From Selenomonas sp. TAMA-11512 (GTDB lineage: Bacteria; Bacillota; Negativicutes; Selenomonadales; Selenomonadaceae): a DNA stretch of 64,000 nucleotides. The position numbers and the translations under genes are program-made. This document shows, one piece after another, positions 1 to 64,000 of the stretch. The notes below the pieces were generated by a model. The model searched no databases, was not told the DNA's origin, and was given only the letters and a program-made list of their open reading frames with translations. Every line of letters starts with the position of its first letter. The first letter of the stretch is position 1. The stretch covers positions 2,278,501-2,342,500 of the forward strand of contig NZ_AP029018.1 in the NCBI RefSeq assembly GCF_037076525.1, read 5' to 3'.

Positions 1-447
1 TATTAGACAAGAATATACATACCGTGCTACATCCTCACAATTTTCGATCAGCGGAACATGCGTCGGGATGTCATTCTCTATGATGAAATCTACAAGAAAA
101 TTGATAAATTCTCTCGCTGTAGTCACATCACAGTTCGAAAGAGAGAACAGTCGTCTCTCCATCCCCTCCATGCGGGAAAGCATGAACTCCATCTTCAACG
201 TGCGCTTGGCACTCTCGATCGTTCCTGCATTACGAATACCGTCAACATACTCCGCAACTTCCCCGATCAGTGCGTACACTTTGCGACGTTGCTCCGGAGA
301 TATGCGTCTGCCATCCGGCAGGATAATCTCAACGCTTCTGTATTCCCGTAAGAGTGCCCGGTCAAGGCTAGGGAGAGCGGCGTGTATGACCGCTGTCCCA
401 TCCTCCATAATGTCCTTGACCGCACCCATCATGTGCTCCTGAATCAT
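1..447 (-). CDS. Phage HNH-type nuclease, N-terminal part (runs off left edge)
   Basis: Minus-strand reading frame open from an ATG at 447 to the window edge, so only about 149 N-terminal residues are visible. The visible part includes the segment TAREFINFLVDFIIEND followed by a region ending in YVYSCLI. This matches the recurring pattern of phage proteins annotated as putative HNHc nucleases, where this stretch precedes the zinc-binding CxxC/HNH motif. The motif itself would lie beyond the window, so the nuclease call rests on the N-terminal pattern and on context. The start codon overlaps the stop of the upstream ERF gene as ATGA, indicating translational coupling. Being next to Gp157 and ERF fits a siphovirus recombination module. 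Confidence 0.6.
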   Translation of the reverse strand, partial: MIQEHMMGAVKDIMEDGTAVIHAALPSLDRALLREYRSVEIILPDGRRISPEQRRKVYALIGEVAEYVDGIRNAGTIESAKRTLKMEFMLSRMEGMERRLFSLSNCDVTTAREFINFLVDFIIENDIPTHVPLIENCEDVARYVYSCLI

Positions 448-1082
448 GCCGCGCCTACGTGAATAGCTGCGAGACTTGCCGTGAGCTTTTTCAGCTCCTC
501 CACTGTGAGCTCACGAGAAGAGTCTTTGTCAAACATCTTCCGGCAAATCTTTGTGACTTCTTCCTTCGTCGCATTCAGCCGATGCATCTCTTCTGTGAGA
601 GCCCGCAGCGCCGTCCGTACATCCTCCGTCGAATCTTTTGGCGGCGAATGCTCCTCACGCCTCGAAGATTGCCCCTGCCGCGTGTATTCGTCCGTGTCAG
701 CATCCTTGGCATCATCAATACCAAAGAGCGCGTTCAAGGCGTATTTGCGGGCGTAAGAAGAGGTTGCCCCCGTCACCTGCGCCACGTCAACGCCTTTTTT
801 CTCCACCTGCTCACGGGCGTATGCCGTCGCGCTTTCCGTATCCCCCGTCGCGATGTCCACCACCGTGACCGTTGCCTTGATGTAGTAGCGGTCACCGATC
901 AGCTCTACACTGTCCGAAATGCGGAGATATAATCCATTATCTTTGAGAAGCGGCTTGACTGCCTCCAAAATATCCTCCGCGCTTCGGTAGTTGTAGTTAC
1001 CGAAAGTGTTCTTTTGCCCCTTCGGCGCTTTCAATTCACTCTGCACCGCCATCAGTGCGGCGTAAATTGCCTTGCCGGCCAT
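444..1082 (-). CDS. ERF-family single-strand annealing protein (phage recombinase)
   Basis: A 212-residue protein of the ERF (essential recombination function) family, which anneals single-stranded DNA during phage homologous recombination. The N-terminal 130 residues carry the family pattern: an N-terminal helix, the block FGNYNYRSAEDILEAVKPLL, then a YYIKATVTV strand and the segment VTGATSSYARKYALNALFGI. The C-terminal third is charged and low in complexity, as is usual for the family. The ATG at 1082 is chosen because GAGGTGAT lies just upstream; an in-frame start 42 bases further up has no such site. It lies between Gp157 and a nuclease gene in a leftward early phage operon. Confidence 0.9.
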   Translation of the reverse strand: MAGKAIYAALMAVQSELKAPKGQKNTFGNYNYRSAEDILEAVKPLLKDNGLYLRISDSVELIGDRYYIKATVTVVDIATGDTESATAYAREQVEKKGVDVAQVTGATSSYARKYALNALFGIDDAKDADTDEYTRQGQSSRREEHSPPKDSTEDVRTALRALTEEMHRLNATKEEVTKICRKMFDKDSSRELTVEELKKLTASLAAIHVGAA

Positions 1083-1092
1083 GTGTATCACC

Positions 1093-1554
1093 TCACTTGA
1101 TCTGTATGCTCTGACGCTCGACAAGTTCCGCCCCAGCTATGACGGCCCCATTCTTGAGTGCCGCGAGAATGCCTGACCTATCAATCTTGTCCGGCTGCGG
1201 AATCCTGTACTCTGCAGGAATTGCCGCCTCGTCCGTGATCTCCGTTGCTGTGGACTTTCGAAAGCCTATCTGATATTCCGCAGCCTTGACCGGCTTTCCG
1301 TCGAGATATGCGGCGAGATAGTTTTTCAGACCCTCCGCCTTGTTCTTCGCCGCCTTCTCACGAGCTGCGAATACATCCTTTTGTTCTTTAAGAGCTGCCG
1401 ACTCTGCATTGAGCTCCTTAATCCAGCAAGCGATGTTTCGGATTTTCTTCGACTTTTCCATGTTGAGCGCATCGAGTTTTTCTGCGTCGATGATTTCGCC
1501 AGTCTCCATGTCTACGCATGAGAGAATTTCCGCGTCAATTTCAAATAGATTCAT
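1093..1554 (-). CDS. Siphovirus Gp157-family protein
   Basis: A 153-residue protein with the layout of the Gp157 family, named after a protein linked to phage resistance in Streptococcus thermophilus. It has a short acidic N-terminus, a long central coiled coil (about residues 25-75, rich in E, K and A) and a conserved end where YQIGFRKSTATEI is followed by an IPAEYRI-type block and a KNGAVIAGAELVE-type block. Its biochemical role is unsettled; it is usually encoded beside ERF or Rad52-like annealing proteins, as here. The ATG at 1554 overlaps the stop of the truncated gene upstream (ATGA), which supports this start over an in-frame ATG further upstream. Confidence 0.85.
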   Translation of the reverse strand: MNLFEIDAEILSCVDMETGEIIDAEKLDALNMEKSKKIRNIACWIKELNAESAALKEQKDVFAAREKAAKNKAEGLKNYLAAYLDGKPVKAAEYQIGFRKSTATEITDEAAIPAEYRIPQPDKIDRSGILAALKNGAVIAGAELVERQSIQIK

Positions 1555-1817
1555 GATGCAAGCGCCACCTTTCTGATCGTGCTCATATCTCTGCTGTGTG
1601 TGCTCCATGTCTTATACACCTTGCCGCCAGAATAGAAAGCGTAGTAATCGAAGGTGACAAGCTCATCGAAGCGAACTCCATAGTACGTTTGTTGAATCCT
1701 GAAATCCCCTTTTCCACGACGCATGACAGATGACAACAGCGTCATGCTGCCCTTGTATCTGTGCTCATCGTCTATGATTTTTTGGATTCTCCTCGGTGTA
1801 AGTGTAAAATAGTTCTC
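1551..1817 (-). pseudogene. Phage protein truncated by an insertion sequence
   Basis: About 88 codons remain open up to the left boundary of the insertion sequence and end with the TGA that overlaps the Gp157 start. The visible part is rich in Y, R and K and has no recognisable domain. There is no start codon with a ribosome binding site inside the retained part. On the far side of the insertion sequence a well-placed GGGAGGGAGG site and ATG (3382-3380, minus strand) read a few codons before hitting the element. This is the likely original start, although simple excision does not restore the frame. Family unknown. Confidence 0.6.
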
Positions 1818-3369
1818 GGAGGGGGTTGCAAAAAGAGAAAGAGACCAGTACCCTAAAGTGTATGCTAACGAGGCGAATACACAAGAAGGAAGGTCTCTTA
1901 TGGAAACTATTGTAACAGAAATCCTGGAAATAATAAAGGGTACAAAAGACAATATCTCACAAGAAGAACAACTGCGCAGTTACTTTGAGATCCTGATATG
2001 CCGTGCAGTTAGTGAGGCATTCGAACGAATTGACAAAGAACTGGCAAAGCGATACGCAGCCAAAGGCTGGCACGTGGAACGGCTTGATGCACGGTGCGTG
2101 CAAGCAAGCTACGGAACCATGCAAATCCGTCGCAGGCGCATGAAAAAAGAAGGAGAAGCCGGTATATACCCCTTGGACAAAGAAGTGGGTATTCGCCCTT
2201 ACCGGAGATACACCGCCTATTTGGAATACGTTATTGCCTGTATTGCAGCCAAGAGCGTCTACCGTGATACAGCCGCTGTCGTCAACCTGCTGAGTCCCGT
2301 CACGATAAGCCACCAACAAGTTGCACATGTCGTGAGACGAGTAGGAGAAACCTATGGTGCTTGGGAGAAATTGCAGGAAAGCACCGATCCCATGGAAGAG
2401 ACAGAACTGCGCCGACCGGAAGTTCTCTACATCGAAGGGGATGGACTCATGCTGCACGGGCAGAATAAGAAACAGCTCGAGCTCCATCGATTCCAAATCG
2501 CCGAAGGCGTGCAAGAAAACGGCAACCGTCGTACCCTTATTGGCACCCACTATGTAGCGAATCTCGATCACGAGAAAGCCAAAGAGAGTCTGCTGCACTA
2601 TCTGGGGAGCCACTATGATCTAACCCATACCCTGGTTCTGAGCAACAGTGATGGAGGTGCCGGTTACACCTGCGGCGTCTTTGAAGAAATCCTTGGAAGC
2701 GTCGGCCAGCATGAGCACTTTCTGGATTGGTACCACGTACAAAGGAAATGCAGAGAACGCCTTTTATGGGCGAATTCGACCCTGTGTAAGAAACTACACA
2801 AAGCGCTGTATATACATGAGCGTGAGGAAGTGAGCCTTGTATTGGATACCGTGGAATCTATGTCCCAAGATGAGCGACAAACGGAACAAGTGGAGCTTCT
2901 TCGAAAGTACATAGAAAGAAACTGGATATACCTTGCCGGCTTGGAAGAACGAGGGATCGGGGAATACAGGAAGCTTTTGGGGACGTGTGAAAGCAACCAT
3001 AGGCTCTACAGCTACCGGATGAAGAAGCAAGGCAGACGATGGAGTCGAGCCGGTGGCGAAGCGATGGTAAAGATCATCACTGGATTGAAGAACGGTGATC
3101 TGCGAGAGGCCATGGCGGCGAAGGCGGAGTGGTTCAATGCGAAGGTAGGAAGAGACTTCCGCGGAGCCGTGCGAGAGGCATTGAAAAGAAGAAAAAGCAC
3201 GACATATGACGGGGTCCGACATGGGAGGATTACAGTAAGTGCGCCGATGAGCAGTGGGATTGGACATTTGTCCAAATGCTTTGCTTAGAGGCAAAAAAAG
3301 ACTATGCCACGAAGGCAGACACATCAAGGGTGAAAACTCACCACCGAGAAAATCTTGACACATACCTCC
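1818..3369. mobile_element. ISLre2-family insertion sequence
   Basis: An element of about 1.55 kb carrying a single transposase gene on the plus strand. The ends are imprecise: the left end reads GGAGGGGGTTGCAAAA from 1818 and the right end, read inward on the minus strand from 3369, reads GGAGGTATGTGTCAAG. These share GGAGG and a spaced GT/CAA pattern. The 5-base sequence CTCGG occurs at 1815-1819 and again at 3369-3373 and may be a target duplication, which would shift the boundaries to 1820-3368. The element is oriented against the surrounding phage operon and splits it. Confidence 0.75.
1900..3288 (+). CDS. ISLre2-family transposase
   Basis: A 462-residue transposase. Recognisable ISLre2 features are the N-terminal IRRRRMKKEGEAGIYPLDK region, the central VLYIEGDGLMLHGQ block with the likely first catalytic aspartate, the SNSDGGAGYTC block with a second aspartate, HFLDWYHVQRK, and CESNHRLYSYRMKKQGRRWS near the C-terminus. 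Length is normal for the family and the frame is intact, so the element may still be active. The ATG at 1900 is preceded by AGAAGGAAGG; an in-frame ATG 42 bases upstream lacks a site. Confidence 0.92.
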   Translation: METIVTEILEIIKGTKDNISQEEQLRSYFEILICRAVSEAFERIDKELAKRYAAKGWHVERLDARCVQASYGTMQIRRRRMKKEGEAGIYPLDKEVGIRPYRRYTAYLEYVIACIAAKSVYRDTAAVVNLLSPVTISHQQVAHVVRRVGETYGAWEKLQESTDPMEETELRRPEVLYIEGDGLMLHGQNKKQLELHRFQIAEGVQENGNRRTLIGTHYVANLDHEKAKESLLHYLGSHYDLTHTLVLSNSDGGAGYTCGVFEEILGSVGQHEHFLDWYHVQRKCRERLLWANSTLCKKLHKALYIHEREEVSLVLDTVESMSQDERQTEQVELLRKYIERNWIYLAGLEERGIGEYRKLLGTCESNHRLYSYRMKKQGRRWSRAGGEAMVKIITGLKNGDLREAMAAKAEWFNAKVGRDFRGAVREALKRRKSTTYDGVRHGRITVSAPMSSGIGHLSKCFA

Positions 3370-3383
3370 TCGGTATTCCCATT

Positions 3384-3421
3384 TGACGTTACCTCCCTCC
3401 CCGTGATATACTCACAGTGAA
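3384..3421. promoter_or_regulatory. Promoter-like palindromic module A
   Basis: On the plus strand TTGACG (3384-3389) is followed 18 bases later by TATACT inside the palindrome GTGATATACTCAC. On the minus strand the same segment is followed by a GGGAGGGAGG ribosome-binding-like run and an ATG that reads into the insertion sequence. The module resembles two others near 5262 and 5545. It may be a phage promoter with an operator over its -10 region. Direction is uncertain. Confidence 0.45.
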
Positions 3422-3427
3422 AATACT

Positions 3428-3703
3428 TTACTCATTGCTCGAAGTGGTTGCCGCCGCTTCGGGCTTTTCTTTTGTCATGTCGAGCATCACGGTATGCAAA
3501 ATACCGGAAGCCGTGATTAAGTGACGCAAGGGGTTATCCCCTCTCTTTGCCGTATCAATGATAACTTGCAATGCCGCAGTAATAACCGCCTCTGTCGGCC
3601 CGTATGAGGCCGTTGCAAGCGCATCATCAATATACGCTGCGCAAAGTGAAGCCTCGCAATGCGTAAACTTTTCTGCGATCTCCGCGAATTTATCCCTTGT
3701 CAT
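3428..3703 (-). CDS. Small phage protein of unknown function (91 aa)
   Basis: An unrecognised 91-residue protein, mostly predicted helical. It has cysteines early on (FTHCEASLCAAY) and a C-terminal AAATTSS-type tail. The start at 3703 is chosen because AAAGGAGAAC lies immediately upstream; a longer in-frame extension overlaps the preceding gene and lacks a site. It lies 13 bases downstream of the 98-residue gene in the leftward early operon and is the last gene before the ISLre2 insertion. Confidence 0.6.
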   Translation of the reverse strand: MTRDKFAEIAEKFTHCEASLCAAYIDDALATASYGPTEAVITAALQVIIDTAKRGDNPLRHLITASGILHTVMLDMTKEKPEAAATTSSNE

Positions 3704-3716
3704 TTTTGTTCTCCTT

Positions 3717-4013
3717 TCAAAACTCATACCACACCAGCTCTGGAGCGCTTTCCCAATCCTTTGGATCTGGTTCATCCGTTGTGCCCCACTCACGAAAGAG
3801 CACCGCACATCCGTGGTTGTTCTTGTAGACAACTTCTGCAGACTCTTCTCGAAGGTCTCGACCGCAGTTGTGGTCATCAAAGCCGTTCCAGACCGTTCCG
3901 ACCGGTGCGGCTTCTAGCTCAGAGTAGCCGACCTCGATTATATCTCCGGTTCCGTTATAGTTGCTTCCTTGGAGCGTGAACGCGTTTACCTGTTGTACGA
4001 CCTTTGTTTTCAT
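3717..4013 (-). CDS. Small phage protein of unknown function (98 aa)
   Basis: A 98-residue acidic protein rich in aromatic residues and glycine, with a WNGFDDHNCGRDL stretch in the middle and a WESAPELVWYEF end. No family recognised. A GGAGGG site precedes the ATG. The start overlaps the stop of the pentapeptide-repeat gene by the ATGA arrangement, so the two are probably co-translated. Confidence 0.65.
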   Translation of the reverse strand: MKTKVVQQVNAFTLQGSNYNGTGDIIEVGYSELEAAPVGTVWNGFDDHNCGRDLREESAEVVYKNNHGCAVLFREWGTTDEPDPKDWESAPELVWYEF

Positions 4014-4579
4014 TTTTGACCCTCCATTTCTCGCATCGCTTTAAAATATGCGATAACAGCCAGATATTCTTTGCGGTATTTAAATGTACCCCCTTTTTCC
4101 GCGGGATATAACTCCTCAACTCGCGCTTCAAACTCCGCCAAAGTGCCGCCCCTATAGTGATTCCAAAAACCGCATTGGACAATATCTTCGGTGACGTTAT
4201 ACGTCGTGTAACTCCTCCGGCTGCCAATCGGACCTACCTGAATTATGTTTACGGACATCACAGCACCGCGCAGGTCAGCCCAGCACAAGTTAGCGCCGCA
4301 CAAGTTAGCGCCGCGCAGGTCAGCCAAGCACAAGTTAGCTCCGCACAAGTTAGCGCCGCACAGGTCGGCATCGCGCAGGTCGGCATCGCGCAGGTCGGCA
4401 CCGCGCAGGTCGGCATCGCACAGGTCGGCATCGCGCAGGTCGGCACCGCGCAGGTCGGCATCGCACAGGTCGGCATCGCGCAGGTCAGCACCGCGCAGGT
4501 CAGCACGTTGACCATCCGATTCTCCCTTAAGCCATCTCCCGTGACTTTTTATGATTTCTTTCAGTTTTTCTTTGTTCAT
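4010..4579 (-). CDS. Pentapeptide-repeat protein of the prophage
   Basis: A 189-residue protein. Residues of about 20-110 consist of roughly 17 consecutive A(D/N)L(R/C)x pentapeptides, which fold as a right-handed quadrilateral beta helix. The N-terminal 20 residues resemble the short helical cap seen before such repeats in phage proteins, ending in HGRWLKGE. The C-terminal 80 residues form a separate domain starting VNIIQVGPIGSRRSYTTYNV with a later CGFWNHYRGG stretch, also known from phage and bacterial pentapeptide proteins. Function unknown; some relatives mimic DNA, but nothing here proves that. AAAGGAGG precedes the ATG. Confidence 0.85.
   Translation of the reverse strand: MNKEKLKEIIKSHGRWLKGESDGQRADLRGADLRDADLCDADLRGADLRDADLCDADLRGADLRDADLRDADLCGANLCGANLCLADLRGANLCGANLCWADLRGAVMSVNIIQVGPIGSRRSYTTYNVTEDIVQCGFWNHYRGGTLAEFEARVEELYPAEKGGTFKYRKEYLAVIAYFKAMREMEGQK
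4260..4505. repeat. 15-bp tandem repeat encoding the pentapeptide array
   Basis: About 16 near-identical 15-base units of the type CAGGTCGGCATCGCG, differing mainly at two or three positions. They lie wholly within the coding sequence of the pentapeptide-repeat protein. The unit equals exactly five codons, so gain or loss of units would keep the frame. Confidence 0.9.
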
Positions 4580-4593
4580 TTTCTTTTCCTCCT

Positions 4594-4932
4594 TTACTTC
4601 TTGACCCAGTACGTCATCACAAGCTCGTCCCCCGGCTGCAGCTGGCTCTTGCGCTCAACCAGCCACGGGTTATTTTCTTTAATCCCTTCCACATACTCCA
4701 AGATGTAGCGTCGTGAGTATGTGTTTTTCGGCAGATACTCCTCGGCGATACTCCACACCGTATCCCCCGGCTTCACGACATAGACTTCTTCGACGAACAC
4801 CGCATCCGCGGCATTGTCACGTTGCGCCGCCCCGGACAGGATAAATATCGAGCCGATTAGGGCGGCGATGAAAACGAACTTCATGATGATCTGAATGCCA
4901 TCCTCATCATCCTCGACAATCTTTCTGTTCAT
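4594..4932 (-). CDS. LysM-domain membrane protein
   Basis: A 112-residue protein with an acidic cytoplasmic N-terminus (residues 1-15), one transmembrane segment (about 16-34, FVFIAALIGSIFIL) and a LysM domain (about 50-108). The LysM domain starts YVVKPGDTVWSIAEEY and ends LQPGDELVMTY. LysM domains bind peptidoglycan GlcNAc units, so the domain should face the cell wall. In an early phage operon it could alter the envelope during lysogeny or infection; this is inference. The ATG has a GGAAGGAGG site and overlaps the upstream stop as ATGA. Confidence 0.85.
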   Translation of the reverse strand: MNRKIVEDDEDGIQIIMKFVFIAALIGSIFILSGAAQRDNAADAVFVEEVYVVKPGDTVWSIAEEYLPKNTYSRRYILEYVEGIKENNPWLVERKSQLQPGDELVMTYWVKK

Positions 4933-5243
4933 GCAATAGCCTCCTTCCTCTTTCGCGGCCGCCCTCGACCGCGTGGAGCCCCAACCTTCTTCGCATTCTC
5001 GACAATCGCCTCCGCTCGTTTGAGATCGCGGTGCGACCTCGCTACATCACGGAGCCAATCCAGAAGCGGCAGACGTGCCACGCGGGCAGTTCTCCCGACC
5101 TTGAACGCCGGGAAGTCGCCTACGCCATTCAGTGCGGCGAACGTCAACGCGCGGACAGTATCTCGTCCGAGCCCTGTTAAAGTGACCGTCTCTTCAACGG
5201 TCAAAGTAGCTTTTTCCCATATTGGGATTCTGCCTTTCTCCAT
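4929..5243 (-). CDS. Small DNA-binding protein with HTH and AT-hook-like tail
   Basis: A 104-residue basic protein. Residues of about 12-65 fit an excisionase- or MerR-like winged helix with the helical segment TVEETVTLTGLGRDTVRAL and a FKVGRTARVARLPLLDWL end. The C-terminus RGRGRPRKRK resembles an AT-hook (GRP core flanked by basic residues). It probably regulates early phage genes or assists excision. It has a GAGGAGGTGAC site and lies directly downstream of promoter module B. Confidence 0.65.
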   Translation of the reverse strand: MEKGRIPIWEKATLTVEETVTLTGLGRDTVRALTFAALNGVGDFPAFKVGRTARVARLPLLDWLRDVARSHRDLKRAEAIVENAKKVGAPRGRGRPRKRKEAIA

Positions 5244-5261
5244 CTTGTCACCTCCTCAATG

Positions 5262-5308
5262 TTGTTTCCCTCCTCCTCCCCGTGCTACAATGAGCACAGA
5301 GAGGAGGT
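5262..5308. promoter_or_regulatory. Promoter-like palindromic module B
   Basis: Plus strand TTGTTT, 18 bases, TACAAT, with the -10 inside the palindrome GTGCTACAATGAGCAC, followed by AGAGGAGGTGATT. Read leftward, the module lies just upstream of the HTH/AT-hook gene and carries a GGGGAGGAGGG run. On the plus strand the ribosome-binding-like site is followed only by a nine-codon reading frame, so a former rightward gene may have been lost. Same design as modules A and C. Confidence 0.45.
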
Positions 5309-5348
5309 GATTCACACGATTAAAGGGAACCGGTGAAATTCGAATTCG

Positions 5349-5519
5349 TTAATCACCATCCGGCACAACGCCAACTTCCGTAGACAAAACTTCCACAAAT
5401 GCGCCCGTTACTATTGCCGTAGTCATGGGCGTATATTTTTTACGAATCAGGTCAACCAGCGGTTGAGCAGCTTTCTTTACCTCGTCCATTTCCAGTTCCA
5501 GTTTTTCACTACCTTTCAT
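5349..5519 (-). CDS. Small phage protein of unknown function (56 aa)
   Basis: A 56-residue protein with an acidic N-terminus and a predicted amphipathic helix around VDLIRKKYTPMTTAIVTGAFVEVL. No family recognised. The start at 5519 has an AGAAGGAGG site nine bases upstream. It is divergent from the small plus-strand gene at 5590, with promoter module C between them. Confidence 0.55.
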   Translation of the reverse strand: MKGSEKLELEMDEVKKAAQPLVDLIRKKYTPMTTAIVTGAFVEVLSTEVGVVPDGD

Positions 5520-5544
5520 TTGCTTTGCCTCCTTCTCTTTATGC

Positions 5545-5582
5545 CGCCTCCACGCCGTGCTATACTGAACACGGAAGGAGGT
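5545..5582. promoter_or_regulatory. Promoter-like palindromic module C between divergent small genes
   Basis: Plus strand TATACT lies within CCGTGCTATACTGAACACGG, a near-perfect hairpin or operator palindrome, followed by AAGGAGGTGATT and the ATG at 5590. The minus-strand side carries GGAGG runs leading to the gene at 5349-5519. Third copy of the module also seen near 3384 and 5262. Confidence 0.5.
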
Positions 5583-5589
5583 GATTATC

Positions 5590-5757
5590 ATGCAACCTAA
5601 TGCCATCCCCATAGAGCACGTTGCGCATATACTCACGATAGAGTACATCCGCAGGACGAGCAGTTTACATGAAAAATCTGTTCCCATCGAATACGCCAAT
5701 GTTTATACCAACGTGCAAAAACAGATCCTCACTCAGCTGCAGAAAAATTTACTGTAG
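5590..5757 (+). CDS. Small phage protein of unknown function (55 aa)
   Basis: A 55-residue reading frame starting at an ATG preceded by AAGGAGGTGATT, one of the strongest ribosome binding sites in the region. The product starts MQPNAIPIEHVAHIL and ends KQILTQLQKNLL, probably helical. No family recognised. Its last 29 bases overlap tail-to-tail with the minus-strand gene at 5729-5908. Confidence 0.5.
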   Translation: MQPNAIPIEHVAHILTIEYIRRTSSLHEKSVPIEYANVYTNVQKQILTQLQKNLL

Positions 5758-5908
5758 AGACGGAACCCAAGCTTTCTATTACAATCTGTAACACGGCTTG
5801 TGCATCCGTATAAGAAAGTCCGTTCAGCCTCTGCAACAGGTCAATGGCGGACTTTTTTATATGCTCATGGGCATAGTCATATGGCATAATTGCTGCATCC
5901 TTCTCCAT
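5729..5908 (-). CDS. Small phage protein of unknown function (59 aa)
   Basis: A 59-residue protein with a YAHEHIKKSAIDLLQRL helix and a LSYTDAQAVLQIVIESL helix; the spacing suggests a small two-helix bundle. The start at 5908 has GGGAGGTGAGAGG upstream and follows the Arc-like gene at 5914-6075 closely, so the two are probably one transcript. Confidence 0.55.
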   Translation of the reverse strand: MEKDAAIMPYDYAHEHIKKSAIDLLQRLNGLSYTDAQAVLQIVIESLGSVSTVNFSAAE

Positions 5909-5913
5909 CCCTC

Positions 5914-6075
5914 TCACCTCCCTCCGCCCGCGCATGCGGGCTTTTTCTGTTGCCGTACATACTGCCCCAGAATCTGCAAGATCAACGCTGTCAGTGTAAT
6001 ACCTAATCCTTTCGCTTCCTCATCCAGTGCTTTCCGCAGTTCTATCGGCATACGGAGCAAAAACGGTGTTTTCAT
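5914..6075 (-). CDS. Arc/CopG-like ribbon-helix-helix protein (53 aa)
   Basis: Short protein beginning MKTPFLLRMPIELRKALDEE, followed by the helix region ITLTALILQILGQYV. A beta strand with alternating residues, then two helices, is the Arc-type ribbon-helix-helix pattern used by phage repressors and antitoxins. GGAGGGAAGAGC precedes the ATG. It is divergent from a second Arc-like gene at 6224, with repeated GATATC sites between them, so both probably act on that interval. Confidence 0.7.
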   Translation of the reverse strand: MKTPFLLRMPIELRKALDEEAKGLGITLTALILQILGQYVRQQKKPACAGGGR

Positions 6076-6089
6076 GCTCTTCCCTCCAT

Positions 6090-6215
6090 TTGCTATCTAT
6101 TTTACATCTATAAGATATCATTTTAATTTCTTTATGTCAACATCTTTTTGATATCTTTTAGAGTGTTTATATTTCACGACTAAGTGATATAATATAGATA
6201 TCATTCAGAAAGGTT
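6090..6215. promoter_or_regulatory. Divergent regulatory region with repeated GATATC half-sites
   Basis: AT-rich 126-base interval between two divergent Arc-like genes. AAGATATCA (about 6110-6119) and its complement TGATATCTT (about 6149-6158) form a widely spaced inverted pair. A further AGATATCATTC lies about 6197-6207. TATAAT at 6188-6193 is a good -10 for the rightward gene. The arrangement fits operators for dimeric ribbon-helix-helix regulators. Confidence 0.6.
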
Positions 6216-6223
6216 GTGAGATC

Positions 6224-6373
6224 ATGGCGCAGGCTAATCCGTACCCTCTCCGCATAGAGGAGAACATCATGCAGGCAATCAAGGAGACCGCCAAAGAAAA
6301 CGGGCGATCCGTGAACAAAGAAATTGAATTTGTCCTACGACAATACCTTCTTACGCAAGGAAAGCTGAAATAA
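6224..6373 (+). CDS. Arc-like ribbon-helix-helix protein (49 aa)
   Basis: A 49-residue protein with the pattern PYPLRIEENIMQAIKETAKENG, then RSVNKEIEFVLRQYLL, characteristic of Arc-family DNA-binding proteins. The RSVNKEIEFVLRQ helix is the classic second helix of such proteins. AAAGGTTGTGAG precedes the ATG at modest strength, and TATAAT lies 31 bases upstream of the start codon. Its last 39 bases overlap the 3' end of the minus-strand Arc-like gene that follows. Confidence 0.75.
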   Translation: MAQANPYPLRIEENIMQAIKETAKENGRSVNKEIEFVLRQYLLTQGKLK

Positions 6374-6487
6374 GATGTGCTCATGGAGAGTGCAGCCAAC
6401 TTTCTTTGCCTCCTCCTTCAGCTCCTCATAGAGTTCCCTCGGAAGCCTAAGCGTCAGCGGCACTTTCGAGGGCTTTTCTTTTGCCAT
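6335..6487 (-). CDS. Arc/CopG-like ribbon-helix-helix protein (50 aa)
   Basis: A 50-residue protein, VPLTLRLPRELYEELKEEAKK then CTLHEHILFQL, a ribbon-helix-helix pattern resembling the gene at 5914-6075. GGAGGTGAGGGAG precedes the ATG at 6487. It is the gene immediately downstream of the Cro-like gene and probably the second gene of the leftward early operon. Its 3' end overlaps the opposing Arc-like gene by 39 bases. Confidence 0.7.
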   Translation of the reverse strand: MAKEKPSKVPLTLRLPRELYEELKEEAKKVGCTLHEHILFQLSLRKKVLS

Positions 6488-6523
6488 CTCCCTCACCTCC
6501 TTTCTGTTTGGGCTAGTATGGTT

Positions 6524-6739
6524 TTATAAAACTTCTTGATTCTCGAAGTTTGTAGGCAAAAAAATTTCGTCAACTTTACAATTGTAATGCCTGGCGATAA
6601 TAAACATTTCGTTTTGTTTAAATTGGGTTACCCCCTTCTCTTTGTTCTGGTAAGTTCTAACGTCAACGTTTATCAGCTTCGCCAGAGTTTCTTGGCTCTC
6701 TTTTTTGCTCCTGCGTATAGACTCCAAACGATATTGCAT
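6524..6739 (-). CDS. Cro/XRE-like helix-turn-helix regulator
   Basis: A 71-residue protein consisting of one XRE-type helix-turn-helix domain: residues of about 3-30 give IRRSKKESQETLAKLINVDVRTYQNKEKG and residues 35-60 close the domain with EMFIIARHYNCKVDEIF. It probably plays the Cro role opposite the CI-like gene, with the two promoters back to back. AAAGGAGGAGG lies before the ATG at 6739; longer in-frame starts would run through the promoter. Confidence 0.85.
   Translation of the reverse strand: MQYRLESIRRSKKESQETLAKLINVDVRTYQNKEKGVTQFKQNEMFIIARHYNCKVDEIFLPTNFENQEVL
6530..6551. promoter_or_regulatory. Palindromic operator copy at the 3' end of the Cro-like gene
   Basis: AACTTCTTGATTCTCGAAGTT, with arms AACTTC/GAAGTT. 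It is nearly identical to the site at 6759-6780 in the promoter region, which differs at only two central positions. It overlaps the last codons and stop of the Cro-like gene. The distance of about 230 bases could allow repressor looping. Confidence 0.6.
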
Positions 6740-6758
6740 TTTTCCTCCTCCTTTCATC

Positions 6759-6780
6759 AACTTCATGATACTCGAAGTTT
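6759..6780. promoter_or_regulatory. Palindromic operator over the Cro-gene -10
   Basis: AACTTCATGATACTCGAAGTT, with inverted arms AACTTC/GAAGTT, covering the -10 (TATCAT on the minus strand) of the leftward promoter. Repressor binding here should block leftward early transcription. Confidence 0.65.
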
Positions 6781-6793
6781 TATGATATGTCAA
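6765..6793 (-). promoter_or_regulatory. Leftward early promoter (Cro side)
   Basis: On the minus strand TTGACA, 17 bases, TATCAT: a perfect -35 at consensus spacing. Located 26 bases upstream of the Cro-like start codon and overlapped by the palindromic operator. Confidence 0.8.
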
Positions 6794-6825
6794 CAATAAT
6801 TTTCGTAAAACACGAACTTTATTTC

Positions 6826-6854
6826 TTGATTTACATGATAACTTCATGTATCAT
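6826..6854 (+). promoter_or_regulatory. Rightward maintenance promoter for the CI-like gene
   Basis: TTGATT, 17 bases, TATCAT. The spacer contains AACTTCATG, one arm of the same operator motif, so the promoter is probably autoregulated. It lies 22 bases before the CI-like ATG. Confidence 0.7.
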
Positions 6855-6875
6855 GTAATAAAAGGAGGTATCTCT

Positions 6876-7514
6876 ATGGATGTGCGTAGCTATACGGCGA
6901 ACAAAATAAAAGAATATCGCAAATTACAAAAGATGACACAAAAAGAATTAGGGGAAAAGATCGGCGTTAAACATAACACAGTTTCCGGGTACGAAAACGG
7001 AACAAACGAGCCTGAGCAGGATATCCTTTTCAAGATAGCCGCCGCATTAGACGTGAGTATAAACGATCTGTTTCCAGAAACACGATCTGATGTCACCACT
7101 ACACGCACTCAAAAAAAAGGCATCCGCATCCCCGTGCTTGGTTCTGTTGTTGCTGGCATTCCCCTCGAAGCCATAGAAGACATCATTGACTATGAGGAGA
7201 TTGACGAAGAACTTGCCCGCACAGGAGATTTCTTTGCACTGCAAGTCCGTGGTGATTCGATGGAACCTGTACTATATGAAAAGGATGTAGTCATTGTTCG
7301 TAAGCAAACAACAGCAGATACAGGAGATATTGCAATCGTACTTATTAATGGTAATGATGCAACTGTAAAGAAAGTCCGCCGCGAGCGTGGCGGAGTAATG
7401 TTGATTGGATATAACGCGGCTACTTATGAGCCGCACTTTTACACAGACGAGGAAATTGAGAGTCTTCCCGTGCAAATCCTCGGCAAAGTCATAGAGTTGC
7501 GAAGAAAATTATAA
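6876..7514 (+). CDS. CI-like phage repressor, S24 (LexA-type) self-cleaving
   Basis: A 212-residue repressor. Residues of about 5-65 form an XRE helix-turn-helix (MTQKELGEKIGVKHNTVSGYENG). Residues of about 90-210 form an S24 peptidase domain with an Ala-Gly cleavage motif (VVAGIP, near residue 92), the nucleophile in RGDSMEP (Ser128) and the general-base lysine in TVKK (around 165). This is the design of repressors inactivated by RecA-stimulated self-cleavage, so the prophage should be SOS-inducible if intact. AAAAGGAGGT precedes the ATG. Confidence 0.93.
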   Translation: MDVRSYTANKIKEYRKLQKMTQKELGEKIGVKHNTVSGYENGTNEPEQDILFKIAAALDVSINDLFPETRSDVTTTRTQKKGIRIPVLGSVVAGIPLEAIEDIIDYEEIDEELARTGDFFALQVRGDSMEPVLYEKDVVIVRKQTTADTGDIAIVLINGNDATVKKVRRERGGVMLIGYNAATYEPHFYTDEEIESLPVQILGKVIELRRKL

Positions 7515-7555
7515 GGCGTTGGTCTTTTGCATATAGTGTAGGGGGATCATCATCA

Positions 7556-9478
7556 ATGACAGAGAAATTGTTCTTCCTTTGCATAGCATTATTTGTGATC
7601 TTAATTTTAGTTATTCGATATTACAATAGGGCAATGGATCATATCGTCGACTCAAAGGAATACATGCAACGCACAAAAAATGCCGCCGACGCTTATTATA
7701 ACGAAAAAGTCGCTGAGACTAAGGAATACATGCAACGCACAAAAAATGCCGCCGACGCTTATTATAACGAAAAAGTCGTTGAGACTAAGGAATACATGCA
7801 ACGCACAAAAAATGCCGCCGACGCTTATTATAACGAAAAAGTCGTTGAGATTAATGAAAAGATGGCGGCTACCAGCGAAAAAGAACAAGCTGCTACAAGA
7901 AAAGAAACTTTTGTTAATAATTTCTTGTCTGCTAAAATAAATGATCTCCCTATTTTAGCAAAGGTTATCTCAGATTATGATGCCGCTCGAGAGAACTACA
8001 TATCTGAACTATTGGCTCAAAAGAGACCTCCTCCACTGAACGCAATTAAAGAACGAAGCCGCATTGCGAAAGAGAAAGAGTTTTATATACGATCCCTAAA
8101 AGCTACCGAATGGAAATTGATATATCTGCATCAATTGCTGTCATGGCTTCCAGAGCTATCTGAACCTGTTGGAAATGCTTCTGATAATTATGCAAAAATT
8201 TGTATTGCAGCGGAAACCTATAAAAAAGAACAAATTGATTTGGGTAACACTTATTACCATGAAAAGAAGCTTGCCGGAGACACATACTACAAAGAAAAGA
8301 AAACTGCTGCTGACCACTATTGTGAACGTATAAATGACGAAATAGTCACTGCACTACAAGCTAATGACGAAGAAATACGTGCCGCCAAACTATATAAAGA
8401 AAATATAGATAAAGAAGTTCTTCAAATAAAACGCAATGCCGAAAAGCTGTTAGGCGATGCTCAGCACAAGAAAGCATTAATTGAGGATCAGATAAAGGAA
8501 AAAGAAGCTTTCTCTGAACAATTTTTAGCTACGAAAATAAAAGAATTTCCAACCCTAGCACAGGTCATTGCTGATTATGACGCTGTACGCTATGGTCCAA
8601 TCATAGATTCTTTGGTTTATCGATCACCTTCCGCATATAAATCCGCTGAAATAGTGAAGGAGCTACGCGAGGAAAGACGTACTCTTATCGCGCAAAATAA
8701 AGCCTATGAATGGGAACTTGCATATATCCGACAGCTCCTTCCATGGCTTTCAGATCTCGAGGAAGAGCCTATAGAGCCGCAAAATACATACTACAACACG
8801 GAGTACAACAAGCAAGACGCTGCCGGATTTTGGCTCACGCCAGAGGAGTATAAGCAACTTTCTCCGATTGAAAGAAACCAGCGCGCATTAGATCGTTACA
8901 AAAAGCGTCATAAAACCAATGCCGAAATTGGTCGAGATTACGAACGATACATTGGTTACCTATATGAAGAGAAAGGCTATACGGTCACATACTACGGTAT
9001 TGAGCGAGGGTTGGAGGATTTTGGGCGAGATTTGATTTGCCAAAAAGATAACGAAACGTTAGTTATTCAATGCAAGTGCTGGTCAAACAAAAAGAAAAAA
9101 ATCATACGAGAAAAGCATATCAACCAACTGTATGGAACTTATATAGCATACAAAATAGCAAAAGCAACAGGGCTGAACCTAGAGGATGTCGGAGATATAT
9201 CCGAAGATCAGCTATATCGGCTTGGGCAAGTGAACTTAGACATCTTTGATACCAAAGCTGTATTTTGTTCTACGGTTCCATTCTCACCTGCGGCAGAGGC
9301 CTTTGCAAAACTATTAAATATTGACTGTCTAGTGAAGCCACTCGGCGAATACCCAATGATAAAATGTAATATCAACGGGAAAAACGGTGAGCGTATCTAC
9401 CACCTCCCCTTTGACCAGCAATACGATAAGTGCGTAATCACCCCATCAGAAGGTGAGTGTTATGCATTAATGCACTAG
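7556..9478 (+). CDS. Membrane-anchored coiled-coil protein with Mrr-like nuclease domain
   Basis: A 640-residue protein. Residues 5-22 form an N-terminal transmembrane anchor, then come long coiled-coil and helical regions. Residues of about 455-600 form a restriction-endonuclease-like domain. It carries GRDYERYIGYLYEEKGYTV (candidate Glu463), GLEDFGRDLI (Asp492) and VIQCKCW (Gln505 and Lys507), giving the E...D...QxK motif of Mrr-type nucleases. The central part holds two copies of a ~90-residue module, each with a DLP/EFP-x-LA-x-VI-x-DYDA start and an EWxLxYxxQLLxWL end. Residues of about 34-99 are a threefold 22-residue repeat. Placed directly after cI, a usual site for lysogen-expressed exclusion or defence genes. 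The stop codon is provided at the IS3 junction; without the insertion the frame would run 17 codons further. Family name not recognised. Confidence 0.75.
   Translation: MTEKLFFLCIALFVILILVIRYYNRAMDHIVDSKEYMQRTKNAADAYYNEKVAETKEYMQRTKNAADAYYNEKVVETKEYMQRTKNAADAYYNEKVVEINEKMAATSEKEQAATRKETFVNNFLSAKINDLPILAKVISDYDAARENYISELLAQKRPPPLNAIKERSRIAKEKEFYIRSLKATEWKLIYLHQLLSWLPELSEPVGNASDNYAKICIAAETYKKEQIDLGNTYYHEKKLAGDTYYKEKKTAADHYCERINDEIVTALQANDEEIRAAKLYKENIDKEVLQIKRNAEKLLGDAQHKKALIEDQIKEKEAFSEQFLATKIKEFPTLAQVIADYDAVRYGPIIDSLVYRSPSAYKSAEIVKELREERRTLIAQNKAYEWELAYIRQLLPWLSDLEEEPIEPQNTYYNTEYNKQDAAGFWLTPEEYKQLSPIERNQRALDRYKKRHKTNAEIGRDYERYIGYLYEEKGYTVTYYGIERGLEDFGRDLICQKDNETLVIQCKCWSNKKKKIIREKHINQLYGTYIAYKIAKATGLNLEDVGDISEDQLYRLGQVNLDIFDTKAVFCSTVPFSPAAEAFAKLLNIDCLVKPLGEYPMIKCNINGKNGERIYHLPFDQQYDKCVITPSEGECYALMH
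7655..7852. repeat. Three tandem 66-bp repeats within the nuclease gene
   Basis: Three almost identical 66-base units beginning at 7655, 7721 and 7787, each encoding 22 residues starting KEYMQRTKNAADAYYNEKV. The near identity at DNA level shows recent duplication. The unit is three heptads plus one residue and preserves the frame. Confidence 0.95.
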
Positions 9479-9594
9479 TCAACAAAAACTGGACACAAAA
9501 ACCTAAAAATTAGTCATTAGAATTGAGATACTGTACATATTCATCGAAGATGTGATACACAGAATATCCATGACCTCCATTCAAAGGACACGTA

Positions 9595-10464
9595 TCAAGG
9601 AGCCGCACCTTCGTGCTTTGGCGCGAACTGCTCCCGATACTGCTTCGGCGTAAGGTATCCAAGGGCATATGCAGGGCGCTCCTCGTTGAAGAAGCGGATG
9701 TAGTCGGATACCTGAGCGGGGACATTCTCCGGCGAAGTAATATGGAAATCTGTAAAGAGTTCGGCCTTGATCCAACCATTAATCGCCTCCATCGCGGCAT
9801 TGTCTGTCGGTGTGCCGGCTCTGGACATTGACCTGACAATGTTGTACATGGGCAGGAGTTCGTTGTAGCTCTTGGATGCGTAAACAGAGCCTTGATCGCT
9901 GTGCAGGATGAGCTTCTGATTCGGATACTGCTTCTTGAACGCAAGCACGTCCTGCAAGCCGTCGAGGTAGGTCATACGATCGCCGCGCTTGGATGAGAGC
10001 GCGTGGGCAATGAGCTCGTCATTCCACAAATCCATATATAGTGTGAGCTCGTAGTATGTGCGCTCCACATAAAAGGCGGTCATATCACTCACCACACATT
10101 CCATGGGGCCGGTGATGTTGATTCCTGCAAGCAACAAGTTCGGATAGGTTCTGGACGGATCGCCCTCCTTCTTGTAGCTGTAATGTTTGCAAAGGCTCTT
10201 GATCCCTGCGATCTTACAGCATTTATGGGCATAGGGATCGGAAAATACGATTCCTTTGTCCAATCGGATTTTGGCATTCAGCCAGCGGTAGCCATGGGAG
10301 GGAAAGCGCCCATGGTATTCCTGAAACAATCCGATGCTCTGCACAAGCCGTTTCTTCTGTTCGGGTGGATGTTCCACGCTCTTCTTCCAGTTGTAGAAGC
10401 TGCTGCGTGGGATTCCGGTCTTTGTACAGAGCAGCCGGATGGGGAACTGTCCGGAAAGCTCCAT
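9595..10464 (-). CDS. IS3-family transposase OrfB (DDE integrase domain)
   Basis: A 289-residue protein with an N-terminal HTH_21-like region (FHGRFPSHGYRW type) and a retroviral-integrase-type catalytic core. Catalytic residues are visible in VVSDMTAFYV (D), LHSDQGSVY (D) and NAAMEAINGW (E). The frame is intact. It begins two bases after the OrfA stop; IS3 elements usually make an OrfAB fusion by frameshifting, but a separate ATG is available here. Confidence 0.92.
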   Translation of the reverse strand: MELSGQFPIRLLCTKTGIPRSSFYNWKKSVEHPPEQKKRLVQSIGLFQEYHGRFPSHGYRWLNAKIRLDKGIVFSDPYAHKCCKIAGIKSLCKHYSYKKEGDPSRTYPNLLLAGINITGPMECVVSDMTAFYVERTYYELTLYMDLWNDELIAHALSSKRGDRMTYLDGLQDVLAFKKQYPNQKLILHSDQGSVYASKSYNELLPMYNIVRSMSRAGTPTDNAAMEAINGWIKAELFTDFHITSPENVPAQVSDYIRFFNEERPAYALGYLTPKQYREQFAPKHEGAAP

Positions 10465-10466
10465 GA

Positions 10467-10835
10467 CTACTTGGTATTCTTCCTGCCGATAGGAATGAAC
10501 GTCTTTTCCGCACCAACTCCTTCCACCAGATAACCTTTTTTTAAGCGTGCCTCTGTGATCCTTGCCATAACGAGGGCATCGATTAGTTCTTTTTTCGTCA
10601 TGGACTGGAGATCTTCCAGGCCGGTGGGAACTGGTATGGATTTGGTCTTGGCAAGACCCAAGCAGCTGCGCACCCCCCTTTTCGGCGGGAGCTGGTTGGC
10701 ATCCCGGTAGTGGCGCATGTAATCCCGTGCGGTCTGCTCGCTGATCCCGTATTCTTCTGCTGCTTCATATCTCGTGAGCTCGCCGTCGTAGATCCGACGG
10801 CCTATGTCCAAACGTTGCTCCTTGGTGTACTTCAC
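10467..10835 (-). CDS. IS3-family transposase OrfA (helix-turn-helix)
   Basis: A 122-residue protein with an N-terminal helix-turn-helix (KYTKEQRLDIGRRIYDG, then RYEAAEEYGISEQTARDYMRHY) that recognises the element ends, and a C-terminal leucine-rich helix (SMTKKELIDALVMARITEARLKKGYL). The GTG at 10835 is preferred because AGGAGGTTGCC lies directly before it; an ATG seven codons upstream lacks a site. Confidence 0.88.
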   Translation of the reverse strand: MKYTKEQRLDIGRRIYDGELTRYEAAEEYGISEQTARDYMRHYRDANQLPPKRGVRSCLGLAKTKSIPVPTGLEDLQSMTKKELIDALVMARITEARLKKGYLVEGVGAEKTFIPIGRKNTK

Positions 10836-10972
10836 GTGGCAACCTCCTGTCTGCATCGGGAGATAGGCTGTCCGCTGCCTGTCATCCTGTGTACAGGATA
10901 CTGCAAACAGTGTCCATTTTCTACCCCCTCTGTGTCCAGTTTTAGTTTACCACTTCAGAACAAATATCCTTA

Positions 10973-11884
10973 TTGAAGTATCGCAACTTGGTGGTTGTCG
11001 ATGAAGCCGCGGCAAAGAACGCCCTTCTAAGCAGCAACTACTATAATATCATCAACGGATACAGCAAATATTTCCCGATGCAGGATGACAAATACACCGG
11101 CGGCACTACGTTTGACGAAGTCACACAGCTCTGCTTGTTTGATGGTGAAATCAAGCAAGCTTTCTTCCGAGCGATATTAGCAGCCGAATCACATCTAAAA
11201 TCTATTTTTGCCTATCGCTTTGCTGAACGATTTCAAGACATCCCTTACCCCTACCTGAACACCTCCTGCTACGACGCAGGAAAAACCTTAGAGGCTGTGG
11301 CGACAATCCACAAACTTTCCGGCATCATAAACAGACATAAAAAAGAGCGCCGCTCCAGCATTTGCCATTATTTGGAAAAGTATAACCATGTTCCCATTTG
11401 GGTACTCGTAAATTATTTGGACTTCGGCGATCTTCGCCATATGCTCTTAAATTCTCAGACACAAATACAAAACAATGTAGCCAAAGACCTGCTCGGCTTT
11501 ATTACGCAACATATTCAAATGCCGGGCATCTTTCCGCCGGAAACAATGCTTGCTTTTCTTAAAAATGTAAACGAAGCACGCAATATATGCGCACACAACA
11601 ATCGTCTTATCGGATTTCGCTGCCATGCAGATGATAAATACTGGAAACCGCTGCACCAATTATATAACATTTCCCCTGACGACAGCCGTAGAGATATTTA
11701 TTCCATATATTTGGCTTTACAATGCTTCTTAAATAAAGCGGAATACAATATTTTGCATGATACATTACGCAAGAAAATGAATCACTTTAGCAATCACTTG
11801 CACTCCATAACGCTCAACGACATCTTGAAGGAGTTGGGCTTTCCCGGTGAATGGAATAGAAGTGAGCCAAGAATCATTCAGTGA
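10973..11884 (+). CDS. AbiD/AbiF-type abortive infection protein (HEPN), start displaced by IS
   Basis: A 303-residue Abi_2-family protein. Conserved points are SNYYNIINGYSKYF near the N-terminus, YLDFGDLRHML in the middle and NEARNICAHNNRL, in which R-x4-H is the HEPN ribonuclease motif. Such proteins block phage growth, presumably by RNA cleavage. The only start in frame is TTG at 10973 without a clear ribosome binding site. Codons upstream of it, right up to the IS3 boundary, still read TSEQISLLKYRNL, which matches the usual family N-terminus, so the original start seems to have been lost to the insertion. Expression is doubtful. Confidence 0.8.
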   Translation: MKYRNLVVVDEAAAKNALLSSNYYNIINGYSKYFPMQDDKYTGGTTFDEVTQLCLFDGEIKQAFFRAILAAESHLKSIFAYRFAERFQDIPYPYLNTSCYDAGKTLEAVATIHKLSGIINRHKKERRSSICHYLEKYNHVPIWVLVNYLDFGDLRHMLLNSQTQIQNNVAKDLLGFITQHIQMPGIFPPETMLAFLKNVNEARNICAHNNRLIGFRCHADDKYWKPLHQLYNISPDDSRRDIYSIYLALQCFLNKAEYNILHDTLRKKMNHFSNHLHSITLNDILKELGFPGEWNRSEPRIIQ

Positions 11885-12050
11885 TCGCAGAAAATGACGA
11901 CCTTTTATTTCATGATTTCTATGGGATCGTATAGGATGTATAAAAACACCATACTCCTCCCCTCCGTGGACTGTATAAAGGAGAATCCCACATGCCATAT
12001 TCCCCCGCTTATCTCGTATAGAAGCCTTTTGTAAAGGAAGCGCTCCCAAC

Positions 12051-12242
12051 ATGCGAAAATACAGATATTACAGTGCTTCGGACAATGGAAGAATTGTTAT
12101 ATCCTTCTCCGGACTCGATTATTTTACCGCTGAATCAGGAAATCGACCTCATATGGAAGATTATTCTAACTCCGGTATCTCAGCAACACTTCAAAATTAT
12201 ACGTATTTTCGTGTGGCTAAATCACACTTTTATGTATTGTAG
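12051..12242 (+). CDS. Doubtful small ORF before a terminator (63 aa)
   Basis: The stretch 11885-12394 has no recognisable gene. This 63-codon frame has an AAAGGAAG site ten bases before its ATG and ends 60 bases before a strong rho-independent terminator, which is the only support for it. Product is polar and aromatic-rich, and no family is recognised. An overlapping frame from 12073 to 12348 is no better and runs through the terminator. Confidence 0.25.
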   Translation: MRKYRYYSASDNGRIVISFSGLDYFTAESGNRPHMEDYSNSGISATLQNYTYFRVAKSHFYVL

Positions 12243-12303
12243 GTTATATGTTGTGCTCGAGAGCATGTTTGTTTTACGTCCATATCCTTGCCGCGACAAC
12301 GGC

Positions 12304-12347
12304 AGCCCTCCTGCTTGCGCCTTAACTCCGCAGCAGGAGGGCTTTTG
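12304..12347 (+). terminator. Rho-independent terminator
   Basis: Perfect 12-base stem AGCCCTCCTGCT / AGCAGGAGGGCT with a 16-base loop, followed by TTTT on the plus strand. It probably ends rightward transcription from the prophage immunity side (Abi gene or small ORF). Confidence 0.85.
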
Positions 12348-12394
12348 ATTCACTGTCCATATTTCCCGGAGTACAGTCCGTTTTGTAGGGTGTT

Positions 12395-12647
12395 GTGCGC
12401 ATTTACGAATACGAAATAGGAAACTTGACCGTCATGTATACACAACAATAATCGCTTGGATTCGACGTAACCTTGAAGGATGCAGCAATCCGCGTCTTCA
12501 CGGAAAGCCTCTTACCGCAAATCGGAGCGGACAATGACGTTACCGCATCGGCAACTACCGTCTGATAGCTGATATACAGGACATACCGTTATTATTTTGA
12601 TTCTGGCCGTCGGTCATCGCCGAGATATCTATGACCGGCCTTCCTGA
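12395..12647 (+). pseudogene. Broken RelE/ParE-superfamily toxin gene
   Basis: Joined frames read KLDRHVYTTIIAWIRRNLEG, NPRLHGKPLTANRSGQ, stop, RYRIGNYRLIADIQD, then in another frame VIILILAVGHRRDIYDR. This is the RelE pattern: LDRHV start helix, NPRxxGKxL, WRYRIGxYRxI, AVGHRRDIY. Lesions are TGA in place of the conserved Trp codon (12535-12537) and a one-base deletion near 12587, plus a probable frame change near 12420. The toxin residues are still easy to read, so decay is recent. No intact antitoxin gene is visible beside it. Confidence 0.75.
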
Positions 12648-12712
12648 TCATGCAAGTCTTTCATTGCTGTTCCATCAATTCCGTATCCGTCGCAGCGAAT
12701 CCCCTTTATCCC

Positions 12713-13621
12713 TTATGCATCCGTCGCCTCGTCAAACGAAATGGACGCATCCTCGCGATCATGCGCTCTTCGCAGCAGATCGATGACCTTCTTCATCTGC
12801 GCGGAGACATACTTGTTGCGATGATAGACGATTCGAAATGTCCTTCGAAAGGAAAGCTCCGGCACCTTCAGCTCCCGCAGTCTCTTACTCTGTATCTCAT
12901 CCTGTACGACGCGCCGGGACAGCACGGTATATCCCATACCCGCCATAACGGCTTTCTTGATGCTTTCCGAGTTGTTGTATATGCCGCCGTACTGAAAGGA
13001 AATGCCATTTTCCTGCATGACTTCATCAAACAGCAGCCGGCTGCCGCTGCCCTCTTCCCGTACAAAGAACACCTTGTCCGCGAGCTCGTCCTTGCCGCGA
13101 ACCGCCTCTCCTTTCCCGTTGTCGAGCAGCACCATCTCATCGCCGGCAAACGGTATTTCGATGAGATACTCCGAATGCACGGCCCCCTCGACGAGGATAA
13201 GATCCAGCTCATCGACAAGCAGCATCCGTTCCAGCTCTTTCGTATTGGCGATGCGGCTGAACACTTTTTGTCCCGGGTTCTCCTTCTGAAATCGCTGCAA
13301 TATGGGGATGAAGACGCTCTCTCCGATGCTGAGCGTCGCCCCGATGCGCAGCGGATTCAGAAGCGCGTAACCGCGAAGGGATGACACGGTCTGCTTTTCC
13401 AGCCGTACGATATGGCGCGCATAGTGCATCAGTTCCTGCCCCGCCGCCGTTATGTAGAGCCTTTTCCCAAGTCTTTCAAACAGCAGCGTACCGTAGTATT
13501 CTTCCATCTCGCGTATCGCCTGACTGACGGACGGCTGCGTCATGCGTAGCGTCTTTGCCGCGCTCGTCATGCCGCCGGTATCGCATACCTCGAGGAATAT
13601 ATGAAAGTGGCGCAGTGTCAT
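12713..13621 (-). CDS. LysR-family transcriptional regulator
   Basis: A 302-residue LysR-type regulator. Residues 1-60 form the winged helix (FLEVCDTGGMTSAAKTLRMTQPSVSQAIREME, LFERLGKRLYITAAG), and residues 90-290 form the co-inducer-binding domain. It resembles the CysB-like/YeiE branch that often sits with sulfite or sulfate exporters. It lies 72 bases downstream of the YeiH-type transporter, on the same strand, and probably controls it. Start at 13621 has GGGAG eight bases upstream; an ATG six codons earlier is less likely. Confidence 0.9.
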   Translation of the reverse strand: MTLRHFHIFLEVCDTGGMTSAAKTLRMTQPSVSQAIREMEEYYGTLLFERLGKRLYITAAGQELMHYARHIVRLEKQTVSSLRGYALLNPLRIGATLSIGESVFIPILQRFQKENPGQKVFSRIANTKELERMLLVDELDLILVEGAVHSEYLIEIPFAGDEMVLLDNGKGEAVRGKDELADKVFFVREEGSGSRLLFDEVMQENGISFQYGGIYNNSESIKKAVMAGMGYTVLSRRVVQDEIQSKRLRELKVPELSFRRTFRIVYHRNKYVSAQMKKVIDLLRRAHDREDASISFDEATDA

Positions 13622-13651
13622 GCTGTGATCTCCCGACATTCACATTTACGG

Positions 13652-13688
13652 ACTTCATCTTATCAGCGTTTCCTGCATTTTATCCGCT
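13652..13688. repeat. Pair of imperfect 22-base repeats between transporter and LysR genes
   Basis: GACTTCATCTTATCAGCGTT and, directly after, GCATTTTATCCGCTATTCCTC are imperfect copies of one motif. The first copy also matches, at about 22 of 24 bases, the right end of the MITE-like element at 49867-50136. Either a remnant of that element or a regulator site. Confidence 0.35.
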
Positions 13689-13693
13689 ATTCC

Positions 13694-14725
13694 TCAGGCG
13701 AAGAATGCATCCACAACAAACCATGCAAGCAGCAGCATGACGGCGGAGCAGGCGGCGGCGGCAAGCAGAGGTCTCGCCCCCTGTTTTACAATGACGCCGA
13801 AATTGACATTGATCCCGAGAGCCGCCATCGCCATGCCGAGAAGGATATAGGCAAGGCTTACAAGAGCGCCGAGCACATCCGACGGAAAATTAAGATACGA
13901 CCCGACGGCGCTCGCGAGGATGAATCCGCCCATGAAATACGGAATCGGCACGGAGAGCTTTCCGTCCTCCGACGCATCGCTCCTATTCCTTCGCATCTCG
14001 ATAAAGCCGACGATAAGGGCAACAGGAGCCAGCAGCAGCACCCTCGACAGCTTCGCGATGATGGCGGCGTCCGTACCCACCTGCCCCGCGCTTCCGCCCG
14101 CCGCAACGGCATGCGCAATCTCATGCAGACTCAAGCCCGCCATCGTCCCGAACTGCGCGTCGGTAAAGCCCAAAAACGGAATGAGCCCCACCTCGATCAG
14201 CGTAAATACCGTACCCAGGATGGCGACGATGGCGACCGCCAGCACAGACTGATCCGCCTTTGCCTTCAGCGGCGCCGATACAGCCATAACGGCTGCCGCA
14301 CCGCATATACTGCAGCCGCAGGCGGTGAGCATGGCAAGCGTGTGATCCACCTTCAGGAGCCTCGCCGTCACATAGTTCAGAAGCAGCATGGAAGTGACCA
14401 TGCATACGGCCGCCTCCAGCCCCTTCAGTCCCTCGGTCAAAAGGATGGCAAGATTCAGCTTGAACCCCAGCAGTATGATGCCCGCACGCAGGAACCGATT
14501 CGCTATGAATCCCGTACCGCTGCCGCGCGCGGCGATCGTAACGGATCGCATAAGCTGCACCGCCATGCCGAGCAGGAGCGCCAGGACGAGATGTCCGACA
14601 AGCGAAAGCCCCGGCAGCAGCGCAAGCTCCCTGCCGAGGATAGAGCAGATAAATGTGATGATAAACGCGGGAAAAAAGGCGTGGAATCTCCTTAAGATAT
14701 TTCCGCCTGTCGTTTCTTGCTGCAT
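13694..14725 (-). CDS. YeiH-family putative sulfate/sulfite exporter
   Basis: A 343-residue integral membrane protein of the conserved YeiH family (putative sulfate exporters), with about ten hydrophobic segments. Family hallmarks are FLRAGIILLGFKL near residue 80, the small-residue segment TACGCSICGAAAVMA and GLSLHEIAHAVAAGG in the C-terminal half. Probably exports sulfite or a related anion in the cytoplasmic membrane; substrate is inferred from family naming only. It is followed by its likely LysR regulator and preceded by a clear promoter. Confidence 0.88.
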   Translation of the reverse strand: MQQETTGGNILRRFHAFFPAFIITFICSILGRELALLPGLSLVGHLVLALLLGMAVQLMRSVTIAARGSGTGFIANRFLRAGIILLGFKLNLAILLTEGLKGLEAAVCMVTSMLLLNYVTARLLKVDHTLAMLTACGCSICGAAAVMAVSAPLKAKADQSVLAVAIVAILGTVFTLIEVGLIPFLGFTDAQFGTMAGLSLHEIAHAVAAGGSAGQVGTDAAIIAKLSRVLLLAPVALIVGFIEMRRNRSDASEDGKLSVPIPYFMGGFILASAVGSYLNFPSDVLGALVSLAYILLGMAMAALGINVNFGVIVKQGARPLLAAAACSAVMLLLAWFVVDAFFA

Positions 14726-14764
14726 GATACACTCTCCCTTTTCGAAGGATTTTCAGATAGAAAG

Positions 14765-14793
14765 AGTATATCACACGACATTTTATACGTAAA
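14765..14793 (-). promoter_or_regulatory. Promoter of the transporter-LysR operon
   Basis: Minus strand TTTACG, 17 bases, TATACT, 40 bases before the transporter start. Just upstream is an AT-rich interrupted palindrome (ATAATATAATACTAT), a plausible LysR-type binding site. Confidence 0.65.
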
Positions 14794-14832
14794 ATAGTAT
14801 TATATTATCATATGGATAGGCTTTTGCTTATA

Positions 14833-16209
14833 TTAACCCCTAGGCATAGCCAGCTTCAGCGCTTCACCGATGGTTTCCGCTCCGAGGAGGGTGATTCCAA
14901 GCTTCATCCCCTCCAGCACATCGGCGTTCTTCTTCGGCAGGACGGCATGGGTAAAGCCTAGTCTCGCAGCCTCTCGTATCCGCCTCTCCGCCTCCCCTAC
15001 GGCGCGAACCTCGCCGGAAAGCCCCACCTCGCCGAACACAATCGTCTTCGGCTTCACGAGGCGGTTCGCAAAGGACGACGCCATCGCCACGGCAAATCCG
15101 AGGTCGGCGGCGGGCTCATCGATGCGGATGCCGCCGGCGACCTTGATGTATACGTCACAGGCTCCGATGGGCAGCCGTACGCGCTTTTCCAGCACCGCGA
15201 GCAGCAGCTGGATGCGCTTTATGTCCACGGCATCCGCTGTGCGCCTCGGCGGCATATAGGGCGTCTCGGCGACAAGCGACTGGATCTCGACGAGCAGCGG
15301 CCGCGTCCCCTCGACGGTCGGCACGATGACGGATCCGCTGTCCGGCGGCGCATCGGAGAGAAAGAACTTCGACGCGTCCGGGACATCGACAAGCCCCACA
15401 TCGCGCATCTCGAAGAGTCCGATTTCATTCGTCGAGCCGAATCGGTTCTTCACCGCGCGAAGCACGCGATACTGCGTGTCCTTGCTTCCCTCGAAGTAGA
15501 GCACCGTGTCCACCATGTGCTCGAGGACGCGCGGTCCCGCGAGCGTGCCGTCCTTCGTGACGTGTCCGACGATGAACGCCGCTATGCCGCGCTTCTTCGC
15601 GATTGCCAAAAGGCGGGCCGTACCTTCCCTCACTTGGCTGACACTGCCCGGCGCGCTCTCGAGATTCGGGTCGTAGACCGTCTGGATGGAGTCGATGATG
15701 AGAAGCGACGGCTGCACGTTCTCTATATAGGTGTCAATGGTCGCGAGGTTCGTCTCGCTGACGATGTAGAGCTCATCGGCAATCGCCTCGAGGCGATCCG
15801 CACGGAGACGCACCTGCCGCATGCTCTCCTCCCCCGTGACATAGAGCACGCGCCGCCCCGCCCGTGCAACGGCAGCCGATACGCGAAGCGTCAGCGACGA
15901 CTTGCCCACCCCGGGATCACCGACGATGAGGACAAGCGAGGCGGGAATGATGCCGCCGCCCAGTACGCGGTCGAGCTCCGTAGACCCGGCGGAAAAGCGC
16001 GGCATATCCTCCGTTTCCACCTGCCCGACGGGAATCGGCTTTGTCGCCTCCGACAGTCCCTGTCTCACCTCCCTCATGGCAGGAGTTTCCACGGCGATCT
16101 CTTCCGTGAATGTATTCCATCCGCCACAGCCCGGGCATTTCCCCAGCCATTTCGGCGTCTCATGTCCACAGCTGTTACAGACGAAAACGGTCTTTTTCTT
16201 CTTTGGCAT
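14833..16209 (-). CDS. radA: DNA repair protein RadA (Sms)
   Basis: A 458-residue RadA, full length for the family. It has an N-terminal zinc finger (CNSCGHETPKWLGKCPGC), Walker A GDPGVGKSS near residue 100, the RadA-specific KNRFGSTNEIG motif and a C-terminal Lon-protease-like domain (KVAGGIRIDEPAADLG, VFGEVGLSGEVR). It acts in branch migration of recombination intermediates. In Firmicutes radA often ends the ctsR-mcsA-mcsB-clpC operon. Here it follows ctsR with only one tiny ORF between. Its ATG overlaps that ORF's stop (TGATG). Confidence 0.97.
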   Translation of the reverse strand: MPKKKKTVFVCNSCGHETPKWLGKCPGCGGWNTFTEEIAVETPAMREVRQGLSEATKPIPVGQVETEDMPRFSAGSTELDRVLGGGIIPASLVLIVGDPGVGKSSLTLRVSAAVARAGRRVLYVTGEESMRQVRLRADRLEAIADELYIVSETNLATIDTYIENVQPSLLIIDSIQTVYDPNLESAPGSVSQVREGTARLLAIAKKRGIAAFIVGHVTKDGTLAGPRVLEHMVDTVLYFEGSKDTQYRVLRAVKNRFGSTNEIGLFEMRDVGLVDVPDASKFFLSDAPPDSGSVIVPTVEGTRPLLVEIQSLVAETPYMPPRRTADAVDIKRIQLLLAVLEKRVRLPIGACDVYIKVAGGIRIDEPAADLGFAVAMASSFANRLVKPKTIVFGEVGLSGEVRAVGEAERRIREAARLGFTHAVLPKKNADVLEGMKLGITLLGAETIGEALKLAMPRG

Positions 16210-16352
16210 CAGCTATACTTCCTCTGCGAATTCAACTTGCTTCTTCCCCACCGCCACAGCGACCGGAAGAGCCACCATATCGACCACATCACATTGTAGA
16301 GGAAGTTCCCCACCTCAGATACGAGCCCTTTTGCAAGGGTGTTTTTCCGCAT
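16209..16352 (-). CDS. Tiny tryptophan-rich protein between ctsR and radA (47 aa)
   Basis: A 47-residue frame that starts one base after the ctsR stop and whose TGA overlaps the radA ATG. It has five tryptophans in a hydrophobic and basic stretch (YNVMWSIWWLFRSLWRWG), which could be a short membrane segment or amphipathic helix. The ribosome binding site is weak (GGAACGAG), fitting coupled translation. The gapless fit between two real genes is the main argument for it; the alternative is non-coding spacer left by loss of mcsA, mcsB and clpC. Confidence 0.55.
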   Translation of the reverse strand: MRKNTLAKGLVSEVGNFLYNVMWSIWWLFRSLWRWGRSKLNSQRKYS

Positions 16353-16353
16353 G

Positions 16354-16800
16354 CTACACTCGTTCCAGCGTCAGCAGCAGCGAGCGGATAAACGCCACGC
16401 GATCCGCAGGCTCCAGTTTCTTGTATGCCACGCCGACCGCCTGCAGGAAGATCGCCGTCTCCCGTGCCGTCGTCATCCCGTGCTGCATCAGGTACTGCGC
16501 CATCGACTCGACCGTCTGGATCGACGTCTCCTCCGTGACCTTATCCATCATATCCTGATAGACGAGGTTTTCAATCGGCATCCGCACGATGCGTATGAAG
16601 CCGCCGAGTCCGCGTCTCGACTCCACGGCAAATCCCTTGTCCTGTGTAAAACGCGTATTCAGGACATACGAAATCTGCGACGGCGCGCAGGAAATCGCCT
16701 CCGCAATATCCGTACGGCGAAGCTCGACCTTGTTCTCTCCCTTGTCCGCCAGCTCATGCAGTATGTAGTTTTCAATCAGATCGGCGATGTTACCGGCCAT
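16354..16800 (-). CDS. ctsR: Heat-shock repressor CtsR
   Basis: A 148-residue CtsR, the repressor of class III heat-shock genes in Firmicutes. The N-terminal winged helix reads NIADLIENYILHEL, RRTDIAEAISCAPSQISYVLNTRF, ending in the beta-hairpin ESRRGLGGFIRIVR whose RGLGG tip reads the DNA minor groove. The C-terminal half is the McsB-interacting dimer domain. Start at 16800 follows AGGTGAT. No mcsA, mcsB or clpC follows, so its usual antagonists must be elsewhere or absent. Confidence 0.93.
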   Translation of the reverse strand: MAGNIADLIENYILHELADKGENKVELRRTDIAEAISCAPSQISYVLNTRFTQDKGFAVESRRGLGGFIRIVRMPIENLVYQDMMDKVTEETSIQTVESMAQYLMQHGMTTARETAIFLQAVGVAYKKLEPADRVAFIRSLLLTLERV

Positions 16801-16824
16801 ATGTATCACCTACTTTGTCCCTCT

Positions 16825-16853
16825 ATTATATTTGACTTTTTGACATTTTGCAA
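16825..16853 (-). promoter_or_regulatory. ctsR promoter with CtsR-box-like repeats
   Basis: Minus strand TTGCAA, 17 bases, TATAAT. The spacer contains TGTCAAAAAGTCAAA, two direct GTCAAA heptads. Known CtsR boxes are tandem GGTCAAA heptads separated by three bases. Here the heptads are closer, so autoregulation is likely but the site is not canonical. Confidence 0.6.
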
Positions 16854-16953
16854 GGTGATTTTTTCTTTTGCGGAAGTACTGCCGGCGGCATGTTTTTTTT
16901 TACCATCGCGGCATCATCGCAGTCTATCATCGCGGTAGTATGACTTCAAACAC

Positions 16954-16988
16954 AAAGGAGCAAAGGACATCATCCCTTGCTCCTTTTC
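16954..16988 (-). terminator. Rho-independent terminator (bidirectional shape)
   Basis: Stem AAAGGAGCAA / TTGCTCCTTT with a short loop and runs of T after either strand. It lies 57 bases downstream of the nucleotidyltransferase gene at 17045 and marks the left end of the large glycan island. Confidence 0.7.
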
Positions 16989-17044
16989 TATGCGATATTT
17001 CTCTGCGTGAAACGAGGACTTTCTGTATGCGCTGGAACCGCGTG

Positions 17045-17779
17045 TCAGACCGTCTTTTTCCTCCCCTTCTGATTGCGTTCGTAGATGTAATTCATGATGC
17101 GCTCATAGTCCTCGATATAGTCGACCTCCGCCCAGAAGTGACCCGCCACATCGCGGATAAAGACCTCCTGCTCCGCCGAACAGCTGTAGAGGATATCCTC
17201 CCACCAATAATTATATTGCTCCGCTTCAATCAGCTCGTTCATCTTCTCCTTGAATACCCTCAAGAAGGATGGGCGCACACGCCCTACGCCGACATATTCA
17301 TGGGTTCGGATCTCGCGAGCCAAATCCTTGCCGTATCGCACGATCCTGCCCTGTTCACAGCCGAAGAAGTAATCCCCTTCCTCGAGGCGCATAATAGAAG
17401 AATCCGCAAGAAGCAACGCCTCCCTTTCCTCATTCAACAGAATATCTAAAATATCCTGCTCCCAGAAAACATCTGCATTCATGAGGAACAGATCCTCCCC
17501 GTCGACAATATAATCCCGTGCAAACCAGAGCGAGCCCAGACTGTTCGTCACGCGATAAAAGGGGTTCACGATCACGGGCACGCCGAGCGGCTGCACTTCC
17601 CTCTCAATCTGTTCATGCTGATAGCCCGCCACGATGACAGGCTCAATATCGTTTTTTTTCAGCATCTCCACCGTGCGCCGCAGAATGGACTTTTCCTCAA
17701 TCTCAAGCAGACACTTCGGCTTGTCAACATTACGACTGATGCGGCTGCCGATACCCGCAGCCATGATAATCGCACGCAT
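17045..17779 (-). CDS. LicC-like sugar/choline-phosphate nucleotidyltransferase
   Basis: A 244-residue nucleotidyltransferase. The N-terminus MRAIIMAAGIGSRIS with a following KPKCLLE lysine is the nucleotide-binding signature. NSLGSLWFARDYI and NADVFWEQDIL supply the substrate loop and metal aspartate, as in CTP:phosphocholine or phosphoethanolamine cytidylyltransferases (LicC). The end WAEVDYIEDYERI also fits. It is the last gene of the island and lies near a methyltransferase, an aminotransferase and a LicD-type transferase, which suggests it activates an amino-alcohol phosphate. Start chosen at the ATG with GGGGG six bases before. Confidence 0.82.
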   Translation of the reverse strand: MRAIIMAAGIGSRISRNVDKPKCLLEIEEKSILRRTVEMLKKNDIEPVIVAGYQHEQIEREVQPLGVPVIVNPFYRVTNSLGSLWFARDYIVDGEDLFLMNADVFWEQDILDILLNEEREALLLADSSIMRLEEGDYFFGCEQGRIVRYGKDLAREIRTHEYVGVGRVRPSFLRVFKEKMNELIEAEQYNYWWEDILYSCSAEQEVFIRDVAGHFWAEVDYIEDYERIMNYIYERNQKGRKKTV

Positions 17780-17902
17780 ATGCATCCCCCTTATTCCGGC
17801 GGCAGTTTGCCGCTCCCATCTCTACTCCGGCTTCCCCATCAAAGGATATCGCCTCTATCGACAATGCCCTCCATGTGAAAACGTCACGATCACTGCCAAT
17901 CT

Positions 17903-18668
17903 TTATCCCTTATACCGATACACAAAGAAGTAGTCCAGCATTTCCTTGCGGTTGCGCCCTTGGTCGAAAAGCGGACCCGACGCGAGCAGCTCACAGACGG
18001 GAGACAGCACCTCGGAGAACGCCTTTGTGTACTCCGCAACGGAACAGTACACCGCACTGTACTCCTGGTTCAACGCCTCGGAATGCACCTGACGAAGCGT
18101 CAGTCGCTCCTCTGTACCCATGCTCTCCTTGAGATAGAATACACAGGAATCCATCGCGTAGCTGAGGAGATTCTGCAGCGATTTCATGAAGTCATCATCG
18201 TTCAAATACATGAACACACCATTGACGAGGATATTGTCAAACTTCTTCGCCTCTCCCTCTTCCTCCAGTCTTCGCGGGAAGTCCTGCAAATAGCCTTGGA
18301 AGAGCTTCTTATCCTCGTATGCCTTCAGATTATCCTCCGCTCGACGCACCATGCCCTCGCTGCCGTCCATGCCGACATAGTGCACGCCCTCCGGAAGGAA
18401 GAACTCTCCCCAGCGCCCGATACCGCAGCCGAGATCCAGCGCCGTCCTCCCACGCTCCGTCTGCAAAAAGGGCGCAATCTTTTTTTCCCCACGCGTCGCG
18501 CTGCTCGGCAAGCTCCGGATGGTTATCCTGAAAGAGCACATAGTTGTACTTGCTTTTCACCCCGTCCCGCGCGCTGCGCTCGTCAAAGAAGTTTTGAATA
18601 TCCTGATATCCGACGGGAGCGGATTCCTTTACAATACGATCTGCCATAGCTTCCATTCTTTCATGCAT
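17903..18668 (-). pseudogene. SAM-dependent methyltransferase split by a frameshift in a 7-A run
   Basis: Two overlapping frames make one class I methyltransferase of about 255 residues. The first (from 18668) ends in PELAEQRDAWGKK; the second continues with IAPFLQTERGRTALDLGCGIGRWGEF (SAM-binding motif I), VHYVGMDGSEGMV (motif II) and DNILVNGVFMYL (post-motif region). They join at seven A residues (18480-18486, T on the plus strand); six would restore the frame. Either a slipped-strand phase-variable gene, a fresh mutation or a sequencing error. It overlaps the upstream aminotransferase gene by eight bases, so it belongs to that operon. Substrate unknown, perhaps an amino-alcohol phosphate. 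Confidence 0.8.
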
Positions 18669-19713
18669 CGAGTGGAAAAAACGCTTCCAAAAAGCGCTGC
18701 ATAGCCGCCTTTGATCCTACACTAATTCGCAAGAACTTGCGCAAAAGACCATTTCCATAGGTTTTGACAAGGATCTTATGCCTGTCTTCCAAAGCTTTGG
18801 CAAGATCGTTCGTATCCTTGCGCGGTTCTACAAAGATATAATTCCCCTTGCAATCCCGCACGGAATACCCCCGCTTTTTGAGTTCTTCCATGGCATGCGC
18901 CTTGCCTTCTTTTTCCTGCCGTATAAGCTCTGCTTCCACCTCCGGATGGTCAAGAAGCCGTTCTCCAAAAAGAAGCGCGATTGCGTTGACATCAAACGTC
19001 AGCTTTGCATTTTTTGTGTAGCGTATAATCTCTTTTGAAGCGATAATCACGCCCAATCTGCAAGCGGCAATGGAAAAAAGCTTGGAGAAGGTTCGTAAAA
19101 TAGCGACATTGTCATATTTTTGCAAAAGATCGAGGAACGTCCCCTCGTAAAAATAATGGTACGCCTCATCAATAATAACGAGCGCACCGACCGCCTTTGC
19201 CTTTTGGATCACGGATTCCGCTTCTTCTCGTGTATAAGCGTTGCCAACCGGATTGTTGGGGTTTAAAAGAACAACAATCCGCGTATTTTCACTGATTGCA
19301 TGAAGAATATTTTCAACCTTCATCGTCAGATCGGTTTCGTAGGCAACAGGAACATGACGATAGCCCAGGATCTTGCAGTTGACCCAGTACATCTCAAAAG
19401 ACGGCGCAACCGTTACAACCTCTTTGCCTCGCTCTCCAAACGTCTCTAGTAGATACCGTATCGCCATATCCGAACCATTGGTCGCCAGAATCTGATCCTT
19501 TTTTACCCCGACGTAGGCAGCGTACTTTTTTGTAAACGCACTAGGCTCCGGATACGTAGATAAAAATTCCGGCGTAATTTCTTTTTTCACCATTTCCACA
19601 AAAGCTTCCGGCAGTCCTTCCGGATTCTCATTCATATCGTAACGAAGATACGCTCTTCTTCCCTCTTGTGGAAATACACGCTCCGTGTCCTTGATAAACT
19701 CATTTACATACAT
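18661..19713 (-). CDS. PLP-dependent aminotransferase, HisC/CobD-like fold type I
   Basis: A 350-residue class I/II aminotransferase. Residues YLRYDMNENPEGLP open the protein. LLNPNNPVGNAY (around 150-160) and IIDEAYHYF carry the PLP-contacting Asn and Asp. RTFSKLFSIAACRLG contains the Schiff-base lysine and FLRISVGS the carboxylate-binding Arg. Histidinol-phosphate aminotransferase is the closest named type, but the relative CobD decarboxylates threonine phosphate, and the LicD/LicC neighbours make synthesis of an amino-alcohol phosphate another option. Start at 19713 follows AAAGGTG; the longer frame runs into licD. Confidence 0.78.
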   Translation of the reverse strand: MYVNEFIKDTERVFPQEGRRAYLRYDMNENPEGLPEAFVEMVKKEITPEFLSTYPEPSAFTKKYAAYVGVKKDQILATNGSDMAIRYLLETFGERGKEVVTVAPSFEMYWVNCKILGYRHVPVAYETDLTMKVENILHAISENTRIVVLLNPNNPVGNAYTREEAESVIQKAKAVGALVIIDEAYHYFYEGTFLDLLQKYDNVAILRTFSKLFSIAACRLGVIIASKEIIRYTKNAKLTFDVNAIALLFGERLLDHPEVEAELIRQEKEGKAHAMEELKKRGYSVRDCKGNYIFVEPRKDTNDLAKALEDRHKILVKTYGNGLLRKFLRISVGSKAAMQRFLEAFFPLDA

Positions 19714-19733
19714 CGTTTTCACCTTTATATCTT

Positions 19734-20594
19734 TCAACGGGCCTCTTCGTCCCGCTGCCATATCGTGCCGTCCGAAAATTCGATATAGACTAAATCCGCA
19801 TTGCCATAGCGCTCCTCTTCCGGCGGCAAGACCCAATAATCATAATACTTTGTCTTTAAAATTCCATCCGCACCGACAGGAATCGGAAGCATGTGCCCCT
19901 CAAAGCTTATTTCTCGCACATCCTTATACCACTCCCTGCGATAGGCATATCCGTGCTTTGATGTGCTCGCTGTATTGAAGATGCCTATCCATTCCGTTTC
20001 CTTTCCTCGATACCAGCCCGACACCCAGCGATGGAGCGCCAGTGCCGCATTACGAGGAAGCAGATGCAACAGGAAGAATCCCGCTTTTTCAAAAGGATTT
20101 TGAAGTATATGCCACCCGATTGGCGCCCATAGAATTTTTCTCGCCACCGTCGTAAGAAAATACATGATGCTTTGCACCGGGCGTATAGATGGCATCACAT
20201 CGACAACAAGCACATCCATAAAGATGCCGTCACGCTTCAACATTCCTTTTTGATGAGGACGAACCCCACGTGTCCCCGCCTTACGAAACTTCCCATACGG
20301 CCAGTTATAATCCGCATCCGTCGTACTGTCTTGGAAATAGTACCTTCCATGTTCGTCCCACTCTTTTTTCGCCGCCTCACGAAAACGTTCATAATCGGGA
20401 CGGAAGATTTCAATGTCCACATCGTCATCCCACGGAATAAACCCTTGATGACGCACAGCCCCCAACAGCGTCCCATCAGAAAGATAATAGCGAATATTAT
20501 ACTTCTTACAAATGCGATCAAATTCCAATAAAATATCCAGAAGTTCCTGCTGTAACTTTTTCAGTATTTCCGGAGGGATCCCCTTTTTCCCCAT
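19734..20594 (-). CDS. licD: LicD-family phosphotransferase
   Basis: A 286-residue LicD protein. The core is YYLSDGTLLGAVRHQGFIPWDDDVDIE (around residues 35-62) with the nucleotidyltransferase-fold GT and DDD-x-D metal-binding residues, and a KFRKAGT segment further on. LicD proteins transfer phosphocholine or related groups from a CDP donor to a glycan, on the cytoplasmic face. Donors could come from the LicC-like protein at 17045 or the lic set at 50.8-53.4 kb. Start at 20594 has GAGAGGAG upstream. Confidence 0.9.
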   Translation of the reverse strand: MGKKGIPPEILKKLQQELLDILLEFDRICKKYNIRYYLSDGTLLGAVRHQGFIPWDDDVDIEIFRPDYERFREAAKKEWDEHGRYYFQDSTTDADYNWPYGKFRKAGTRGVRPHQKGMLKRDGIFMDVLVVDVMPSIRPVQSIMYFLTTVARKILWAPIGWHILQNPFEKAGFFLLHLLPRNAALALHRWVSGWYRGKETEWIGIFNTASTSKHGYAYRREWYKDVREISFEGHMLPIPVGADGILKTKYYDYWVLPPEEERYGNADLVYIEFSDGTIWQRDEEAR

Positions 20595-20646
20595 ACGGCT
20601 TTTCTCCTCTCTTCTCAAATCGCTGCGTCTCATAAAAGCAGCAATT

Positions 20647-21822
20647 CTATATCGACGTGACCCATGCGGGAAGAGTCGCTTCCTGCATAATTTTATTCTC
20701 CACAAAACAGATTTTTTCCTCCGACAGTCCCTTCTGAATCATATCAAAAGCAATCTCTCTGCATAAGGATTCATTCAAAAGCGCAAGAACAAGCACATCA
20801 AACTCAGCCTTGTAAATGTCAGACAAGGGATTGAGCGCAAACTGCTGCAGTGCTTCTGACTGCCATGCCCGATCCGTCCACCCCGCAAGAGACAAATCTG
20901 CATGTTCCATAATCGCTCGATGAACCATACGTCCAAAAAGGCCGGCGCCATAAAGGAAAATACGGCTGCCCTTCGACACCTTCGAAAACGGAAACAACGT
21001 GCCATAGGAGGAAAAGGTTTCATACTCCTGCTCTAAGAGAAGCATCTTCATATATGCATCTAGGCACTTCTTCCTCTCTACGGCTCCATCCGTCACTGTT
21101 TCTAAAAGCTGATAGATGGAGTGATACATTCCTTTTGGAAAGCCTCTCTGCTGCGTTGCCGCAGAACCGTCACGGTGAATATAATGATACCATGCTCCCG
21201 AAAGTGACAAGAGGCCGTTGCACGAAGCGCAGGCCAAAAGCACCGCAACAACATCCTCCCCGTACACCATAGAAAACGGAAGTTTCCTATGCACTTCTTG
21301 GATAAGCTTCGTACGAATCAGCTTTGTACACAGACTGCCGATCACCGGTTCCCGAAACGTCGTATAGGAAAAAAACCAATCCTCCGGATGATCCTTTAAA
21401 TAACCCGGGGAGTAATACCCTGCCTCTAAGCCATTAAAAATTGCACTTGAAGCATCTCCCTGCTCCTTCCAAAAGCCACATGCCACCATATCCGCTTGGT
21501 ATACCTGATTTGCCGTAACCATCTCCATAACGGCATTTGACTCAACCCAGTCGTCAGGGTCAACGAACGTCGTATATTCACCGTTAGCGATGCGCAGCCC
21601 CGCCTCACGCGCGCTGACGACGCCTCCATTTCCCTTGTCGATGATACGAACACGCGAATCCTGTGCTTCATAGCGGCGAAGCACAGCAAGACTGTCGTCC
21701 GTCGACCCGTCGTTGATACAGATGACGTCAAGTTTTTGATACGTCTGTCCCAGCACACTGTCCAAGCACTTTTCTATATATTGTTCCACATTGTACACAG
21801 GAATGATGATTGAAACCAGCAT
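20647..21822 (-). CDS. GT2 glycosyltransferase with C-terminal Rossmann-like domain
   Basis: A 391-residue protein. Residues 1-215 are a GT-A family 2 domain: VSIIIPVYNVEQYIEKCLDS, ICINDGSTDDS and FVDPDDWVESN (metal-binding DPDD). Residues of about 290-385 form a second domain beginning SRIFLYGAGLFGRMVHRAI and containing DVLVLAL. The same type of domain recurs on several other enzymes in this island. The acceptor and sugar are not deducible. Ordinary ATG start, with GGAGGAG upstream. Confidence 0.88.
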   Translation of the reverse strand: MLVSIIIPVYNVEQYIEKCLDSVLGQTYQKLDVICINDGSTDDSLAVLRRYEAQDSRVRIIDKGNGGVVSAREAGLRIANGEYTTFVDPDDWVESNAVMEMVTANQVYQADMVACGFWKEQGDASSAIFNGLEAGYYSPGYLKDHPEDWFFSYTTFREPVIGSLCTKLIRTKLIQEVHRKLPFSMVYGEDVVAVLLACASCNGLLSLSGAWYHYIHRDGSAATQQRGFPKGMYHSIYQLLETVTDGAVERKKCLDAYMKMLLLEQEYETFSSYGTLFPFSKVSKGSRIFLYGAGLFGRMVHRAIMEHADLSLAGWTDRAWQSEALQQFALNPLSDIYKAEFDVLVLALLNESLCREIAFDMIQKGLSEEKICFVENKIMQEATLPAWVTSI

Positions 21823-21877
21823 GGCGGACTCCTCCTAGAACCTCCTAGAAATCATCTATAGTTATACATATTCTTTT

Positions 21878-23200
21878 CTATCGTCCTCTTAATGCATCTA
21901 TCATGCTCTTTAAGCGCTTCTTCATCATACCTGGATATACACCGATCCAGAATGAATCTCTCATGATACGATCTGTATTCTTCAACTCTCCCAACACTCG
22001 GAATCCCTGCTTCTTCTTTCGCATTTCATCAAAGCATGGCTGACGCACCAGATTCCCCGCGAAAAGCATCCGTGTTTGGATACCTTTTCCCTCTAGCATA
22101 TTGATAACGTCATCCCGGTGGACACCGTTCTTGCAGGTCATCAAGAATCCAAACCAACTTGGATTCGTACCTCTCGTCGGCTCCGGAAGAATAAATGTCT
22201 CCAAACCATCTAATGACTCACGCAGATACTTCCAGTTAGCTCGCCTTGCTTCGACGAAGGATGGAAGTTTCTTTAGCTGAGCACAGCCGATTGCCGCCTG
22301 CATGTCTGTAATTTTAAGATTGTAGCCGAAATGGGAATAAACATATTTATGGTCATAGCCTTTAGGCAATTCACCGTACTGCCCATCGAAGCGATGACCA
22401 CAAACATTGTCACTGCCACTGGGACAACGGCAGTCTCGTCCCCAATCACGAAAAGATTGACAAATTCGATATAGAAGAGGGTTTGCCGTATAGACAGCTC
22501 CACCTTCGCCCATTGTCATCTGGTGCGGTGGATAGAAACTGGACGTCGCAATATCACCGATGGTTCCCGTCATCTGTTTTTCCCCGAAAACAGTACAAAT
22601 AGAACCGAGTGCATCACAGTTATCCTCGATTAACCACAGTCCGTGTCGATCGCAAAATGTACGCACTTCTTCAACATTGAACGGATTTCCCAGGGTATGC
22701 GCAAGTATAACCGCCTTTGTCTTATCGCTATATGCCTCCTCCAGTTGTGCAGTATCTACATTGTAGGTTGGCAGCGTGACATCAAGAAACACGGGGACTG
22801 CACCATACTGGATAATTGGCGCCACCGTCGTTGGAAACCCCGCAGCAACTGTAATCACTTCATCGCCGGGGAGGATTCGTCTCTCATCCAAGAGAGGCGA
22901 GGTCAAAGCCATAAAAGCAACAAGATTTGCAGAAGAACCAGAGTTCACGGCTAGGACATAGGGAAGGCTCAGATACTTCCCCAGTCCTTTTTCAAATGTT
23001 GTTAACCATTTCCCGCCTGTAAGCCAGAACTCAAGTGCACTATCCACGAGATTTTCCATTTCCTCGTGATCGTAAACCCTTCCTGCATATGGAATAAACT
23101 CCACGGACTCATCTTTCGTATGATAGGCATCTGCATAGGAACGTACCATTTCTAATATCTTTTTACGTAATTCCTCTTTATTATCCAGATTGCTTTTCAC
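21878..23200 (-). CDS. rfbH: CDP-4-dehydro-6-deoxyglucose 3-dehydrase (E1, RfbH/DdhC)
   Basis: About 440 residues of the DegT/DnrJ/EryC1 fold. SSFYPPHQMTMGEGG has His where ordinary sugar aminotransferases have the PLP lysine, the hallmark of E1 dehydrases. RDCRCPSGSDNVC with an upstream Cys (ICQSFRDW) matches the [2Fe-2S] ligand set. It is PMP- and iron-sulfur-dependent and removes the C-3 hydroxyl from CDP-4-keto-6-deoxyglucose, giving the 3,6-dideoxy-sugar precursor. It works with RfbF (39019) and RfbG (37964). The partner reductase E3 (DdhD) is not in the window. GTG at 23200 follows AAGGGG; a GTG six codons earlier overlaps the previous stop. Confidence 0.92.
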   Translation of the reverse strand: MKSNLDNKEELRKKILEMVRSYADAYHTKDESVEFIPYAGRVYDHEEMENLVDSALEFWLTGGKWLTTFEKGLGKYLSLPYVLAVNSGSSANLVAFMALTSPLLDERRILPGDEVITVAAGFPTTVAPIIQYGAVPVFLDVTLPTYNVDTAQLEEAYSDKTKAVILAHTLGNPFNVEEVRTFCDRHGLWLIEDNCDALGSICTVFGEKQMTGTIGDIATSSFYPPHQMTMGEGGAVYTANPLLYRICQSFRDWGRDCRCPSGSDNVCGHRFDGQYGELPKGYDHKYVYSHFGYNLKITDMQAAIGCAQLKKLPSFVEARRANWKYLRESLDGLETFILPEPTRGTNPSWFGFLMTCKNGVHRDDVINMLEGKGIQTRMLFAGNLVRQPCFDEMRKKKQGFRVLGELKNTDRIMRDSFWIGVYPGMMKKRLKSMIDALRGR

Positions 23201-23214
23201 GCTCAATTCCCCTT

Positions 23215-24525
23215 TCACAAATCATTCGTTTCCATTCCCTTTAAGATGCTACGTGCCACGTCACGTCCTGACAAGATGCTTCCACCCGTCCATAGGTATT
23301 CCCATGTCCCAAACCGGCCTGCCGTATAAATGCCTACTGAGGATAAATAGGATCGAACAACTTCTCGCGCCTCGTAAATAGTCGGTGTGAACATGATATT
23401 TGCGTACGCTTCTTCTCGCACGTCTACGAAAACTATTTCTGACTTTTTCAAAACACCCATCTGCTCCAATTGGGATACAACACGATACCCAAGTTCCTCT
23501 CCTCTACAAGGAAGTGGGCGATAGCGAGAGAAGTAGACTTCTGCTTGAAAAGCAGACATCCCTTTCGGCACATTATTGGGAGACTTAATCTCAGGCGCGT
23601 AGACACGAGCAGGATAGATATCTTCATCATAGATATAAAACCATAATGCAGGTGCACGCGAAGGACAAGACAGAGCAATGGAGACGATTGCTCCGCCCGT
23701 AGCATCAAGTCTGTCCGCCGCTCGCCTCACGACCTGCGGAACGTCTATCATCAACGACTCGATGAGAAAGGGAAGCGGAATTGTCGAAATGAGTGCATCA
23801 TAGTTTGCTTCTGTTCCATCGGAAAAGCACATACATCGCTTTTTAGGGTCAAGCGATACCAGTGCCTTCCCTAAGCGGAGATCTGCTTCCTCTGCCAGCG
23901 GCGCGAGAAAAGCCTGATAGCCGCCATACCGGGGATAGTGGATGACTTTTGTGTAATGAACGTTCGGCGTATCCTCTGACATCGCCCCTTGCAGAACTTC
24001 ATCTATTGTCGGTGTGTACATACGCCCCTTAACCCATTCGGTCTCTAATGCTTCCGGCTCAACCGTCCAATATTTTCGCGTGTACCGCGCGGGGTAATTC
24101 TCCGTGAAATATGTACCATATTGCAACCTTAGCCATGCACCATAATCCTTGGGCATATGCTCTTCTTGCCCGCCTTTGGAAAGAAAGCTCTTAATGACAC
24201 GAATACGTTCCTCCACAGGGAGCCCGATAAGATTATTCTGTACCGGATTACGCACCCAGTTTCCCCGGCTATAATTCATTGCCTCAGGGGCGTGAACCAG
24301 ATACGGGGTCTTTTCCTCAAGCAAGGCATGAACATATGGATCCGTCGCAAAATTAACATGCGCAAATGTGTCAAACGTGTATCCATCTATCACAAAGCTT
24401 TGGCAAAGACCGCCCCACATATCCTTCTTATCATAGATGGATGCGGTAACACCGTGTGCAAACAGCTCATGCGCCGCAGCAAGCCCTGCGCAGCCGGCGC
24501 CTAGTATTACAATCTGCTTTTCCAT
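23215..24525 (-). CDS. FAD-dependent amine-oxidase-like oxidoreductase
   Basis: A 436-residue flavoprotein with the N-terminal dinucleotide-binding motif IVILGAGCAGLAAAHEL, the second FAD element GGLCQSFVIDGYTFDTFAH and the C-terminal FAD contact GIYTAGRFGTWEYL. It resembles protoporphyrinogen-oxidase-like and UDP-galactopyranose-mutase-like proteins found in O-antigen clusters. The substrate is probably a nucleotide sugar, but oxidation and mutase chemistry cannot be told apart here. It lies between the ThDP enzyme and RfbH. Confidence 0.8.
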   Translation of the reverse strand: MEKQIVILGAGCAGLAAAHELFAHGVTASIYDKKDMWGGLCQSFVIDGYTFDTFAHVNFATDPYVHALLEEKTPYLVHAPEAMNYSRGNWVRNPVQNNLIGLPVEERIRVIKSFLSKGGQEEHMPKDYGAWLRLQYGTYFTENYPARYTRKYWTVEPEALETEWVKGRMYTPTIDEVLQGAMSEDTPNVHYTKVIHYPRYGGYQAFLAPLAEEADLRLGKALVSLDPKKRCMCFSDGTEANYDALISTIPLPFLIESLMIDVPQVVRRAADRLDATGGAIVSIALSCPSRAPALWFYIYDEDIYPARVYAPEIKSPNNVPKGMSAFQAEVYFSRYRPLPCRGEELGYRVVSQLEQMGVLKKSEIVFVDVREEAYANIMFTPTIYEAREVVRSYLSSVGIYTAGRFGTWEYLWTGGSILSGRDVARSILKGMETNDL

Positions 24526-24540
24526 TGCCAACCCGCTTCC

Positions 24541-26283
24541 CTATTTCTCCGGAGTCTCTTCATGGTCAAGGAACGGCCAAAGATCATCAAACTCTGCCGC
24601 TTTTAAGGAACCATCAGGCATGACGCGTGAAGCAATTCGAGGTGCCAAAATACCGAACTCTTGCACCATAACCTCGCAGACAGCAGGTCCTTCGATCTGG
24701 AAAAGCGCTTCGAGCTTCTCATCGATTTCCTCCTTTGCCGCTATGCACACGGCGGGAAGATCGTAAGCCGCCGCCACACGACAAAAATCCACGGCGGGGA
24801 CGCCACTATCAGGACCTACGCCGAGAAAGCGGTCATCCATATAGTTGTGCTGATTATGGCGAATCAAGAGATAGCCGTGATTGTTATACACGATCACCTT
24901 AACGGGTAATTTGTAGTAGGAAAGCGTGGCAAACTCCTGTATGTTCATCTGGGCGCTGCCGTCGCCCGTGAGCGCCACAGTTTCCTTGCCGCATGACGCC
25001 GCACCCAGCGATGCCGCCCAATAGCCCATGGCGGAAAGACCGCCTGAAATCAGCCAGTTCTGCCCCTTTTTCAGCTCAAACGCCTGTGACGCGACATTGC
25101 AAACGCTCCCTGTATCTACAACGATTGTGTCATGCTCCGGCACATGTGCCGAAAGCTTCTTCGTGAAAAAATAGCTGTTGATGCCGTCCTCCTCCGCATA
25201 GGAGGGAAGCACCACGGGATATTTCTTTTGATCGGCATGGATTTTTTCCACCCACGCCTTATGCTCCGTTTCTTCCGTCAAGACCTTTTCCATCGCAGGG
25301 AAAAAGTCCCTTAAATCCGCATGAACCGCAAGATCAACGGGAACATCTCTCCGCGCGAGTTCCGCCGCGTCAATATCGACCATTACTTTTTTCGCTTTTT
25401 CCGCAAACCGCTGAGGATAATAGCCCACTGTCGATACTGCGAGACGGCTGCCCAAGATAAGAAGGAAATCACAGTCCGAAACGGCAAAATGGCTGGGACG
25501 GTCGCCGTAGCTTCCCGGCCGGCCGGCAAAAAGCGGGTGATCCGACGGCATTGCGCCGATGCCGTCGCGCGAAACCGCTACGGGGATCTCCTGTCGCTCG
25601 GCAAGAGCGAGGAGCTCCTCCTGCGTCCGGCTGAGGAGGATGCCCTGTCCGGCAAGAATCAGCGGGCGTTGCGCCTTTTTTAGAAGCGCGGCGATCTCCT
25701 CGGCCGGGATTTCCGGTCTTTTTTCTTCTTGCGGAGAAAATCCCTCCATGTCTTCCGGCACCTGTCGGTTCTGGATATCGACCGGCACATCCAGCCAGAC
25801 CGGCCCCTTCCGCCCGTGCGTCGCTTCATAATAGGCACGCTCAATATGATAGCGTGTTTCGGCAGGATCCGTGAGCATGACAAAATACTTGGTAATATCT
25901 TTCGTCATGTTCTCCAAACGGATGCTCTGCGTTCCCTTCTGGCGGATCCGCGTCTCTTCCTGATAGCGGCAAATGGGCGAGCTTGCCTGTCCTGAAAGAA
26001 TGACAACGGGGGAGGAATCAACATATGCACCGGCAACGCCCGTTATGGCATTTGTCGCACCGGGGCCTATCGTGACGAGTGCGACCCCGGGCGCATCCGA
26101 CAGACGCCCGACGGCATCGGCCGCCATCGCCGCCGCCTGCTCATGCTGGCAGCAGACAGGCAGAAGGTTTGTATTTCTCTTGAGCGCATCGGTCAAGAAC
26201 ATGGCGGAACTCCCTGACACCATGTGTACGGTTTTACAACCCTGTTTTTGCAAAAAATCAAATATGTATTCCGATACTGTCAT
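24541..26283 (-). CDS. Acetolactate-synthase-like ThDP enzyme (possible YerE-type branched-sugar synthase)
   Basis: A 580-residue ThDP-dependent enzyme in three domains. The catalytic Glu lies in CCQHEQAAAMAADA, the FAD/nucleotide region spans about 190-330, and the ThDP motif is TGDGSAQMNIQEFATLSYYKLPVKVIVYNN (GDG to NN). It belongs to the acetolactate synthase superfamily. In Yersinia a relative, YerE, adds a two-carbon unit from pyruvate to CDP-3,6-dideoxy-4-keto-glucose. Being next to RfbH makes a comparable role attractive, but sequence alone cannot exclude a simpler decarboxylase. ATG at 26283 has GAGGAG upstream. Confidence 0.8.
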   Translation of the reverse strand: MTVSEYIFDFLQKQGCKTVHMVSGSSAMFLTDALKRNTNLLPVCCQHEQAAAMAADAVGRLSDAPGVALVTIGPGATNAITGVAGAYVDSSPVVILSGQASSPICRYQEETRIRQKGTQSIRLENMTKDITKYFVMLTDPAETRYHIERAYYEATHGRKGPVWLDVPVDIQNRQVPEDMEGFSPQEEKRPEIPAEEIAALLKKAQRPLILAGQGILLSRTQEELLALAERQEIPVAVSRDGIGAMPSDHPLFAGRPGSYGDRPSHFAVSDCDFLLILGSRLAVSTVGYYPQRFAEKAKKVMVDIDAAELARRDVPVDLAVHADLRDFFPAMEKVLTEETEHKAWVEKIHADQKKYPVVLPSYAEEDGINSYFFTKKLSAHVPEHDTIVVDTGSVCNVASQAFELKKGQNWLISGGLSAMGYWAASLGAASCGKETVALTGDGSAQMNIQEFATLSYYKLPVKVIVYNNHGYLLIRHNQHNYMDDRFLGVGPDSGVPAVDFCRVAAAYDLPAVCIAAKEEIDEKLEALFQIEGPAVCEVMVQEFGILAPRIASRVMPDGSLKAAEFDDLWPFLDHEETPEK

Positions 26284-26310
26284 ATTCATTCTCCTCTTTC
26301 CATTCCACTG

Positions 26311-27468
26311 TCAAAGCATCAGCAACATGCCATCCTTCTTTACGAGCCTTTGGCAGATACGTGCTATGTCTTCTTCACCATTCTTCAAAGGACGACAAAA
26401 CAGCACAAAATCAAACATTCGATCCTCGTAATATTCTTCTAAAAAAGACAGTCGATCTATTGTTACATGATCTGCAACTGTTCGCAAGTCGACATCATAG
26501 CGACTATCCTGTGCAAAGGCATAGGTCTCTACAGTGAAAATGCCCTGTCTATGATAGTAGTTCCTTAAATCGAGACATGGCGTTCCGCAGCACGGTTCAA
26601 TAGCGAGAACCCGCTTTTCTCCTGCCGCTTCATCTCTCGCCACACGCCGTATATATCTTGCTACTGACAACGTATCCGAATCCGGGTCAATACCAAATTT
26701 CTCCTTGAACAACTGCTGCCCAAGAAGATATTTTTCCTGTGCTTCCTTGCTTCTTTCTCGTTCTTCAAGCAAATGATCATGATGAACAAATGCATCATGG
26801 CAGACCATAATCTTATAACCTGCACGCCGAAACCGTAGGCATAAGTCATCATCTCCATAATCATGCACGAAGTCCTCATCAAAAAGACCTGCCTTTTCAA
26901 AAGCACTTCGCCGCAGGAGTACTGCCTGTGGAGCTACTCGCATATGTATATCCCATAGAAGAGGATTACTTTTGTTGAAGACCCTCGCTTTTTCAATCAT
27001 TTCCTCTTCGCTGGAAAATCCGCCTAAACTTTCTTCTTGCCCATGCCCCGTATTGGTAGATACAGGAGACGCAATCGCAATACAAGGGTCACTCTCAATG
27101 CAAATCAATAGATTCTCAAGCGCACCTGGCATTAGATACGAGTCATTCATCACATAGAGGACATATTTCGTATCCAACTGACGAATCACAGGATTCATCC
27201 CCTTGATACTCGTCTCATTCTTCTCAATCCGCATAATCTTCTTGCGTGGATGCTGCACTGTCCGATAGTAATTCAAGAGTTCGTCTGTCGGGGTCCCATT
27301 ATCGGTCAGGATAAGCTGATACGGCACATCTCCCGCGTATTGAAGGATGTGTTCCACGCACTTCCTTGTCTTATCGACGCGCCCATAGGCATGAACGACG
27401 ATGGTGAGCAATTCTTCCTCCGGCACATAGCGGAAAAGATTCGCTTCTCCCTTATCCTCAATCCACAT
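26311..27468 (-). CDS. GT2 glycosyltransferase with C-terminal SAM-fold remnant
   Basis: A 385-residue protein. Residues 15-245 form a family 2 GT-A domain (LTIVVHAYGRVDKTRKCVEHIL, LILTDNGTP, YVMNDSYLMP with the metal-binding NDS, and the GDDDLCLRFRRAGY block of rhamnosyltransferase-like GT2). Residues of about 290-385 resemble a small methyltransferase-like domain (RVLAIEPCCGTPCLDLRNYY, FDFVLFCRPL). Both parts seem intact. Product linkage unknown. GAGGAAGT precedes the ATG. Confidence 0.82.
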   Translation of the reverse strand: MWIEDKGEANLFRYVPEEELLTIVVHAYGRVDKTRKCVEHILQYAGDVPYQLILTDNGTPTDELLNYYRTVQHPRKKIMRIEKNETSIKGMNPVIRQLDTKYVLYVMNDSYLMPGALENLLICIESDPCIAIASPVSTNTGHGQEESLGGFSSEEEMIEKARVFNKSNPLLWDIHMRVAPQAVLLRRSAFEKAGLFDEDFVHDYGDDDLCLRFRRAGYKIMVCHDAFVHHDHLLEERERSKEAQEKYLLGQQLFKEKFGIDPDSDTLSVARYIRRVARDEAAGEKRVLAIEPCCGTPCLDLRNYYHRQGIFTVETYAFAQDSRYDVDLRTVADHVTIDRLSFLEEYYEDRMFDFVLFCRPLKNGEEDIARICQRLVKKDGMLLML

Positions 27469-27484
27469 ATGACTTCCTCATTTC

Positions 27485-28456
27485 TTACGGTTTTATACGA
27501 TTGACAGCTTCAATGGCAGCCTCATCCAGCACTACATCACCACATGCAAGAATTTCTTTGAGATGCTCCTCTTGCATAGTGCTAAAGAGGGCTATTCCGT
27601 CCAGGGGATTGCTCGTGATATATCCAAGAACAAACGCTGTTGGTCCCAAACCCATACGTTCAGCATAGGCACGGATATACTCCGCTTTCTTCCGATTTGT
27701 CGGTGTCTCGATCCTCTTCTTTAGCCCGGCATCCACAGCCTCTAAGCCATACAGCGCCGCTTTCTTAAAATATCCCTTGCACTGCGACGTATATGCCATT
27801 CCAATCAGTCCATGCTCTTGCATATAGCGATAAAGTTCTTCCGTCATATGCGTAGTCGTGGGGTCATTCCACATAGCATCCGTGTACTCGGCAAGCGACC
27901 ACCATGTCTGGATAAAGGAAAACGTGCAAAGTCCGCGTTCCTTAGCGTAGCGGTTTGCCGCCATGATACGCTCCGGCCGCCAGTTGGCAACGCCGATAGC
28001 GGTTATTTTTCCATGCTCCATAAGCATCTGCATCGTCTCCATGATCTCCTCAACCGGGCGATCCGGCTCATCTCGGTGCAGGAGGTAAATGTCGATGTTA
28101 TCCGTGCGCAAAGCCTCCATGCTTTCGATCAATTCCTGCCGCAGCGCCGGGAAAGAAAGATCGTAAAACCAAGTATGTCCTTCGTTGCGTACGCCTCCTT
28201 TCGTTGAGATGACCATATCCTCCCGATTGCCGCGCAAATCCATCCATTTCCCGATACAGACCTCACTCTTTCCTCTGCCGTCATCGACCCATTCGTAATA
28301 ATTTCTTGCAGTATCAAGCAGTGTCCCCCCGCCGGCATAAAATCGGTCAAGTAGAGAAAAGGACAGCGTCTCATCCGCGATCGTCCCAAAGCGCGCTACG
28401 CCCATGCCAAGACGTGATATGCGTTTTCCGAAGCCTTCAGGCGTTAAATATTTCAT
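27485..28456 (-). CDS. Aldo/keto reductase
   Basis: A 323-residue TIM-barrel aldo/keto reductase. Catalytic tetrad is visible: Asp in LLDTARNYYEW, Tyr in the same segment, Lys in MVISTKGG and His in IDIYLLHRDEPDRP. GVANWRPERI and the C-terminal ALFSTMQ cofactor loop are also present. In a nucleotide-sugar cluster it probably reduces a keto sugar or a side-chain ketone, for instance the acetyl branch left by the ThDP enzyme; this is inference. The stop overlaps the next gene's ATG (ATGA). Confidence 0.88.
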   Translation of the reverse strand: MKYLTPEGFGKRISRLGMGVARFGTIADETLSFSLLDRFYAGGGTLLDTARNYYEWVDDGRGKSEVCIGKWMDLRGNREDMVISTKGGVRNEGHTWFYDLSFPALRQELIESMEALRTDNIDIYLLHRDEPDRPVEEIMETMQMLMEHGKITAIGVANWRPERIMAANRYAKERGLCTFSFIQTWWSLAEYTDAMWNDPTTTHMTEELYRYMQEHGLIGMAYTSQCKGYFKKAALYGLEAVDAGLKKRIETPTNRKKAEYIRAYAERMGLGPTAFVLGYITSNPLDGIALFSTMQEEHLKEILACGDVVLDEAAIEAVNRIKP

Positions 28457-29514
28457 AGCAGTCTCTCCTCCGGCACAACATACAGAACAGTTTCATGCAC
28501 GCCCATATAACTTCGCAGAAAAAAACGCACACGAGGCATTTGGGCAAAAAGCAGCGGCAATTCCCAGAAATCCTCTATCTTGTGATAACAAGCCATAGCG
28601 AGTATCGGACGATTTTCTGCAATTAGCTGCTTCATCCCCTGCAGTACCTTTCGCTCCCAACCCTCAACATCAATTTTCATGAAAGTGGGCTGTTTTTCAA
28701 ACGGAATCATGTCTAACGGAATGCATTCTGCTTCTATTTCTCCATCTGCCGCAATACACGCATTCATATCCCAATAGTTTTTTACACGAACCGTTCCACA
28801 TTGTGCTCCTATTGCCTTTTCACAAAAAACAATGCGCCTATCCGTCGTTAAACGCACTTCATCTGAGACCGTAGGACATGGATCAAACAGGTAGAAATCT
28901 CGAAAAGGAATCGCTGCGTCCTGTACGGATTTTAGGAACTCCACACCGGGTCCTGCCCCGATATCACAGAACACCTCGTCCTCCCTGTAACTGATTTCCG
29001 GCAAAAGATATTGTTTGGATATCGGCTTCGCAGGCACGCCGAAAAACGATCGCCGTTCTAGTCCTTGGATGATTGCCCGGAAAACGTTCCTCGATTCCGT
29101 ATCACAGAAGATCTCATCCGCACGAGCAATCTCTTTTTTCGCTCTCTGAAGTGCACATACATCTGCATAAAGAGGGATGATCTGGCCGGAAAAAATGGTT
29201 GCATTTTCCTCCTTATTTGCAAAATCGTATACTGGCTCTATGTTATGAAATCCCCTTGCACGGAGATCTGTACGAATATTCTCTGTTACCTGCGGGGATG
29301 CATGAGCGATGATGATCCGGCAGCCCTCGGCAAGATGCGGTTCAGGCTCTCTGACAGGAACGCCCATCCAGCGCCTGCCCTGTTTCTTTACATCCCGATC
29401 AAAAAGGCAGCGCGGACGGATACCGGCGGCCAAAAGAAGTTCTGTCACATGCAGTCCGAAAAAACCTGCGCCATACACGATACAGTCCAACTGCACCACC
29501 TCTTTTCCCGTCAC
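28453..29514 (-). CDS. FkbM-family methyltransferase with N-terminal Rossmann-like domain
   Basis: A 353-residue protein. Residues 8-110 form a Rossmann-like domain (LDCIVYGAGFFGLHVTELL) of the kind repeated through this island. Residues 170-345 form a FkbM methyltransferase: DEVFCDIGAGPGVEFLK for SAM, PTFMKIDVEGWERKVLQGM (the family signature) and ENRPILAMACYH. Probably O-methylates a sugar hydroxyl. The start is GTG, whose GTGA overlaps the upstream stop. Confidence 0.85.
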   Translation of the reverse strand: MTGKEVVQLDCIVYGAGFFGLHVTELLLAAGIRPRCLFDRDVKKQGRRWMGVPVREPEPHLAEGCRIIIAHASPQVTENIRTDLRARGFHNIEPVYDFANKEENATIFSGQIIPLYADVCALQRAKKEIARADEIFCDTESRNVFRAIIQGLERRSFFGVPAKPISKQYLLPEISYREDEVFCDIGAGPGVEFLKSVQDAAIPFRDFYLFDPCPTVSDEVRLTTDRRIVFCEKAIGAQCGTVRVKNYWDMNACIAADGEIEAECIPLDMIPFEKQPTFMKIDVEGWERKVLQGMKQLIAENRPILAMACYHKIEDFWELPLLFAQMPRVRFFLRSYMGVHETVLYVVPEERLL

Positions 29515-30404
29515 ATTCTATTCGCGTCTTTCATCCGGCGAATCCCTTCCGAAAAAGAGATCTTTGGCTGCCACGAGAAGATGCTTCCCGCTTTTCTGGA
29601 TAGAAAGAGTGTATGCGGGATTTTTCCATCCGCGTACGGAACGGCTCCATAGCAGATTTCGCTGGAAGAGTTCGCAGCTTCTCGCATCTCCTCGACAAAA
29701 TCCCGCAGACGTCGATGCTCCGTTGCAGCAAGGTTATAACAGCCATCGGACAAATCTTCACTTTCAACAGCCAGAAGAAAGGCCCGCGCTGCATCATCAA
29801 CATGAAGGAAACTCCACAACTGCAGCCCTTCCGTCATTTCGACAGAGGCTCCCGCACAAAGTTTTCCCCATATGCTATTTATCATCTTGTCCCGCCGATC
29901 GTCCGAACCATATACAGAAAACATCCGAAGACATAAAAAGTGCGTTCCCGTATCAGCGCACAGCTTTTTCGTTTCCTGATACAGTTGTTGTTTCCATCGT
30001 CCATATGGCGTGTCAGGACGATACGCTGTTTCCTCGTCGATAGGCTGTCCGTCATTTGCAAATTCGGCACATGTTCCGGGGAGAATGATTTTCTGACATC
30101 CCTGCGCAATGGCTTGACGCACACTTTCCATAACGGCGTGAAAACTCGCCTCGTTTACCTGTTCACTCGCGCGTTCCTCCCGTTTCGTTCCCGCCCATAT
30201 AAACGGCACGTAAATATCGCAGGATGAAACAATTTTTGAGAATTGATCGTAATTCGCAAGTTCCAACTGCGCGTAATCGATCCCGGAGCACACAACTTCC
30301 CCTAACCTCCTGGAAAGTCCTGTCACTCTATACTTCCCCGACAACATGGGGAGCAGATGCCCGGCAAGAAAACTTGAAGCGCCTGCTACAACAACATGTT
30401 TCAA
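29511..30404 (-). CDS. NAD-dependent epimerase/dehydratase (SDR, nucleotide-sugar type)
   Basis: About 297 residues of the extended SDR fold: HVVVAGASSFLAGHLLPML (NAD-binding, GAS variant of GxxGxxG), a catalytic Ser/Thr region LPGTCAEF and the active-site YGRWK (Y-x3-K). QLWSFLHVDDAARAF is typical of nucleotide-sugar SDRs. In a CDP-3,6-dideoxyhexose cluster it could be the final ketoreductase or epimerase, like CDP-abequose or CDP-paratose synthase or YerF. Start proposed at TTG 30404, which has GGGGTG at proper spacing and avoids overlap; ATG 30422 is the alternative. Confidence 0.8.
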   Translation of the reverse strand: MKHVVVAGASSFLAGHLLPMLSGKYRVTGLSRRLGEVVCSGIDYAQLELANYDQFSKIVSSCDIYVPFIWAGTKREERASEQVNEASFHAVMESVRQAIAQGCQKIILPGTCAEFANDGQPIDEETAYRPDTPYGRWKQQLYQETKKLCADTGTHFLCLRMFSVYGSDDRRDKMINSIWGKLCAGASVEMTEGLQLWSFLHVDDAARAFLLAVESEDLSDGCYNLAATEHRRLRDFVEEMREAANSSSEICYGAVPYADGKIPHTLFLSRKAGSIFSWQPKISFSEGIRRMKDANRM

Positions 30405-30408
30405 CACG

Positions 30409-32562
30409 TCACCCCTTTTCATCGAAGAGAGATCGATCCGATCGATACCGGAAGATATCGTCCATATAAAATGTTTTTCTAATGTCATCAGCAATGGCAA
30501 CATCCCTGCCAAACATTGTCTGCATGAGCGCAATGCCAAGCAATGATTGATCCGAAGCTGCACCCATTCGTTTTCCGAGCATCACCATCATATCGGAGAT
30601 GAACTCCAGCACTCCTTGATGAACTTTTTGTTTGATGCCGAAATACTTCTGATTGCTCGCCTTCGCCGCCGTCACAAAGCCCGTTTCATCCATTGTCATG
30701 TACGTGCCGTAGGGCGCAGTATAAATCGCTTCCAACAGTAAAAACAGTTTCTGTATCGGCGACTTTGCACCGCTCGGATCGGACGGCGAATAACCATAAG
30801 AAAACTTCCTCTGCCCTTCGTTTTCCGGATTTCCCTTTGACATATCCGCCAGAAGATAAATGCCCGCAAGCGGCTGCTCCAGAAAGCGGCTCATGGCCTG
30901 TTGCGTGGATCCCGTATACCCGAAATCAACAAGCGCCGCATGAGACAGATCTCCAATTTCCTCTCTGAGATACGTGCGATACCGCATCCTCAATTTTGCA
31001 CTTTTTTCCAGAACTTCTTCCATGCGCCCCAAAAGAAGCGGCCGCAATCTATCTGTATCGGAAGGAACCTCGACAACCGTATCGTCTGCTACCTCAACAC
31101 CAAACCGTTCTTGAAAGAAATCTCGCGCCGTCCCCCGATAAGAAAGTGCAGCAAACGCTTCTGCCGCCTGAGAATCTGTCAAAAGAAGACGTCTCGCAAG
31201 AAGACGTGATATTTTTAAATATCGCGTCTCGATGCCGACAACGCCGCAAAGCGAAAGATAGACATCCATCGCCTCTTTCAGTAAATACCCGTCGCGAGCA
31301 CAGAAACAAAGCTTTGAGAACCCCTTCTCCAGACACGTATTGAGAATGTACGACAGAAATGAGAAGATTAGTGGTCCATAAGCGGTATATCCAACTTCTT
31401 CCGGCGTATGAAGGATAATTTTTCCGTTCGTATCCAGTCGTCTCCCACCGGAAAACGGGCTCGAAAACAGCTTTGCCCCCAATAATCCGAGAGAAATATT
31501 GTCAAAAAGGCTGTCGCCTTCAGCCAACAGCGGGTTTAATGCTGTATGGCGCATAATATCTTTCGCCGAAAGTATTTGAATCGCGTCAATTCCGTATTTT
31601 TTTGCTCCCTGCACATCACTATATCGATCATCGCCAATGTGCAGAATGCGTTTTCCCTTCTCCCGCTCCGCCAAAACGGAGAAAAGCCCGCCGTCTTCCT
31701 TGCTCTTTCCATACTCCGAGGAAACGATGACATTATTTTTCGGGATGTCGATTTTAAACGATTGCAGCAGTTTATAGATATCATCCTGAGACATATATAT
31801 GTCCGTTACGATATATACTTCTTTATTACACTCCAAGGCATACCATAAACAGGCGCGCATATCCTCCCGTACCAAAAGAGCACGATGCTCCGCCGCCTGC
31901 TCCGCCTCCCGCATGCGTTGAGCCTCATCTTCCTCCAGCGATCCCATATGCGCCATCGCCGCATATATGTCCTTTGCGCGCGGCACGCGATGTAATCGCT
32001 GCGCTTCTTGATACGCTGCCTTCCTTGCCTTCCTGAACCCGGGGAATCCTCCCTCTTCCACCAGCGCAAACACCGCATCCGCATCCAGTGTTTTGCGCAT
32101 GATCAGCGTATCGAAAAGATCAAAGGAAACAACGTCATGCGCCCGAATCTCCGCCTGAAGAGTTTCCATTGAAAGGCTCTCCTGCTCTGTCGGGAGCGCA
32201 TTAAATCCGCGCGGTTCCACTTTCGCCTGTTCACCGTTCGGGAAGTAGATAGGAATACCATCCTTTATCCAAAGATCCGCAATCCGCTTAAAAATCACAT
32301 CATAGAAGGTAACCGATACAATGATGATACAATCGGCGCATGCGGGAATCTCTTCCTGTGCAAGACAGGGTCTGCCAAAAAAAAGCTTGCCGACATTGCC
32401 TGCATCCTTATCCATGACACCGACAAAATCATAAGCCTTTCCCAACAAATCAATCAATGCGCCCGTTCGATAGCCGATACCATAGAGTACAATCCTCTTC
32501 CCTTTCAGGAAAGCAAATGTATCCTCAAATGCCGTCACAAATTCTTTTGCTACCACATCCAA
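30409..32562 (-). CDS. HAD-superfamily protein with N-terminal Rossmann-like domain (717 aa)
   Basis: A long protein. Residues 15-115 form a Rossmann-like domain (KRIVLYGIGYRTGALIDLL). Residues 135-330 form a HAD hydrolase domain: VSFDLFDTLIMRK (nucleophile Asp), YIVTDIYMS (motif II), a KS lysine in EYGKSKEDGG and ILHIGDDRYSDV (motif IV). The remaining 380 residues, with LSRLLARRLLL and ALVDFGYTGSTQQAM, are typical of large HAD proteins in polysaccharide clusters and have no assigned role. Substrate unknown; removal of a sugar phosphate is one option. TTG start with GGAGGTGAT upstream. Confidence 0.72.
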   Translation of the reverse strand: MDVVAKEFVTAFEDTFAFLKGKRIVLYGIGYRTGALIDLLGKAYDFVGVMDKDAGNVGKLFFGRPCLAQEEIPACADCIIIVSVTFYDVIFKRIADLWIKDGIPIYFPNGEQAKVEPRGFNALPTEQESLSMETLQAEIRAHDVVSFDLFDTLIMRKTLDADAVFALVEEGGFPGFRKARKAAYQEAQRLHRVPRAKDIYAAMAHMGSLEEDEAQRMREAEQAAEHRALLVREDMRACLWYALECNKEVYIVTDIYMSQDDIYKLLQSFKIDIPKNNVIVSSEYGKSKEDGGLFSVLAEREKGKRILHIGDDRYSDVQGAKKYGIDAIQILSAKDIMRHTALNPLLAEGDSLFDNISLGLLGAKLFSSPFSGGRRLDTNGKIILHTPEEVGYTAYGPLIFSFLSYILNTCLEKGFSKLCFCARDGYLLKEAMDVYLSLCGVVGIETRYLKISRLLARRLLLTDSQAAEAFAALSYRGTARDFFQERFGVEVADDTVVEVPSDTDRLRPLLLGRMEEVLEKSAKLRMRYRTYLREEIGDLSHAALVDFGYTGSTQQAMSRFLEQPLAGIYLLADMSKGNPENEGQRKFSYGYSPSDPSGAKSPIQKLFLLLEAIYTAPYGTYMTMDETGFVTAAKASNQKYFGIKQKVHQGVLEFISDMMVMLGKRMGAASDQSLLGIALMQTMFGRDVAIADDIRKTFYMDDIFRYRSDRSLFDEKG

Positions 32563-32566
32563 AGTA

Positions 32567-33709
32567 TCACCTCCTTCTCAACGGCTCATCCTCGCCGTTT
32601 TTTCTGGGCGCCTGCTCTGCAATGGGAATCACTGCATGATTGGAGTCTGCGCAGCCTGCGCAGAACTTACATAGTCCGACAGGCGCTTCCATGACGCCGA
32701 TCAGATAATCCGCCAGCTCAGCTTTCCCTCCCGTGTTAAGCGAAAAATAGTCCGTTTCTTTCTCCTTATAAAGACCGCACTTTGCCGCGCTCCACACAAC
32801 ATGGCAAAAATAGAGTTTTTCATCGTTCACCCCTTTAAATGCCGGGGAACACTCCAACATATGCGGATAGACCGCTTCCTTCGGCAAATTTAAAGGGTGA
32901 TCAGGGAATCCGAAATCCAACCATGTCAGCGAACGATTGCTGTAATGAGGGATCCCTCTCCGAGTCAGCGACTCCTGTAAATGTTTCAATCGCGGCGCAT
33001 AATTAATCGCCGCCGAATAGTCACTTATACGACAAAACACCTCTGTTTCGTACAGGATATCCAACAGGTCACGGCTTGGCTCGATGGTTCCGTTCGTAAT
33101 CAGTTCCATCACACCATAGCGATCACGATACGAATGGTGAATGTAGCGTAGAAGTTCCCCCAGGTTCGGGTAGAGGAACGGCTCACCGCCAAGAAGCGCT
33201 AACGTCTCAACATAATCCACCTTGGAGAACATTGCCGCCAAATCATCCTTGACCGCCTGCATGCTCAAATGTTCCGGATGTTCATAAGACGACATGAACA
33301 TATTGCACTTCTTGCAGTTCAGCGAGCATTTCGTCGTAATGGATAGATGCAGCTCACTCGCATAAATCTTGCCGGAAGCATGCCAATTCATCACCGTAAG
33401 GAACTTATCCATCGCGAGGAAATCCTCATATTCTGCAAGCCCGGAGTCCTCCAGCTGCTGCTTGATGGCCTTATAATGCGTGGCAATCAATACTTTCTCT
33501 CGCGGATGATGCTCTCTCTGGTCAAAGATTCGAAGCGAAACCCCCTCAAATACTTCGCCGGCCTTTTCCGGATCATTATCATAAATACATGTAATTGTTC
33601 CCCATTTTTTTGCCTCTTTTAAAGAGCTCTTACAAACATGCCCGAACCCGAAAATAGAAAAGGAAGAAACATCCTTCCACCTTTCATAAAGCTCTTTGCT
33701 GCTTAACAT
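32567..33709 (-). CDS. Radical SAM protein with N-terminal Rossmann-like domain
   Basis: A 380-residue protein. Residues 10-100 form the island's recurrent Rossmann-like domain (SFSIFGFGHVCKSSL, VLIATHYKAIK). Residues 118-290 form a radical SAM domain with the cluster motif CSLNCKKC (C-x3-C-x2-C) and the ALLGGEPFLYPNL segment. The C-terminus CKFCAGC suggests an auxiliary iron-sulfur cluster. Radical SAM enzymes in glycan clusters can dehydrate, epimerise or methylate sugars; nothing here fixes the reaction. AAGGAAATGGG precedes the ATG. Confidence 0.85.
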   Translation of the reverse strand: MLSSKELYERWKDVSSFSIFGFGHVCKSSLKEAKKWGTITCIYDNDPEKAGEVFEGVSLRIFDQREHHPREKVLIATHYKAIKQQLEDSGLAEYEDFLAMDKFLTVMNWHASGKIYASELHLSITTKCSLNCKKCNMFMSSYEHPEHLSMQAVKDDLAAMFSKVDYVETLALLGGEPFLYPNLGELLRYIHHSYRDRYGVMELITNGTIEPSRDLLDILYETEVFCRISDYSAAINYAPRLKHLQESLTRRGIPHYSNRSLTWLDFGFPDHPLNLPKEAVYPHMLECSPAFKGVNDEKLYFCHVVWSAAKCGLYKEKETDYFSLNTGGKAELADYLIGVMEAPVGLCKFCAGCADSNHAVIPIAEQAPRKNGEDEPLRRR

Positions 33710-33739
33710 CCCATTTCCTTCCTTTTCTGCTTTTTCGCG

Positions 33740-34954
33740 TCAGTCCGCATAACAGACAAACGAGATATGATTCATATAAGAGCGCAGATGGAGCGCATAA
33801 TCTTCACGCATCGCATGTATCTGCAAGGGTATTTCCCAAAAGTCCTCTGTCCGATGATATCCCGCGATAGCAAGCAAGGGCTTATCACGGCAAATCATCG
33901 CGCGGGCGCCAGCAAGTGCTTCTTTTTCGCTGCCTTCAATGTTCATCTTGAGAAATGTGACATTTTCCGCGCCCAGCTGATCGATACGAACCCCCTGCAC
34001 ATTATCCGTTCCGATATCGTTCGCCACAAAGCTTCCCGGCCCTTGAAGCGCGTACAGTTTTAAAGGCGACTTCTTTTTCCATGCCGCAGCCTCACGGATG
34101 TGCATCTTCTCTCGCATGTTCGGAGCAAGCGTATCCGCATACGCAGACAGCCGCTGAAAATTTGCCGCATCCGGCTCCAGCCCGTAGTATCCCGCAAACG
34201 AGTCCCCGTTTACTCGGAAAAATGTACGCGCGCTGATGCCGTCAAAGGCGCCGCAATCTATAAACACCGCATCGAAACGCGGCTTATAAAACTCCGGTTC
34301 GAAATACTGGTTATCCTGCGGCATCGTCGGTACAGAAAGCGTATCATCGAGAAGTCGAAAACGAAGGATTTTCTCAAACACCTCTTTAGAAAGCGGGTCA
34401 GAGAGAAGGTCATATGTCTTCTCAATTTCGGCTTCATGCGCCAACATAAGGTCAATATCCGAACAGGAGGGCGCATTGTATTGCTCATTTTGAAAGAGCT
34501 CGAAGCAGTGCCGAAAAAAGGTATAATCTATGACGTGATCATATCCCGCATCCGCCAACTTCTGATGGACAGCATGATGCCCACCCGCACGAAGCGCTTC
34601 ATCAAAACTCTTGCAATATCGTTTCCCGTCCGTATTGATGCAAACAAGAACAAGCACATTGCCTGTTATCCTTTCTCGCGCTGTCGTTGGTTCCAGAATT
34701 TCAACACCTTCGCAGAAATTCCCTTGCTTCTTCAGATCCGAATCAAGGAAAAATCGAGGTTCAATACCGATTCGCCGCAAAAAGTACAGCACGGCAATTC
34801 CGGAACTTCCTGCACCATATAGAACTATGTTGTTGAATCTGCCAAGATTTGCCTGCGCTTCCGCAAGCGGCATCTCGATGTTCGGCCGATTCTCACGAAA
34901 TGTCCTAAAAATTTCTTGTATTTTATTCATTTTCATTGCCTTATTTTCTCTCAT
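33740..34954 (-). CDS. FkbM-family methyltransferase with N-terminal Rossmann-like domain (second copy)
   Basis: A 404-residue paralogue of the protein at 28453. Residues 40-140 form the Rossmann-like domain (NNIVLYGAGSSGIAVLYFL). Residues 225-400 form the FkbM methyltransferase (DAVFIDCGAFDGISARTFF, VTFLKMNIEGSEKEALAGA, DKPLLAIAGYHRTEDFWEIP). The shared ending around HRTEDFWEIP / HKIEDFWELP shows common descent of the two. It probably methylates another position or sugar. AAGGAAAAG precedes the ATG. Confidence 0.85.
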   Translation of the reverse strand: MRENKAMKMNKIQEIFRTFRENRPNIEMPLAEAQANLGRFNNIVLYGAGSSGIAVLYFLRRIGIEPRFFLDSDLKKQGNFCEGVEILEPTTARERITGNVLVLVCINTDGKRYCKSFDEALRAGGHHAVHQKLADAGYDHVIDYTFFRHCFELFQNEQYNAPSCSDIDLMLAHEAEIEKTYDLLSDPLSKEVFEKILRFRLLDDTLSVPTMPQDNQYFEPEFYKPRFDAVFIDCGAFDGISARTFFRVNGDSFAGYYGLEPDAANFQRLSAYADTLAPNMREKMHIREAAAWKKKSPLKLYALQGPGSFVANDIGTDNVQGVRIDQLGAENVTFLKMNIEGSEKEALAGARAMICRDKPLLAIAGYHRTEDFWEIPLQIHAMREDYALHLRSYMNHISFVCYAD

Positions 34955-34979
34955 ACTTTTCCTTCACAGGATGCGGGAC

Positions 34980-36203
34980 TCAGCAAATTTTCCTTCCATC
35001 CCAAAAATATACAGGTAATGTTTGAATTGCTCGTGTTTCGAGGATGATCTGTTTCTGTTCTTCAAAATAGCTCTTTCGAGCCACAACCAAGACAGCATCC
35101 GCCTTTTCCGCGACTTCCTCCGAATCCAAAAACGGAAGGCCGAAAAGACCTTTAACACTTTCCGCATTCCCCTTGCGGAACATCCCTACAAAGTTCCAAT
35201 CCTTGAGATTTCGCACCAACGGTTCTATCTTCGGCATATGTCCCGTCAGACAGATCCGCTTCTCTCTTAAGAATCCGACACGGTCTACAACTTCGTCCAA
35301 AAAGATTTCCTCTGTCGCCTGTCGCACGCCTTCGAGCTGCCACATGGCGATGACAGCCGCTTCCGCTTCTTCGAAAAATCGTTTGGCATACGGCGTTCTC
35401 TTCGCTACGCGCCACCAGTAGCTATGCTGGATATCGTAATGGCTGTTCCACGGCTTGTAGCCGAAATAGTGAACAGCCACCGCGCGCTCCAACGTATCAA
35501 GGGTATTGGAAGCCGTAAAAACACCCGCATTTACTGTCGAGCAATAAAAGGCGTACCTCTGCTCGGAAACATACCTGACCCTGCCTTGAAACAATAACGC
35601 AAACGCCCATTCCTCATTCGATCTGCCGAACAGCTCAACCACGCGGGCATCTGCTCCGCAAATATCCGAAAAAGCAAAATCCCGACGAATAGCCGTCACA
35701 TTTAACAGTACATTGACCTGTGAATAGAACGGCACCCCCAGTTTTTGGAACGTATCCATGTAAGACGCCCCGCCCCCTCCGGGCAGCGTCCAAATGCAAT
35801 CACCATTAATCGAGACGGCATATGCGTCACCAAAGTCCATCTCATACAGAGGCCGGAACGAGCCTTTGACAATCATGTCACTCTCAAGAACCATAATTCG
35901 ATCTACGTCAGGCGGCAACAAATCAAACATAAAGTAGGACGTATGCATCTCGACAGGATGGCGGCTTGTAGAGTCATGAAAGACTTCTCGAATACGCTCA
36001 ACAGGGACATGATAGAGATGGACAGACGCGCCATACGAAGACGCCATATGGCGGATATCCTCCAAATCACTTTCCTTCGCATCTCCGCTGAAGATATGCA
36101 CGTGAAACTTCACCTTCGGATCGCTTTCAAAAAGTGACTGCAGCATGACGTAACTGTAACAAAGGAACCCGGCTGTCACTTGAATGGATACATGCATATC
36201 CAT
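34980..36203 (-). CDS. GT8-like glycosyltransferase with C-terminal Rossmann-like domain
   Basis: About 407 residues. Residues 1-280 fit a family 8 GT-A domain: FLCYSYVMLQSLFES, FHVHIFSG, then RIMVLESDMIVKGSF, where ESD replaces the usual DxD, and the VNVLLNV and VAVHYFGYKPW blocks near the end. Residues of about 300-405 resemble the island's Rossmann-like accessory domain (KRICLTGHMPKIEPLV, ADAVLVVARKSYF). The altered metal motif may change or reduce activity. Several ATGs cluster at the start; the one just after the transketolase stop is preferred. Confidence 0.72.
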   Translation of the reverse strand: MDMHVSIQVTAGFLCYSYVMLQSLFESDPKVKFHVHIFSGDAKESDLEDIRHMASSYGASVHLYHVPVERIREVFHDSTSRHPVEMHTSYFMFDLLPPDVDRIMVLESDMIVKGSFRPLYEMDFGDAYAVSINGDCIWTLPGGGGASYMDTFQKLGVPFYSQVNVLLNVTAIRRDFAFSDICGADARVVELFGRSNEEWAFALLFQGRVRYVSEQRYAFYCSTVNAGVFTASNTLDTLERAVAVHYFGYKPWNSHYDIQHSYWWRVAKRTPYAKRFFEEAEAAVIAMWQLEGVRQATEEIFLDEVVDRVGFLREKRICLTGHMPKIEPLVRNLKDWNFVGMFRKGNAESVKGLFGLPFLDSEEVAEKADAVLVVARKSYFEEQKQIILETRAIQTLPVYFWDGRKIC

Positions 36204-36204
36204 C

Positions 36205-37131
36205 TCAAACATTCTCCAGCACACGCTTCACCATCACAGCAACCGATGCCGGATCCGCTCCGTAATATGCGTTGAGATAATCCCTCGTGCCGGCAAACGG
36301 CGCGAATTGGTCAGAAAAGCCAAAGGCATGGAATTTCGGACGTTTCCCCGCATGATAAAAGAGTGTTTCAAGGACTGCCGATCCAAGCCCCCCCTGTACC
36401 GTTCCTTCCTCAAGCGTGAAAATCGCCGGCTGTGTTTCCGCAAGCTGCCGAACCAGCACTTCATCCAGCGGTTTAATCGTCGGAACGCTATATACCGCGA
36501 TATGTACGCCCTCTGCCTGCAAAATTTTACGCGCTTTCAGCGCATCCTTAACCATCACGCCTGTCGCCAGAAGCGCCCCATCTGTGCCACTGCACATTAA
36601 CAAGCCTTTCCCGATGGAAAAGGAAATCTCTTTCTCATGAACAACCGGATCAACGCTCCTGCCGATCCGAATATACAGAGGTTTTCCATAATCCTTGGAA
36701 GCCAGTATAACGGCGCGCATCTCGATGGGATCTGCAGGGCAAATAACGGTCATATTCGGCAGCATTCGCATCATGGCTATATCGAAATACGCATGATGCG
36801 TAGGTCCGGCTGTTTCATAGGCATGACCTCCGCCCACACCGACAAGGACGACAGGGTTCTCTTGGTAAGACACATCCAGAACAATCTGCTCCATCGCACG
36901 CAGGGTCATAAAGGAAACGACATTATACAGATACGGTTTCATCCCCATTGCGGAAAGGCCCGCACCAAAGCTGACAAAGTTCTGCTCCGCAATGCCGACA
37001 TTAACAAATCTGGCGCCGAACTCTTTTTCAAACGGTTCAAAAACAGAAAATCCCGTATCGCCAATGACACAGACAACCTTTTCATCCTCTCGCGCCATTG
37101 CTGTGAGCGTCTCGACAAATGTATTTCTCAT
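36205..37131 (-). CDS. Transketolase-like C-terminal subunit
   Basis: A 308-residue protein equal to the pyrimidine-binding and C-terminal domains of transketolase (VGIAEQNFVSFGAGL carries the ThDP-activating Glu; the segment AGPTHHAYFDIAMMR binds substrate). It pairs with the N-terminal subunit encoded next to it. In secondary-metabolite clusters such split enzymes attach two-carbon units to nucleotide sugars or make a ketose or DXP-like precursor. Overlaps the N-subunit gene by ATGA, which fits equimolar expression. Confidence 0.85.
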   Translation of the reverse strand: MRNTFVETLTAMAREDEKVVCVIGDTGFSVFEPFEKEFGARFVNVGIAEQNFVSFGAGLSAMGMKPYLYNVVSFMTLRAMEQIVLDVSYQENPVVLVGVGGGHAYETAGPTHHAYFDIAMMRMLPNMTVICPADPIEMRAVILASKDYGKPLYIRIGRSVDPVVHEKEISFSIGKGLLMCSGTDGALLATGVMVKDALKARKILQAEGVHIAVYSVPTIKPLDEVLVRQLAETQPAIFTLEEGTVQGGLGSAVLETLFYHAGKRPKFHAFGFSDQFAPFAGTRDYLNAYYGADPASVAVMVKRVLENV

Positions 37132-37967
37132 GCCTTCTGCTCCTCCATAATCTGTGCCAGTTCTTCATCATTTGGCGACTTAAAGTGCCAAGCAAGCTGA
37201 TTCTCCATAAAGGAGGCACCCTTTCCTTTAACGGTGTCCGCAATAATGACACAAGGACTTGCCGAATTCCGCGAAGTCCCCGTCATAAGAGCGCAATAAA
37301 TTGCATCATAGTCATGTCCGTCAATGCTCTTTGCCTGACAACCAAAGCTGCGGAACTTATCTGCAAGATCTCCCATATCGAGAACCTCTTTATCGCTCCC
37401 GTAGGATTGAAGCCGGTTCCGATCGACAATAAGCACGAGATTGGAAAGCCGGAACTTGCCGGCAAACATCACGGCTTCCCAGACAGATCCTTCATTGCAT
37501 TCACCATCCCCCATAAGGACATAGACATTGCCCGAAAGCCCCTGTAGACGCTTCGCATACGCCATACCGGCACCGATGCCGGCGCCGTGACCAAGAGAGC
37601 CTGCCGACATTTCGACACCGCGCACACCGCGCGTTTGAAATTTGCGCGTATGCCCCGCATAAGGGCTTCCATTTGCCACATGAAGCGCTAAGTCATCCTT
37701 TGGAATTAGTCCCGAAAGTGCAAGCACCGTATAGTACGACGCCGCAATGTGCCCCTTGCTCAAGAGGAAAACATTGCGATTCGGATCATCAAGATTGTCC
37801 GGCGTCAGCTGCAGTACCTTCTTGTAGAGAACAGCCATGATATCCATTGCAGAATATCCGCCCCCAATATGAGAGTCCGATGTCCTATGCAGTATCTTTG
37901 CCGTCTCGATTCTCAGTTGCCTGGCAAACTCAGCTACTTCCTGCGTCCTCGCCACACGCTTATTCAT
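37128..37967 (-). CDS. Transketolase-like N-terminal subunit
   Basis: A 279-residue protein equal to the pyrophosphate-binding domain of transketolase: HIGGGYSAMDIMAVLY, LSKGHIAASYY, GSLGHGAGIGAGMAYA and the ThDP motif MGDGECNEGSVWEAVMFAGKF...NLVLIVDRN (GDG to N). It forms the active site with the C-subunit. Too short for housekeeping transketolase, so a split pathway enzyme. Its start overlaps the RfbG stop region (ATGA). Confidence 0.87.
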   Translation of the reverse strand: MNKRVARTQEVAEFARQLRIETAKILHRTSDSHIGGGYSAMDIMAVLYKKVLQLTPDNLDDPNRNVFLLSKGHIAASYYTVLALSGLIPKDDLALHVANGSPYAGHTRKFQTRGVRGVEMSAGSLGHGAGIGAGMAYAKRLQGLSGNVYVLMGDGECNEGSVWEAVMFAGKFRLSNLVLIVDRNRLQSYGSDKEVLDMGDLADKFRSFGCQAKSIDGHDYDAIYCALMTGTSRNSASPCVIIADTVKGKGASFMENQLAWHFKSPNDEELAQIMEEQKA

Positions 37968-39040
37968 CGGATACCGCTCCTTTCAATGTAAACTCTTGCC
38001 AATTGATCCATGCGTTTTCCCGCGTATTCCTCTTTCGCCATCTCCGCAGCTTCCTTGATTGTCTCGGAAAATCTGTGGCGCGGTTTCCATCCCAACATGC
38101 ACTTTGCTTTCTCATTGCTGAGCCGCAGGACGCCTCTTTCCTGTACCCTTTGTTTTACTTGTTTCGGTTCCAGGACTTGAGCCCCCGTGAAGTGTTTTGC
38201 GGTTTCTTCCACTAACGTGCGCACCGTGACAATACCATCTTCATCCGGTCCGAAATTAAATCCGCCGCAATAATCACTCGAACCGTCTTCCGAGCTATAC
38301 AGTGCTTTTGCCAGAAGAAGATATCCCTCCAGAGCATCCAGCACATACTGCCATGGACGCACAGCGTCCCCGTTCCGTATAGAAAACGGTCTTCCCTCTA
38401 AAAAATCTAACAGCAGGCTCGGCAACAACCTGTCATAGTGATAGTCGCCGCCTCCAAGCACGTTACTGGCCCGTGCCGTCGCAAGAGGCAAATTTTCTTT
38501 TTCTTTGCAGAAGAAGGTTTTTCGATAGCTGTCCGCGACGAGTTCTTGACACGCTTTACTTGTAGAGTACGCCTCTTCCGCCCCTAACGGATCATCTTCT
38601 TGAAGCGCTTCTCCGTTCGCCTTTTCCGTATAGCATTTATCGCTGGTAACCACGAGAACCGCGCGAACAGAGGACTGCCCCCGCACCGCTTCCAGCAGCT
38701 GAACCGTCCCCATGACATTTGCAGCAAAGATTGTCTCCGTAAGAGTCCCCGTTCTGTCTACCGTGCTGTGTGCCGCAAGATGCATCACTATTTCGGGATT
38801 AGCCTCAGAAAGAGCTGAAGAAAGCGTCCGCCTATCCGCAAGCGGCGCTATGCAGGAACCGGAAAGGCGCGGACGGACGCGTTCAAAGAACGACGTGTCC
38901 GGCGCAAGCGCGTAGCCATAGACTTTTGCACCAAGAGATTCCAGCAAAAGAGAAAGCCATGTCCCCTTAAATCCCGTATGTCCTGTTAAGAACACGTGCT
39001 TTCCTCTATAGAATTCCCCTAGTTTTTCCAAACCTTCCAC
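37964..39040 (-). CDS. rfbG: CDP-glucose 4,6-dehydratase (RfbG/DdhB)
   Basis: About 358 residues of the extended SDR fold. The N-terminus HVFLTGHTGFKGTWL is the distinctive CDP-glucose 4,6-dehydratase variant of the NAD motif. VVTSDKCY carries the catalytic Thr/Ser region and AYSTSKACQEL the active-site Y-x3-K (YSTSK). RPWQYVLDALEGYL is also typical. Converts CDP-glucose to CDP-4-keto-6-deoxyglucose, feeding RfbH. The GTG at 39040 has AAGGAG seven bases upstream; the coding region overlaps the end of rfbF by 22 bases. Confidence 0.93.
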   Translation of the reverse strand: MEGLEKLGEFYRGKHVFLTGHTGFKGTWLSLLLESLGAKVYGYALAPDTSFFERVRPRLSGSCIAPLADRRTLSSALSEANPEIVMHLAAHSTVDRTGTLTETIFAANVMGTVQLLEAVRGQSSVRAVLVVTSDKCYTEKANGEALQEDDPLGAEEAYSTSKACQELVADSYRKTFFCKEKENLPLATARASNVLGGGDYHYDRLLPSLLLDFLEGRPFSIRNGDAVRPWQYVLDALEGYLLLAKALYSSEDGSSDYCGGFNFGPDEDGIVTVRTLVEETAKHFTGAQVLEPKQVKQRVQERGVLRLSNEKAKCMLGWKPRHRFSETIKEAAEMAKEEYAGKRMDQLARVYIERSGIR

Positions 39041-39804
39041 GGCGCAGCTCCTTCCTGCCATAGTTTCTCCAGTTTCATTCGATCGCGCAACGTATCCATC
39101 GGTTGCCAGAAACCCGTGTGCTTATATGCGGATAATTCACCATCTGCAGCCAGTTCCTCCAAGGGTGCTTGTTCAAACGTCAACAAGGGGTCATCGTCCA
39201 AATATTCAAACACATCGTAGTCCATAGCCATAAATCCGCCATTAATCCAACCGGTATCTTCCTTGGGCTTTTCCATAAATCGCCGCACCATACGACTGCT
39301 GTCAATATCAAGCACTCCGAATTTAGGCGGAGGCTGAACCGCGGTAACCGTAACTATGGCGCCGGACTGCTCGTGGCAGGCAAGCAAAGCATTGAGGTCG
39401 ATATCCGCCACTCCATCGCCATAGGTCAGCAGAAAGGATTCTCCCTCCGGAATATAGCGTTGTATCTGACGAATTCTGCTTCCCGTCATATTGTCAAGTC
39501 CGGTTTCCGCCAGTGTAACCTTCCATGGCTCCGCCTCCGTCGCATGGATAATGCGGCCGTTCTTTTCCGTATAGTCAAAGGTAACATCCGACTGATGAAT
39601 AAAATAGTTTTTAAAGAAATCCTTGATCACATAGCTCTTGTACCCGCAACAAATAATAAATTCATAAAATCCGTAATGCGAATAAATTTTCATGATATGC
39701 CATAGAATCGGCATATCTCCGATAGAAACCATCGGTTTTGGAATACGGGTAGTTTCTTCGCTTATTCGAGTTCCGCGCCCGCCTGCAAGTATAACAACTT
39801 TCAT
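39019..39804 (-). CDS. rfbF: Glucose-1-phosphate cytidylyltransferase (RfbF/DdhA)
   Basis: A 261-residue nucleotidyltransferase: MKVVILAGGRGTRISEETTR opens the protein, KPMVSIGDMPILWHIMKIY is the sugar-phosphate region and LTYGDGVADID the metal-binding loop. The pattern ETTRIPKPMVSIG is specific to RfbF rather than to glucose-1-phosphate thymidylyltransferases. It makes CDP-glucose, the first step of CDP-3,6-dideoxyhexose synthesis. The ATG shares its A with the stop of the radical SAM gene upstream (TAATG). Confidence 0.94.
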   Translation of the reverse strand: MKVVILAGGRGTRISEETTRIPKPMVSIGDMPILWHIMKIYSHYGFYEFIICCGYKSYVIKDFFKNYFIHQSDVTFDYTEKNGRIIHATEAEPWKVTLAETGLDNMTGSRIRQIQRYIPEGESFLLTYGDGVADIDLNALLACHEQSGAIVTVTAVQPPPKFGVLDIDSSRMVRRFMEKPKEDTGWINGGFMAMDYDVFEYLDDDPLLTFEQAPLEELAADGELSAYKHTGFWQPMDTLRDRMKLEKLWQEGAAPWKVWKN

Positions 39805-40916
39805 TATTTCTCTCCCTTCTTCCACGTGGGGGAGAACGATTCCCCGACCTGAATAAACGACTCCTTGCGGTTCCAGTTGCAATGCGACGACTGATAGCAG
39901 CGCCGACAAGGCTCATCCATCGTTTGCGAATCGTTGACAACTGCACGATACTTCTGATATGGTTCTGCATTCCATATATCCATAAAGGGCATATTCTTAT
40001 CATACGGAAAAAACTGCACGGGCGTCGACATGCACGGACGCACAAAACCATCTGACCCGAGGAAGAAATCGCGCCATGCAACAAAACACTCTTTATGAAA
40101 ACCATCGCCCGCTATATCTTCGCCGACAAGGTGCGGCAATTTCAGCACAATGCCGAGTTTCTCTCCCAGTTCTGTCGCTTCGGAAAAAACGCGCTTTACT
40201 TTGTCTTCCTTCCCCCACAGTGTCTCGTGAAGAAGAGAATCTTCGAAAACGGTCAGATAGACTGCTTTCACCTCGTCGATGCCAACATCCGCAGCCAGTC
40301 GAACCAAATCCGGAAGTTCTTCCAAATTGGAGTCCATTGCGCAGAACACGAAGTTTATCCATGGATATTTCCCGCCCCTGCGCTCTCGCTCTTTCACGAT
40401 TTTCTTCAAATCCGAGGAAATTTGATGAATGTCCGATCCGCGACGTATGCGACTGTTTGTCGCGTCCGTCGCTCCATCGAGACTGACTGCAAACACATCG
40501 ACATCATAGTCAAAAATAGCGTCCTTTATCTTCGCCAGATTCATACCGTTCGTGCAGAAATACTTCCTTGCGCTATGCCGATTGATAATTTCCAGCATCT
40601 CATTGAAATGCGGATGAATGGTAGGTTCCCCCCATCCCATCAGCGTGACTTCTTCTACAATATCCATAAGCGGCTCGAAGCTGCGAAACACATCCATCGG
40701 AAAAACCGTCGGGCGAAACTTTGCCGCATTTCTTCCGCACATCACACAATTCAGGTTGCACGCGTTTGTCAGCTCAAACACCAACCGCCGCGGATACGAC
40801 TCCAAAACTGTCGCCCCACGCTCAATCTCCGCCAGATTTTTGGCTGAATTCTCCTTTTGTCTGTCCGCAAGTTCCCTGCCTGAAAAAAGTTCCTTTCGCT
40901 TTGCTCTTATAATCAT
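39804..40916 (-). CDS. Radical SAM/SPASM protein
   Basis: A 370-residue radical SAM enzyme. CNLNCVMC (C-x3-C-x2-C) begins the core near residue 55, followed by LMGWGEPTIHP and VSLDGATDATNSRIR. The C-terminal C-x-n-CMSTP and CRRCYQSSHC cysteines fit a SPASM auxiliary-cluster domain. Related proteins in surface-glycan clusters are uncharacterised. It is coupled to rfbF by TAATG. The substrate may be a CDP-sugar, as inferred from position. Confidence 0.87.
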   Translation of the reverse strand: MIIRAKRKELFSGRELADRQKENSAKNLAEIERGATVLESYPRRLVFELTNACNLNCVMCGRNAAKFRPTVFPMDVFRSFEPLMDIVEEVTLMGWGEPTIHPHFNEMLEIINRHSARKYFCTNGMNLAKIKDAIFDYDVDVFAVSLDGATDATNSRIRRGSDIHQISSDLKKIVKERERRGGKYPWINFVFCAMDSNLEELPDLVRLAADVGIDEVKAVYLTVFEDSLLHETLWGKEDKVKRVFSEATELGEKLGIVLKLPHLVGEDIAGDGFHKECFVAWRDFFLGSDGFVRPCMSTPVQFFPYDKNMPFMDIWNAEPYQKYRAVVNDSQTMDEPCRRCYQSSHCNWNRKESFIQVGESFSPTWKKGEK

Positions 40917-41049
40917 TCCCTATACCTCTTTGCATAATTTTTATCATCATACGCGCGCCTGCCATATTGGCGGGCAATGTACTTTTTCTTGTCAGAATCC
41001 TTTTGTCCAAGGTTGAAAACGCATTCCGCCCTGTATCTCTGTATCTTCT

Positions 41050-43530
41050 TCAGCAGTTCCTTTCAAACGCACGTCGAGCGCTGCCCGCATTGCAGATATG
41101 CCGGTAAATTATCTCACCGTATGTTTGCTCCTTCGAATTTTCTTCGGCTGATATTCCCGCACGCAGAAGAAATTCCTGTAAAGACAAGGGTTGACGCTCA
41201 TAGAAGCAGCCACGCATTATTCCCGTAGATGCAAAATCATCTGATGAGCACGTCACGTCCTTCCAATACATACGCATTTGGCTTTGGCTCTTTCCCCTGC
41301 TCCAAATCATCTCCGAGAAGTCTCGTCCCGTTTTTAAGCAAACCCGTCCCTGTGTAAAGCGTTCCCTCGTACGAACGAAAGTTGAAACGAAGTCGCTTAG
41401 AGAGACTTCCCCTGTCTCTTTATCAATCAACACTTCTCTGCCGAGACCTAAATTGGAATCGGGATACACGTGTATCGAATGATGAGAACACTCTAAATAT
41501 GTGTATCCCACGCCTTCCGGAACCTTATCGGCATACTCGTACGAATCCACAGTTCCCGTCTCGGGCTGCCATCGCACCACCGGCTGTCCCTCAGCTCCCA
41601 GTATCCAAAGATATTCTCCGTCATCAGCGATATCAACAAATCGCCAAGAGGAATCCCCTATGGAATGGAAGGTATGGCAATCTGTTTCCGTGTCGACGGA
41701 TAGCACCAAATTCGCCTTCGCGCATGCAATGTAGAGATATCTCCCGCGCCGGACAAAGCCCATCAAAAGCCGATTTTCCACACTCGCCGACACTTGTCTA
41801 AGATTCAACGACTCTCGCAGCTCTTCGAACCAATCGGACAGATGTGTGCATTGCCCGGATCGAAAATCATATTTGAAAATTTCCGAACTATTCATCCCGT
41901 ACGCATACAGTGTTTCATGACAGCGTGCCACATATGTGACAAGCCCCGCATTTTCATATACATATACATTTGTGATTTCATCTATTTTTTTAAATTCCTT
42001 CGAACAGTAATCATAACTCAAAACGGAACGATTCCACATGGGCAGAATAACGGCTAAGTTTCCTTGCCGTACGAGGGCGGCATAAGGGAAATAACTGTTT
42101 GTTAGCATTTCTAACGGAATCCGCCCGTCTGTAACTGACTGACTCATCCCCCAATCCCAGTGCAACAAACGACGGGTCCATGCATCCACAAACGATACGC
42201 GGTCTTCTTCCACAGAAAAATTCGTCGTACCCACCGTGCATGATTGGTAGGGGTTTAAGTTTTCGATAAGAATCGGTTTTCCTGTCGCCTGATATAGCCA
42301 TATCATCGAGCTGAAATCCCCATAGTAGACATCCGAGCAGACGATTGCGCGGTCGACATCGGGGGTATCATCATAAACCCCCCAGCCTTCCTTCCGGTAG
42401 GTGCGTTCCAGTGCCTCATACGTCTCTACGAGCGCAGGCCGCATGGATCGAAGCGTCTCCTTCATCAACGGATGCGGACGCCACCAAAGAGCGTACTCTC
42501 TATGCTCACGGAAATAGTCGAACACTTCCCGTATTTTATCCGTTACCAGGGAACGCCCGTCATGTATCATGAAAGAGGCATTTAGAGCATCGCTGATCGA
42601 TGTGTTATAGAGCACCACCTTGCGTCCGGCACAAACTTTTTTCCACGCCGGCGGAAGTTTAAAATCCCGCGGCGTTTTACCAAGCACAGTATCAAACTTA
42701 GGGGATCCCAACGGCAGAATCTTCTCCGCAATTGCCGGGTCATTTGCATGTGCCGCCCTCATCTGGCGGGCAATCTCCTCACTTTCCGCGATGACGTAAT
42801 CGGCGTGTATTACCCCGGGCATCCGGCACAACAAATCCGAAATCGACGATCCCGAAATGTAATAGGGAACGTAAACGAGTTTATCCGTAACGTCCTTTAA
42901 TTTCTCAGCATAGTAATCGGGATGCACGGAAGTCACATAATTGACTCCATCATACGGATTATGAAAGAAGATTGCATCCGGACGGATTTCCCTCAGACGC
43001 TCCAGGGGATACTCTTGAAAGTCCAAGCACCGGACATGTTTCGGGGATTCACAATGCCACGCTGCAGGCATTCCATCCGGGTCTCTGTCACAATAGGGGA
43101 TGGGCATGACGTACGCCTCACAGTGCTCCACGTCCGCTTTCGCCGCCTGATAGATACTCTCTAGGCTGTCCCACATCGATACCTTATATGGCAAAAAGAA
43201 AATGACTTGCTTGATTTCCCGCTCTTCTTGCAGCGCATCCATTCCCATTTGAAGGATTTTCGCCATCAGGTCACTCGACCGCGTATACTCTTCCTGCGGG
43301 ACGTTCCCCCAGTCCGCCTGCTCTATGAGAGAAAGAATTCCATGGAAGATGTCATGATAGTATGACGCACGCTTGGCGGAAAGGGCACTTTGACAGAGGT
43401 CATCCACAGAGGACAGGCAGTCAACGACCAGTTTTTTCTGCGCCTCATCTTCCAGTGCAACGCTTGGCAGGATCGTCAAAAGCTCCTGAAGAGAAGAGAT
43501 GAGCTCTCTTTGCTGAGCCCGTGTTATCAT
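41050..43530 (-). CDS. CDP-glycerol glycerophosphotransferase-like protein with C-terminal propeller-like region
   Basis: About 826 residues. Residues of about 95-470 resemble the TagB/TagF GT-B fold: KQVIFFLPYKVSMWDSLES, VVLYNTSISDAL, ALWWRPHPLMKETL, and the key SDVYYGDFSSMIWLYQATGKPILI segment, which holds the nucleotide-contacting residues. Residues of about 490-770 contain recurring strands (WNRSVLSYDY, GRYLYIACA, GEYLWILGAEGQPVVRW) like a beta-propeller, an unusual addition. It may transfer a glycerol- or phosphonate-type group from a CDP or CMP donor. Start at 43530 has GGAG ten bases before; longer starts lack a site. Confidence 0.78.
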   Translation of the reverse strand: MITRAQQRELISSLQELLTILPSVALEDEAQKKLVVDCLSSVDDLCQSALSAKRASYYHDIFHGILSLIEQADWGNVPQEEYTRSSDLMAKILQMGMDALQEEREIKQVIFFLPYKVSMWDSLESIYQAAKADVEHCEAYVMPIPYCDRDPDGMPAAWHCESPKHVRCLDFQEYPLERLREIRPDAIFFHNPYDGVNYVTSVHPDYYAEKLKDVTDKLVYVPYYISGSSISDLLCRMPGVIHADYVIAESEEIARQMRAAHANDPAIAEKILPLGSPKFDTVLGKTPRDFKLPPAWKKVCAGRKVVLYNTSISDALNASFMIHDGRSLVTDKIREVFDYFREHREYALWWRPHPLMKETLRSMRPALVETYEALERTYRKEGWGVYDDTPDVDRAIVCSDVYYGDFSSMIWLYQATGKPILIENLNPYQSCTVGTTNFSVEEDRVSFVDAWTRRLLHWDWGMSQSVTDGRIPLEMLTNSYFPYAALVRQGNLAVILPMWNRSVLSYDYCSKEFKKIDEITNVYVYENAGLVTYVARCHETLYAYGMNSSEIFKYDFRSGQCTHLSDWFEELRESLNLRQVSASVENRLLMGFVRRGRYLYIACAKANLVLSVDTETDCHTFHSIGDSSWRFVDIADDGEYLWILGAEGQPVVRWQPETGTVDSYEYADKVPEGVGYTYLECSHHSIHVYPDSNLGLGREVLIDKETGEVSLSDFVSTFVRTRERFTQGRVCLKTGRDFSEMIWSRGKSQSQMRMYWKDVTCSSDDFASTGIMRGCFYERQPLSLQEFLLRAGISAEENSKEQTYGEIIYRHICNAGSARRAFERNC

Positions 43531-43621
43531 AATGCCCATACTCCATTCATCGGATTTCACATCTTTACAAAAAATCACAATGCAGTAACATTCATATCCA
43601 AGGCGCTGCATTGCTTACTTC

Positions 43622-43780
43622 TTATTCATATCGTAAAAAACTGTCCGAAACTAAAGACTTGCCCGGAAATATACCTTCCCTGACCGAAAAGATGTCCTCT
43701 AACGATTTTAACTTATGCTCCAGCCCGTATTTTGCCGCAACAATCCCCCGAAAACCGGCTTCCCAAGTGTCTGCTTTTGA
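43622..43780 (-). pseudogene. Possible gene remnant (about 50 codons)
   Basis: Downstream of the SDR gene and before the TagF-like gene, a minus-strand frame reads TWEAGFRGIVAAKYGLEHKL and SLEDIFSVREGIFPGK before its stop. It looks protein-like and ends properly, but no start with a ribosome binding site exists outside the SDR gene. Perhaps the tail of a lost gene. No family recognised. Confidence 0.25.
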
Positions 43781-43809
43781 GAGTCGGAAACATCTTCCGT
43801 CTCCCCGTA

Positions 43810-44571
43810 TCAGGCATTCGTCCGTACGATGGGCAAGCCCGGTGCCTGCTTTGTCGCCGTGACGGTCACATCGGTGATCTGCACCCAACGAGGTTGGTTG
43901 GCTATATAGAGCAGAATATCCGCCACGTTTTCCGGCAGGAGCGGCTCGGCATTTGCGTAAGTCGCATCGCCCTTCGCCCTGTCTCCATGGTGGCGCACCG
44001 CGGCAAACTCCGTCTTCGTCGTTCCCGGCTGGACGTTGGTGACCTTGATGTTCGTCGCCATCGTATCGATACGGATGCCGTCCGTCACGGTCTTCACAGC
44101 GGCCTTGCTTGCGCAGTACACATGACCGCGTCCGTAGGCGAAGATCGCCGCCGTCGATCCGATGTTGATGATGTGTCCCGCGTCTCTTTCAATCATCTGC
44201 GGCAATACAGCACGGGTCACATAGATGAGCCCCTTGACATTCGTATCCAGCATCGTGTCAAGATCATCCAGGTCACTCTCCTGAAATGTCTCCAGTCCTC
44301 TCGCGAGCCCGGCATTGTTGATGAGCACATCAATGGGCGCGATCTCTTCCAAAACCTTCGGCAAAGCCGTCTCGACCGACTTTCGGTCACGCACGTCAAG
44401 AGCAAAGATATATACACTTGCGCCCTTTGCCTCCAGCTCACGCTTCAGCGACTCGAGCCGATCCATGCGTCTGCCGCAGAGGACGAGCGCATCGCCGTTC
44501 GCCGCGAAGGCTCTTGCCGCCGCCTCGCCGATGCCGGACGTCGCGCCCGTGATCAATACCGTTCTGTTCAT
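43810..44571 (-). CDS. Short-chain dehydrogenase (YdfG-like), candidate phosphonoacetaldehyde reductase
   Basis: A 253-residue classical SDR: VLITGATSGIGEAAARAFA (TGxxxGxG), DVLINNAGLA (NNAG), INIGSTAAIFAYGRGHVYCASKAA (catalytic Ser and Y-x3-K). Closest to the YdfG group, which reduces 3-oxo and 3-hydroxy acids. Its ATG overlaps the stop of phosphonopyruvate decarboxylase (ATGA), so it probably handles the product, reducing phosphonoacetaldehyde to 2-hydroxyethylphosphonate. That role is inferred from position; the best-known reductases for this step are iron-dependent alcohol dehydrogenases. Confidence 0.85.
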   Translation of the reverse strand: MNRTVLITGATSGIGEAAARAFAANGDALVLCGRRMDRLESLKRELEAKGASVYIFALDVRDRKSVETALPKVLEEIAPIDVLINNAGLARGLETFQESDLDDLDTMLDTNVKGLIYVTRAVLPQMIERDAGHIINIGSTAAIFAYGRGHVYCASKAAVKTVTDGIRIDTMATNIKVTNVQPGTTKTEFAAVRHHGDRAKGDATYANAEPLLPENVADILLYIANQPRWVQITDVTVTATKQAPGLPIVRTNA

Positions 44572-45683
44572 TGCAGTCTCTCCATCAGTTTCACTTTATT
44601 CTCCCTCGGCGTTGTTGTCGGTCTGCCCAGATCACTCCGCGAGCCGATCGCCGCCTTGATCTCGACAAAGGTCAGTCCGCGCACCTCCCGAAGTGCCTCC
44701 GAGAGCGCGTGAAGCTCCGCCTCCGTCGCTGCCCGGAAGACATTCGCGTAGCCGCACGCCCGCGCTACAGCGGGCAGGTCGACGCTCTTTCCCGCTGTCG
44801 GCAAACCGCCCACGGATTCATGCGCTTCGTTGTTGATCACGACATGAATGAGATTTGCCGGATGCCTCGCGCCGATCACGGCCATTGCGCCGAGGTGCAT
44901 GAGCGCAGCTCCGTCTCCGTCGATCGCCCAGATGCGACACTCTTTCTTCTGCATCGCCACGCCGAGCGCAATGGACGAGCTGTGCCCCATGGATCCTACG
45001 GTCAGGAAGTCACGGTCATGACCTTCCCCTCTAAACTCGCGCAGTTCGAAGAGCTCCCGGCTCGTCTTCCCCGTCGTCGAGATGAGGATATCCTCGCCCG
45101 TGATCTCCAAGAGGCTGTTCAAAATACTCTCTCGTGTCAGGCTGTGCGCATTTGCGCGGCTCCCCTTCCGCTCGTGTTCCAGCGCGCCTTTCCGCACGAC
45201 GACGGCACAGGATTGACCTGCCTTGAACTTTCCGTGAAAATCCGCCATCGCCGTCTGCAGCTCTTTCACCTTCGTCTCTTTCGACAATACGATGTGCGGA
45301 ATCTCCAACGTGTCGAGAAGCGTGCGCGTAATCCGCCCCTGGAAGGCGTGCTGCGGCTCATCCTTGACGCCGGGTTCTCCGCGCCACCCGATAATAAACA
45401 GGCAGGGGATTCCGTACACGTTCGCGTGAAGCAGCGATGCGTAAGGATTGACGATATTTCCTTCCCCGCTGTTTTGCAGGTACACGGCGGGTACCTTGCC
45501 CGTCACGAGGTGATAGCCCGCCGCAAGCCCGACCGCATTTCCTTCATTCGCGGCGATGACATGGCGTTCGCCGCTTTCCCCGTAGGTCTCCATCAGATAA
45601 TCCGCCAAGGGACTCAACAGGGAATCCGGCACGCCCGCGTAAAAATCCGCACCGACGGCTTTGCAAAAATCGACTGCCCGCAT
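44568..45683 (-). CDS. Phosphonopyruvate decarboxylase
   Basis: A 371-residue ThDP enzyme. It shows DFYAGVPDSLLSPLADYL at the N-terminus, AANEGNAVGLAAGYHL with the ThDP-activating Glu, VYLQNSGEGNIVNPYASLL and the C-terminal ThDP motif IDGDGAALMHLGAMA (GDG) to VVINNEAHESVGGLPT. This set is diagnostic of phosphonopyruvate decarboxylase (AepY/Ppd). It makes the phosphonate pathway irreversible by decarboxylating phosphonopyruvate to phosphonoacetaldehyde. It sits one gene downstream of PEP mutase and is coupled to the SDR. Confidence 0.93.
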   Translation of the reverse strand: MRAVDFCKAVGADFYAGVPDSLLSPLADYLMETYGESGERHVIAANEGNAVGLAAGYHLVTGKVPAVYLQNSGEGNIVNPYASLLHANVYGIPCLFIIGWRGEPGVKDEPQHAFQGRITRTLLDTLEIPHIVLSKETKVKELQTAMADFHGKFKAGQSCAVVVRKGALEHERKGSRANAHSLTRESILNSLLEITGEDILISTTGKTSRELFELREFRGEGHDRDFLTVGSMGHSSSIALGVAMQKKECRIWAIDGDGAALMHLGAMAVIGARHPANLIHVVINNEAHESVGGLPTAGKSVDLPAVARACGYANVFRAATEAELHALSEALREVRGLTFVEIKAAIGSRSDLGRPTTTPRENKVKLMERLQ

Positions 45684-45684
45684 G

Positions 45685-46128
45685 TCAGACTCGTTCCTTG
45701 ATTTTCTTCTGAATCGCCGTGGAGGAAACGCCCCGCGTATAGTCGGGTTCGATTACCTTTCCGCCCCATGTCGCCATGAGGTCGATCGCCTTTTGACGAA
45801 CTTCCGCCAGCGTCCCCTCCCGCCAGTCTTTTCCATGCACCATGTAATCCGGCTTATACGCTTTCAGATTCGCGGCATAGTCTTTTTCGCGCTGCTCTAC
45901 GACTTTCGCCACATAGCGGATGCTCTCCACGACGACCTTGCGCTCTTCATAGCTCATATAGGGCACGCGCTTATAGCTCGCGACCGCATCATCCGCATAG
46001 AGCCCCACGATGACATTGCCGTACTTTGCGGCCTCGCGCAGGATATTGATATGCCCGGGATGGACGATATCCGCCACCATCGGGACGTATACAACGGGTC
46101 TTGCTATGTCCTTGATATCTTCCGTCAC
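45685..46128 (-). CDS. Cytidylyltransferase (HxGH nucleotidyltransferase)
   Basis: A 147-residue nucleotidyltransferase of the TagD/ectABC type: VYVPMVADIVHPGHINILREA (HPGH motif), GLYADDAVASYKRVP, YMVHGKDW and a late RGVSSTAI (the ISSTxI-like motif). It joins CTP to a phosphate or phosphonate. In this operon the likely acceptor is 2-hydroxyethylphosphonate or a related phosphonate, as inferred from its place between PEP mutase and the decarboxylase. The start is GTG with GAGGAGG eight bases upstream. Similar to the N-terminal domain of the next protein. Confidence 0.85.
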   Translation of the reverse strand: MTEDIKDIARPVVYVPMVADIVHPGHINILREAAKYGNVIVGLYADDAVASYKRVPYMSYEERKVVVESIRYVAKVVEQREKDYAANLKAYKPDYMVHGKDWREGTLAEVRQKAIDLMATWGGKVIEPDYTRGVSSTAIQKKIKERV

Positions 46129-46145
46129 TTCGATGCCCTCCTCTG

Positions 46146-47453
46146 TTACAACTCGTCGATCAGCGTGATGATTTTCTTTATGGACAAGAGTTTGTCATCC
46201 GCTTCCTTTGCCCGATGATGCGTCAGGATGCTCTTTGCCGCCTCTTCCATCGCCGGAAAAGCCGCGCGCAGAAGCTGGTTCGCATAGATGACGATGCGGA
46301 CGCCGTGCCGGGCAAATTCCTCTTCCGTCACCGTGTTGAAGGACGTCGGCACGACGACAATCGGCGTCGTTTCATCCTCTTTTCGGAAAGCGTCGATAAA
46401 GGAGAAGATCTCCGCCGGGTCTTTCTCGCGACTGTGGATCATGATACCGTCCGCGCCTGCCTTGACATAGGCTCTCGCGCGTTCCAATGCGTCTTCTTCA
46501 CCCTTTCCCAAAATAAGGCTCTCGATGCGGGCGATGATCATGAAGTCCTCGGAGAGCTGCGCTCTCTTGCCCGCCGCGATCTTCTCCGCGAAGTGCTCCA
46601 CGGTATCCTGTGTCTGCTCGACCTCGGTCCCGAAGAGCGAGTTCTTCTTGAGGCCCACCTTGTCTTCGATGATGACGGCCGACACGCCCATGCGCTCCAA
46701 AGACCGCACCGTGTAGACGAAGTGCTCGATCAGGCCGCCTGTATCGCCGTCAAAGATGATCGGCTTCGTCGTGACCTCCATGATATCATCGATGGTCCGG
46801 AAGCGGGATGTCATGTCGACGAGCTCGATGTCGGGCTTCCCCTTTTCCGTGCTGTCACAGAGCGAGCTGACCCACATCGCGTCGAACTGGTCGATTGCGC
46901 CGTCCGTCGCGACCATCGTCTTCTCGACGATGAGTCCCGTGAGGCCGCTGTGCGCCTCCATCGTCTTGACGACAGGCACGAGCCCGAGCAGCTTTCTGAG
47001 GCGTCCGCGGCGGTTTTCCGGCATCATGAGCTGCTCACGCATCTGTCGATCGATCTTATGGACGGTCTCATTCCTTGTATACGGTATCTCGATGAGCCGC
47101 CCGCCGTAAGTATTCAGGCTCTCCAAAAGGCGCAGGCGGATGCTCGCCAAGTGTCCCGTCTTCCAGTTGTCGCCATGGATAACGATATCCGGCCGAAGCC
47201 GATCGATGATTCGGTCGTACATGATTTCATCCTGCACGATGACCTCACTGACCTCCGGCACTTCCCGAACCATTGCAACGCGTTCATCCGTCGTCTTCGT
47301 GGGAAAGCGATTATAGCGCACCATCTGCGGATTGGAGAGCACGCCGACGACAAGACGTCCCAGCTTTGCCCCCTCGCGGATGATGTGCATGTGCCCGTCG
47401 TGAATGACATCCGTGCAAAAGCACGTATAGACCAGCTTTTCCTTGTCTTTCAT
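46146..47453 (-). CDS. Cytidylyltransferase-phosphoenolpyruvate mutase fusion
   Basis: About 435 residues in two domains. Residues 1-135 form an HxGH cytidylyltransferase (TDVIHDGHMHIIREGAKLG, DIVIHGDNWKTG). Residues 150-435 form PEP mutase: the phosphate/metal region IIFDGDTGG and the signature VIIEDKVGLKKNSLFG (EDKxGxKxNS), which separates PEP mutase from isocitrate-lyase relatives, plus DFMIIARIESLILG. PEP mutase forms the C-P bond, turning PEP into phosphonopyruvate. Fusion to a cytidylyltransferase suggests that the final phosphonate is activated as a CMP ester for transfer to a glycan. Start uncertain between 47453 and 47471. Confidence 0.93.
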   Translation of the reverse strand: MKDKEKLVYTCFCTDVIHDGHMHIIREGAKLGRLVVGVLSNPQMVRYNRFPTKTTDERVAMVREVPEVSEVIVQDEIMYDRIIDRLRPDIVIHGDNWKTGHLASIRLRLLESLNTYGGRLIEIPYTRNETVHKIDRQMREQLMMPENRRGRLRKLLGLVPVVKTMEAHSGLTGLIVEKTMVATDGAIDQFDAMWVSSLCDSTEKGKPDIELVDMTSRFRTIDDIMEVTTKPIIFDGDTGGLIEHFVYTVRSLERMGVSAVIIEDKVGLKKNSLFGTEVEQTQDTVEHFAEKIAAGKRAQLSEDFMIIARIESLILGKGEEDALERARAYVKAGADGIMIHSREKDPAEIFSFIDAFRKEDETTPIVVVPTSFNTVTEEEFARHGVRIVIYANQLLRAAFPAMEEAAKSILTHHRAKEADDKLLSIKKIITLIDEL

Positions 47454-47494
47454 CGGTTCACTACTTTCCATACAATAAATTTACACTGCATTCT

Positions 47495-49546
47495 CTATTC
47501 CAAATCCACCGGCCACTTCATATCATGATGGTCCAGGATGTCGAACTCTTCCCGGAAGACGGTTTCAAAGCACATCATCTTTTCAAAGTCATCCACAATG
47601 TCGAATCCCGCATTTCTTCGATGCAGATATCGCTTGCCGCCGCGCAAGGAGACCATCCCTTCCTCGTCTACGACCTCAGCGGTCTCCACACGGTATTCAT
47701 ATTCCCTGTCCCGGACAGCACAGCGGAGCGGCTGCCCCGGTATAATCGACAGACTGAATACCTTATCTCGCTCCGTCCCGCCGAATACGGCGGGCAGATT
47801 GCTGTCCGAGACTGCCGGCATCGGGAATCCCGTCAGCTTCGAAAGTATCGCGTATGTATCCACGGAGCTTACGAGTTCTTCCACCTTGCCGATTTGCGGA
47901 ACTCCTGCACCTCGAAACAGCAGTGCGCCGTTCGTCATGTGATCGTTTGCTATCCACGGAACTTCATCGTAGACAGGAACCCCATGATCGGAAAACAATT
48001 CTACAATGTATTCATCTTCCTCGTAATGTGTCTCCAGATAGTCATAAAGCTGTTTCAGGCAGCGATCCGCCTCGCGTATCGCCTCCTCATTCCCCCGTTG
48101 GAAATATCGGCTGTTCGGCAGATGGGGGCTTGCTATCTTGCCTACACAGGCCGTCAGTCGATCCGCGAGGGGACTTTTCGTTTCAGCCGTCAAAGGCTGT
48201 CTCGAAAAATCTCCCGTCCACGGATGTGTGTCAAGCGCCCGAACGGAAATATACTGATCGCATTCCTCCAAAGCCTCCATCTGCAAAATAGCCCTCTCCA
48301 CACCGACGTAGATCGGCGTCACATAGGCGTTGGAAACAAATCGATCGAAGCCCCTGTCCACTCGATTGTAATGAGCAAAGGCAGAGCCCAGGGCACATAC
48401 CGTATAGTAGCCGAGCTTTTGCATCTGCTCCGCGACGGTAATCGTTTCTGGGAGGATCGCAGCGGGTCTCTGCTCATCAATGATCTGGTGATGATGCGTA
48501 TAGAGCCCCGTCTCCATGTTTGTCAGAGACGGGAAGGTATACTCCGCCGCCGTATAGCACTGATTGAAGATGACGCCCTTGGAGAAGAATGCCATCGTAT
48601 TCGGCATCAGCTCGTAGTTCTCTTCCTTCACCTTCGCCCAGCTCATAGCGTCCATCATGATGCGAAGGATGAGTTTTTTGCGATTCGGGCTGTGTTCTAG
48701 GCGGATCGGTTTGCCGACGGCGAACGGTTTGTCTGCGAAAATCCGGGTCGTCTCCTCCATGCGGAAGAAGTTCGTCGCCCACTTGCCGACCGTAGCCGTA
48801 CCTTCTCCCCACGAACCTTGAAAGGAGACCTGCGCTCCTGTTTCCAGCCCCGCGATCGGCAGGAGATACTTACCGCCTTTCTCCGGATGAAACTCCATTT
48901 CATCGACTATCTTCGCATGCATGATATCCAAGGTATAGCCCGCCAAGACGCTACGTAAAAAGCTCTCATTCCAGCGATTATCTTCCAGGAGCTCCGCCTT
49001 GCCGATGTACGGTTCCTGCTCCAGATGCACGCCCACCCAAGGCCGATACTCCGCCTCCGGCTCCCACGGATACGAGGGCAAGTACTCGCCGATCCACAGG
49101 CCCATTTTCTGAGATATGCCCTTGTCGATGACGACTAGTTCCTTTTCGACGGGCGCGTAAACATTGACGCCCGATGCGCGGGATATGAGCGCCGCCGTCT
49201 CCTCATCCATATTCTCCGCCCGAATCTCCACGGGAGTGCCTCCGCGCTTCGCGCACAAGACGGCAAAAAAGATGTACGCGCGTCTGTCTCCGACGGCTTT
49301 ATACGCGTCGCGCAGAAGCCTCCATGCCATGAAGCTCAGACGGCGAATCCGATACGCGTTCCACGCCTCTTTCAATGCCGCCTCATAGTCCTGATGATGC
49401 AGAGCGTAATGCGCGTCAAACAGTGGAGCATTCTCGGAGCGATCATCCAGCTTCCGATAGGCGGCAGCCTTTTCCAAATAGTCCTCGTCGTACTCTTTTC
49501 GTCTTATTTTATCCAACAGGTACTGAAACAACTGCTGCTTCGTCAT
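47495..49546 (-). CDS. Alkaline-phosphatase-superfamily protein, candidate phospho-group transferase 1
   Basis: A 683-residue protein. Residues 1-100 look like helical repeats, 130-290 a beta-rich domain, and 292-660 a sulfatase/alkaline-phosphatase fold. Candidate metal and nucleophile residues: Asp299 in IMMDAMSW, Thr337 in EYTFPSLTNMETG, Asp439 and His441 in LDTHPWTG, Asp520 and His521 in FSDHGVPVY. It has no signal peptide or membrane segment, unlike EptA or LtaS, so it should act in the cytoplasm. One of three paralogues (53487, 56635). Lying next to the phosphonate and phosphocholine genes, it may move a phosphonate or phospho group onto a glycan; this is inference. AGGAGCGG precedes the ATG. 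Confidence 0.75.
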   Translation of the reverse strand: MTKQQLFQYLLDKIRRKEYDEDYLEKAAAYRKLDDRSENAPLFDAHYALHHQDYEAALKEAWNAYRIRRLSFMAWRLLRDAYKAVGDRRAYIFFAVLCAKRGGTPVEIRAENMDEETAALISRASGVNVYAPVEKELVVIDKGISQKMGLWIGEYLPSYPWEPEAEYRPWVGVHLEQEPYIGKAELLEDNRWNESFLRSVLAGYTLDIMHAKIVDEMEFHPEKGGKYLLPIAGLETGAQVSFQGSWGEGTATVGKWATNFFRMEETTRIFADKPFAVGKPIRLEHSPNRKKLILRIMMDAMSWAKVKEENYELMPNTMAFFSKGVIFNQCYTAAEYTFPSLTNMETGLYTHHHQIIDEQRPAAILPETITVAEQMQKLGYYTVCALGSAFAHYNRVDRGFDRFVSNAYVTPIYVGVERAILQMEALEECDQYISVRALDTHPWTGDFSRQPLTAETKSPLADRLTACVGKIASPHLPNSRYFQRGNEEAIREADRCLKQLYDYLETHYEEDEYIVELFSDHGVPVYDEVPWIANDHMTNGALLFRGAGVPQIGKVEELVSSVDTYAILSKLTGFPMPAVSDSNLPAVFGGTERDKVFSLSIIPGQPLRCAVRDREYEYRVETAEVVDEEGMVSLRGGKRYLHRRNAGFDIVDDFEKMMCFETVFREEFDILDHHDMKWPVDLE

Positions 49547-49572
49547 AGCTATCCGCTCCTAATCCTTCCATA

Positions 49573-49860
49573 TCACAGGCCCATGCACCATTGATGAATC
49601 CGTTCCCCGACAGATTCACGCAGTGTCGGACGCACATGCCCGGCATCCTCCTGCACGAACACAATGTCCATAAAGAAATCCAAGTCATGTGGCGTACCTT
49701 CCTTGTAGAACAGAGATGCGCCCTCCGCATAGAGAGATGCCTCCGCTCCCTCGATGCACTGCACCATGACGGGCTTGCCTGTCGCCCGATAGAGCGCCAT
49801 CACCAAGCTGTACTCCCCGCAATACGCCGCTATTTACACTATCGTCACATCGGCGGACTA
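49573..49860 (-). pseudogene. Remnant of a CDP-glycerol glycerophosphotransferase-like gene
   Basis: Minus-strand frame with AAYCGEYSLVMALYRATGKP, which lines up with DVYYGDFSSMIWLYQATGKP in the full-length protein at 41050, and a tail ending in RESVGERIHQWCMGL. A TAA sits in frame near 49832 and only about 90 codons remain. The upstream part is missing where the MITE-like element begins. Probably the C-terminal relic of a second TagF-like gene. Confidence 0.65.
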
Positions 49861-49866
49861 CCTTTA

Positions 49867-50136
49867 GGGCAGCACTGATAAATTCAGCCTCCCATCTTCA
49901 CGCATCTGCACTGTCCTCTCGTCGCCCTCGAATCCTCGATCAGCACCGCTACACCTCCGGTTTACCATGAAACCCCAAGAGGTCAAACCGAAGGCGCAGA
50001 CCGATTGGTTAGGTTTCTGTAAGGGCGGGGCGCACAATGTCTGCAAAGCGGACGTTTGTGCGTGTAGCTTGTCTCCCAGATAGATACAGCGCATCTGTGC
50101 AAATCCGGGTGACTTCATTTTATCAGCGATTCCTTG
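49867..50136. mobile_element. MITE-like element with short inverted ends
   Basis: About 270 bases bounded by GGGCAGCACTGATAAATTCAG on the left and, read inward from the right, GGAATCGCTGATAAAATGAAG. They share CTGATAAA and flanking positions. It carries no transposase. A minus-strand frame across most of it (84 codons) looks like passenger sequence. The right end recurs at 13652. It abuts a gene remnant, as expected for an insertion or deletion endpoint. Confidence 0.5.
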
Positions 50137-50142
50137 GATGAA

Positions 50143-50184
50143 AAAAATAGGCCGACAAACACAAAGTACTGTGCGTCGGTCTAT
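50143..50184 (-). terminator. Terminator of the lic operon
   Basis: Minus strand stem CCGACGCACA / TTGTGTTTGTCGG (one bulge) followed by CCTATTTTTTTC, nine bases beyond the stop of the YbjN-like gene. Confidence 0.7.
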
Positions 50185-50194
50185 TCTCTCCCCG

Positions 50195-50734
50195 TTATTT
50201 CTTCTCCCAGACCTTGGCCATGAACGCCTTGAATGTCGCTGACAAATGCTGCGTCAAGACGCTGAGCATGAGCTGCACCATCTTCGGATCGAACGTTTCA
50301 TCCACGTAAGGCATGCAGAGGTCGATGTAAATCACGCCGTCCTCGCGGAGATAGTACTTGAACATCTTGTAATCCGTGTTCATCGCGTTGAGATATTCCG
50401 CCATCTCCCCCTTGCGCTCCATGTCAAAACCGTGAAAGAGCTCCAGGCGAATGATCGTAAAGACGCTTTGATCTATGATGACCGCCATCGGGAGGAGCTG
50501 CCCCGCAGCCTCGATGTTCGAGCGGAAGAGCACCGTATTCGACGCGTCTTCAATCACCTCGGGCGTAAATGCCGTGATCTCCTGCTCCTCAAGAAACGCC
50601 TGAAACGCCTTTGCCTTTGCGCTTTTCTCTATGGCATTTCCGACGCTCTCCACAGCTTCTTCCATCGTCTTTTCTGCTCCGTTCTCTTCCATCATAAGCA
50701 CCCTTTCCAGCGCCTCAAGCGCATCTATTTCCAT
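50195..50734 (-). CDS. YbjN-like small protein
   Basis: A 179-residue acidic protein. A long helical region comes first (about 1-60), then a beta-rich YbjN-like part with FRSNIEAAGQLLPMAVIIDQ, a strand pair MFKYYLREDGVIYIDLCMP and a helix after DPKMVQLMLSVL. YbjN-type folds resemble secretion chaperones; the role is unknown. It closes the lic operon and is followed by a terminator. ATG at 50734 chosen although the ribosome binding site is weak. Confidence 0.5.
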   Translation of the reverse strand: MEIDALEALERVLMMEENGAEKTMEEAVESVGNAIEKSAKAKAFQAFLEEQEITAFTPEVIEDASNTVLFRSNIEAAGQLLPMAVIIDQSVFTIIRLELFHGFDMERKGEMAEYLNAMNTDYKMFKYYLREDGVIYIDLCMPYVDETFDPKMVQLMLSVLTQHLSATFKAFMAKVWEKK

Positions 50735-50797
50735 TCGATACAAGTTTTTACGTCATACGGATTTATATTCTACACACACATGCCGTTTTCCTACCGA

Positions 50798-51754
50798 TCA
50801 TCCCGGCTGTTTTCCGCGCAGACTCTTCGGCTCCAACACCACGAGCACGATTCCGATAAACAGGATACTCGCGCCCGCCCACTCCGTCCACGACAGCATC
50901 ACGTCTTCCGAGAGCAGCAGCGCAAACAGCGTCCCCCACAGGATATAGCTCGTATTGAGCGCCATTCCCCGGGCAACCCCCAGATAGTGATTGGCTCTGT
51001 ACCAAAACGTATAAGAGAGACCGGCAAATGCTCCGCCTATGAAGAAGTACAGCATCGTAGAGGTATCCCCCGCATACACGCTTTCAATGGATACGCTCGG
51101 GGCGACAGCGAATACGGCGCACCAAAGTGCGATCGCCGATATTCCCTCGCGCCAGAGTACGGCAATCGTCGCATCGATCCCGCGCATCGTATAGCTTGCC
51201 AGCACCATTTCCGAGCCCCAGCAAAACGCGGCTCCCAGCGCCAAGAGCACGCCGCGGGATACCTCGATAACGTCCTTAAGCGACATGCCTCCGTATAGAA
51301 TCCAAATGCCTGCCACAGACAAGATGCAGCCGATCCACATGGGAATCGTCAATCGCTGCTTCAAGAAGAGCAGCGCCAGCAGCACGCTGACCACGGGGTA
51401 CAGCGCCGTGAACACGAGCGCCTTCTGCGCGCCGATCAGCGCGATCGCGGAAAAATAGCAATAGCTTCCCGTAAAGCCGCCCAGGAGCCCGGTGGCTATG
51501 ATCCCGGGCAGGTACGCGGCCGCAAAGAGCGGCGTCACCTGCCCTAAAAGTCGGCAGGTAACGACATAGATCGCGACGACGGCAAACGCCATCAAGTCAT
51601 TGTACGCGGCGCCGACCAAGGCAGGCAGTATGCCGCCCTCCGCCCCTGCGTCAAAACCGGCTAAAAAGCGCTGATATGCCTCAGCAAAGACTACGTTGTT
51701 CAGTGCCCATAGGATGCCGCTGCCTATGCCGAAGAAAATGCCGAGCAGCCTCAT
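50798..51754 (-). CDS. licB: EamA/DMT-family transporter, LicB-like
   Basis: A 318-residue membrane protein with ten predicted helices in two EamA halves (FGIGSGILWALNNVVFAEA; later LLALGAAFCWGSEMVL). In lic1 loci LicB is a DMT-family choline permease, and here the gene sits directly after LicA- and LicC-like genes with an ATGA overlap, so choline or ethanolamine uptake is the likely role. The substrate is not proven by sequence. Confidence 0.82.
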   Translation of the reverse strand: MRLLGIFFGIGSGILWALNNVVFAEAYQRFLAGFDAGAEGGILPALVGAAYNDLMAFAVVAIYVVTCRLLGQVTPLFAAAYLPGIIATGLLGGFTGSYCYFSAIALIGAQKALVFTALYPVVSVLLALLFLKQRLTIPMWIGCILSVAGIWILYGGMSLKDVIEVSRGVLLALGAAFCWGSEMVLASYTMRGIDATIAVLWREGISAIALWCAVFAVAPSVSIESVYAGDTSTMLYFFIGGAFAGLSYTFWYRANHYLGVARGMALNTSYILWGTLFALLLSEDVMLSWTEWAGASILFIGIVLVVLEPKSLRGKQPG

Positions 51755-52482
51755 CGCTTGTTTCCCCCGTTGCGCAGGAGCTCCGCGTACGCCGGATCCA
51801 TCGCGCAGAGCTCCTCGGTCGTATCGATCTCACACAGACTGTCCGCGGAAATCTTGCGCACGGACAGGTGAAATTCGTCTCGGTGCAGAAACAGTGCGAC
51901 ATCATCCCAGTACAGCTCCCGATGCGCATGCGCATCGCGTTCTACATGCGCCGCCAGGCGAGCGGCATCTTCTTCGGACCAGAGTGAGACGCTGTAGAGC
52001 CGCCATCCGCCCCTGCCGCCGGTTCTCGAGCAGGCTCGTATGCGATCGCCCTCCAGCTCGAGCAGCCACTCCTTCGTATCTCCCTCCGCATAGCTTGCCA
52101 GGTAGCAGGAGGATACAAAGCGCGGATCGAGTATGGAAGCATCGTATATCCACTGATCCGCATCGAGGATCATGGTGCTCCCCGACCTCAGGATGTCCCT
52201 CGCGGCATACAAGGAGAGAATGTTGTTCCCCTTTTCATAGTCCGGATTGTACAGCAGCCGAATTGTCCCGTACTTATCCTGCAGATAGGAGAAGCTCTCC
52301 CGCCGATAACCTGTGACGACGGTTATATCCGCTATGCCCTGCGCGAGCAGCGACTCGATCAGTCGTTCCGCGATCGGCACACCGCGCACGGGGAGCAGCG
52401 GCTTCGGCGTGCTGTCCGTAAAAGGCGCCAGTCGATTTCCATACCCGGCCGCCAGTATAATTGCCCGCTCTATTCTATACAT
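51751..52482 (-). CDS. licC: CTP:phosphocholine cytidylyltransferase-like (LicC)
   Basis: A 243-residue nucleotidyltransferase: RAIILAAGYGNRLAPFTD with KPLLPVRGVPIAERLI, NNILSLYAARDIL and MILDADQWIYD (metal aspartates), ending in CEIDTTEEL. This is the LicC pattern. It makes CDP-choline or CDP-ethanolamine from the LicA product, for transfer by a LicD protein. It overlaps both neighbours and so belongs to a tight operon. It is a second copy in the island, beside the one at 17045. Confidence 0.88.
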   Translation of the reverse strand: MYRIERAIILAAGYGNRLAPFTDSTPKPLLPVRGVPIAERLIESLLAQGIADITVVTGYRRESFSYLQDKYGTIRLLYNPDYEKGNNILSLYAARDILRSGSTMILDADQWIYDASILDPRFVSSCYLASYAEGDTKEWLLELEGDRIRACSRTGGRGGWRLYSVSLWSEEDAARLAAHVERDAHAHRELYWDDVALFLHRDEFHLSVRKISADSLCEIDTTEELCAMDPAYAELLRNGGNKR

Positions 52483-53362
52483 GGCTTTCCTCTACATATG
52501 CCCGTACTTTTTCGCTGTACTTCCGGGCATACGCGTACTGTTTTTTCTCATACTCCCGAAACATTACGCCCATGCTGTGCTTATAGGTGCACCACACACC
52601 CCATAAATAGCCCGCGGCCGCCATCATCGCATATATCTTATGCAGGAATGCTTCCTCCACGTCGTTTTCCGACTGCCGCATGTACAGTGCTATGAGCTGT
52701 TTCACCTCACGCTCTTTATAGCCCGAATATATGGCAAACATGGCGAGGTCCCAGTCCGGATCCGCCATCGCCGCATATTCCCAGTCGATGAGTGTGACGT
52801 GATTCTCCGCGTCAAGCAGAAAGTTGTCAGGTATGGCGTCGATATGCGTCAATACGAAAGGCTTTTCCTGCGCCTTCAAAAAATCCCGCAGATCGCAAAT
52901 GCTCGCCGACAGCGTACGGTCATACGACATGTCCGTCTTGCGGACAAGCTGTTCATACCGATATATTTCATCGAAGACATCATACTTGTGCGGTACGGAC
53001 AGCCCCGCCTCGTGGAGCCTCCGGAGCTCCCCCAGCGCCAGTCCTACATCCTTCCAGTCGGCAGGATTGACATTGCGGATATCGGGCATATATTTCGTCA
53101 GCTTATAGCCCTCCCGCGCGGAGATTTTCAGCAGCGTCTCCCCGAAGCCGTGCGCGCCGATGACCGCATACGTCACCTCTTCCGCGCTTCGATTGACGAG
53201 CTCTTCCGTGCCGATGCCGTTGAGGCGCAGTACGTAGTCTCCCCCATTTGTCTCCACGCGGAACGAGTCATTCGTCAGCCCTTTCTTCATCGGTGTGACG
53301 GCAAGCACCTTCTCTGACGGTAAAATCCTGTTCATGAGAACCGTGCACATATCTTCCGGCAT
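52475..53362 (-). CDS. licA: Choline/ethanolamine kinase-like (LicA)
   Basis: A 295-residue kinase of the aminoglycoside-phosphotransferase fold. FRVETNGGDYVLRLNG is the ATP-binding hairpin with its Lys replaced by Arg in VLRLNG, FVLTHIDAIPDNFLL is the catalytic H-x-D-x4-N loop, and VTLIDWEYAAMADPDWDLA is the metal-binding DxE/DFG-like segment. This matches choline kinases of the lic1 type. It phosphorylates imported choline or ethanolamine in the cytoplasm. First gene of the licA-licC-licB-YbjN operon; GGGGGA precedes the ATG. Confidence 0.88.
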   Translation of the reverse strand: MPEDMCTVLMNRILPSEKVLAVTPMKKGLTNDSFRVETNGGDYVLRLNGIGTEELVNRSAEEVTYAVIGAHGFGETLLKISAREGYKLTKYMPDIRNVNPADWKDVGLALGELRRLHEAGLSVPHKYDVFDEIYRYEQLVRKTDMSYDRTLSASICDLRDFLKAQEKPFVLTHIDAIPDNFLLDAENHVTLIDWEYAAMADPDWDLAMFAIYSGYKEREVKQLIALYMRQSENDVEEAFLHKIYAMMAAAGYLWGVWCTYKHSMGVMFREYEKKQYAYARKYSEKVRAYVEESHV

Positions 53363-53486
53363 CTCTGTCCCCCTGCGTATCCGTTACAATTGTATTTCTC
53401 CTCTATGTACCGCGTGATACGCATTCAAGCAGCTTGTATGCCGCACCCTCCCCGGAAAACGTCCCGCATCCGTATGCGGCAGTCTC

Positions 53487-55517
53487 CTAGTCCGTATCAT
53501 GCGCAAACGTCTTCGTATGCTCCAATGCCAGTCCGAGGAAGTAATCCAGCACGGCCGGATCAAAGCATTCTTCGCCCGTGGCACGGTCGTATGCGTGCTC
53601 TGTGAAATCCGACATGTTGAGCGTGCCGTCCGGTCTCGTAAAATCCGCGGTCTCCAAGCGATACTCATAATCCTTCGTGCGGATGCCGAGCTTATACGTC
53701 TGTCCCGGGAATATGGAATTGGAGACGACATATTCCCTCTCTTTTCCCCCGAAGGCGGCAGGCAGATTTGCATCCGCATCTCCAATCGGCGCATCAAGAC
53801 CCTTCGAGATGACGGCATACATATCCATCAGCGACACGAGCTCATCTGTATGACCGATGTTCGGAATGCCGGCGCCGCGCATCATCATGGCAACCTTTGC
53901 CTGTCCGTCATCAAAGAACCAGTCTGTCTTGCGGTGGACGCTCATTCCATGGTCACTGTACGCATGGACGATGTACTCATCCTCTTCATAGTGTTCTTCG
54001 ATATAGTCAAACAATATGCCGAGATGGCGGTCGAGCTGCTCGATTTCCAGGAGATTATCGCGCACATACAGCGGTATTTTCGGCATGGATACGATGACCG
54101 CATCGCCCGCATACAGATTCTCCTCCCATGAGAGGTTTGTCTCCGCCGCCGGCGTCATCGGCATGGCAATGTTCGCCTTGGAATGCGCATCTTCGATATG
54201 CGCAAAGATGTATTGATCCGTCTCCGAAAAGGCTTCGATCTGTTCAATCGTTCGTGCCACGGCCATGCACGCACTCTGGCTGTCCAGACTTGTTCCGATG
54301 ATGCGCTCCATGCCGCGCAGCGTCCCCGTCCCCACGCCGTCCAGATTGCACATCGTCGTCACCGTATAGTAGCCTGCATCGCGCGCCTTAACCGACAGAG
54401 GCTCCGACTCATCGGCGTAAACCGGCCGATGCTCGATTACAACCTGCGACCGATGCGGATACAGTCCCGTCTCGACGGTCGGAAATGACGGATACGTGTA
54501 CTCGGCGACGCAATAGGCCTCATCAAAGATGATTCCCTTGCTGAAAAATCGCTTGACATGCGGCACATGACGATAGTTCGTCTCCTGCATGATCTTCCAC
54601 GACACTCCGTCAAGCATAAGATTGAGGATCAATTTCTTTCGCTTCGGGCTGTGCCGCAGGGGAACGGATCTTCCCACGGCCATGGGTGACGCGCAGCGGA
54701 GCCTCAGAGACTCCTTGGCATCCACACGGATGTATTTCCACTCCATACGGCCGAGGATGAGGTCACCGGATGTCGTGCCGTCCGTTATCTCCACGTTGAT
54801 CGCCTGCGCACCCTTCGTATCCGCCACAGCGATGGGAACAATCATATCCTTGTCCGCGCGCAGTTCTATTTCCTTCGCTTCCGCCACGTGACGGCAGAGA
54901 TCAAAGTACACGCCTCGATAGTCGGAGATTGCGTGCCTCTCTGTCTGCAGCAGCTCTTTCGCCGTCTGTCCGTATGTTCGGTAGCGATTGTACACCCCCG
55001 CCCAATACGGAGCGTCGGTTTTCTCGAGTGTGCGCAGCGACTCCCCCACAAGCGCTCGGAAGGAGAACGCATCTCCGTTCGGCTGCAGCACAACGGGCAG
55101 CTCATCACCATGCGAGCAGCCCAATATGTACATGGGCATTCCCGCCTCTGTCACAATCTGCGACGACGGTTTCCATCGGGACGAAAATCCGGTGAGAAGC
55201 CCTGCCCAAAACGATGCGTTCACATCGTCTCCAAGCGCTCTGTAAAGGCGCTCAAAGAGTCTCCAGATGCGGTCCGATACCTTGCGCCCCTTATACGCCT
55301 CTTTCAAAAGAGCCAAGGCATCCGTCATGTTGTTCTGTTTGAAGGAATGGTATGCCAAAAAATGATACAGCGCCGCCGTATCGTCCGTCACCTCCGCAAA
55401 GCGTGCAAGGAGCGTATCCGCCTCATCCTCACACGCGCCGTCTGTCCAGGCATTGAGTCGACGATAGAGGATTTCCGCCTCGATCACCCGATCACTTCGA
55501 ACGATGCCCTTTCGCAT
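53487..55517 (-). CDS. Alkaline-phosphatase-superfamily protein, candidate phospho-group transferase 2
   Basis: About 676 residues, same layout as the protein at 47495: a helical N-terminal region (AALYHFLAYHSFKQNNMTDAL), a beta-rich middle, then the phosphatase fold. The conserved positions are LMLDGVSWK, EYTYPSFPTVETGLYPH (Thr nucleophile candidate), IFAHIEDAHSKAN and AYSDHGMSVH. No membrane segment or signal peptide. Substrate unknown; the neighbouring lic operon suggests a CDP-activated or lipid-free phospho group. GAAGGGAA precedes the ATG at 55517. Confidence 0.75.
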   Translation of the reverse strand: MRKGIVRSDRVIEAEILYRRLNAWTDGACEDEADTLLARFAEVTDDTAALYHFLAYHSFKQNNMTDALALLKEAYKGRKVSDRIWRLFERLYRALGDDVNASFWAGLLTGFSSRWKPSSQIVTEAGMPMYILGCSHGDELPVVLQPNGDAFSFRALVGESLRTLEKTDAPYWAGVYNRYRTYGQTAKELLQTERHAISDYRGVYFDLCRHVAEAKEIELRADKDMIVPIAVADTKGAQAINVEITDGTTSGDLILGRMEWKYIRVDAKESLRLRCASPMAVGRSVPLRHSPKRKKLILNLMLDGVSWKIMQETNYRHVPHVKRFFSKGIIFDEAYCVAEYTYPSFPTVETGLYPHRSQVVIEHRPVYADESEPLSVKARDAGYYTVTTMCNLDGVGTGTLRGMERIIGTSLDSQSACMAVARTIEQIEAFSETDQYIFAHIEDAHSKANIAMPMTPAAETNLSWEENLYAGDAVIVSMPKIPLYVRDNLLEIEQLDRHLGILFDYIEEHYEEDEYIVHAYSDHGMSVHRKTDWFFDDGQAKVAMMMRGAGIPNIGHTDELVSLMDMYAVISKGLDAPIGDADANLPAAFGGKEREYVVSNSIFPGQTYKLGIRTKDYEYRLETADFTRPDGTLNMSDFTEHAYDRATGEECFDPAVLDYFLGLALEHTKTFAHDTD

Positions 55518-55546
55518 CCGTATCGTTCCCTTCATTCACAGATAGT

Positions 55547-56542
55547 TCACTTCTTCAGTGCGGCAAGCACGGCAAAGTCCGCCACGGGAAGCTTGACCGC
55601 AAATTCCAGCGCTTTTTCCGTGTCTCCCATCGCATCCACGGTAAATGCCATATTGCGGATGGATGTGCCGTCCTGATCGTCGATGCGCAGCGCCGTTGTC
55701 AGGAGGTATTTCGCCGCCGCATAGTCATCCCTGGCATAGAAACCGGCTGCAAAGGAATTCAAGAGGCGCATCTTCTCCGTGACGGATACATGCTGCTTGA
55801 GAATCTCATCGCTGATTTCTTCCGGTGACTTTTCCGCATGCGCTTCGGCGGGTACACTCTTTTCAGCCTTCTTAACTTCAACCTTCTGTTCATCGACGGC
55901 TTTGCTCTCCGGCTTCTTCTCCGGCGCACTCTCCTCTTTTTGCGCGGAATTTCGGATTCTTGCCTTGAGCGCCTCCAGCGCCGTCAGCGCGTTCGACAGC
56001 GGCGCCTCATCCTTTGTCTTCGGCGCTGCCGCCGTCTCTTTGTCCTGCAGCGAGTCATCGTCCTGTCGGAGCGCAAGGAGTGCAGGGTACGCATCCATGG
56101 AGATGTCCTCATCGTCCGCGGCATCCTCCATGAAGTCCCGGACAAACTCCATATCCTCTTCATCCAAGGATGTACGGGACTTATCCACCAGGAGATTCAA
56201 GATTGCCAGGCCGTCCGCCGTGCGGTGCTTAAACCAGCAGATGCGCGCCAGGAGCACCTTTGCCTTGACGTGTCCGGGCTCCTTTCCCAGCGTCTGATTG
56301 ACCCACTGGGATGCACGGTCATAGTCCTCTTCCATGTAATAGCAGTACGCCGCCCTGTAGTAGACGTCCGCATCGCCCCCATCCGCTTTGAGTATGCGGA
56401 CAACGGCATCCAGCCCTTCGATGTATCGGCCTTCCTCCATCAGCTCGGCGAGTACGGCGCGCTCGCCCCTGCCCTGCTTCTTTATATCTTTTTCTTCCTT
56501 CTTTTTCAGGTTTTTTTCCTTCCTACGGCTTGCCTTCCCCAT
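55547..56542 (-). CDS. TPR-like repeat protein
   Basis: A 331-residue protein. It opens with a very basic coiled stretch (MGKASRRKEKNLKKKEEKD), followed by tetratricopeptide-like helices (YYRAAYCYYMEEDYDRASQWV, VKAKVLLARICWFKHRTADGLAIL), a long charged linker rich in E, K and A (about 185-270) and a last pair of repeats (FAAGFYARDDYAAAKYLL). Probably a scaffold for the surrounding transferases. No enzymatic motif. AAGGAGCGG precedes the ATG at 56542. Confidence 0.7.
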   Translation of the reverse strand: MGKASRRKEKNLKKKEEKDIKKQGRGERAVLAELMEEGRYIEGLDAVVRILKADGGDADVYYRAAYCYYMEEDYDRASQWVNQTLGKEPGHVKAKVLLARICWFKHRTADGLAILNLLVDKSRTSLDEEDMEFVRDFMEDAADDEDISMDAYPALLALRQDDDSLQDKETAAAPKTKDEAPLSNALTALEALKARIRNSAQKEESAPEKKPESKAVDEQKVEVKKAEKSVPAEAHAEKSPEEISDEILKQHVSVTEKMRLLNSFAAGFYARDDYAAAKYLLTTALRIDDQDGTSIRNMAFTVDAMGDTEKALEFAVKLPVADFAVLAALKK

Positions 56543-56634
56543 CGATACCCGCTCCTTACATATCGTCGCCAAACAAACACAATAACATATCTATATCGTG
56601 TTAAAGAAGATATATATTAAGGCATATCCTCGCC

Positions 56635-59600
56635 TTACCCTTCATGATGGAAGCTCCTTACATGCTCCCACGCGATGCTCCAAAAGTATGCGGAAAGAGC
56701 AGGATCCTCCACGCGCTCCCGCGTCCCCTTCCGATAGATGATCTCGGAGGCATCGCGCATATCGACAGTGCCGTCTAAGCGCGTCGGCGTCTCCGTCTCA
56801 AATCGGCACTCATATTCTCTCGTGCGGATATCGAGCTTGTACGTCTGTCCCGGAAAGATGGAGTTCGAAATGACGTATTCCCTCTCCGCTCCGCCGAGCG
56901 CGGCGGGAAGATTTGCATCCGTTCCCCGCCAGTCCGCATCGAGGCTCCTCGACACGACGGCGTGCATATCGAGAAGCGATACGAGCTCATTCGTCGAGCC
57001 GAGCGCGGGGATCCCCGCGCCCCGCATCAGCATGGCGACGCTTGCCTGTCCCTCGGAAAAGTACCAGCCATCGTCTCCTCCATAAATGCGGAGCCCGTGA
57101 TCGCTGTATGCGTGGATGACGTACTCCTCTTCATCGTAATTCTCCTGCACGAAATCATAGAGCTCACCCAGCGCGCGGTCCATGCGGCGAATCCCGACCG
57201 CATTGTCCTTTAAATACGCCGGATCGCCGACCGTATTCACGGAGGCGAGATTGTCCCGACCGTCCAAGACCCCCTGCTCGTACCATGGCAGTCCTGTCTG
57301 CACCGACAGGCGCAGCGGAAATTGGTAACGCGGCATGATGTGCGGATCGGTCACGTGCAAAAACATGTATACGTCCGTCTCTCGCAATGCCTCCAGCTGC
57401 TCCATGGCGCGCTCCACGGCGATATACGCCGGCTGTGTCAGACGAGGGCTGCAGATCATGCGGTCAAATCCGCGGTGCGATCCGTTGTAAAGGCCGTATC
57501 CGTCGCTCATGGGCGCCGTCGTATAGTATCCCTGCGCCTTCGCTTTCTCCGGAAGCGTTTGATACTCTTTCGCGAGCCGCACGGGGAATCCGTTGTCAAA
57601 GATCTGGCTTCGATGCATGTGAAGCCCCGTCTCCACCATCGGCTCCGACGGATATGTGTGCTCGGCGACGGTATAGGCGTTGTCAAAGCGTATGCCCTTT
57701 TCAAAGAATGCATGCGTCCTCGGCATGTATTCGCCTGCCGCGCGCTCACTTGTCCATGCAAGACCGTCCATGAGAACGTTCAGGATGAGACGGCGCTTTG
57801 TCCGGTGCTTCAGATATATAGGCGCACCTACGAGAAAGGGCTGTTCGCTTCTGATCCGCGTGGGACGCTCCATCCGCAGGAAGTGCCATTCCGACATCCC
57901 GCAGTTGATCTGCGCCTCCTTTTCCCCATCGCTTACGCGCAGCGAGCGCACGACATCCCCCGCAATCGGCACGATGACGGGTACATTATCGGGCGGCACG
58001 ATCTCCGTATCCGTCGTCTCCTGCTGCACGCGGATGACATCAAAGTCGATGTTGTCATAGCCGCCCGGCTGGCTTCTCGCCTCCTGCAGCGCGTGGATGC
58101 GCATGGCAATCGTATGATAGTACAGCTCGTCGTTGTAAAGGCCTGCCCAGTAGGCGCCGGGGCCGTGCTCTCCCAAGAGATACTCGCCCAGCGGGACATG
58201 CAGCTCGAAATCGAGGCTGCCGTCGGCTTTTTCCGACAGGGGCAGATAATACCATGGCGCGGCGTTCACCGAGGAGAATGCTCTTGCCCATATCTCCTGC
58301 TCCTCTTCCTCACCGATCCTGACGGGACCGTCCAACTCTCTCCTGCGTGCCAGCAGATATTGAAAGAAGAGCGCTTCCTTCCGGCGGCCGAGCTTCGCAT
58401 AGAGCACAACCAGGAGCTTCCAGATGCGCGACGAAAGCTGGCGGCGTACGTACGCCTCCTGCGCCTCCCGGAGTGCGAGCTCGTGCTCACCCAGCCGATG
58501 AGCGAGGACGGCCGTAAAGTAATGGGTCGCGGCCTCATCCGTACCCAAGCTCGCGTATCTCTCGATAAGCTCCGGGACATCCGCGAGTTCGCCGCCCCCT
58601 TCCGCCCAGTCCGAGAGTCTTTCATAGAGCTCCTCCGCCTCCCGTATGACCTGATCGATGTTTATCGCTTGTTCCGATTTTAATGTCATGTCTGTCCCCT
58701 TCGAGCCGTCTATGTATAAAGAGCCTTCATTTCGCTCATGCGCCTGCCCCTCTCGGAAAACATCTTTCCCCTGTCTTCGTAAAGTTGCCTCACCCTCGTC
58801 GTCCAGCCAGCGGGCGAACACCTCCCGATACGCCTGCTCCACGTCGCGCATATAGAGCTTTGCGTCCATGATATGAAACGCTTCCATCGTCTGCCGCAAA
58901 TGCTGCCGCAGACTCTTGAGGCGCGCCGTGTCCCGCGCGAGACGTGCGGCGATCTCGATGTACTCCGCAGCACTCGACGCGACCAGCTCGGGCAATCGGA
59001 CGTTCTCCAGGAGGCTCTTGCCGAAGCGGCTGCCATGACGGTCCCCCGCAAGCGTCACGACGGGCACGCCCATGTAGAGCGCGTCGCACGTCGTCCCGCC
59101 GCCCGGATACGGAAATGTATCAAGCGCTATATCGATTGCGTTGTACGCCTTGAGATAGTCCTCCGTGCGCCCCTCGAACATCACGCGGCCGATGTCTATG
59201 CCCGCCGATCGCAGCCGTTCACGGACGCAAGCGCATCCGTCTTCGCTGTCGAAGATATCCGCCTTCAAAAAGAGATGTGCGTCCGGCACTTCATTGAGTA
59301 TCGCCGCCCATGTGTGGAGCACTTCATCGGTGACCTTGGAAAACGCGTTGAGCGAGCCGAATGTGACATATCCGTTCCGCGATGCCGGCAGCGTACCGAC
59401 GCCGCACGCTTTCGCGGGCGCGTAGCAGAGGTGACTGTGCGGCAGTCTCAGGATTTGCTCGACGAAGTAAGCCTCCTCCCCCTCGGGGTCAAGGTGCACA
59501 TCGCCGAGAACATAGTCCACGGCGGCGAGCCCCGTCGTATTGAACCAACCGATGCCCGTAATCTGAACAGGCACGGGCTTCCGTGCAAGTATCGGGAGCG

Positions 59601-60252
59601 CGCCGCCCGCCGTGTGCCCCGAGAGGTCGACAAGGATATCGATCTCATCCGCGTATATAATGCGGGCGGCCTCCTTCGGCGAGAGATCGGTCAGGACACG
59701 AAACGCGTCCGCATGCGCCGCGAACGTCTCCATCACGGGATTCGCCTCGCAGAGCGCGTAGCCGTACACCTCGAACGACGCTCTGTCGTATGATTCGAAG
59801 AAGGGATGCATAAAGCTCGCCACGATGTGCTTTCGAAAATCGGGCGATATGTACCCCACTCGAATCTTCTCGTGAGCTCGATGGCGATCCCTGTCGTGCG
59901 CATGGCACGGCACGCACCGAAAGAGTCGGCCGTAAGCGTGGATCGCCTTTGCGAGCGCCCGGCTGTCCGTCTCGTGATAGTGACGGGAGAAGAGATACGC
60001 GCCGTACATCCTCGCCTTATCGTCGCCCGTCGCGGCGCGGTACGCGAGATAGTCCTCTTCCGTCGCCTGCTCCGCCTCTCCGAGACTCCGATACATCGTG
60101 CCGCGCGCGTTGCGGATGAACGCTCTGTCCGCGCCGAACAGGGAGGCATCCTCGAGCGCTCGAGCGCTCTTTTCCAGCGCCGCTCGATACTGTCCGGCAT
60201 CCGCCTCTTCTCTCGCGGCTAAAAAGAGCTGCCACCCGCCCAACGCGTCCAT
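56635..60252 (-). CDS. Fusion of GT41 (OGT/SPINDLY-like) glycosyltransferase and alkaline-phosphatase-superfamily domain
   Basis: A 1205-residue fusion. Residues 1-110 are short helical repeats. Residues 135-490 form a GT41 glycosyltransferase: RVGYISPDFRKHIVASFMHPF, DILVDLSGHTAGGALPILA, VPVQITGIGWFNTTGLAAVDY and DTFPYPGGGTTCDALYMGVP, the conserved donor-binding set of O-GlcNAc transferase and SPINDLY. Residues 540-1200 are a paralogue of the proteins at 47495 and 53487, with LMDGLAWTS, EHTYPSEPMVETGLHMH, VTDPHIMPRY and AYSDHGLRIY. The fusion ties protein or flagellin O-glycosylation to phospho-group transfer on one chain. AAAGGAGAT precedes the ATG. Confidence 0.88.
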   Translation of the reverse strand: MDALGGWQLFLAAREEADAGQYRAALEKSARALEDASLFGADRAFIRNARGTMYRSLGEAEQATEEDYLAYRAATGDDKARMYGAYLFSRHYHETDSRALAKAIHAYGRLFRCVPCHAHDRDRHRAHEKIRVGYISPDFRKHIVASFMHPFFESYDRASFEVYGYALCEANPVMETFAAHADAFRVLTDLSPKEAARIIYADEIDILVDLSGHTAGGALPILARKPVPVQITGIGWFNTTGLAAVDYVLGDVHLDPEGEEAYFVEQILRLPHSHLCYAPAKACGVGTLPASRNGYVTFGSLNAFSKVTDEVLHTWAAILNEVPDAHLFLKADIFDSEDGCACVRERLRSAGIDIGRVMFEGRTEDYLKAYNAIDIALDTFPYPGGGTTCDALYMGVPVVTLAGDRHGSRFGKSLLENVRLPELVASSAAEYIEIAARLARDTARLKSLRQHLRQTMEAFHIMDAKLYMRDVEQAYREVFARWLDDEGEATLRRQGKDVFREGQAHERNEGSLYIDGSKGTDMTLKSEQAINIDQVIREAEELYERLSDWAEGGGELADVPELIERYASLGTDEAATHYFTAVLAHRLGEHELALREAQEAYVRRQLSSRIWKLLVVLYAKLGRRKEALFFQYLLARRRELDGPVRIGEEEEQEIWARAFSSVNAAPWYYLPLSEKADGSLDFELHVPLGEYLLGEHGPGAYWAGLYNDELYYHTIAMRIHALQEARSQPGGYDNIDFDVIRVQQETTDTEIVPPDNVPVIVPIAGDVVRSLRVSDGEKEAQINCGMSEWHFLRMERPTRIRSEQPFLVGAPIYLKHRTKRRLILNVLMDGLAWTSERAAGEYMPRTHAFFEKGIRFDNAYTVAEHTYPSEPMVETGLHMHRSQIFDNGFPVRLAKEYQTLPEKAKAQGYYTTAPMSDGYGLYNGSHRGFDRMICSPRLTQPAYIAVERAMEQLEALRETDVYMFLHVTDPHIMPRYQFPLRLSVQTGLPWYEQGVLDGRDNLASVNTVGDPAYLKDNAVGIRRMDRALGELYDFVQENYDEEEYVIHAYSDHGLRIYGGDDGWYFSEGQASVAMLMRGAGIPALGSTNELVSLLDMHAVVSRSLDADWRGTDANLPAALGGAEREYVISNSIFPGQTYKLDIRTREYECRFETETPTRLDGTVDMRDASEIIYRKGTRERVEDPALSAYFWSIAWEHVRSFHHEG

Positions 60253-60327
60253 GTATATCTCCTTTCATCTCACATTTGATACCGGCTCGCGGCAGCTGCG
60301 GTTTCACGCGACCCCGTCAGCGCGGAT

Positions 60328-62037
60328 TTAATCCTCCTCACACCTTAGAACAAGGCGATAGGCAGCCTCCAGGTCACGCATATAGGCTTTGCCGTCGAGC
60401 AGAGGCGTCTTCATCATCATCTGCCGGAGGTTTTTGTGCAGAATCGTGAGCAGCTCCTCGTCGCTCGCGAGGGCCACCGTCTTCTCCACATAGTCCGCGT
60501 CATCCGCCGCTATGAGCTCCGACAGTCCGAGGTTCATCATGATGCTGCGGCCGAACCGCTCGCCGTGCTTGTCACCCGCATAGACGACAAGAGGCACGCC
60601 CATGTAAAGGGCATCGAACGTCGTCCCTCCGCCCGGATAGGGCGACGTATCCAGAGCGACGTCGACCTCTCCATAGGCGCTGTACACGCCGTCCGTAAAG
60701 CCCTGATAGTCAAGCCGCGCCGGGTCGAAGCCGACGGCTGTGAGCCGCTCCTGCGCCTCAAGACATCCCTCCGGGGTATCAAAGCGCTTTCCCTTCAGGA
60801 AGAGGTGCGATCCCGGCATGCGGTCGAGAATTTGCTTCCATACGGTAAGCATTTCGTCCGTGACCTTTGCCCAGTTGTTGAAGCAGCCGAACGTGATGTA
60901 TCCCTTTCTCCGTACGGGAGGGAGGAAGTACTCCGGCACCTTTGCCGCGTCCTCCCACGGCGTATAGCAGAGATGACTGCCCGACAAGATGAGCATCTTC
61001 TCCGTGAAGTCGGTATCCTTCCCGATCCCCGAGGGCTGCCCGCTAACGTATGTATCGCTCAGGAAGTAGTCCACGGCATCCAGCCCCGTGCTGTCAAAGT
61101 AGCCGATGCCCGATATCTGCACGGGCGCCGGCCTGTAGGCGAGCACGCCGAGCGCGTTCCCCGTCGAATGACCCGCGAGGTCCACGAGGATATCGAGATC
61201 ATCCTCGCGGATGATGCGTGCCATCTCCGCATCGCTCCTGCCGGCAAGCGCTCGCCAGCGCGTGACTTGCGCCTCGATTAGTCTGGATGTCTCATCCTCC
61301 GTCTTGACCATATAGGCGTAGACCTCGAACGATGCGCGGTCATAATCGCGAAAGAGCACCTCCGCAAAGCGCATGACGATGTGGCTTCGAAGATCCGGAG
61401 AGATGTACCCGACGCGAATCTTATCCCGCCTCCTCTTTCCGCGCCTGTGCGTATACGGGACTACATCCGCGTACAGCTTCGAGTACTTGCTTGCCGGAGG
61501 GAGCTCCGGATGATCCTGCCAGCGAAAATAGTGGCGGCCGAAAAGATAGTTGGAAAATAGCGTCCTCTTATATACGACATTGTCCGTCGACGCATACGCA
61601 AAGAGCGCGTATGCCGTCCCCTGCTCGTGATCGCCCAGGCTGCGCCACGCCTTTGCCATATAGTGGAAAATCTGCGGCTTGTCCCCATCTTGAAAATGGG
61701 GCGACGCGATATACGCCTCGCCCTCTTCGATGAGTCTCTGGTATTGACCCGCAATGAGGAGATATCCCATGAGGAGCTCCGTATGGCGTCGGCTCTCGGG
61801 GAACTCCCGCTTCCAGATGTCGAGCCACAGCGAACCCATTTCAACGTCCTCGTAGTGGTTCGCGTAGAGCAGCACCGCCTCAAAGAACGACTCGCGTGCC
61901 TCCGGTATTGCCTCCAGCTTCTTGATGGCCTCCTGCGCGCCGCGGCGATCCCATGCCGTCATGCGCTCGGCGAAGATCCTCTCCCACTTCTCCTGCTCTT
62001 TTAATCTGCCTTTTGGGGACTTTTTCACAAACGTCAT
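60328..62037 (-). CDS. GT41 (OGT/SPINDLY-like) glycosyltransferase
   Basis: A 569-residue protein. The first 190 residues are tetratricopeptide-like helices. Residues 205-565 form the GT41 domain: IRVGYISPDLRSHIVMRFAEV, DILVDLAGHSTGNALGVLA, VQISGIGYFDSTGLDAVDYF, HLFLKGKRFDTPEGC and DTSPYPGGGTTFDALYMGVP. It is a paralogue of the GT41 half of the preceding fusion. Bacterial members of the family glycosylate flagellin or adhesins in the cytoplasm. GAGGAG precedes the ATG. Confidence 0.9.
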   Translation of the reverse strand: MTFVKKSPKGRLKEQEKWERIFAERMTAWDRRGAQEAIKKLEAIPEARESFFEAVLLYANHYEDVEMGSLWLDIWKREFPESRRHTELLMGYLLIAGQYQRLIEEGEAYIASPHFQDGDKPQIFHYMAKAWRSLGDHEQGTAYALFAYASTDNVVYKRTLFSNYLFGRHYFRWQDHPELPPASKYSKLYADVVPYTHRRGKRRRDKIRVGYISPDLRSHIVMRFAEVLFRDYDRASFEVYAYMVKTEDETSRLIEAQVTRWRALAGRSDAEMARIIREDDLDILVDLAGHSTGNALGVLAYRPAPVQISGIGYFDSTGLDAVDYFLSDTYVSGQPSGIGKDTDFTEKMLILSGSHLCYTPWEDAAKVPEYFLPPVRRKGYITFGCFNNWAKVTDEMLTVWKQILDRMPGSHLFLKGKRFDTPEGCLEAQERLTAVGFDPARLDYQGFTDGVYSAYGEVDVALDTSPYPGGGTTFDALYMGVPLVVYAGDKHGERFGRSIMMNLGLSELIAADDADYVEKTVALASDEELLTILHKNLRQMMMKTPLLDGKAYMRDLEAAYRLVLRCEED

Positions 62038-62046
62038 ACGAACTCC

Positions 62047-63480
62047 TCATATTCCCAAGGCGTCATTCTTCCGCTCCTCGCTTTGAAGTCCGCCGCTCTC
62101 CCCGCTCTCTTTTGCAAGCATTTCGTTCTTCGCCGCCATGACAAGCGCATCCATCGCGCGCTCCAGCTCCGATGCCAGCACTTCCGACGCCTTCTCGTAC
62201 GAGCCGACCGCCCAGTAGAGGAGAGCCGCTTCCTGCTCTTCCGCCGGAAGCTTTCTCATGTAGTAGGCGAGCACGGGAGAGGGACGAAACGCCTTTAGCT
62301 GAGCCACCAAGATTTCTAAATCCTTTTCAGAGGCATAAATCGCATTCAAAATTTCAATGATATCGACAGGCGGGGCATCCTGTATGGCTTTGTATACCTT
62401 TTGGAAAAGGCTCACATCTCTTGGAAAGCGCTTCAAGCCGTCCACATACGAAGACAGCGCCTCCATTGTCCGGCCTGCCGCGTCAAGGAGCCCGCCCCTG
62501 ACGAGGCAGATCCGCGGCAGCCTGGATACGACACGATCCTCGCGTATCACCTGCTGCTCTTCCGCATAAAGAGCGTCGGCCTTTTCCATCCACTCTCTCG
62601 CCTTAGCGTAGTCTTTTTTTTCCCACGCTAAAATTGCGCGATCATAGGGAAAGATCGCCATGTCCGGGTACCTTGCCATCGCACGGTCAAAGAGCTCTTC
62701 TATCTCTTCATCCTCCGCCCCCAGGTGAATTTTAAGGTGAATCAGCTGATGGTACTCGGCGCCCTCACGCCCCATATACGATTCTCCCGAATCGACGACA
62801 CGCTGCGCGTAGGAGAGCGCCTTCTCGTACTCTCCCAGCCCTATGTAGCACTCCGCAAAGTAAAAGGCATCCTCTGTCCCATCGTCCTTCCCCGCATGCT
62901 TTTCCATCAGCAGATCAAGGTTGCGGTGCAGCTTTTCCCTGACGCGGCTCGAGGAATATCCCGTATGGTGTATCACGAGCTCCGTCGTTGAAAGGTTTTT
63001 ATGCTTTGCAGCATCCATGTCGACGAGCCGTTCATGGATGGCCCCCTCATATCGTATTTTCGGCGTATTGCGGAAGATGCGCAGCTGAAAGACGGCATTG
63101 ATGATCTTGTAATCCTGATCTTCATCAAAGTTGATGAGCTTGCAGACGACGCCGACAATCCTCTTGTTTTCCCTCTGGATTTGCTTAATCAGCGGCCGCA
63201 CCCTGCCCACTGTCTCCGGGCTGAACGCCTCGTCCGCGTCGAGAAATGCGATCCAATCGCCCTTCGCCTTTTTGATCGCGAAGTTCTTCGCCGCGGCAAA
63301 GTCGTTCTTCCACGGGAATTCATAGACGCGCGCACCGGATTCCCTCGCAATCGCTGCCGTCCTGTCCGTCGAGCCCGTATCCACGACGATGAGTTCATCG
63401 GCGAACTGCTTCATATTCTCAATCCATCGAGGAAGATTTTTCTCCTCGTTCTTTACGATAACACAGGCGGATATCTTCAT
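62047..63480 (-). CDS. GT2 glycosyltransferase with C-terminal TPR region
   Basis: About 477 residues. MKISACVIVKNEEKNLPRWIENM opens a family 2 glycosyltransferase with LIVVDTGSTDRTAAIA and DWIAFLDADEAFSPE (DxD motif). This SunS/WaaE-like subtype is commonly linked to flagellin or peptide glycosylation. From about residue 240 onward there are TPR-like helices (AFYFAECYIGLGEYEKALSYA). The start at 63480 overlaps the upstream gene by ATGA; a long in-frame extension upstream is rejected because it overlaps that gene. Confidence 0.87.
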   Translation of the reverse strand: MKISACVIVKNEEKNLPRWIENMKQFADELIVVDTGSTDRTAAIARESGARVYEFPWKNDFAAAKNFAIKKAKGDWIAFLDADEAFSPETVGRVRPLIKQIQRENKRIVGVVCKLINFDEDQDYKIINAVFQLRIFRNTPKIRYEGAIHERLVDMDAAKHKNLSTTELVIHHTGYSSSRVREKLHRNLDLLMEKHAGKDDGTEDAFYFAECYIGLGEYEKALSYAQRVVDSGESYMGREGAEYHQLIHLKIHLGAEDEEIEELFDRAMARYPDMAIFPYDRAILAWEKKDYAKAREWMEKADALYAEEQQVIREDRVVSRLPRICLVRGGLLDAAGRTMEALSSYVDGLKRFPRDVSLFQKVYKAIQDAPPVDIIEILNAIYASEKDLEILVAQLKAFRPSPVLAYYMRKLPAEEQEAALLYWAVGSYEKASEVLASELERAMDALVMAAKNEMLAKESGESGGLQSEERKNDALGI

Positions 63481-64000
63481 GCACCCTCCTCCTCTCTTGC
63501 CTCCAGCGCCTGATACCTCTCCTGCAGGACAGGACTTCCAATTTCTTTCACGCATGACGACATCGCCCGATAAGCATCTCCATGAGACGCGGTCAATGCA
63601 CCCTCCTCGATGCACGGAAGGAGGCTTTTCAGATTCTCCGGAAGCAGCTGCGCCTCCAAGCGCAGATCCTCCAAGCGCTCCCCGCGCACGAGACGCTCTG
63701 CCAGCACGACCAAAAGCTGCTTCGCGAGATGGTTCACGCGCGCGGCAATCTCTTCCGTTGTCTCCACAGTGCCGTCCCCTTTCACTGCCCTCGACGCCCC
63801 TTCCAGCTCCTCCAGCAGCGCGAGCAGTATCGGCTTCTGCGCGGCAAAAGAACTCGCTTCTTTCGAGGAGTTCACCTCCGCGGCGGACATCGCGCGGCGC
63901 ACAGCGGCGAGCGCCTCCTCTTTCTTTCCCCGCTGCATTAAGATGATGCTGAGCTCGCCATAGAAATCCGGCAAGTCGGGAAACACGTTGATTGCTTTTT
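63477..64000 (-). CDS. TPR-type protein, C-terminal part (runs off right edge)
   Basis: At least 174 residues to the stop at 63477; the frame continues past the window end, reading KAINVFPDLPDFYGELSIILMQRG at the edge, a TPR-like unit. The rest is helical with no enzymatic motif (LVVLAERLVRGERLEDLRLEAQ). It probably belongs to a larger TPR or glycosyltransferase-TPR protein whose N-terminus lies outside. Coupled to the next gene by ATGA. Confidence 0.7.
   Translation of the reverse strand, partial: KAINVFPDLPDFYGELSIILMQRGKKEEALAAVRRAMSAAEVNSSKEASSFAAQKPILLALLEELEGASRAVKGDGTVETTEEIAARVNHLAKQLLVVLAERLVRGERLEDLRLEAQLLPENLKSLLPCIEEGALTASHGDAYRAMSSCVKEIGSPVLQERYQALEAREEEGA

Follow-up and report, generated by a model that had tools for sequence, protein, structure and literature searches.

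Several described systems come close to the locus examined here. Within the sulfatase/alkaline-phosphatase superfamily, EptA, LtaS and OpgB/E share one fold and are anchored in the membrane; EptA and LtaS use lipid donors and have a Thr nucleophile with acidic and Asp-His ligands. Among soluble members of the superfamily hydrolases predominate, and its known nucleotide-cleaving relatives, the NPP enzymes, are hydrolases too. In the Lic pathway, the last step after LicA and LicC belongs to LicD, which carries the PF04991 domain. For the Pnt pathway (PntC), the available portion of Rice et al. (2019, PMC6697681) leaves open the step after CMP-AEP and associates the pathway with LicD-like phosphotransferases or with glycosyltransferases; “sulfatase” appears nowhere in its main text. 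A known flagellin glycan of Clostridioides difficile, of type A, has a GlcNAc carrying 2-AEP, and the accessible part of that report names no enzyme that adds it (PMC8861647).

The proteins described below, which we call Sulf, resemble each of these in part. They share a predicted job and gene neighbours with LicD, and their genes stand beside those for PEP mutase, phosphonopyruvate decarboxylase (Ppd), AEP transaminase and a LicC-type cytidylyltransferase, as in the Pnt pathway (PMC6697681, seen in part). Their product is likely of the same kind as the phosphonate-bearing C. difficile glycan. Unlike LicD, they have no PF04991 domain, and they occur across genomes independently of it. In contrast to EptA, OpgB/E and LtaS, they are soluble, TPR-linked and tied to genes for CMP/CDP donors. 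They have the fold of phosphonate monoester hydrolases and choline sulfatase (Z 23-25) but lack the formylglycine motif and bear added TPR and beta domains.

Three soluble phosphatase-fold proteins and their neighbours

The window, a stretch of 64,000 nucleotides, encodes three such proteins (SulfC, SulfB and GT41-SulfA) among the following genes:

19734..20705, minus strand: LicD-family protein (PF04991, E 2.4e-37), the genome's only PF04991 match, 27 kb from SulfC
41050..43611, minus strand: TagF/CDP-glycerol-glycerophosphotransferase-like protein, 853 aa (PF04464, E 3.4e-6, over cut-off)
43810..44571, minus strand: short-chain dehydrogenase beside Ppd (PF00106)
44568..45683, minus strand: Ppd (TIGR03297, E 5e-136, over cut-off)
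45685..46128, minus strand: stand-alone cytidylyltransferase (TIGR00125, over cut-off)
46146..47471, minus strand: cytidylyltransferase-like domain fused to PEP mutase, the C-P bond maker (TIGR02320, E 1.6e-121, over cut-off; PF01467)
47495..49546, minus strand: SulfC, 683 aa (PF00884, E 1.4e-21, over curated cut-off)
50798..51754, minus strand: LicB-like EamA permease (PF00892, E 5e-25)
51751..52482, minus strand: LicC-like nucleotidyl(cytidylyl)transferase (PF00483/PF12804; alignment A3)
52475..53362, minus strand: LicA-like choline/ethanolamine kinase (PF01633, E 1.3e-19)
53487..55535, minus strand: SulfB, 682 aa (PF00884, E 4.6e-15, over curated cut-off)
55547..56572, minus strand: TPR protein between SulfB and GT41-SulfA (PF14559)
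56635..60252, minus strand: GT41-SulfA fusion, 1205 aa (PF13844, E 9.9e-44; PF00884, E 1.2e-18, over curated cut-off)
60328..62037, minus strand: second GT41 glycosyltransferase (PF13844, E 1.6e-34)
62047..63615, minus strand: GT2 glycosyltransferase with TPR matches, SunS-like (PF00535, E 1.7e-26; TPR_14)

A sequence-only reading had described the three open reading frames as sharing a helical N-region, a beta-rich middle and a phosphatase/sulfatase fold, and the PF00884 matches and TPR profile bear this out. SulfC comprises a TPR-like region (residues ~1-103; designed TPR proteins are matched by the family's profile at E 7e-21), a beta-rich domain (~104-289) and an alkaline-phosphatase/sulfatase-fold domain (~288-678). 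SulfB has the same architecture (alignment A1, in which SulfB and SulfA are each 33% identical to SulfC); pairwise identities among the three are 30, 31 and 41%. The fusion to an OGT-like enzyme, also proposed earlier, was recovered by PF13844 in the N-terminal half of GT41-SulfA (149.9 bits against a cut-off of 25, meeting the GT41 criterion): the glycosyltransferase spans residues 1 to ~500, and the TPR-beta-phosphatase-fold unit follows from ~531. Among the homologues examined, this is the sole fused reading frame.

Profiles likewise identified the phosphonate and phosphocholine genes that the three proteins had been said to bracket, namely the PEP mutase fusion, Ppd, choline kinase, LicC-like protein and EamA permease; SulfB lies directly upstream of the last three. 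The short-chain dehydrogenase could, by inference, reduce phosphonoacetaldehyde. Relatives of the intervening TPR protein recur beside GT41 and Sulf genes, and the SunS profile scores 77.7 bits on the GT2 protein, under its cut-off of 350. None of the three Sulf proteins matched PF04991; thus they are not LicD, even if their job may be LicD-like.

Judged by hydropathy alone, the three proteins are soluble, as the sequence-only reading had said. The 19-residue Kyte-Doolittle mean peaks at 0.99-1.16 in the three but at 2.54 in the neighbouring LicB-like permease, and no N-terminal membrane helices of the EptA/LtaS type were detected by this measure. Across 112 homologues, only two exceeded 1.6, and barely (1.63 and 1.64), as did none of eight from a second bacterial family (f115).

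The middle beta domain, modelled alone, reached a pLDDT of 92.8. It has no confident known relative: no Foldseek match fell under 1e-3, the best Z was 5.1, and the best sequence-profile match had E 0.79. The fold need not be novel for that.

A predicted threonine-centred active site

The AlphaFold2 model of SulfC (pLDDT 94.8) matched the sulfatase/alkaline-phosphatase superfamily at Z 23-26. Sulfatases made up most of the best 50 matches listed, and PbgA (6xlp, Z 25.7), YejM (6vc7, Z 25.4), choline sulfatase and phosphonate monoester hydrolase scored about equally. The conserved residues, in SulfC numbering, are D299, T337, D439-x-H441, D494 and D520-H521. In an alignment of 106 family members, including the window's three, there is no variation at D299, T337, H441, D520 or H521, and 93% keep D439, confirming the D, T, DxH and DH positions of the sequence-only reading. 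Six identical proteins had been removed beforehand (112 to 106). Homologues shorter than 560 aa were left out of this alignment, of the tree and of the 120-member motif scan described below; no length cut was applied to the eight f115 proteins, all of which keep the active-site columns D, E, T, D, H, D, D, H at 21-26% identity.

A match placing the proteins in a known hydrolase family would have undercut the sequence-only reading. The fold is indeed shared with sulfatases, but the formylglycine motif that defines the S1 family (C/S-x-P/A-x-R....T/SG) was found in 0 of 120 members scanned. Threonine occupies the position of the sulfatases' Cys/Ser, and the residue four positions past it is Leu, Phe or others, never Arg, in the same 120. 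S1 sulfatases also have a G-K-W-H motif; the pattern G[KR]W[HN] occurs in just 1 of the 120, so this criterion is not met either. Since the scan counted Thr with a Thr-containing pattern, the invariance of Thr rests on the alignments (106/106, and 8/8 in f115). Ordinary formylglycine sulfatases acting on sulfated glycans would satisfy both the PF00884 match and the fold, which are the other S1 criteria, but with the activation motif absent and Thr invariant we rule this reading out for practical purposes.

The site instead meets the criterion of the EptA/LtaS type, with a Thr nucleophile position and acidic plus Asp-His ligand positions, the metal itself being inferred; D299, T337, D520 and H521 are presumably equivalent to the ligand and nucleophile positions of those enzymes. 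In NPP enzymes, the second metal site consists of Asp, His and His. D439-x-H441 could form a second site of that kind, for which the third ligand was not identified. The PF01663 phosphodiesterase profile also matches all three proteins (33.5, 35.2 and 24.7 bits, cut-off 23), over partial stretches only and with lower scores than PF00884.

This profile match, together with a fold common to sulfatases, choline sulfatase and phosphonate monoester hydrolase, keeps hydrolysis in play: Sulf proteins might be cytosolic phosphodiesterases or phosphonate monoester hydrolases that strip phospho or phosphono groups off glycans or break down CMP-phosphonate and CDP-choline made in excess. We think this unlikely, on the strength of the gene neighbourhoods described next.

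Linkage to headgroup-activation genes in two bacterial families

Homologues were present in 41 of 189 genomes from the bacterial family of the source organism. LicC, PEP mutase or LicA occurred somewhere in 40 of these 41 genomes and within 4.3 kb of a homologue in 35, covering 11 of 13 genera. Genomes with a homologue, compared with those without, more often carried LicC (39/41 vs 23/148), PEP mutase (30/41 vs 12/148) and LicA (19/41 vs 3/148), whereas LicD showed no association (19/41 vs 62/148, p 0.72). The p-values are uncorrected for shared ancestry, which is checked only by the number of genera and by the second family; genes at homologue loci were taken from codon-trained ORF calls and tblastn. 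Homologues commonly found without phosphonate or lic genes would have told against the earlier proposal, and this is not what we observed, here or at six of the eight f115 loci. The stricter expectation that homologues always accompany PEP mutase or licA/licC was nearly fulfilled, failing in one of the 41 genomes (G175), which had none of LicC, PEP mutase or LicA at the thresholds used. In six of the 41 (G001, G003, G031, G124, G174 and G175), no linked gene lay within 10 kb of any homologue.

In one genus (g6), the 12 array loci examined combine LicC, PEP mutase, AEP transaminase (over the TIGR03301 cut-off), three to seven tandem homologues and Ppd, with a methyltransferase in 11; some are truncated by stretch or contig ends. 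No flagellin gene was labelled in these loci. Further paralogues of this genus sit amid housekeeping genes (FTHFS, a ValRS-type tRNA synthetase and UbiD).

In f115, homologues were rarer (8 of 250 genomes). A LicC-type cytidylyltransferase gene lies within 2.5 kb at six of the eight loci, one match being weak (L122, 25%), and is absent from the other two. One locus (L119) holds AEP transaminase, PEP mutase, LicC and Ppd. Another (L120) encodes LicC-LicA, LicC, a BCCT choline transporter and a homologue, flanked by an FlgL-like gene and by FliW-FlaG-FliD-FliS-FlgN-FliC-FliC; no LicD-like gene was found within the 20 kb examined at this locus.

Of the 30 genomes carrying a homologue together with PEP mutase, 18 had no LicD; the same held for 10 of the 19 with a homologue and LicA. 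Were Sulf proteins hydrolases alone, such LicD-less pathways, and that of L120 as far as its 20 kb show, would end without a last step. The placing of homologues in biosynthetic clusters, with up to seven copies in a single locus, also speaks against hydrolysis. The same genomes bear on a further alternative, in which the transfer is carried out by LicD, a TagF-like protein or some enzyme not yet recognised, and the Sulf family acts on something else in the same glycan, for example by adding glycerol-phosphate or phosphoethanolamine or by trimming sugar phosphates. The source genome has both LicD and a PF04464 protein adjoining the phosphonate genes, and either might move one of the groups; PF04464 also matches in 11 of the 18 LicD-less genomes, and some homologues lie away from any headgroup gene. 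Moreover, of the 12 genomes that have PEP mutase but lack a homologue, five are also without LicD; either there are further transferases, then, or genes are missing from the drafts. Against this, the remaining seven of the 18 have no PF04464 match (G024, G025, G026, G035, G036, G142 and G171), and Sulf proteins have no membrane segment for reaching lipid donors. We consider this alternative quite unlikely.

Proposed reaction and its acceptor

We regard it as probable that Sulf proteins are soluble, cytosolic, alkaline-phosphatase-fold transferases that move aminoalkyl-phosphonate or phosphocholine from CMP or CDP donors to glycans, most likely those of flagellin, or to other acceptors in the cytosol. 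Transfer over hydrolysis, the donor, the acceptor, the metal and a Thr intermediate are all inferred, in the absence of biochemical data. The phosphonate donor would be made by the neighbouring PEP mutase, Ppd, AEP transaminase and LicC-type cytidylyltransferase, and the choline donor via LicB, LicA and LicC. A metal-bound Asp/Thr/Asp-His site would activate Thr337 to attack the donor phosphorus, with CMP leaving, and the Thr-linked group would then be handed to a sugar hydroxyl. The acceptor, possibly held by the TPR and beta domains, is most likely a flagellin O-glycan, which the GT41 and GT2-TPR enzymes are predicted to assemble in the cytosol ahead of export.

A protein-linked acceptor gains support from two observations: GT41-SulfA starts 7.3 kb downstream of the genome's own fliC, and the L120 homologue lies inside a run of flagellar filament genes. 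Together with the close gene linkage, these favour the original guess that glycans on proteins are decorated with phosphonate or phosphocholine by soluble transferases or hydrolases, the reaction itself being inferred and hydrolysis not excluded. Because relatives track with activation genes, the family may comprise unknown enzymes that put phosphonate or phosphocholine on flagellar sugars. We lean only slightly towards a wider reading, in which this is an unrecognised family of nucleotide-donor headgroup transferases that performs the missing last phosphonyl tailoring step, replaces LicD and acts on flagellin glycans before export, its paralogues differing in acceptor or headgroup specificity.

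Sulf genes accompany the genes for CMP activation in both bacterial families, in many cases in genomes that lack LicD, and so offer concrete candidates for the next step. If confirmed as transferases, Sulf proteins would add soluble transferases with nucleotide donors to the superfamily and supply the step beyond CMP-AEP that the 2019 paper left open, going by its available part (PMC6697681). They could also explain how phosphonate arrives on flagellin, as in C. difficile (PMC8861647, partial text). Among the matches listed from the open literature, no paper gives soluble sulfatase-fold proteins such a function; subscription journals and preprints lay outside the search, and this is weak evidence.

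The idea that phosphonate- and choline-linked homologues form two clades, so that the donor could be read from the tree, was not supported, the choline-linked rows being spread over at least three positions. In the FastTree analysis of 112 rows, which excluded the duplicate loci L006, L087 and L089 (equal to L060, L008 and L007), the context label changes nine times, with a possible minimum of three. Shuffled labels averaged 29.7 changes and were as low in 0 of 200 trials; gene context is thus inherited to a degree. The placing of the window proteins is unsure because of long branches.

Fusions of LicC to an aminotransferase (L078, L079 and L123) had been candidates for PntC-like enzymes. The AEPT domain of PntC was solved using alanine-glyoxylate aminotransferase as search model, according to the accessible part of the source. 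The best NCBIfam matches of the L078 fusion are CobD/HisC-like, and that of L123 matches PF00155 (Pfam); judged from these matches, the fusions more likely serve another amino-alcohol group. A 375-aa gene at L121, considered as an aminotransferase, proved to be an iron alcohol dehydrogenase.

Three soluble paralogues and their predicted active site

The sequence-only reading had claimed three paralogues of alkaline-phosphatase fold in the window. All three open reading frames were present, each above the Pfam Sulfatase cut-off:

47495-49546, minus strand: SulfC, 683 aa
53487-55535, minus strand: SulfB, 682 aa
56635-60252, minus strand: GT41-SulfA, 1205 aa, with GT41 (PF13844) in the N-terminal half

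These were the only family matches in the 2.59 Mb genome. SulfB and SulfA are each 33% identical to SulfC in the family alignment A1 (30, 31 and 41% pairwise in another alignment), and hydropathy bore out the claim that none has a membrane segment. The AlphaFold2 model of SulfC (67 sequences; mean pLDDT 94.8, pTM 0.94) was searched against known structures. Profile comparison ties the N-terminal region to designed TPR proteins (E 7e-21), and residues 104-289 form a beta-rich domain (pLDDT 92.8 when modelled alone), for which searches with the stand-alone model gave no confident match (best Z 5.1). Among the loci read, the GT41-phosphatase fusion at 56635-60252 occurred in this genome only; relatives such as L067, L088 and L080 encode GT41, the TPR protein and the homologue in distinct, closely spaced genes.

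Structure comparison of the model assigned residues 288-678 to the sulfatase/alkaline-phosphatase fold:

Fold matches to SulfC 288-678 (Z differences below 1 are treated as ties)
S1_25 sulfatase, 6hr5: Z 26.4, 2.7 A over 331
PbgA, 6xlp: Z 25.7, 3.2 A over 322
Choline sulfatase, 6g5z: Z 25.0, 2.8 A over 344
Phosphonate monoester hydrolase, 4upk: Z 24.1, 3.5 A over 353

Sulfatases were the majority of the best 50 fold matches listed, and that the homologues are hydrolases remains the main rival to the transfer role considered here, one that sequence cannot exclude. T337 occupies the formylglycine-precursor position of S1 sulfatases (profile alignment to 7lha), and the C/S-x-P/A-x-R motif was found in none of 120 family members. 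The conserved D, T, DxH and DH positions noted from the sequence held across 106 aligned members, in which D299, E335, T337, H441, D494, D520 and H521 never vary and D439 is kept in 93%. NPPs and the EptA/LtaS transferases combine a Thr nucleophile with Asp and Asp-His ligands. The predicted Thr, Asp and Asp-His site of the homologues resembles this arrangement, with no metal modelled and no distances measured.

Co-occurrence with phosphonate and phosphocholine genes

In f1, the bacterial family of the window genome, searching with A1 (E 1e-15) recovered a homologue in 41 of 189 genomes (own included) and 13 of 30 genera. Searching the class with A2 gave 42 matching genomes out of 380, all in f1, the extra one being a fragment.

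Genes in f1 genomes: overall; with homologue versus without (Fisher p)
PEP mutase (TIGR02320): 42/189; 30/41 versus 12/148 (2e-16)
LicC-like (A3, E 1e-35): 62/189; 39/41 versus 23/148 (8e-22)
LicA-like (A4, E 1e-35): 22/189; 19/41 versus 3/148 (4e-12)
LicD (E 1e-8): 81/189; 19/41 versus 62/148 (0.72; no association found)

These p-values take no account of shared ancestry. The proposed tie to phosphonate and lic genes was also physical: in 35 of the 41 genomes and 11 of the 13 genera, a homologue had LicC, PEP mutase or LicA no more than 4.3 kb away (median gap 1.0 kb). The six exceptions were G001, G003, G031, G124, G174 and G175; only G175, whose homologue sits at a contig end (L090), lacked all three genes.

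LicD, the usual phosphocholine transferase, was absent from 18 of the 30 genomes with both a homologue and PEP mutase, and PF04464 (TagF/CDP-glycerol glycerophosphotransferase-like) was likewise absent from seven of these 18; five of the 18 are single-contig assemblies (G025, G033, G035, G037 and G142). Two of the three LicA genomes without a homologue had LicD. The simplest reading is that the homologues perform the step done elsewhere by LicD, an activity that is inferred. Counter-evidence came from the 12 PEP-mutase genomes that lack a homologue: LicD was present in only seven, leaving five with neither.

The Pnt paper (PMC6697681) covers how CMP-AEP is formed, and lists LicD-like phosphotransferases or glycosyltransferases with the associated genes. 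GlcNAc on C. difficile flagellin is reported to carry 2-AEP (PMC8861647). Among the papers listed by searches of the open-access literature, none gave soluble sulfatase-fold proteins this step. The fold is known, the architecture and gene company are new, and the new activity is predicted.

Gene neighbourhoods in two families

Downstream of SulfB the window has choline-kinase-like, LicC-like and EamA permease genes; downstream of SulfC come a fusion of cytidylyltransferase and PEP mutase, another cytidylyltransferase, phosphonopyruvate decarboxylase (Ppd), an SDR and a TagF-like protein. Upstream are GT41 and GT2-TPR genes. The next 20 kb past the window (L061) holds a further GT2-type gene, an AAA/DUF4143 gene and then, by Pfam, flagellin, FliS, FliD, FliW, FlgL-like and FlgK; fliC ends 7.3 kb upstream of the GT41-SulfA start, on the same strand. 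The cluster can therefore be taken for a flagellin-glycan island, an inference from gene setting.

The 12 array loci read in genus g6 share, where complete, the order LicC, cytidylyltransferase-PEP mutase, methyltransferase (11 of 12), AEP transaminase, three to seven tandem homologues and Ppd; the transaminases of L042 and L082 exceed the TIGR03301 cut-off. The methyltransferase suggests N-methyl-AEP. No flagellin gene was labelled in the array loci read, so their acceptor is unknown. Deep branches of array homologues recur in different species (L042, L046, L048, L059, L081 and similar loci). At other loci, homologues lie near LicA/LicC genes (L005, L069, L070, L077, L085, L064) or a LicC-aminotransferase fusion (L078, CobD/HisC-like, and L079), and some paralogues stand alone amid housekeeping genes.

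Of 398 genomes drawn evenly from the phylum, four matched, one of them outside f1 (G596, family f115); searching 250 f115 genomes yielded eight with a homologue:

L107: LicA-LicC-BCCT adjoining homologue; NeuB nearby; the contig also carries flagellin and further filament genes (L117)
L119: homologue, AEP transaminase-like, PEP mutase, LicC, Ppd
L120: on one strand, FlgK-like, FlgK-like, FlgL-like, LicC+LicA, LicC, BCCT, homologue, FliW, FlaG, FliD, FliS, FlgN, FliC, FliC, MptE-like
L121: homologue; on the opposite strand, Ppd, iron alcohol dehydrogenase, LicC+PEP mutase
L122: LicC-like (25%), class V aminotransferase, homologue
L123: homologue, LicC+aminotransferase
L124, L125: no LicC

A LicC-type gene thus lies 33 to 2442 bases from the homologue in six of eight loci. 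The eight proteins share 21-26% identity with those of the window. All retain D299, E335, T337, D439, H441, D494, D520 and H521, and none has a membrane segment. Neither the window's LicD nor its TagF-like protein had a match in the f115 stretches read, which are not whole genomes.

A predicted transfer step

For the proposed transfer, L120 is the clearest case, since a choline transporter, choline kinase and cytidylyltransferase accompany the homologue among filament genes, with LicD not found in the stretch read. A soluble enzyme would suit an acceptor in the cytosol, for instance flagellin that is glycosylated ahead of export, as well as the CMP- or CDP-activated donors, which are cytosolic; the fold would imply a Thr-linked intermediate. 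Guessing from position, SulfB may transfer phosphocholine and SulfC a phosphonate, with the role of SulfA unknown.

At L120:5051-11104 (G810), the same-strand flagellar filament run contains BCCT and two copies of LicC, one of them joined to LicA and an N-terminal winged helix; this is apparently a phosphocholine pathway dedicated to flagella. At L121:10995-15305 (G951), Ppd, the iron alcohol dehydrogenase and the LicC+PEP mutase fusion adjoin the homologue. Presence of the dehydrogenase points to 2-hydroxyethylphosphonate instead of AEP, and the window's SDR may act likewise.

Adjoining the window's phosphonate genes, an 853-aa protein (41050-43611) has a PF04464-like stretch (CDP-glycerol glycerophosphotransferase) at residues 269-449; its long remainder had no match above cut-off. 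A gene group at window 17045-20705 brings together a second LicC-like cytidylyltransferase (17045-17785), a class I/II aminotransferase (18661-19836) and LicD (19734-20705), and may be a pathway for another CDP-amino-alcohol headgroup; the first two kinds, separate at 17045-19836, are fused in L078, L079 and L123.
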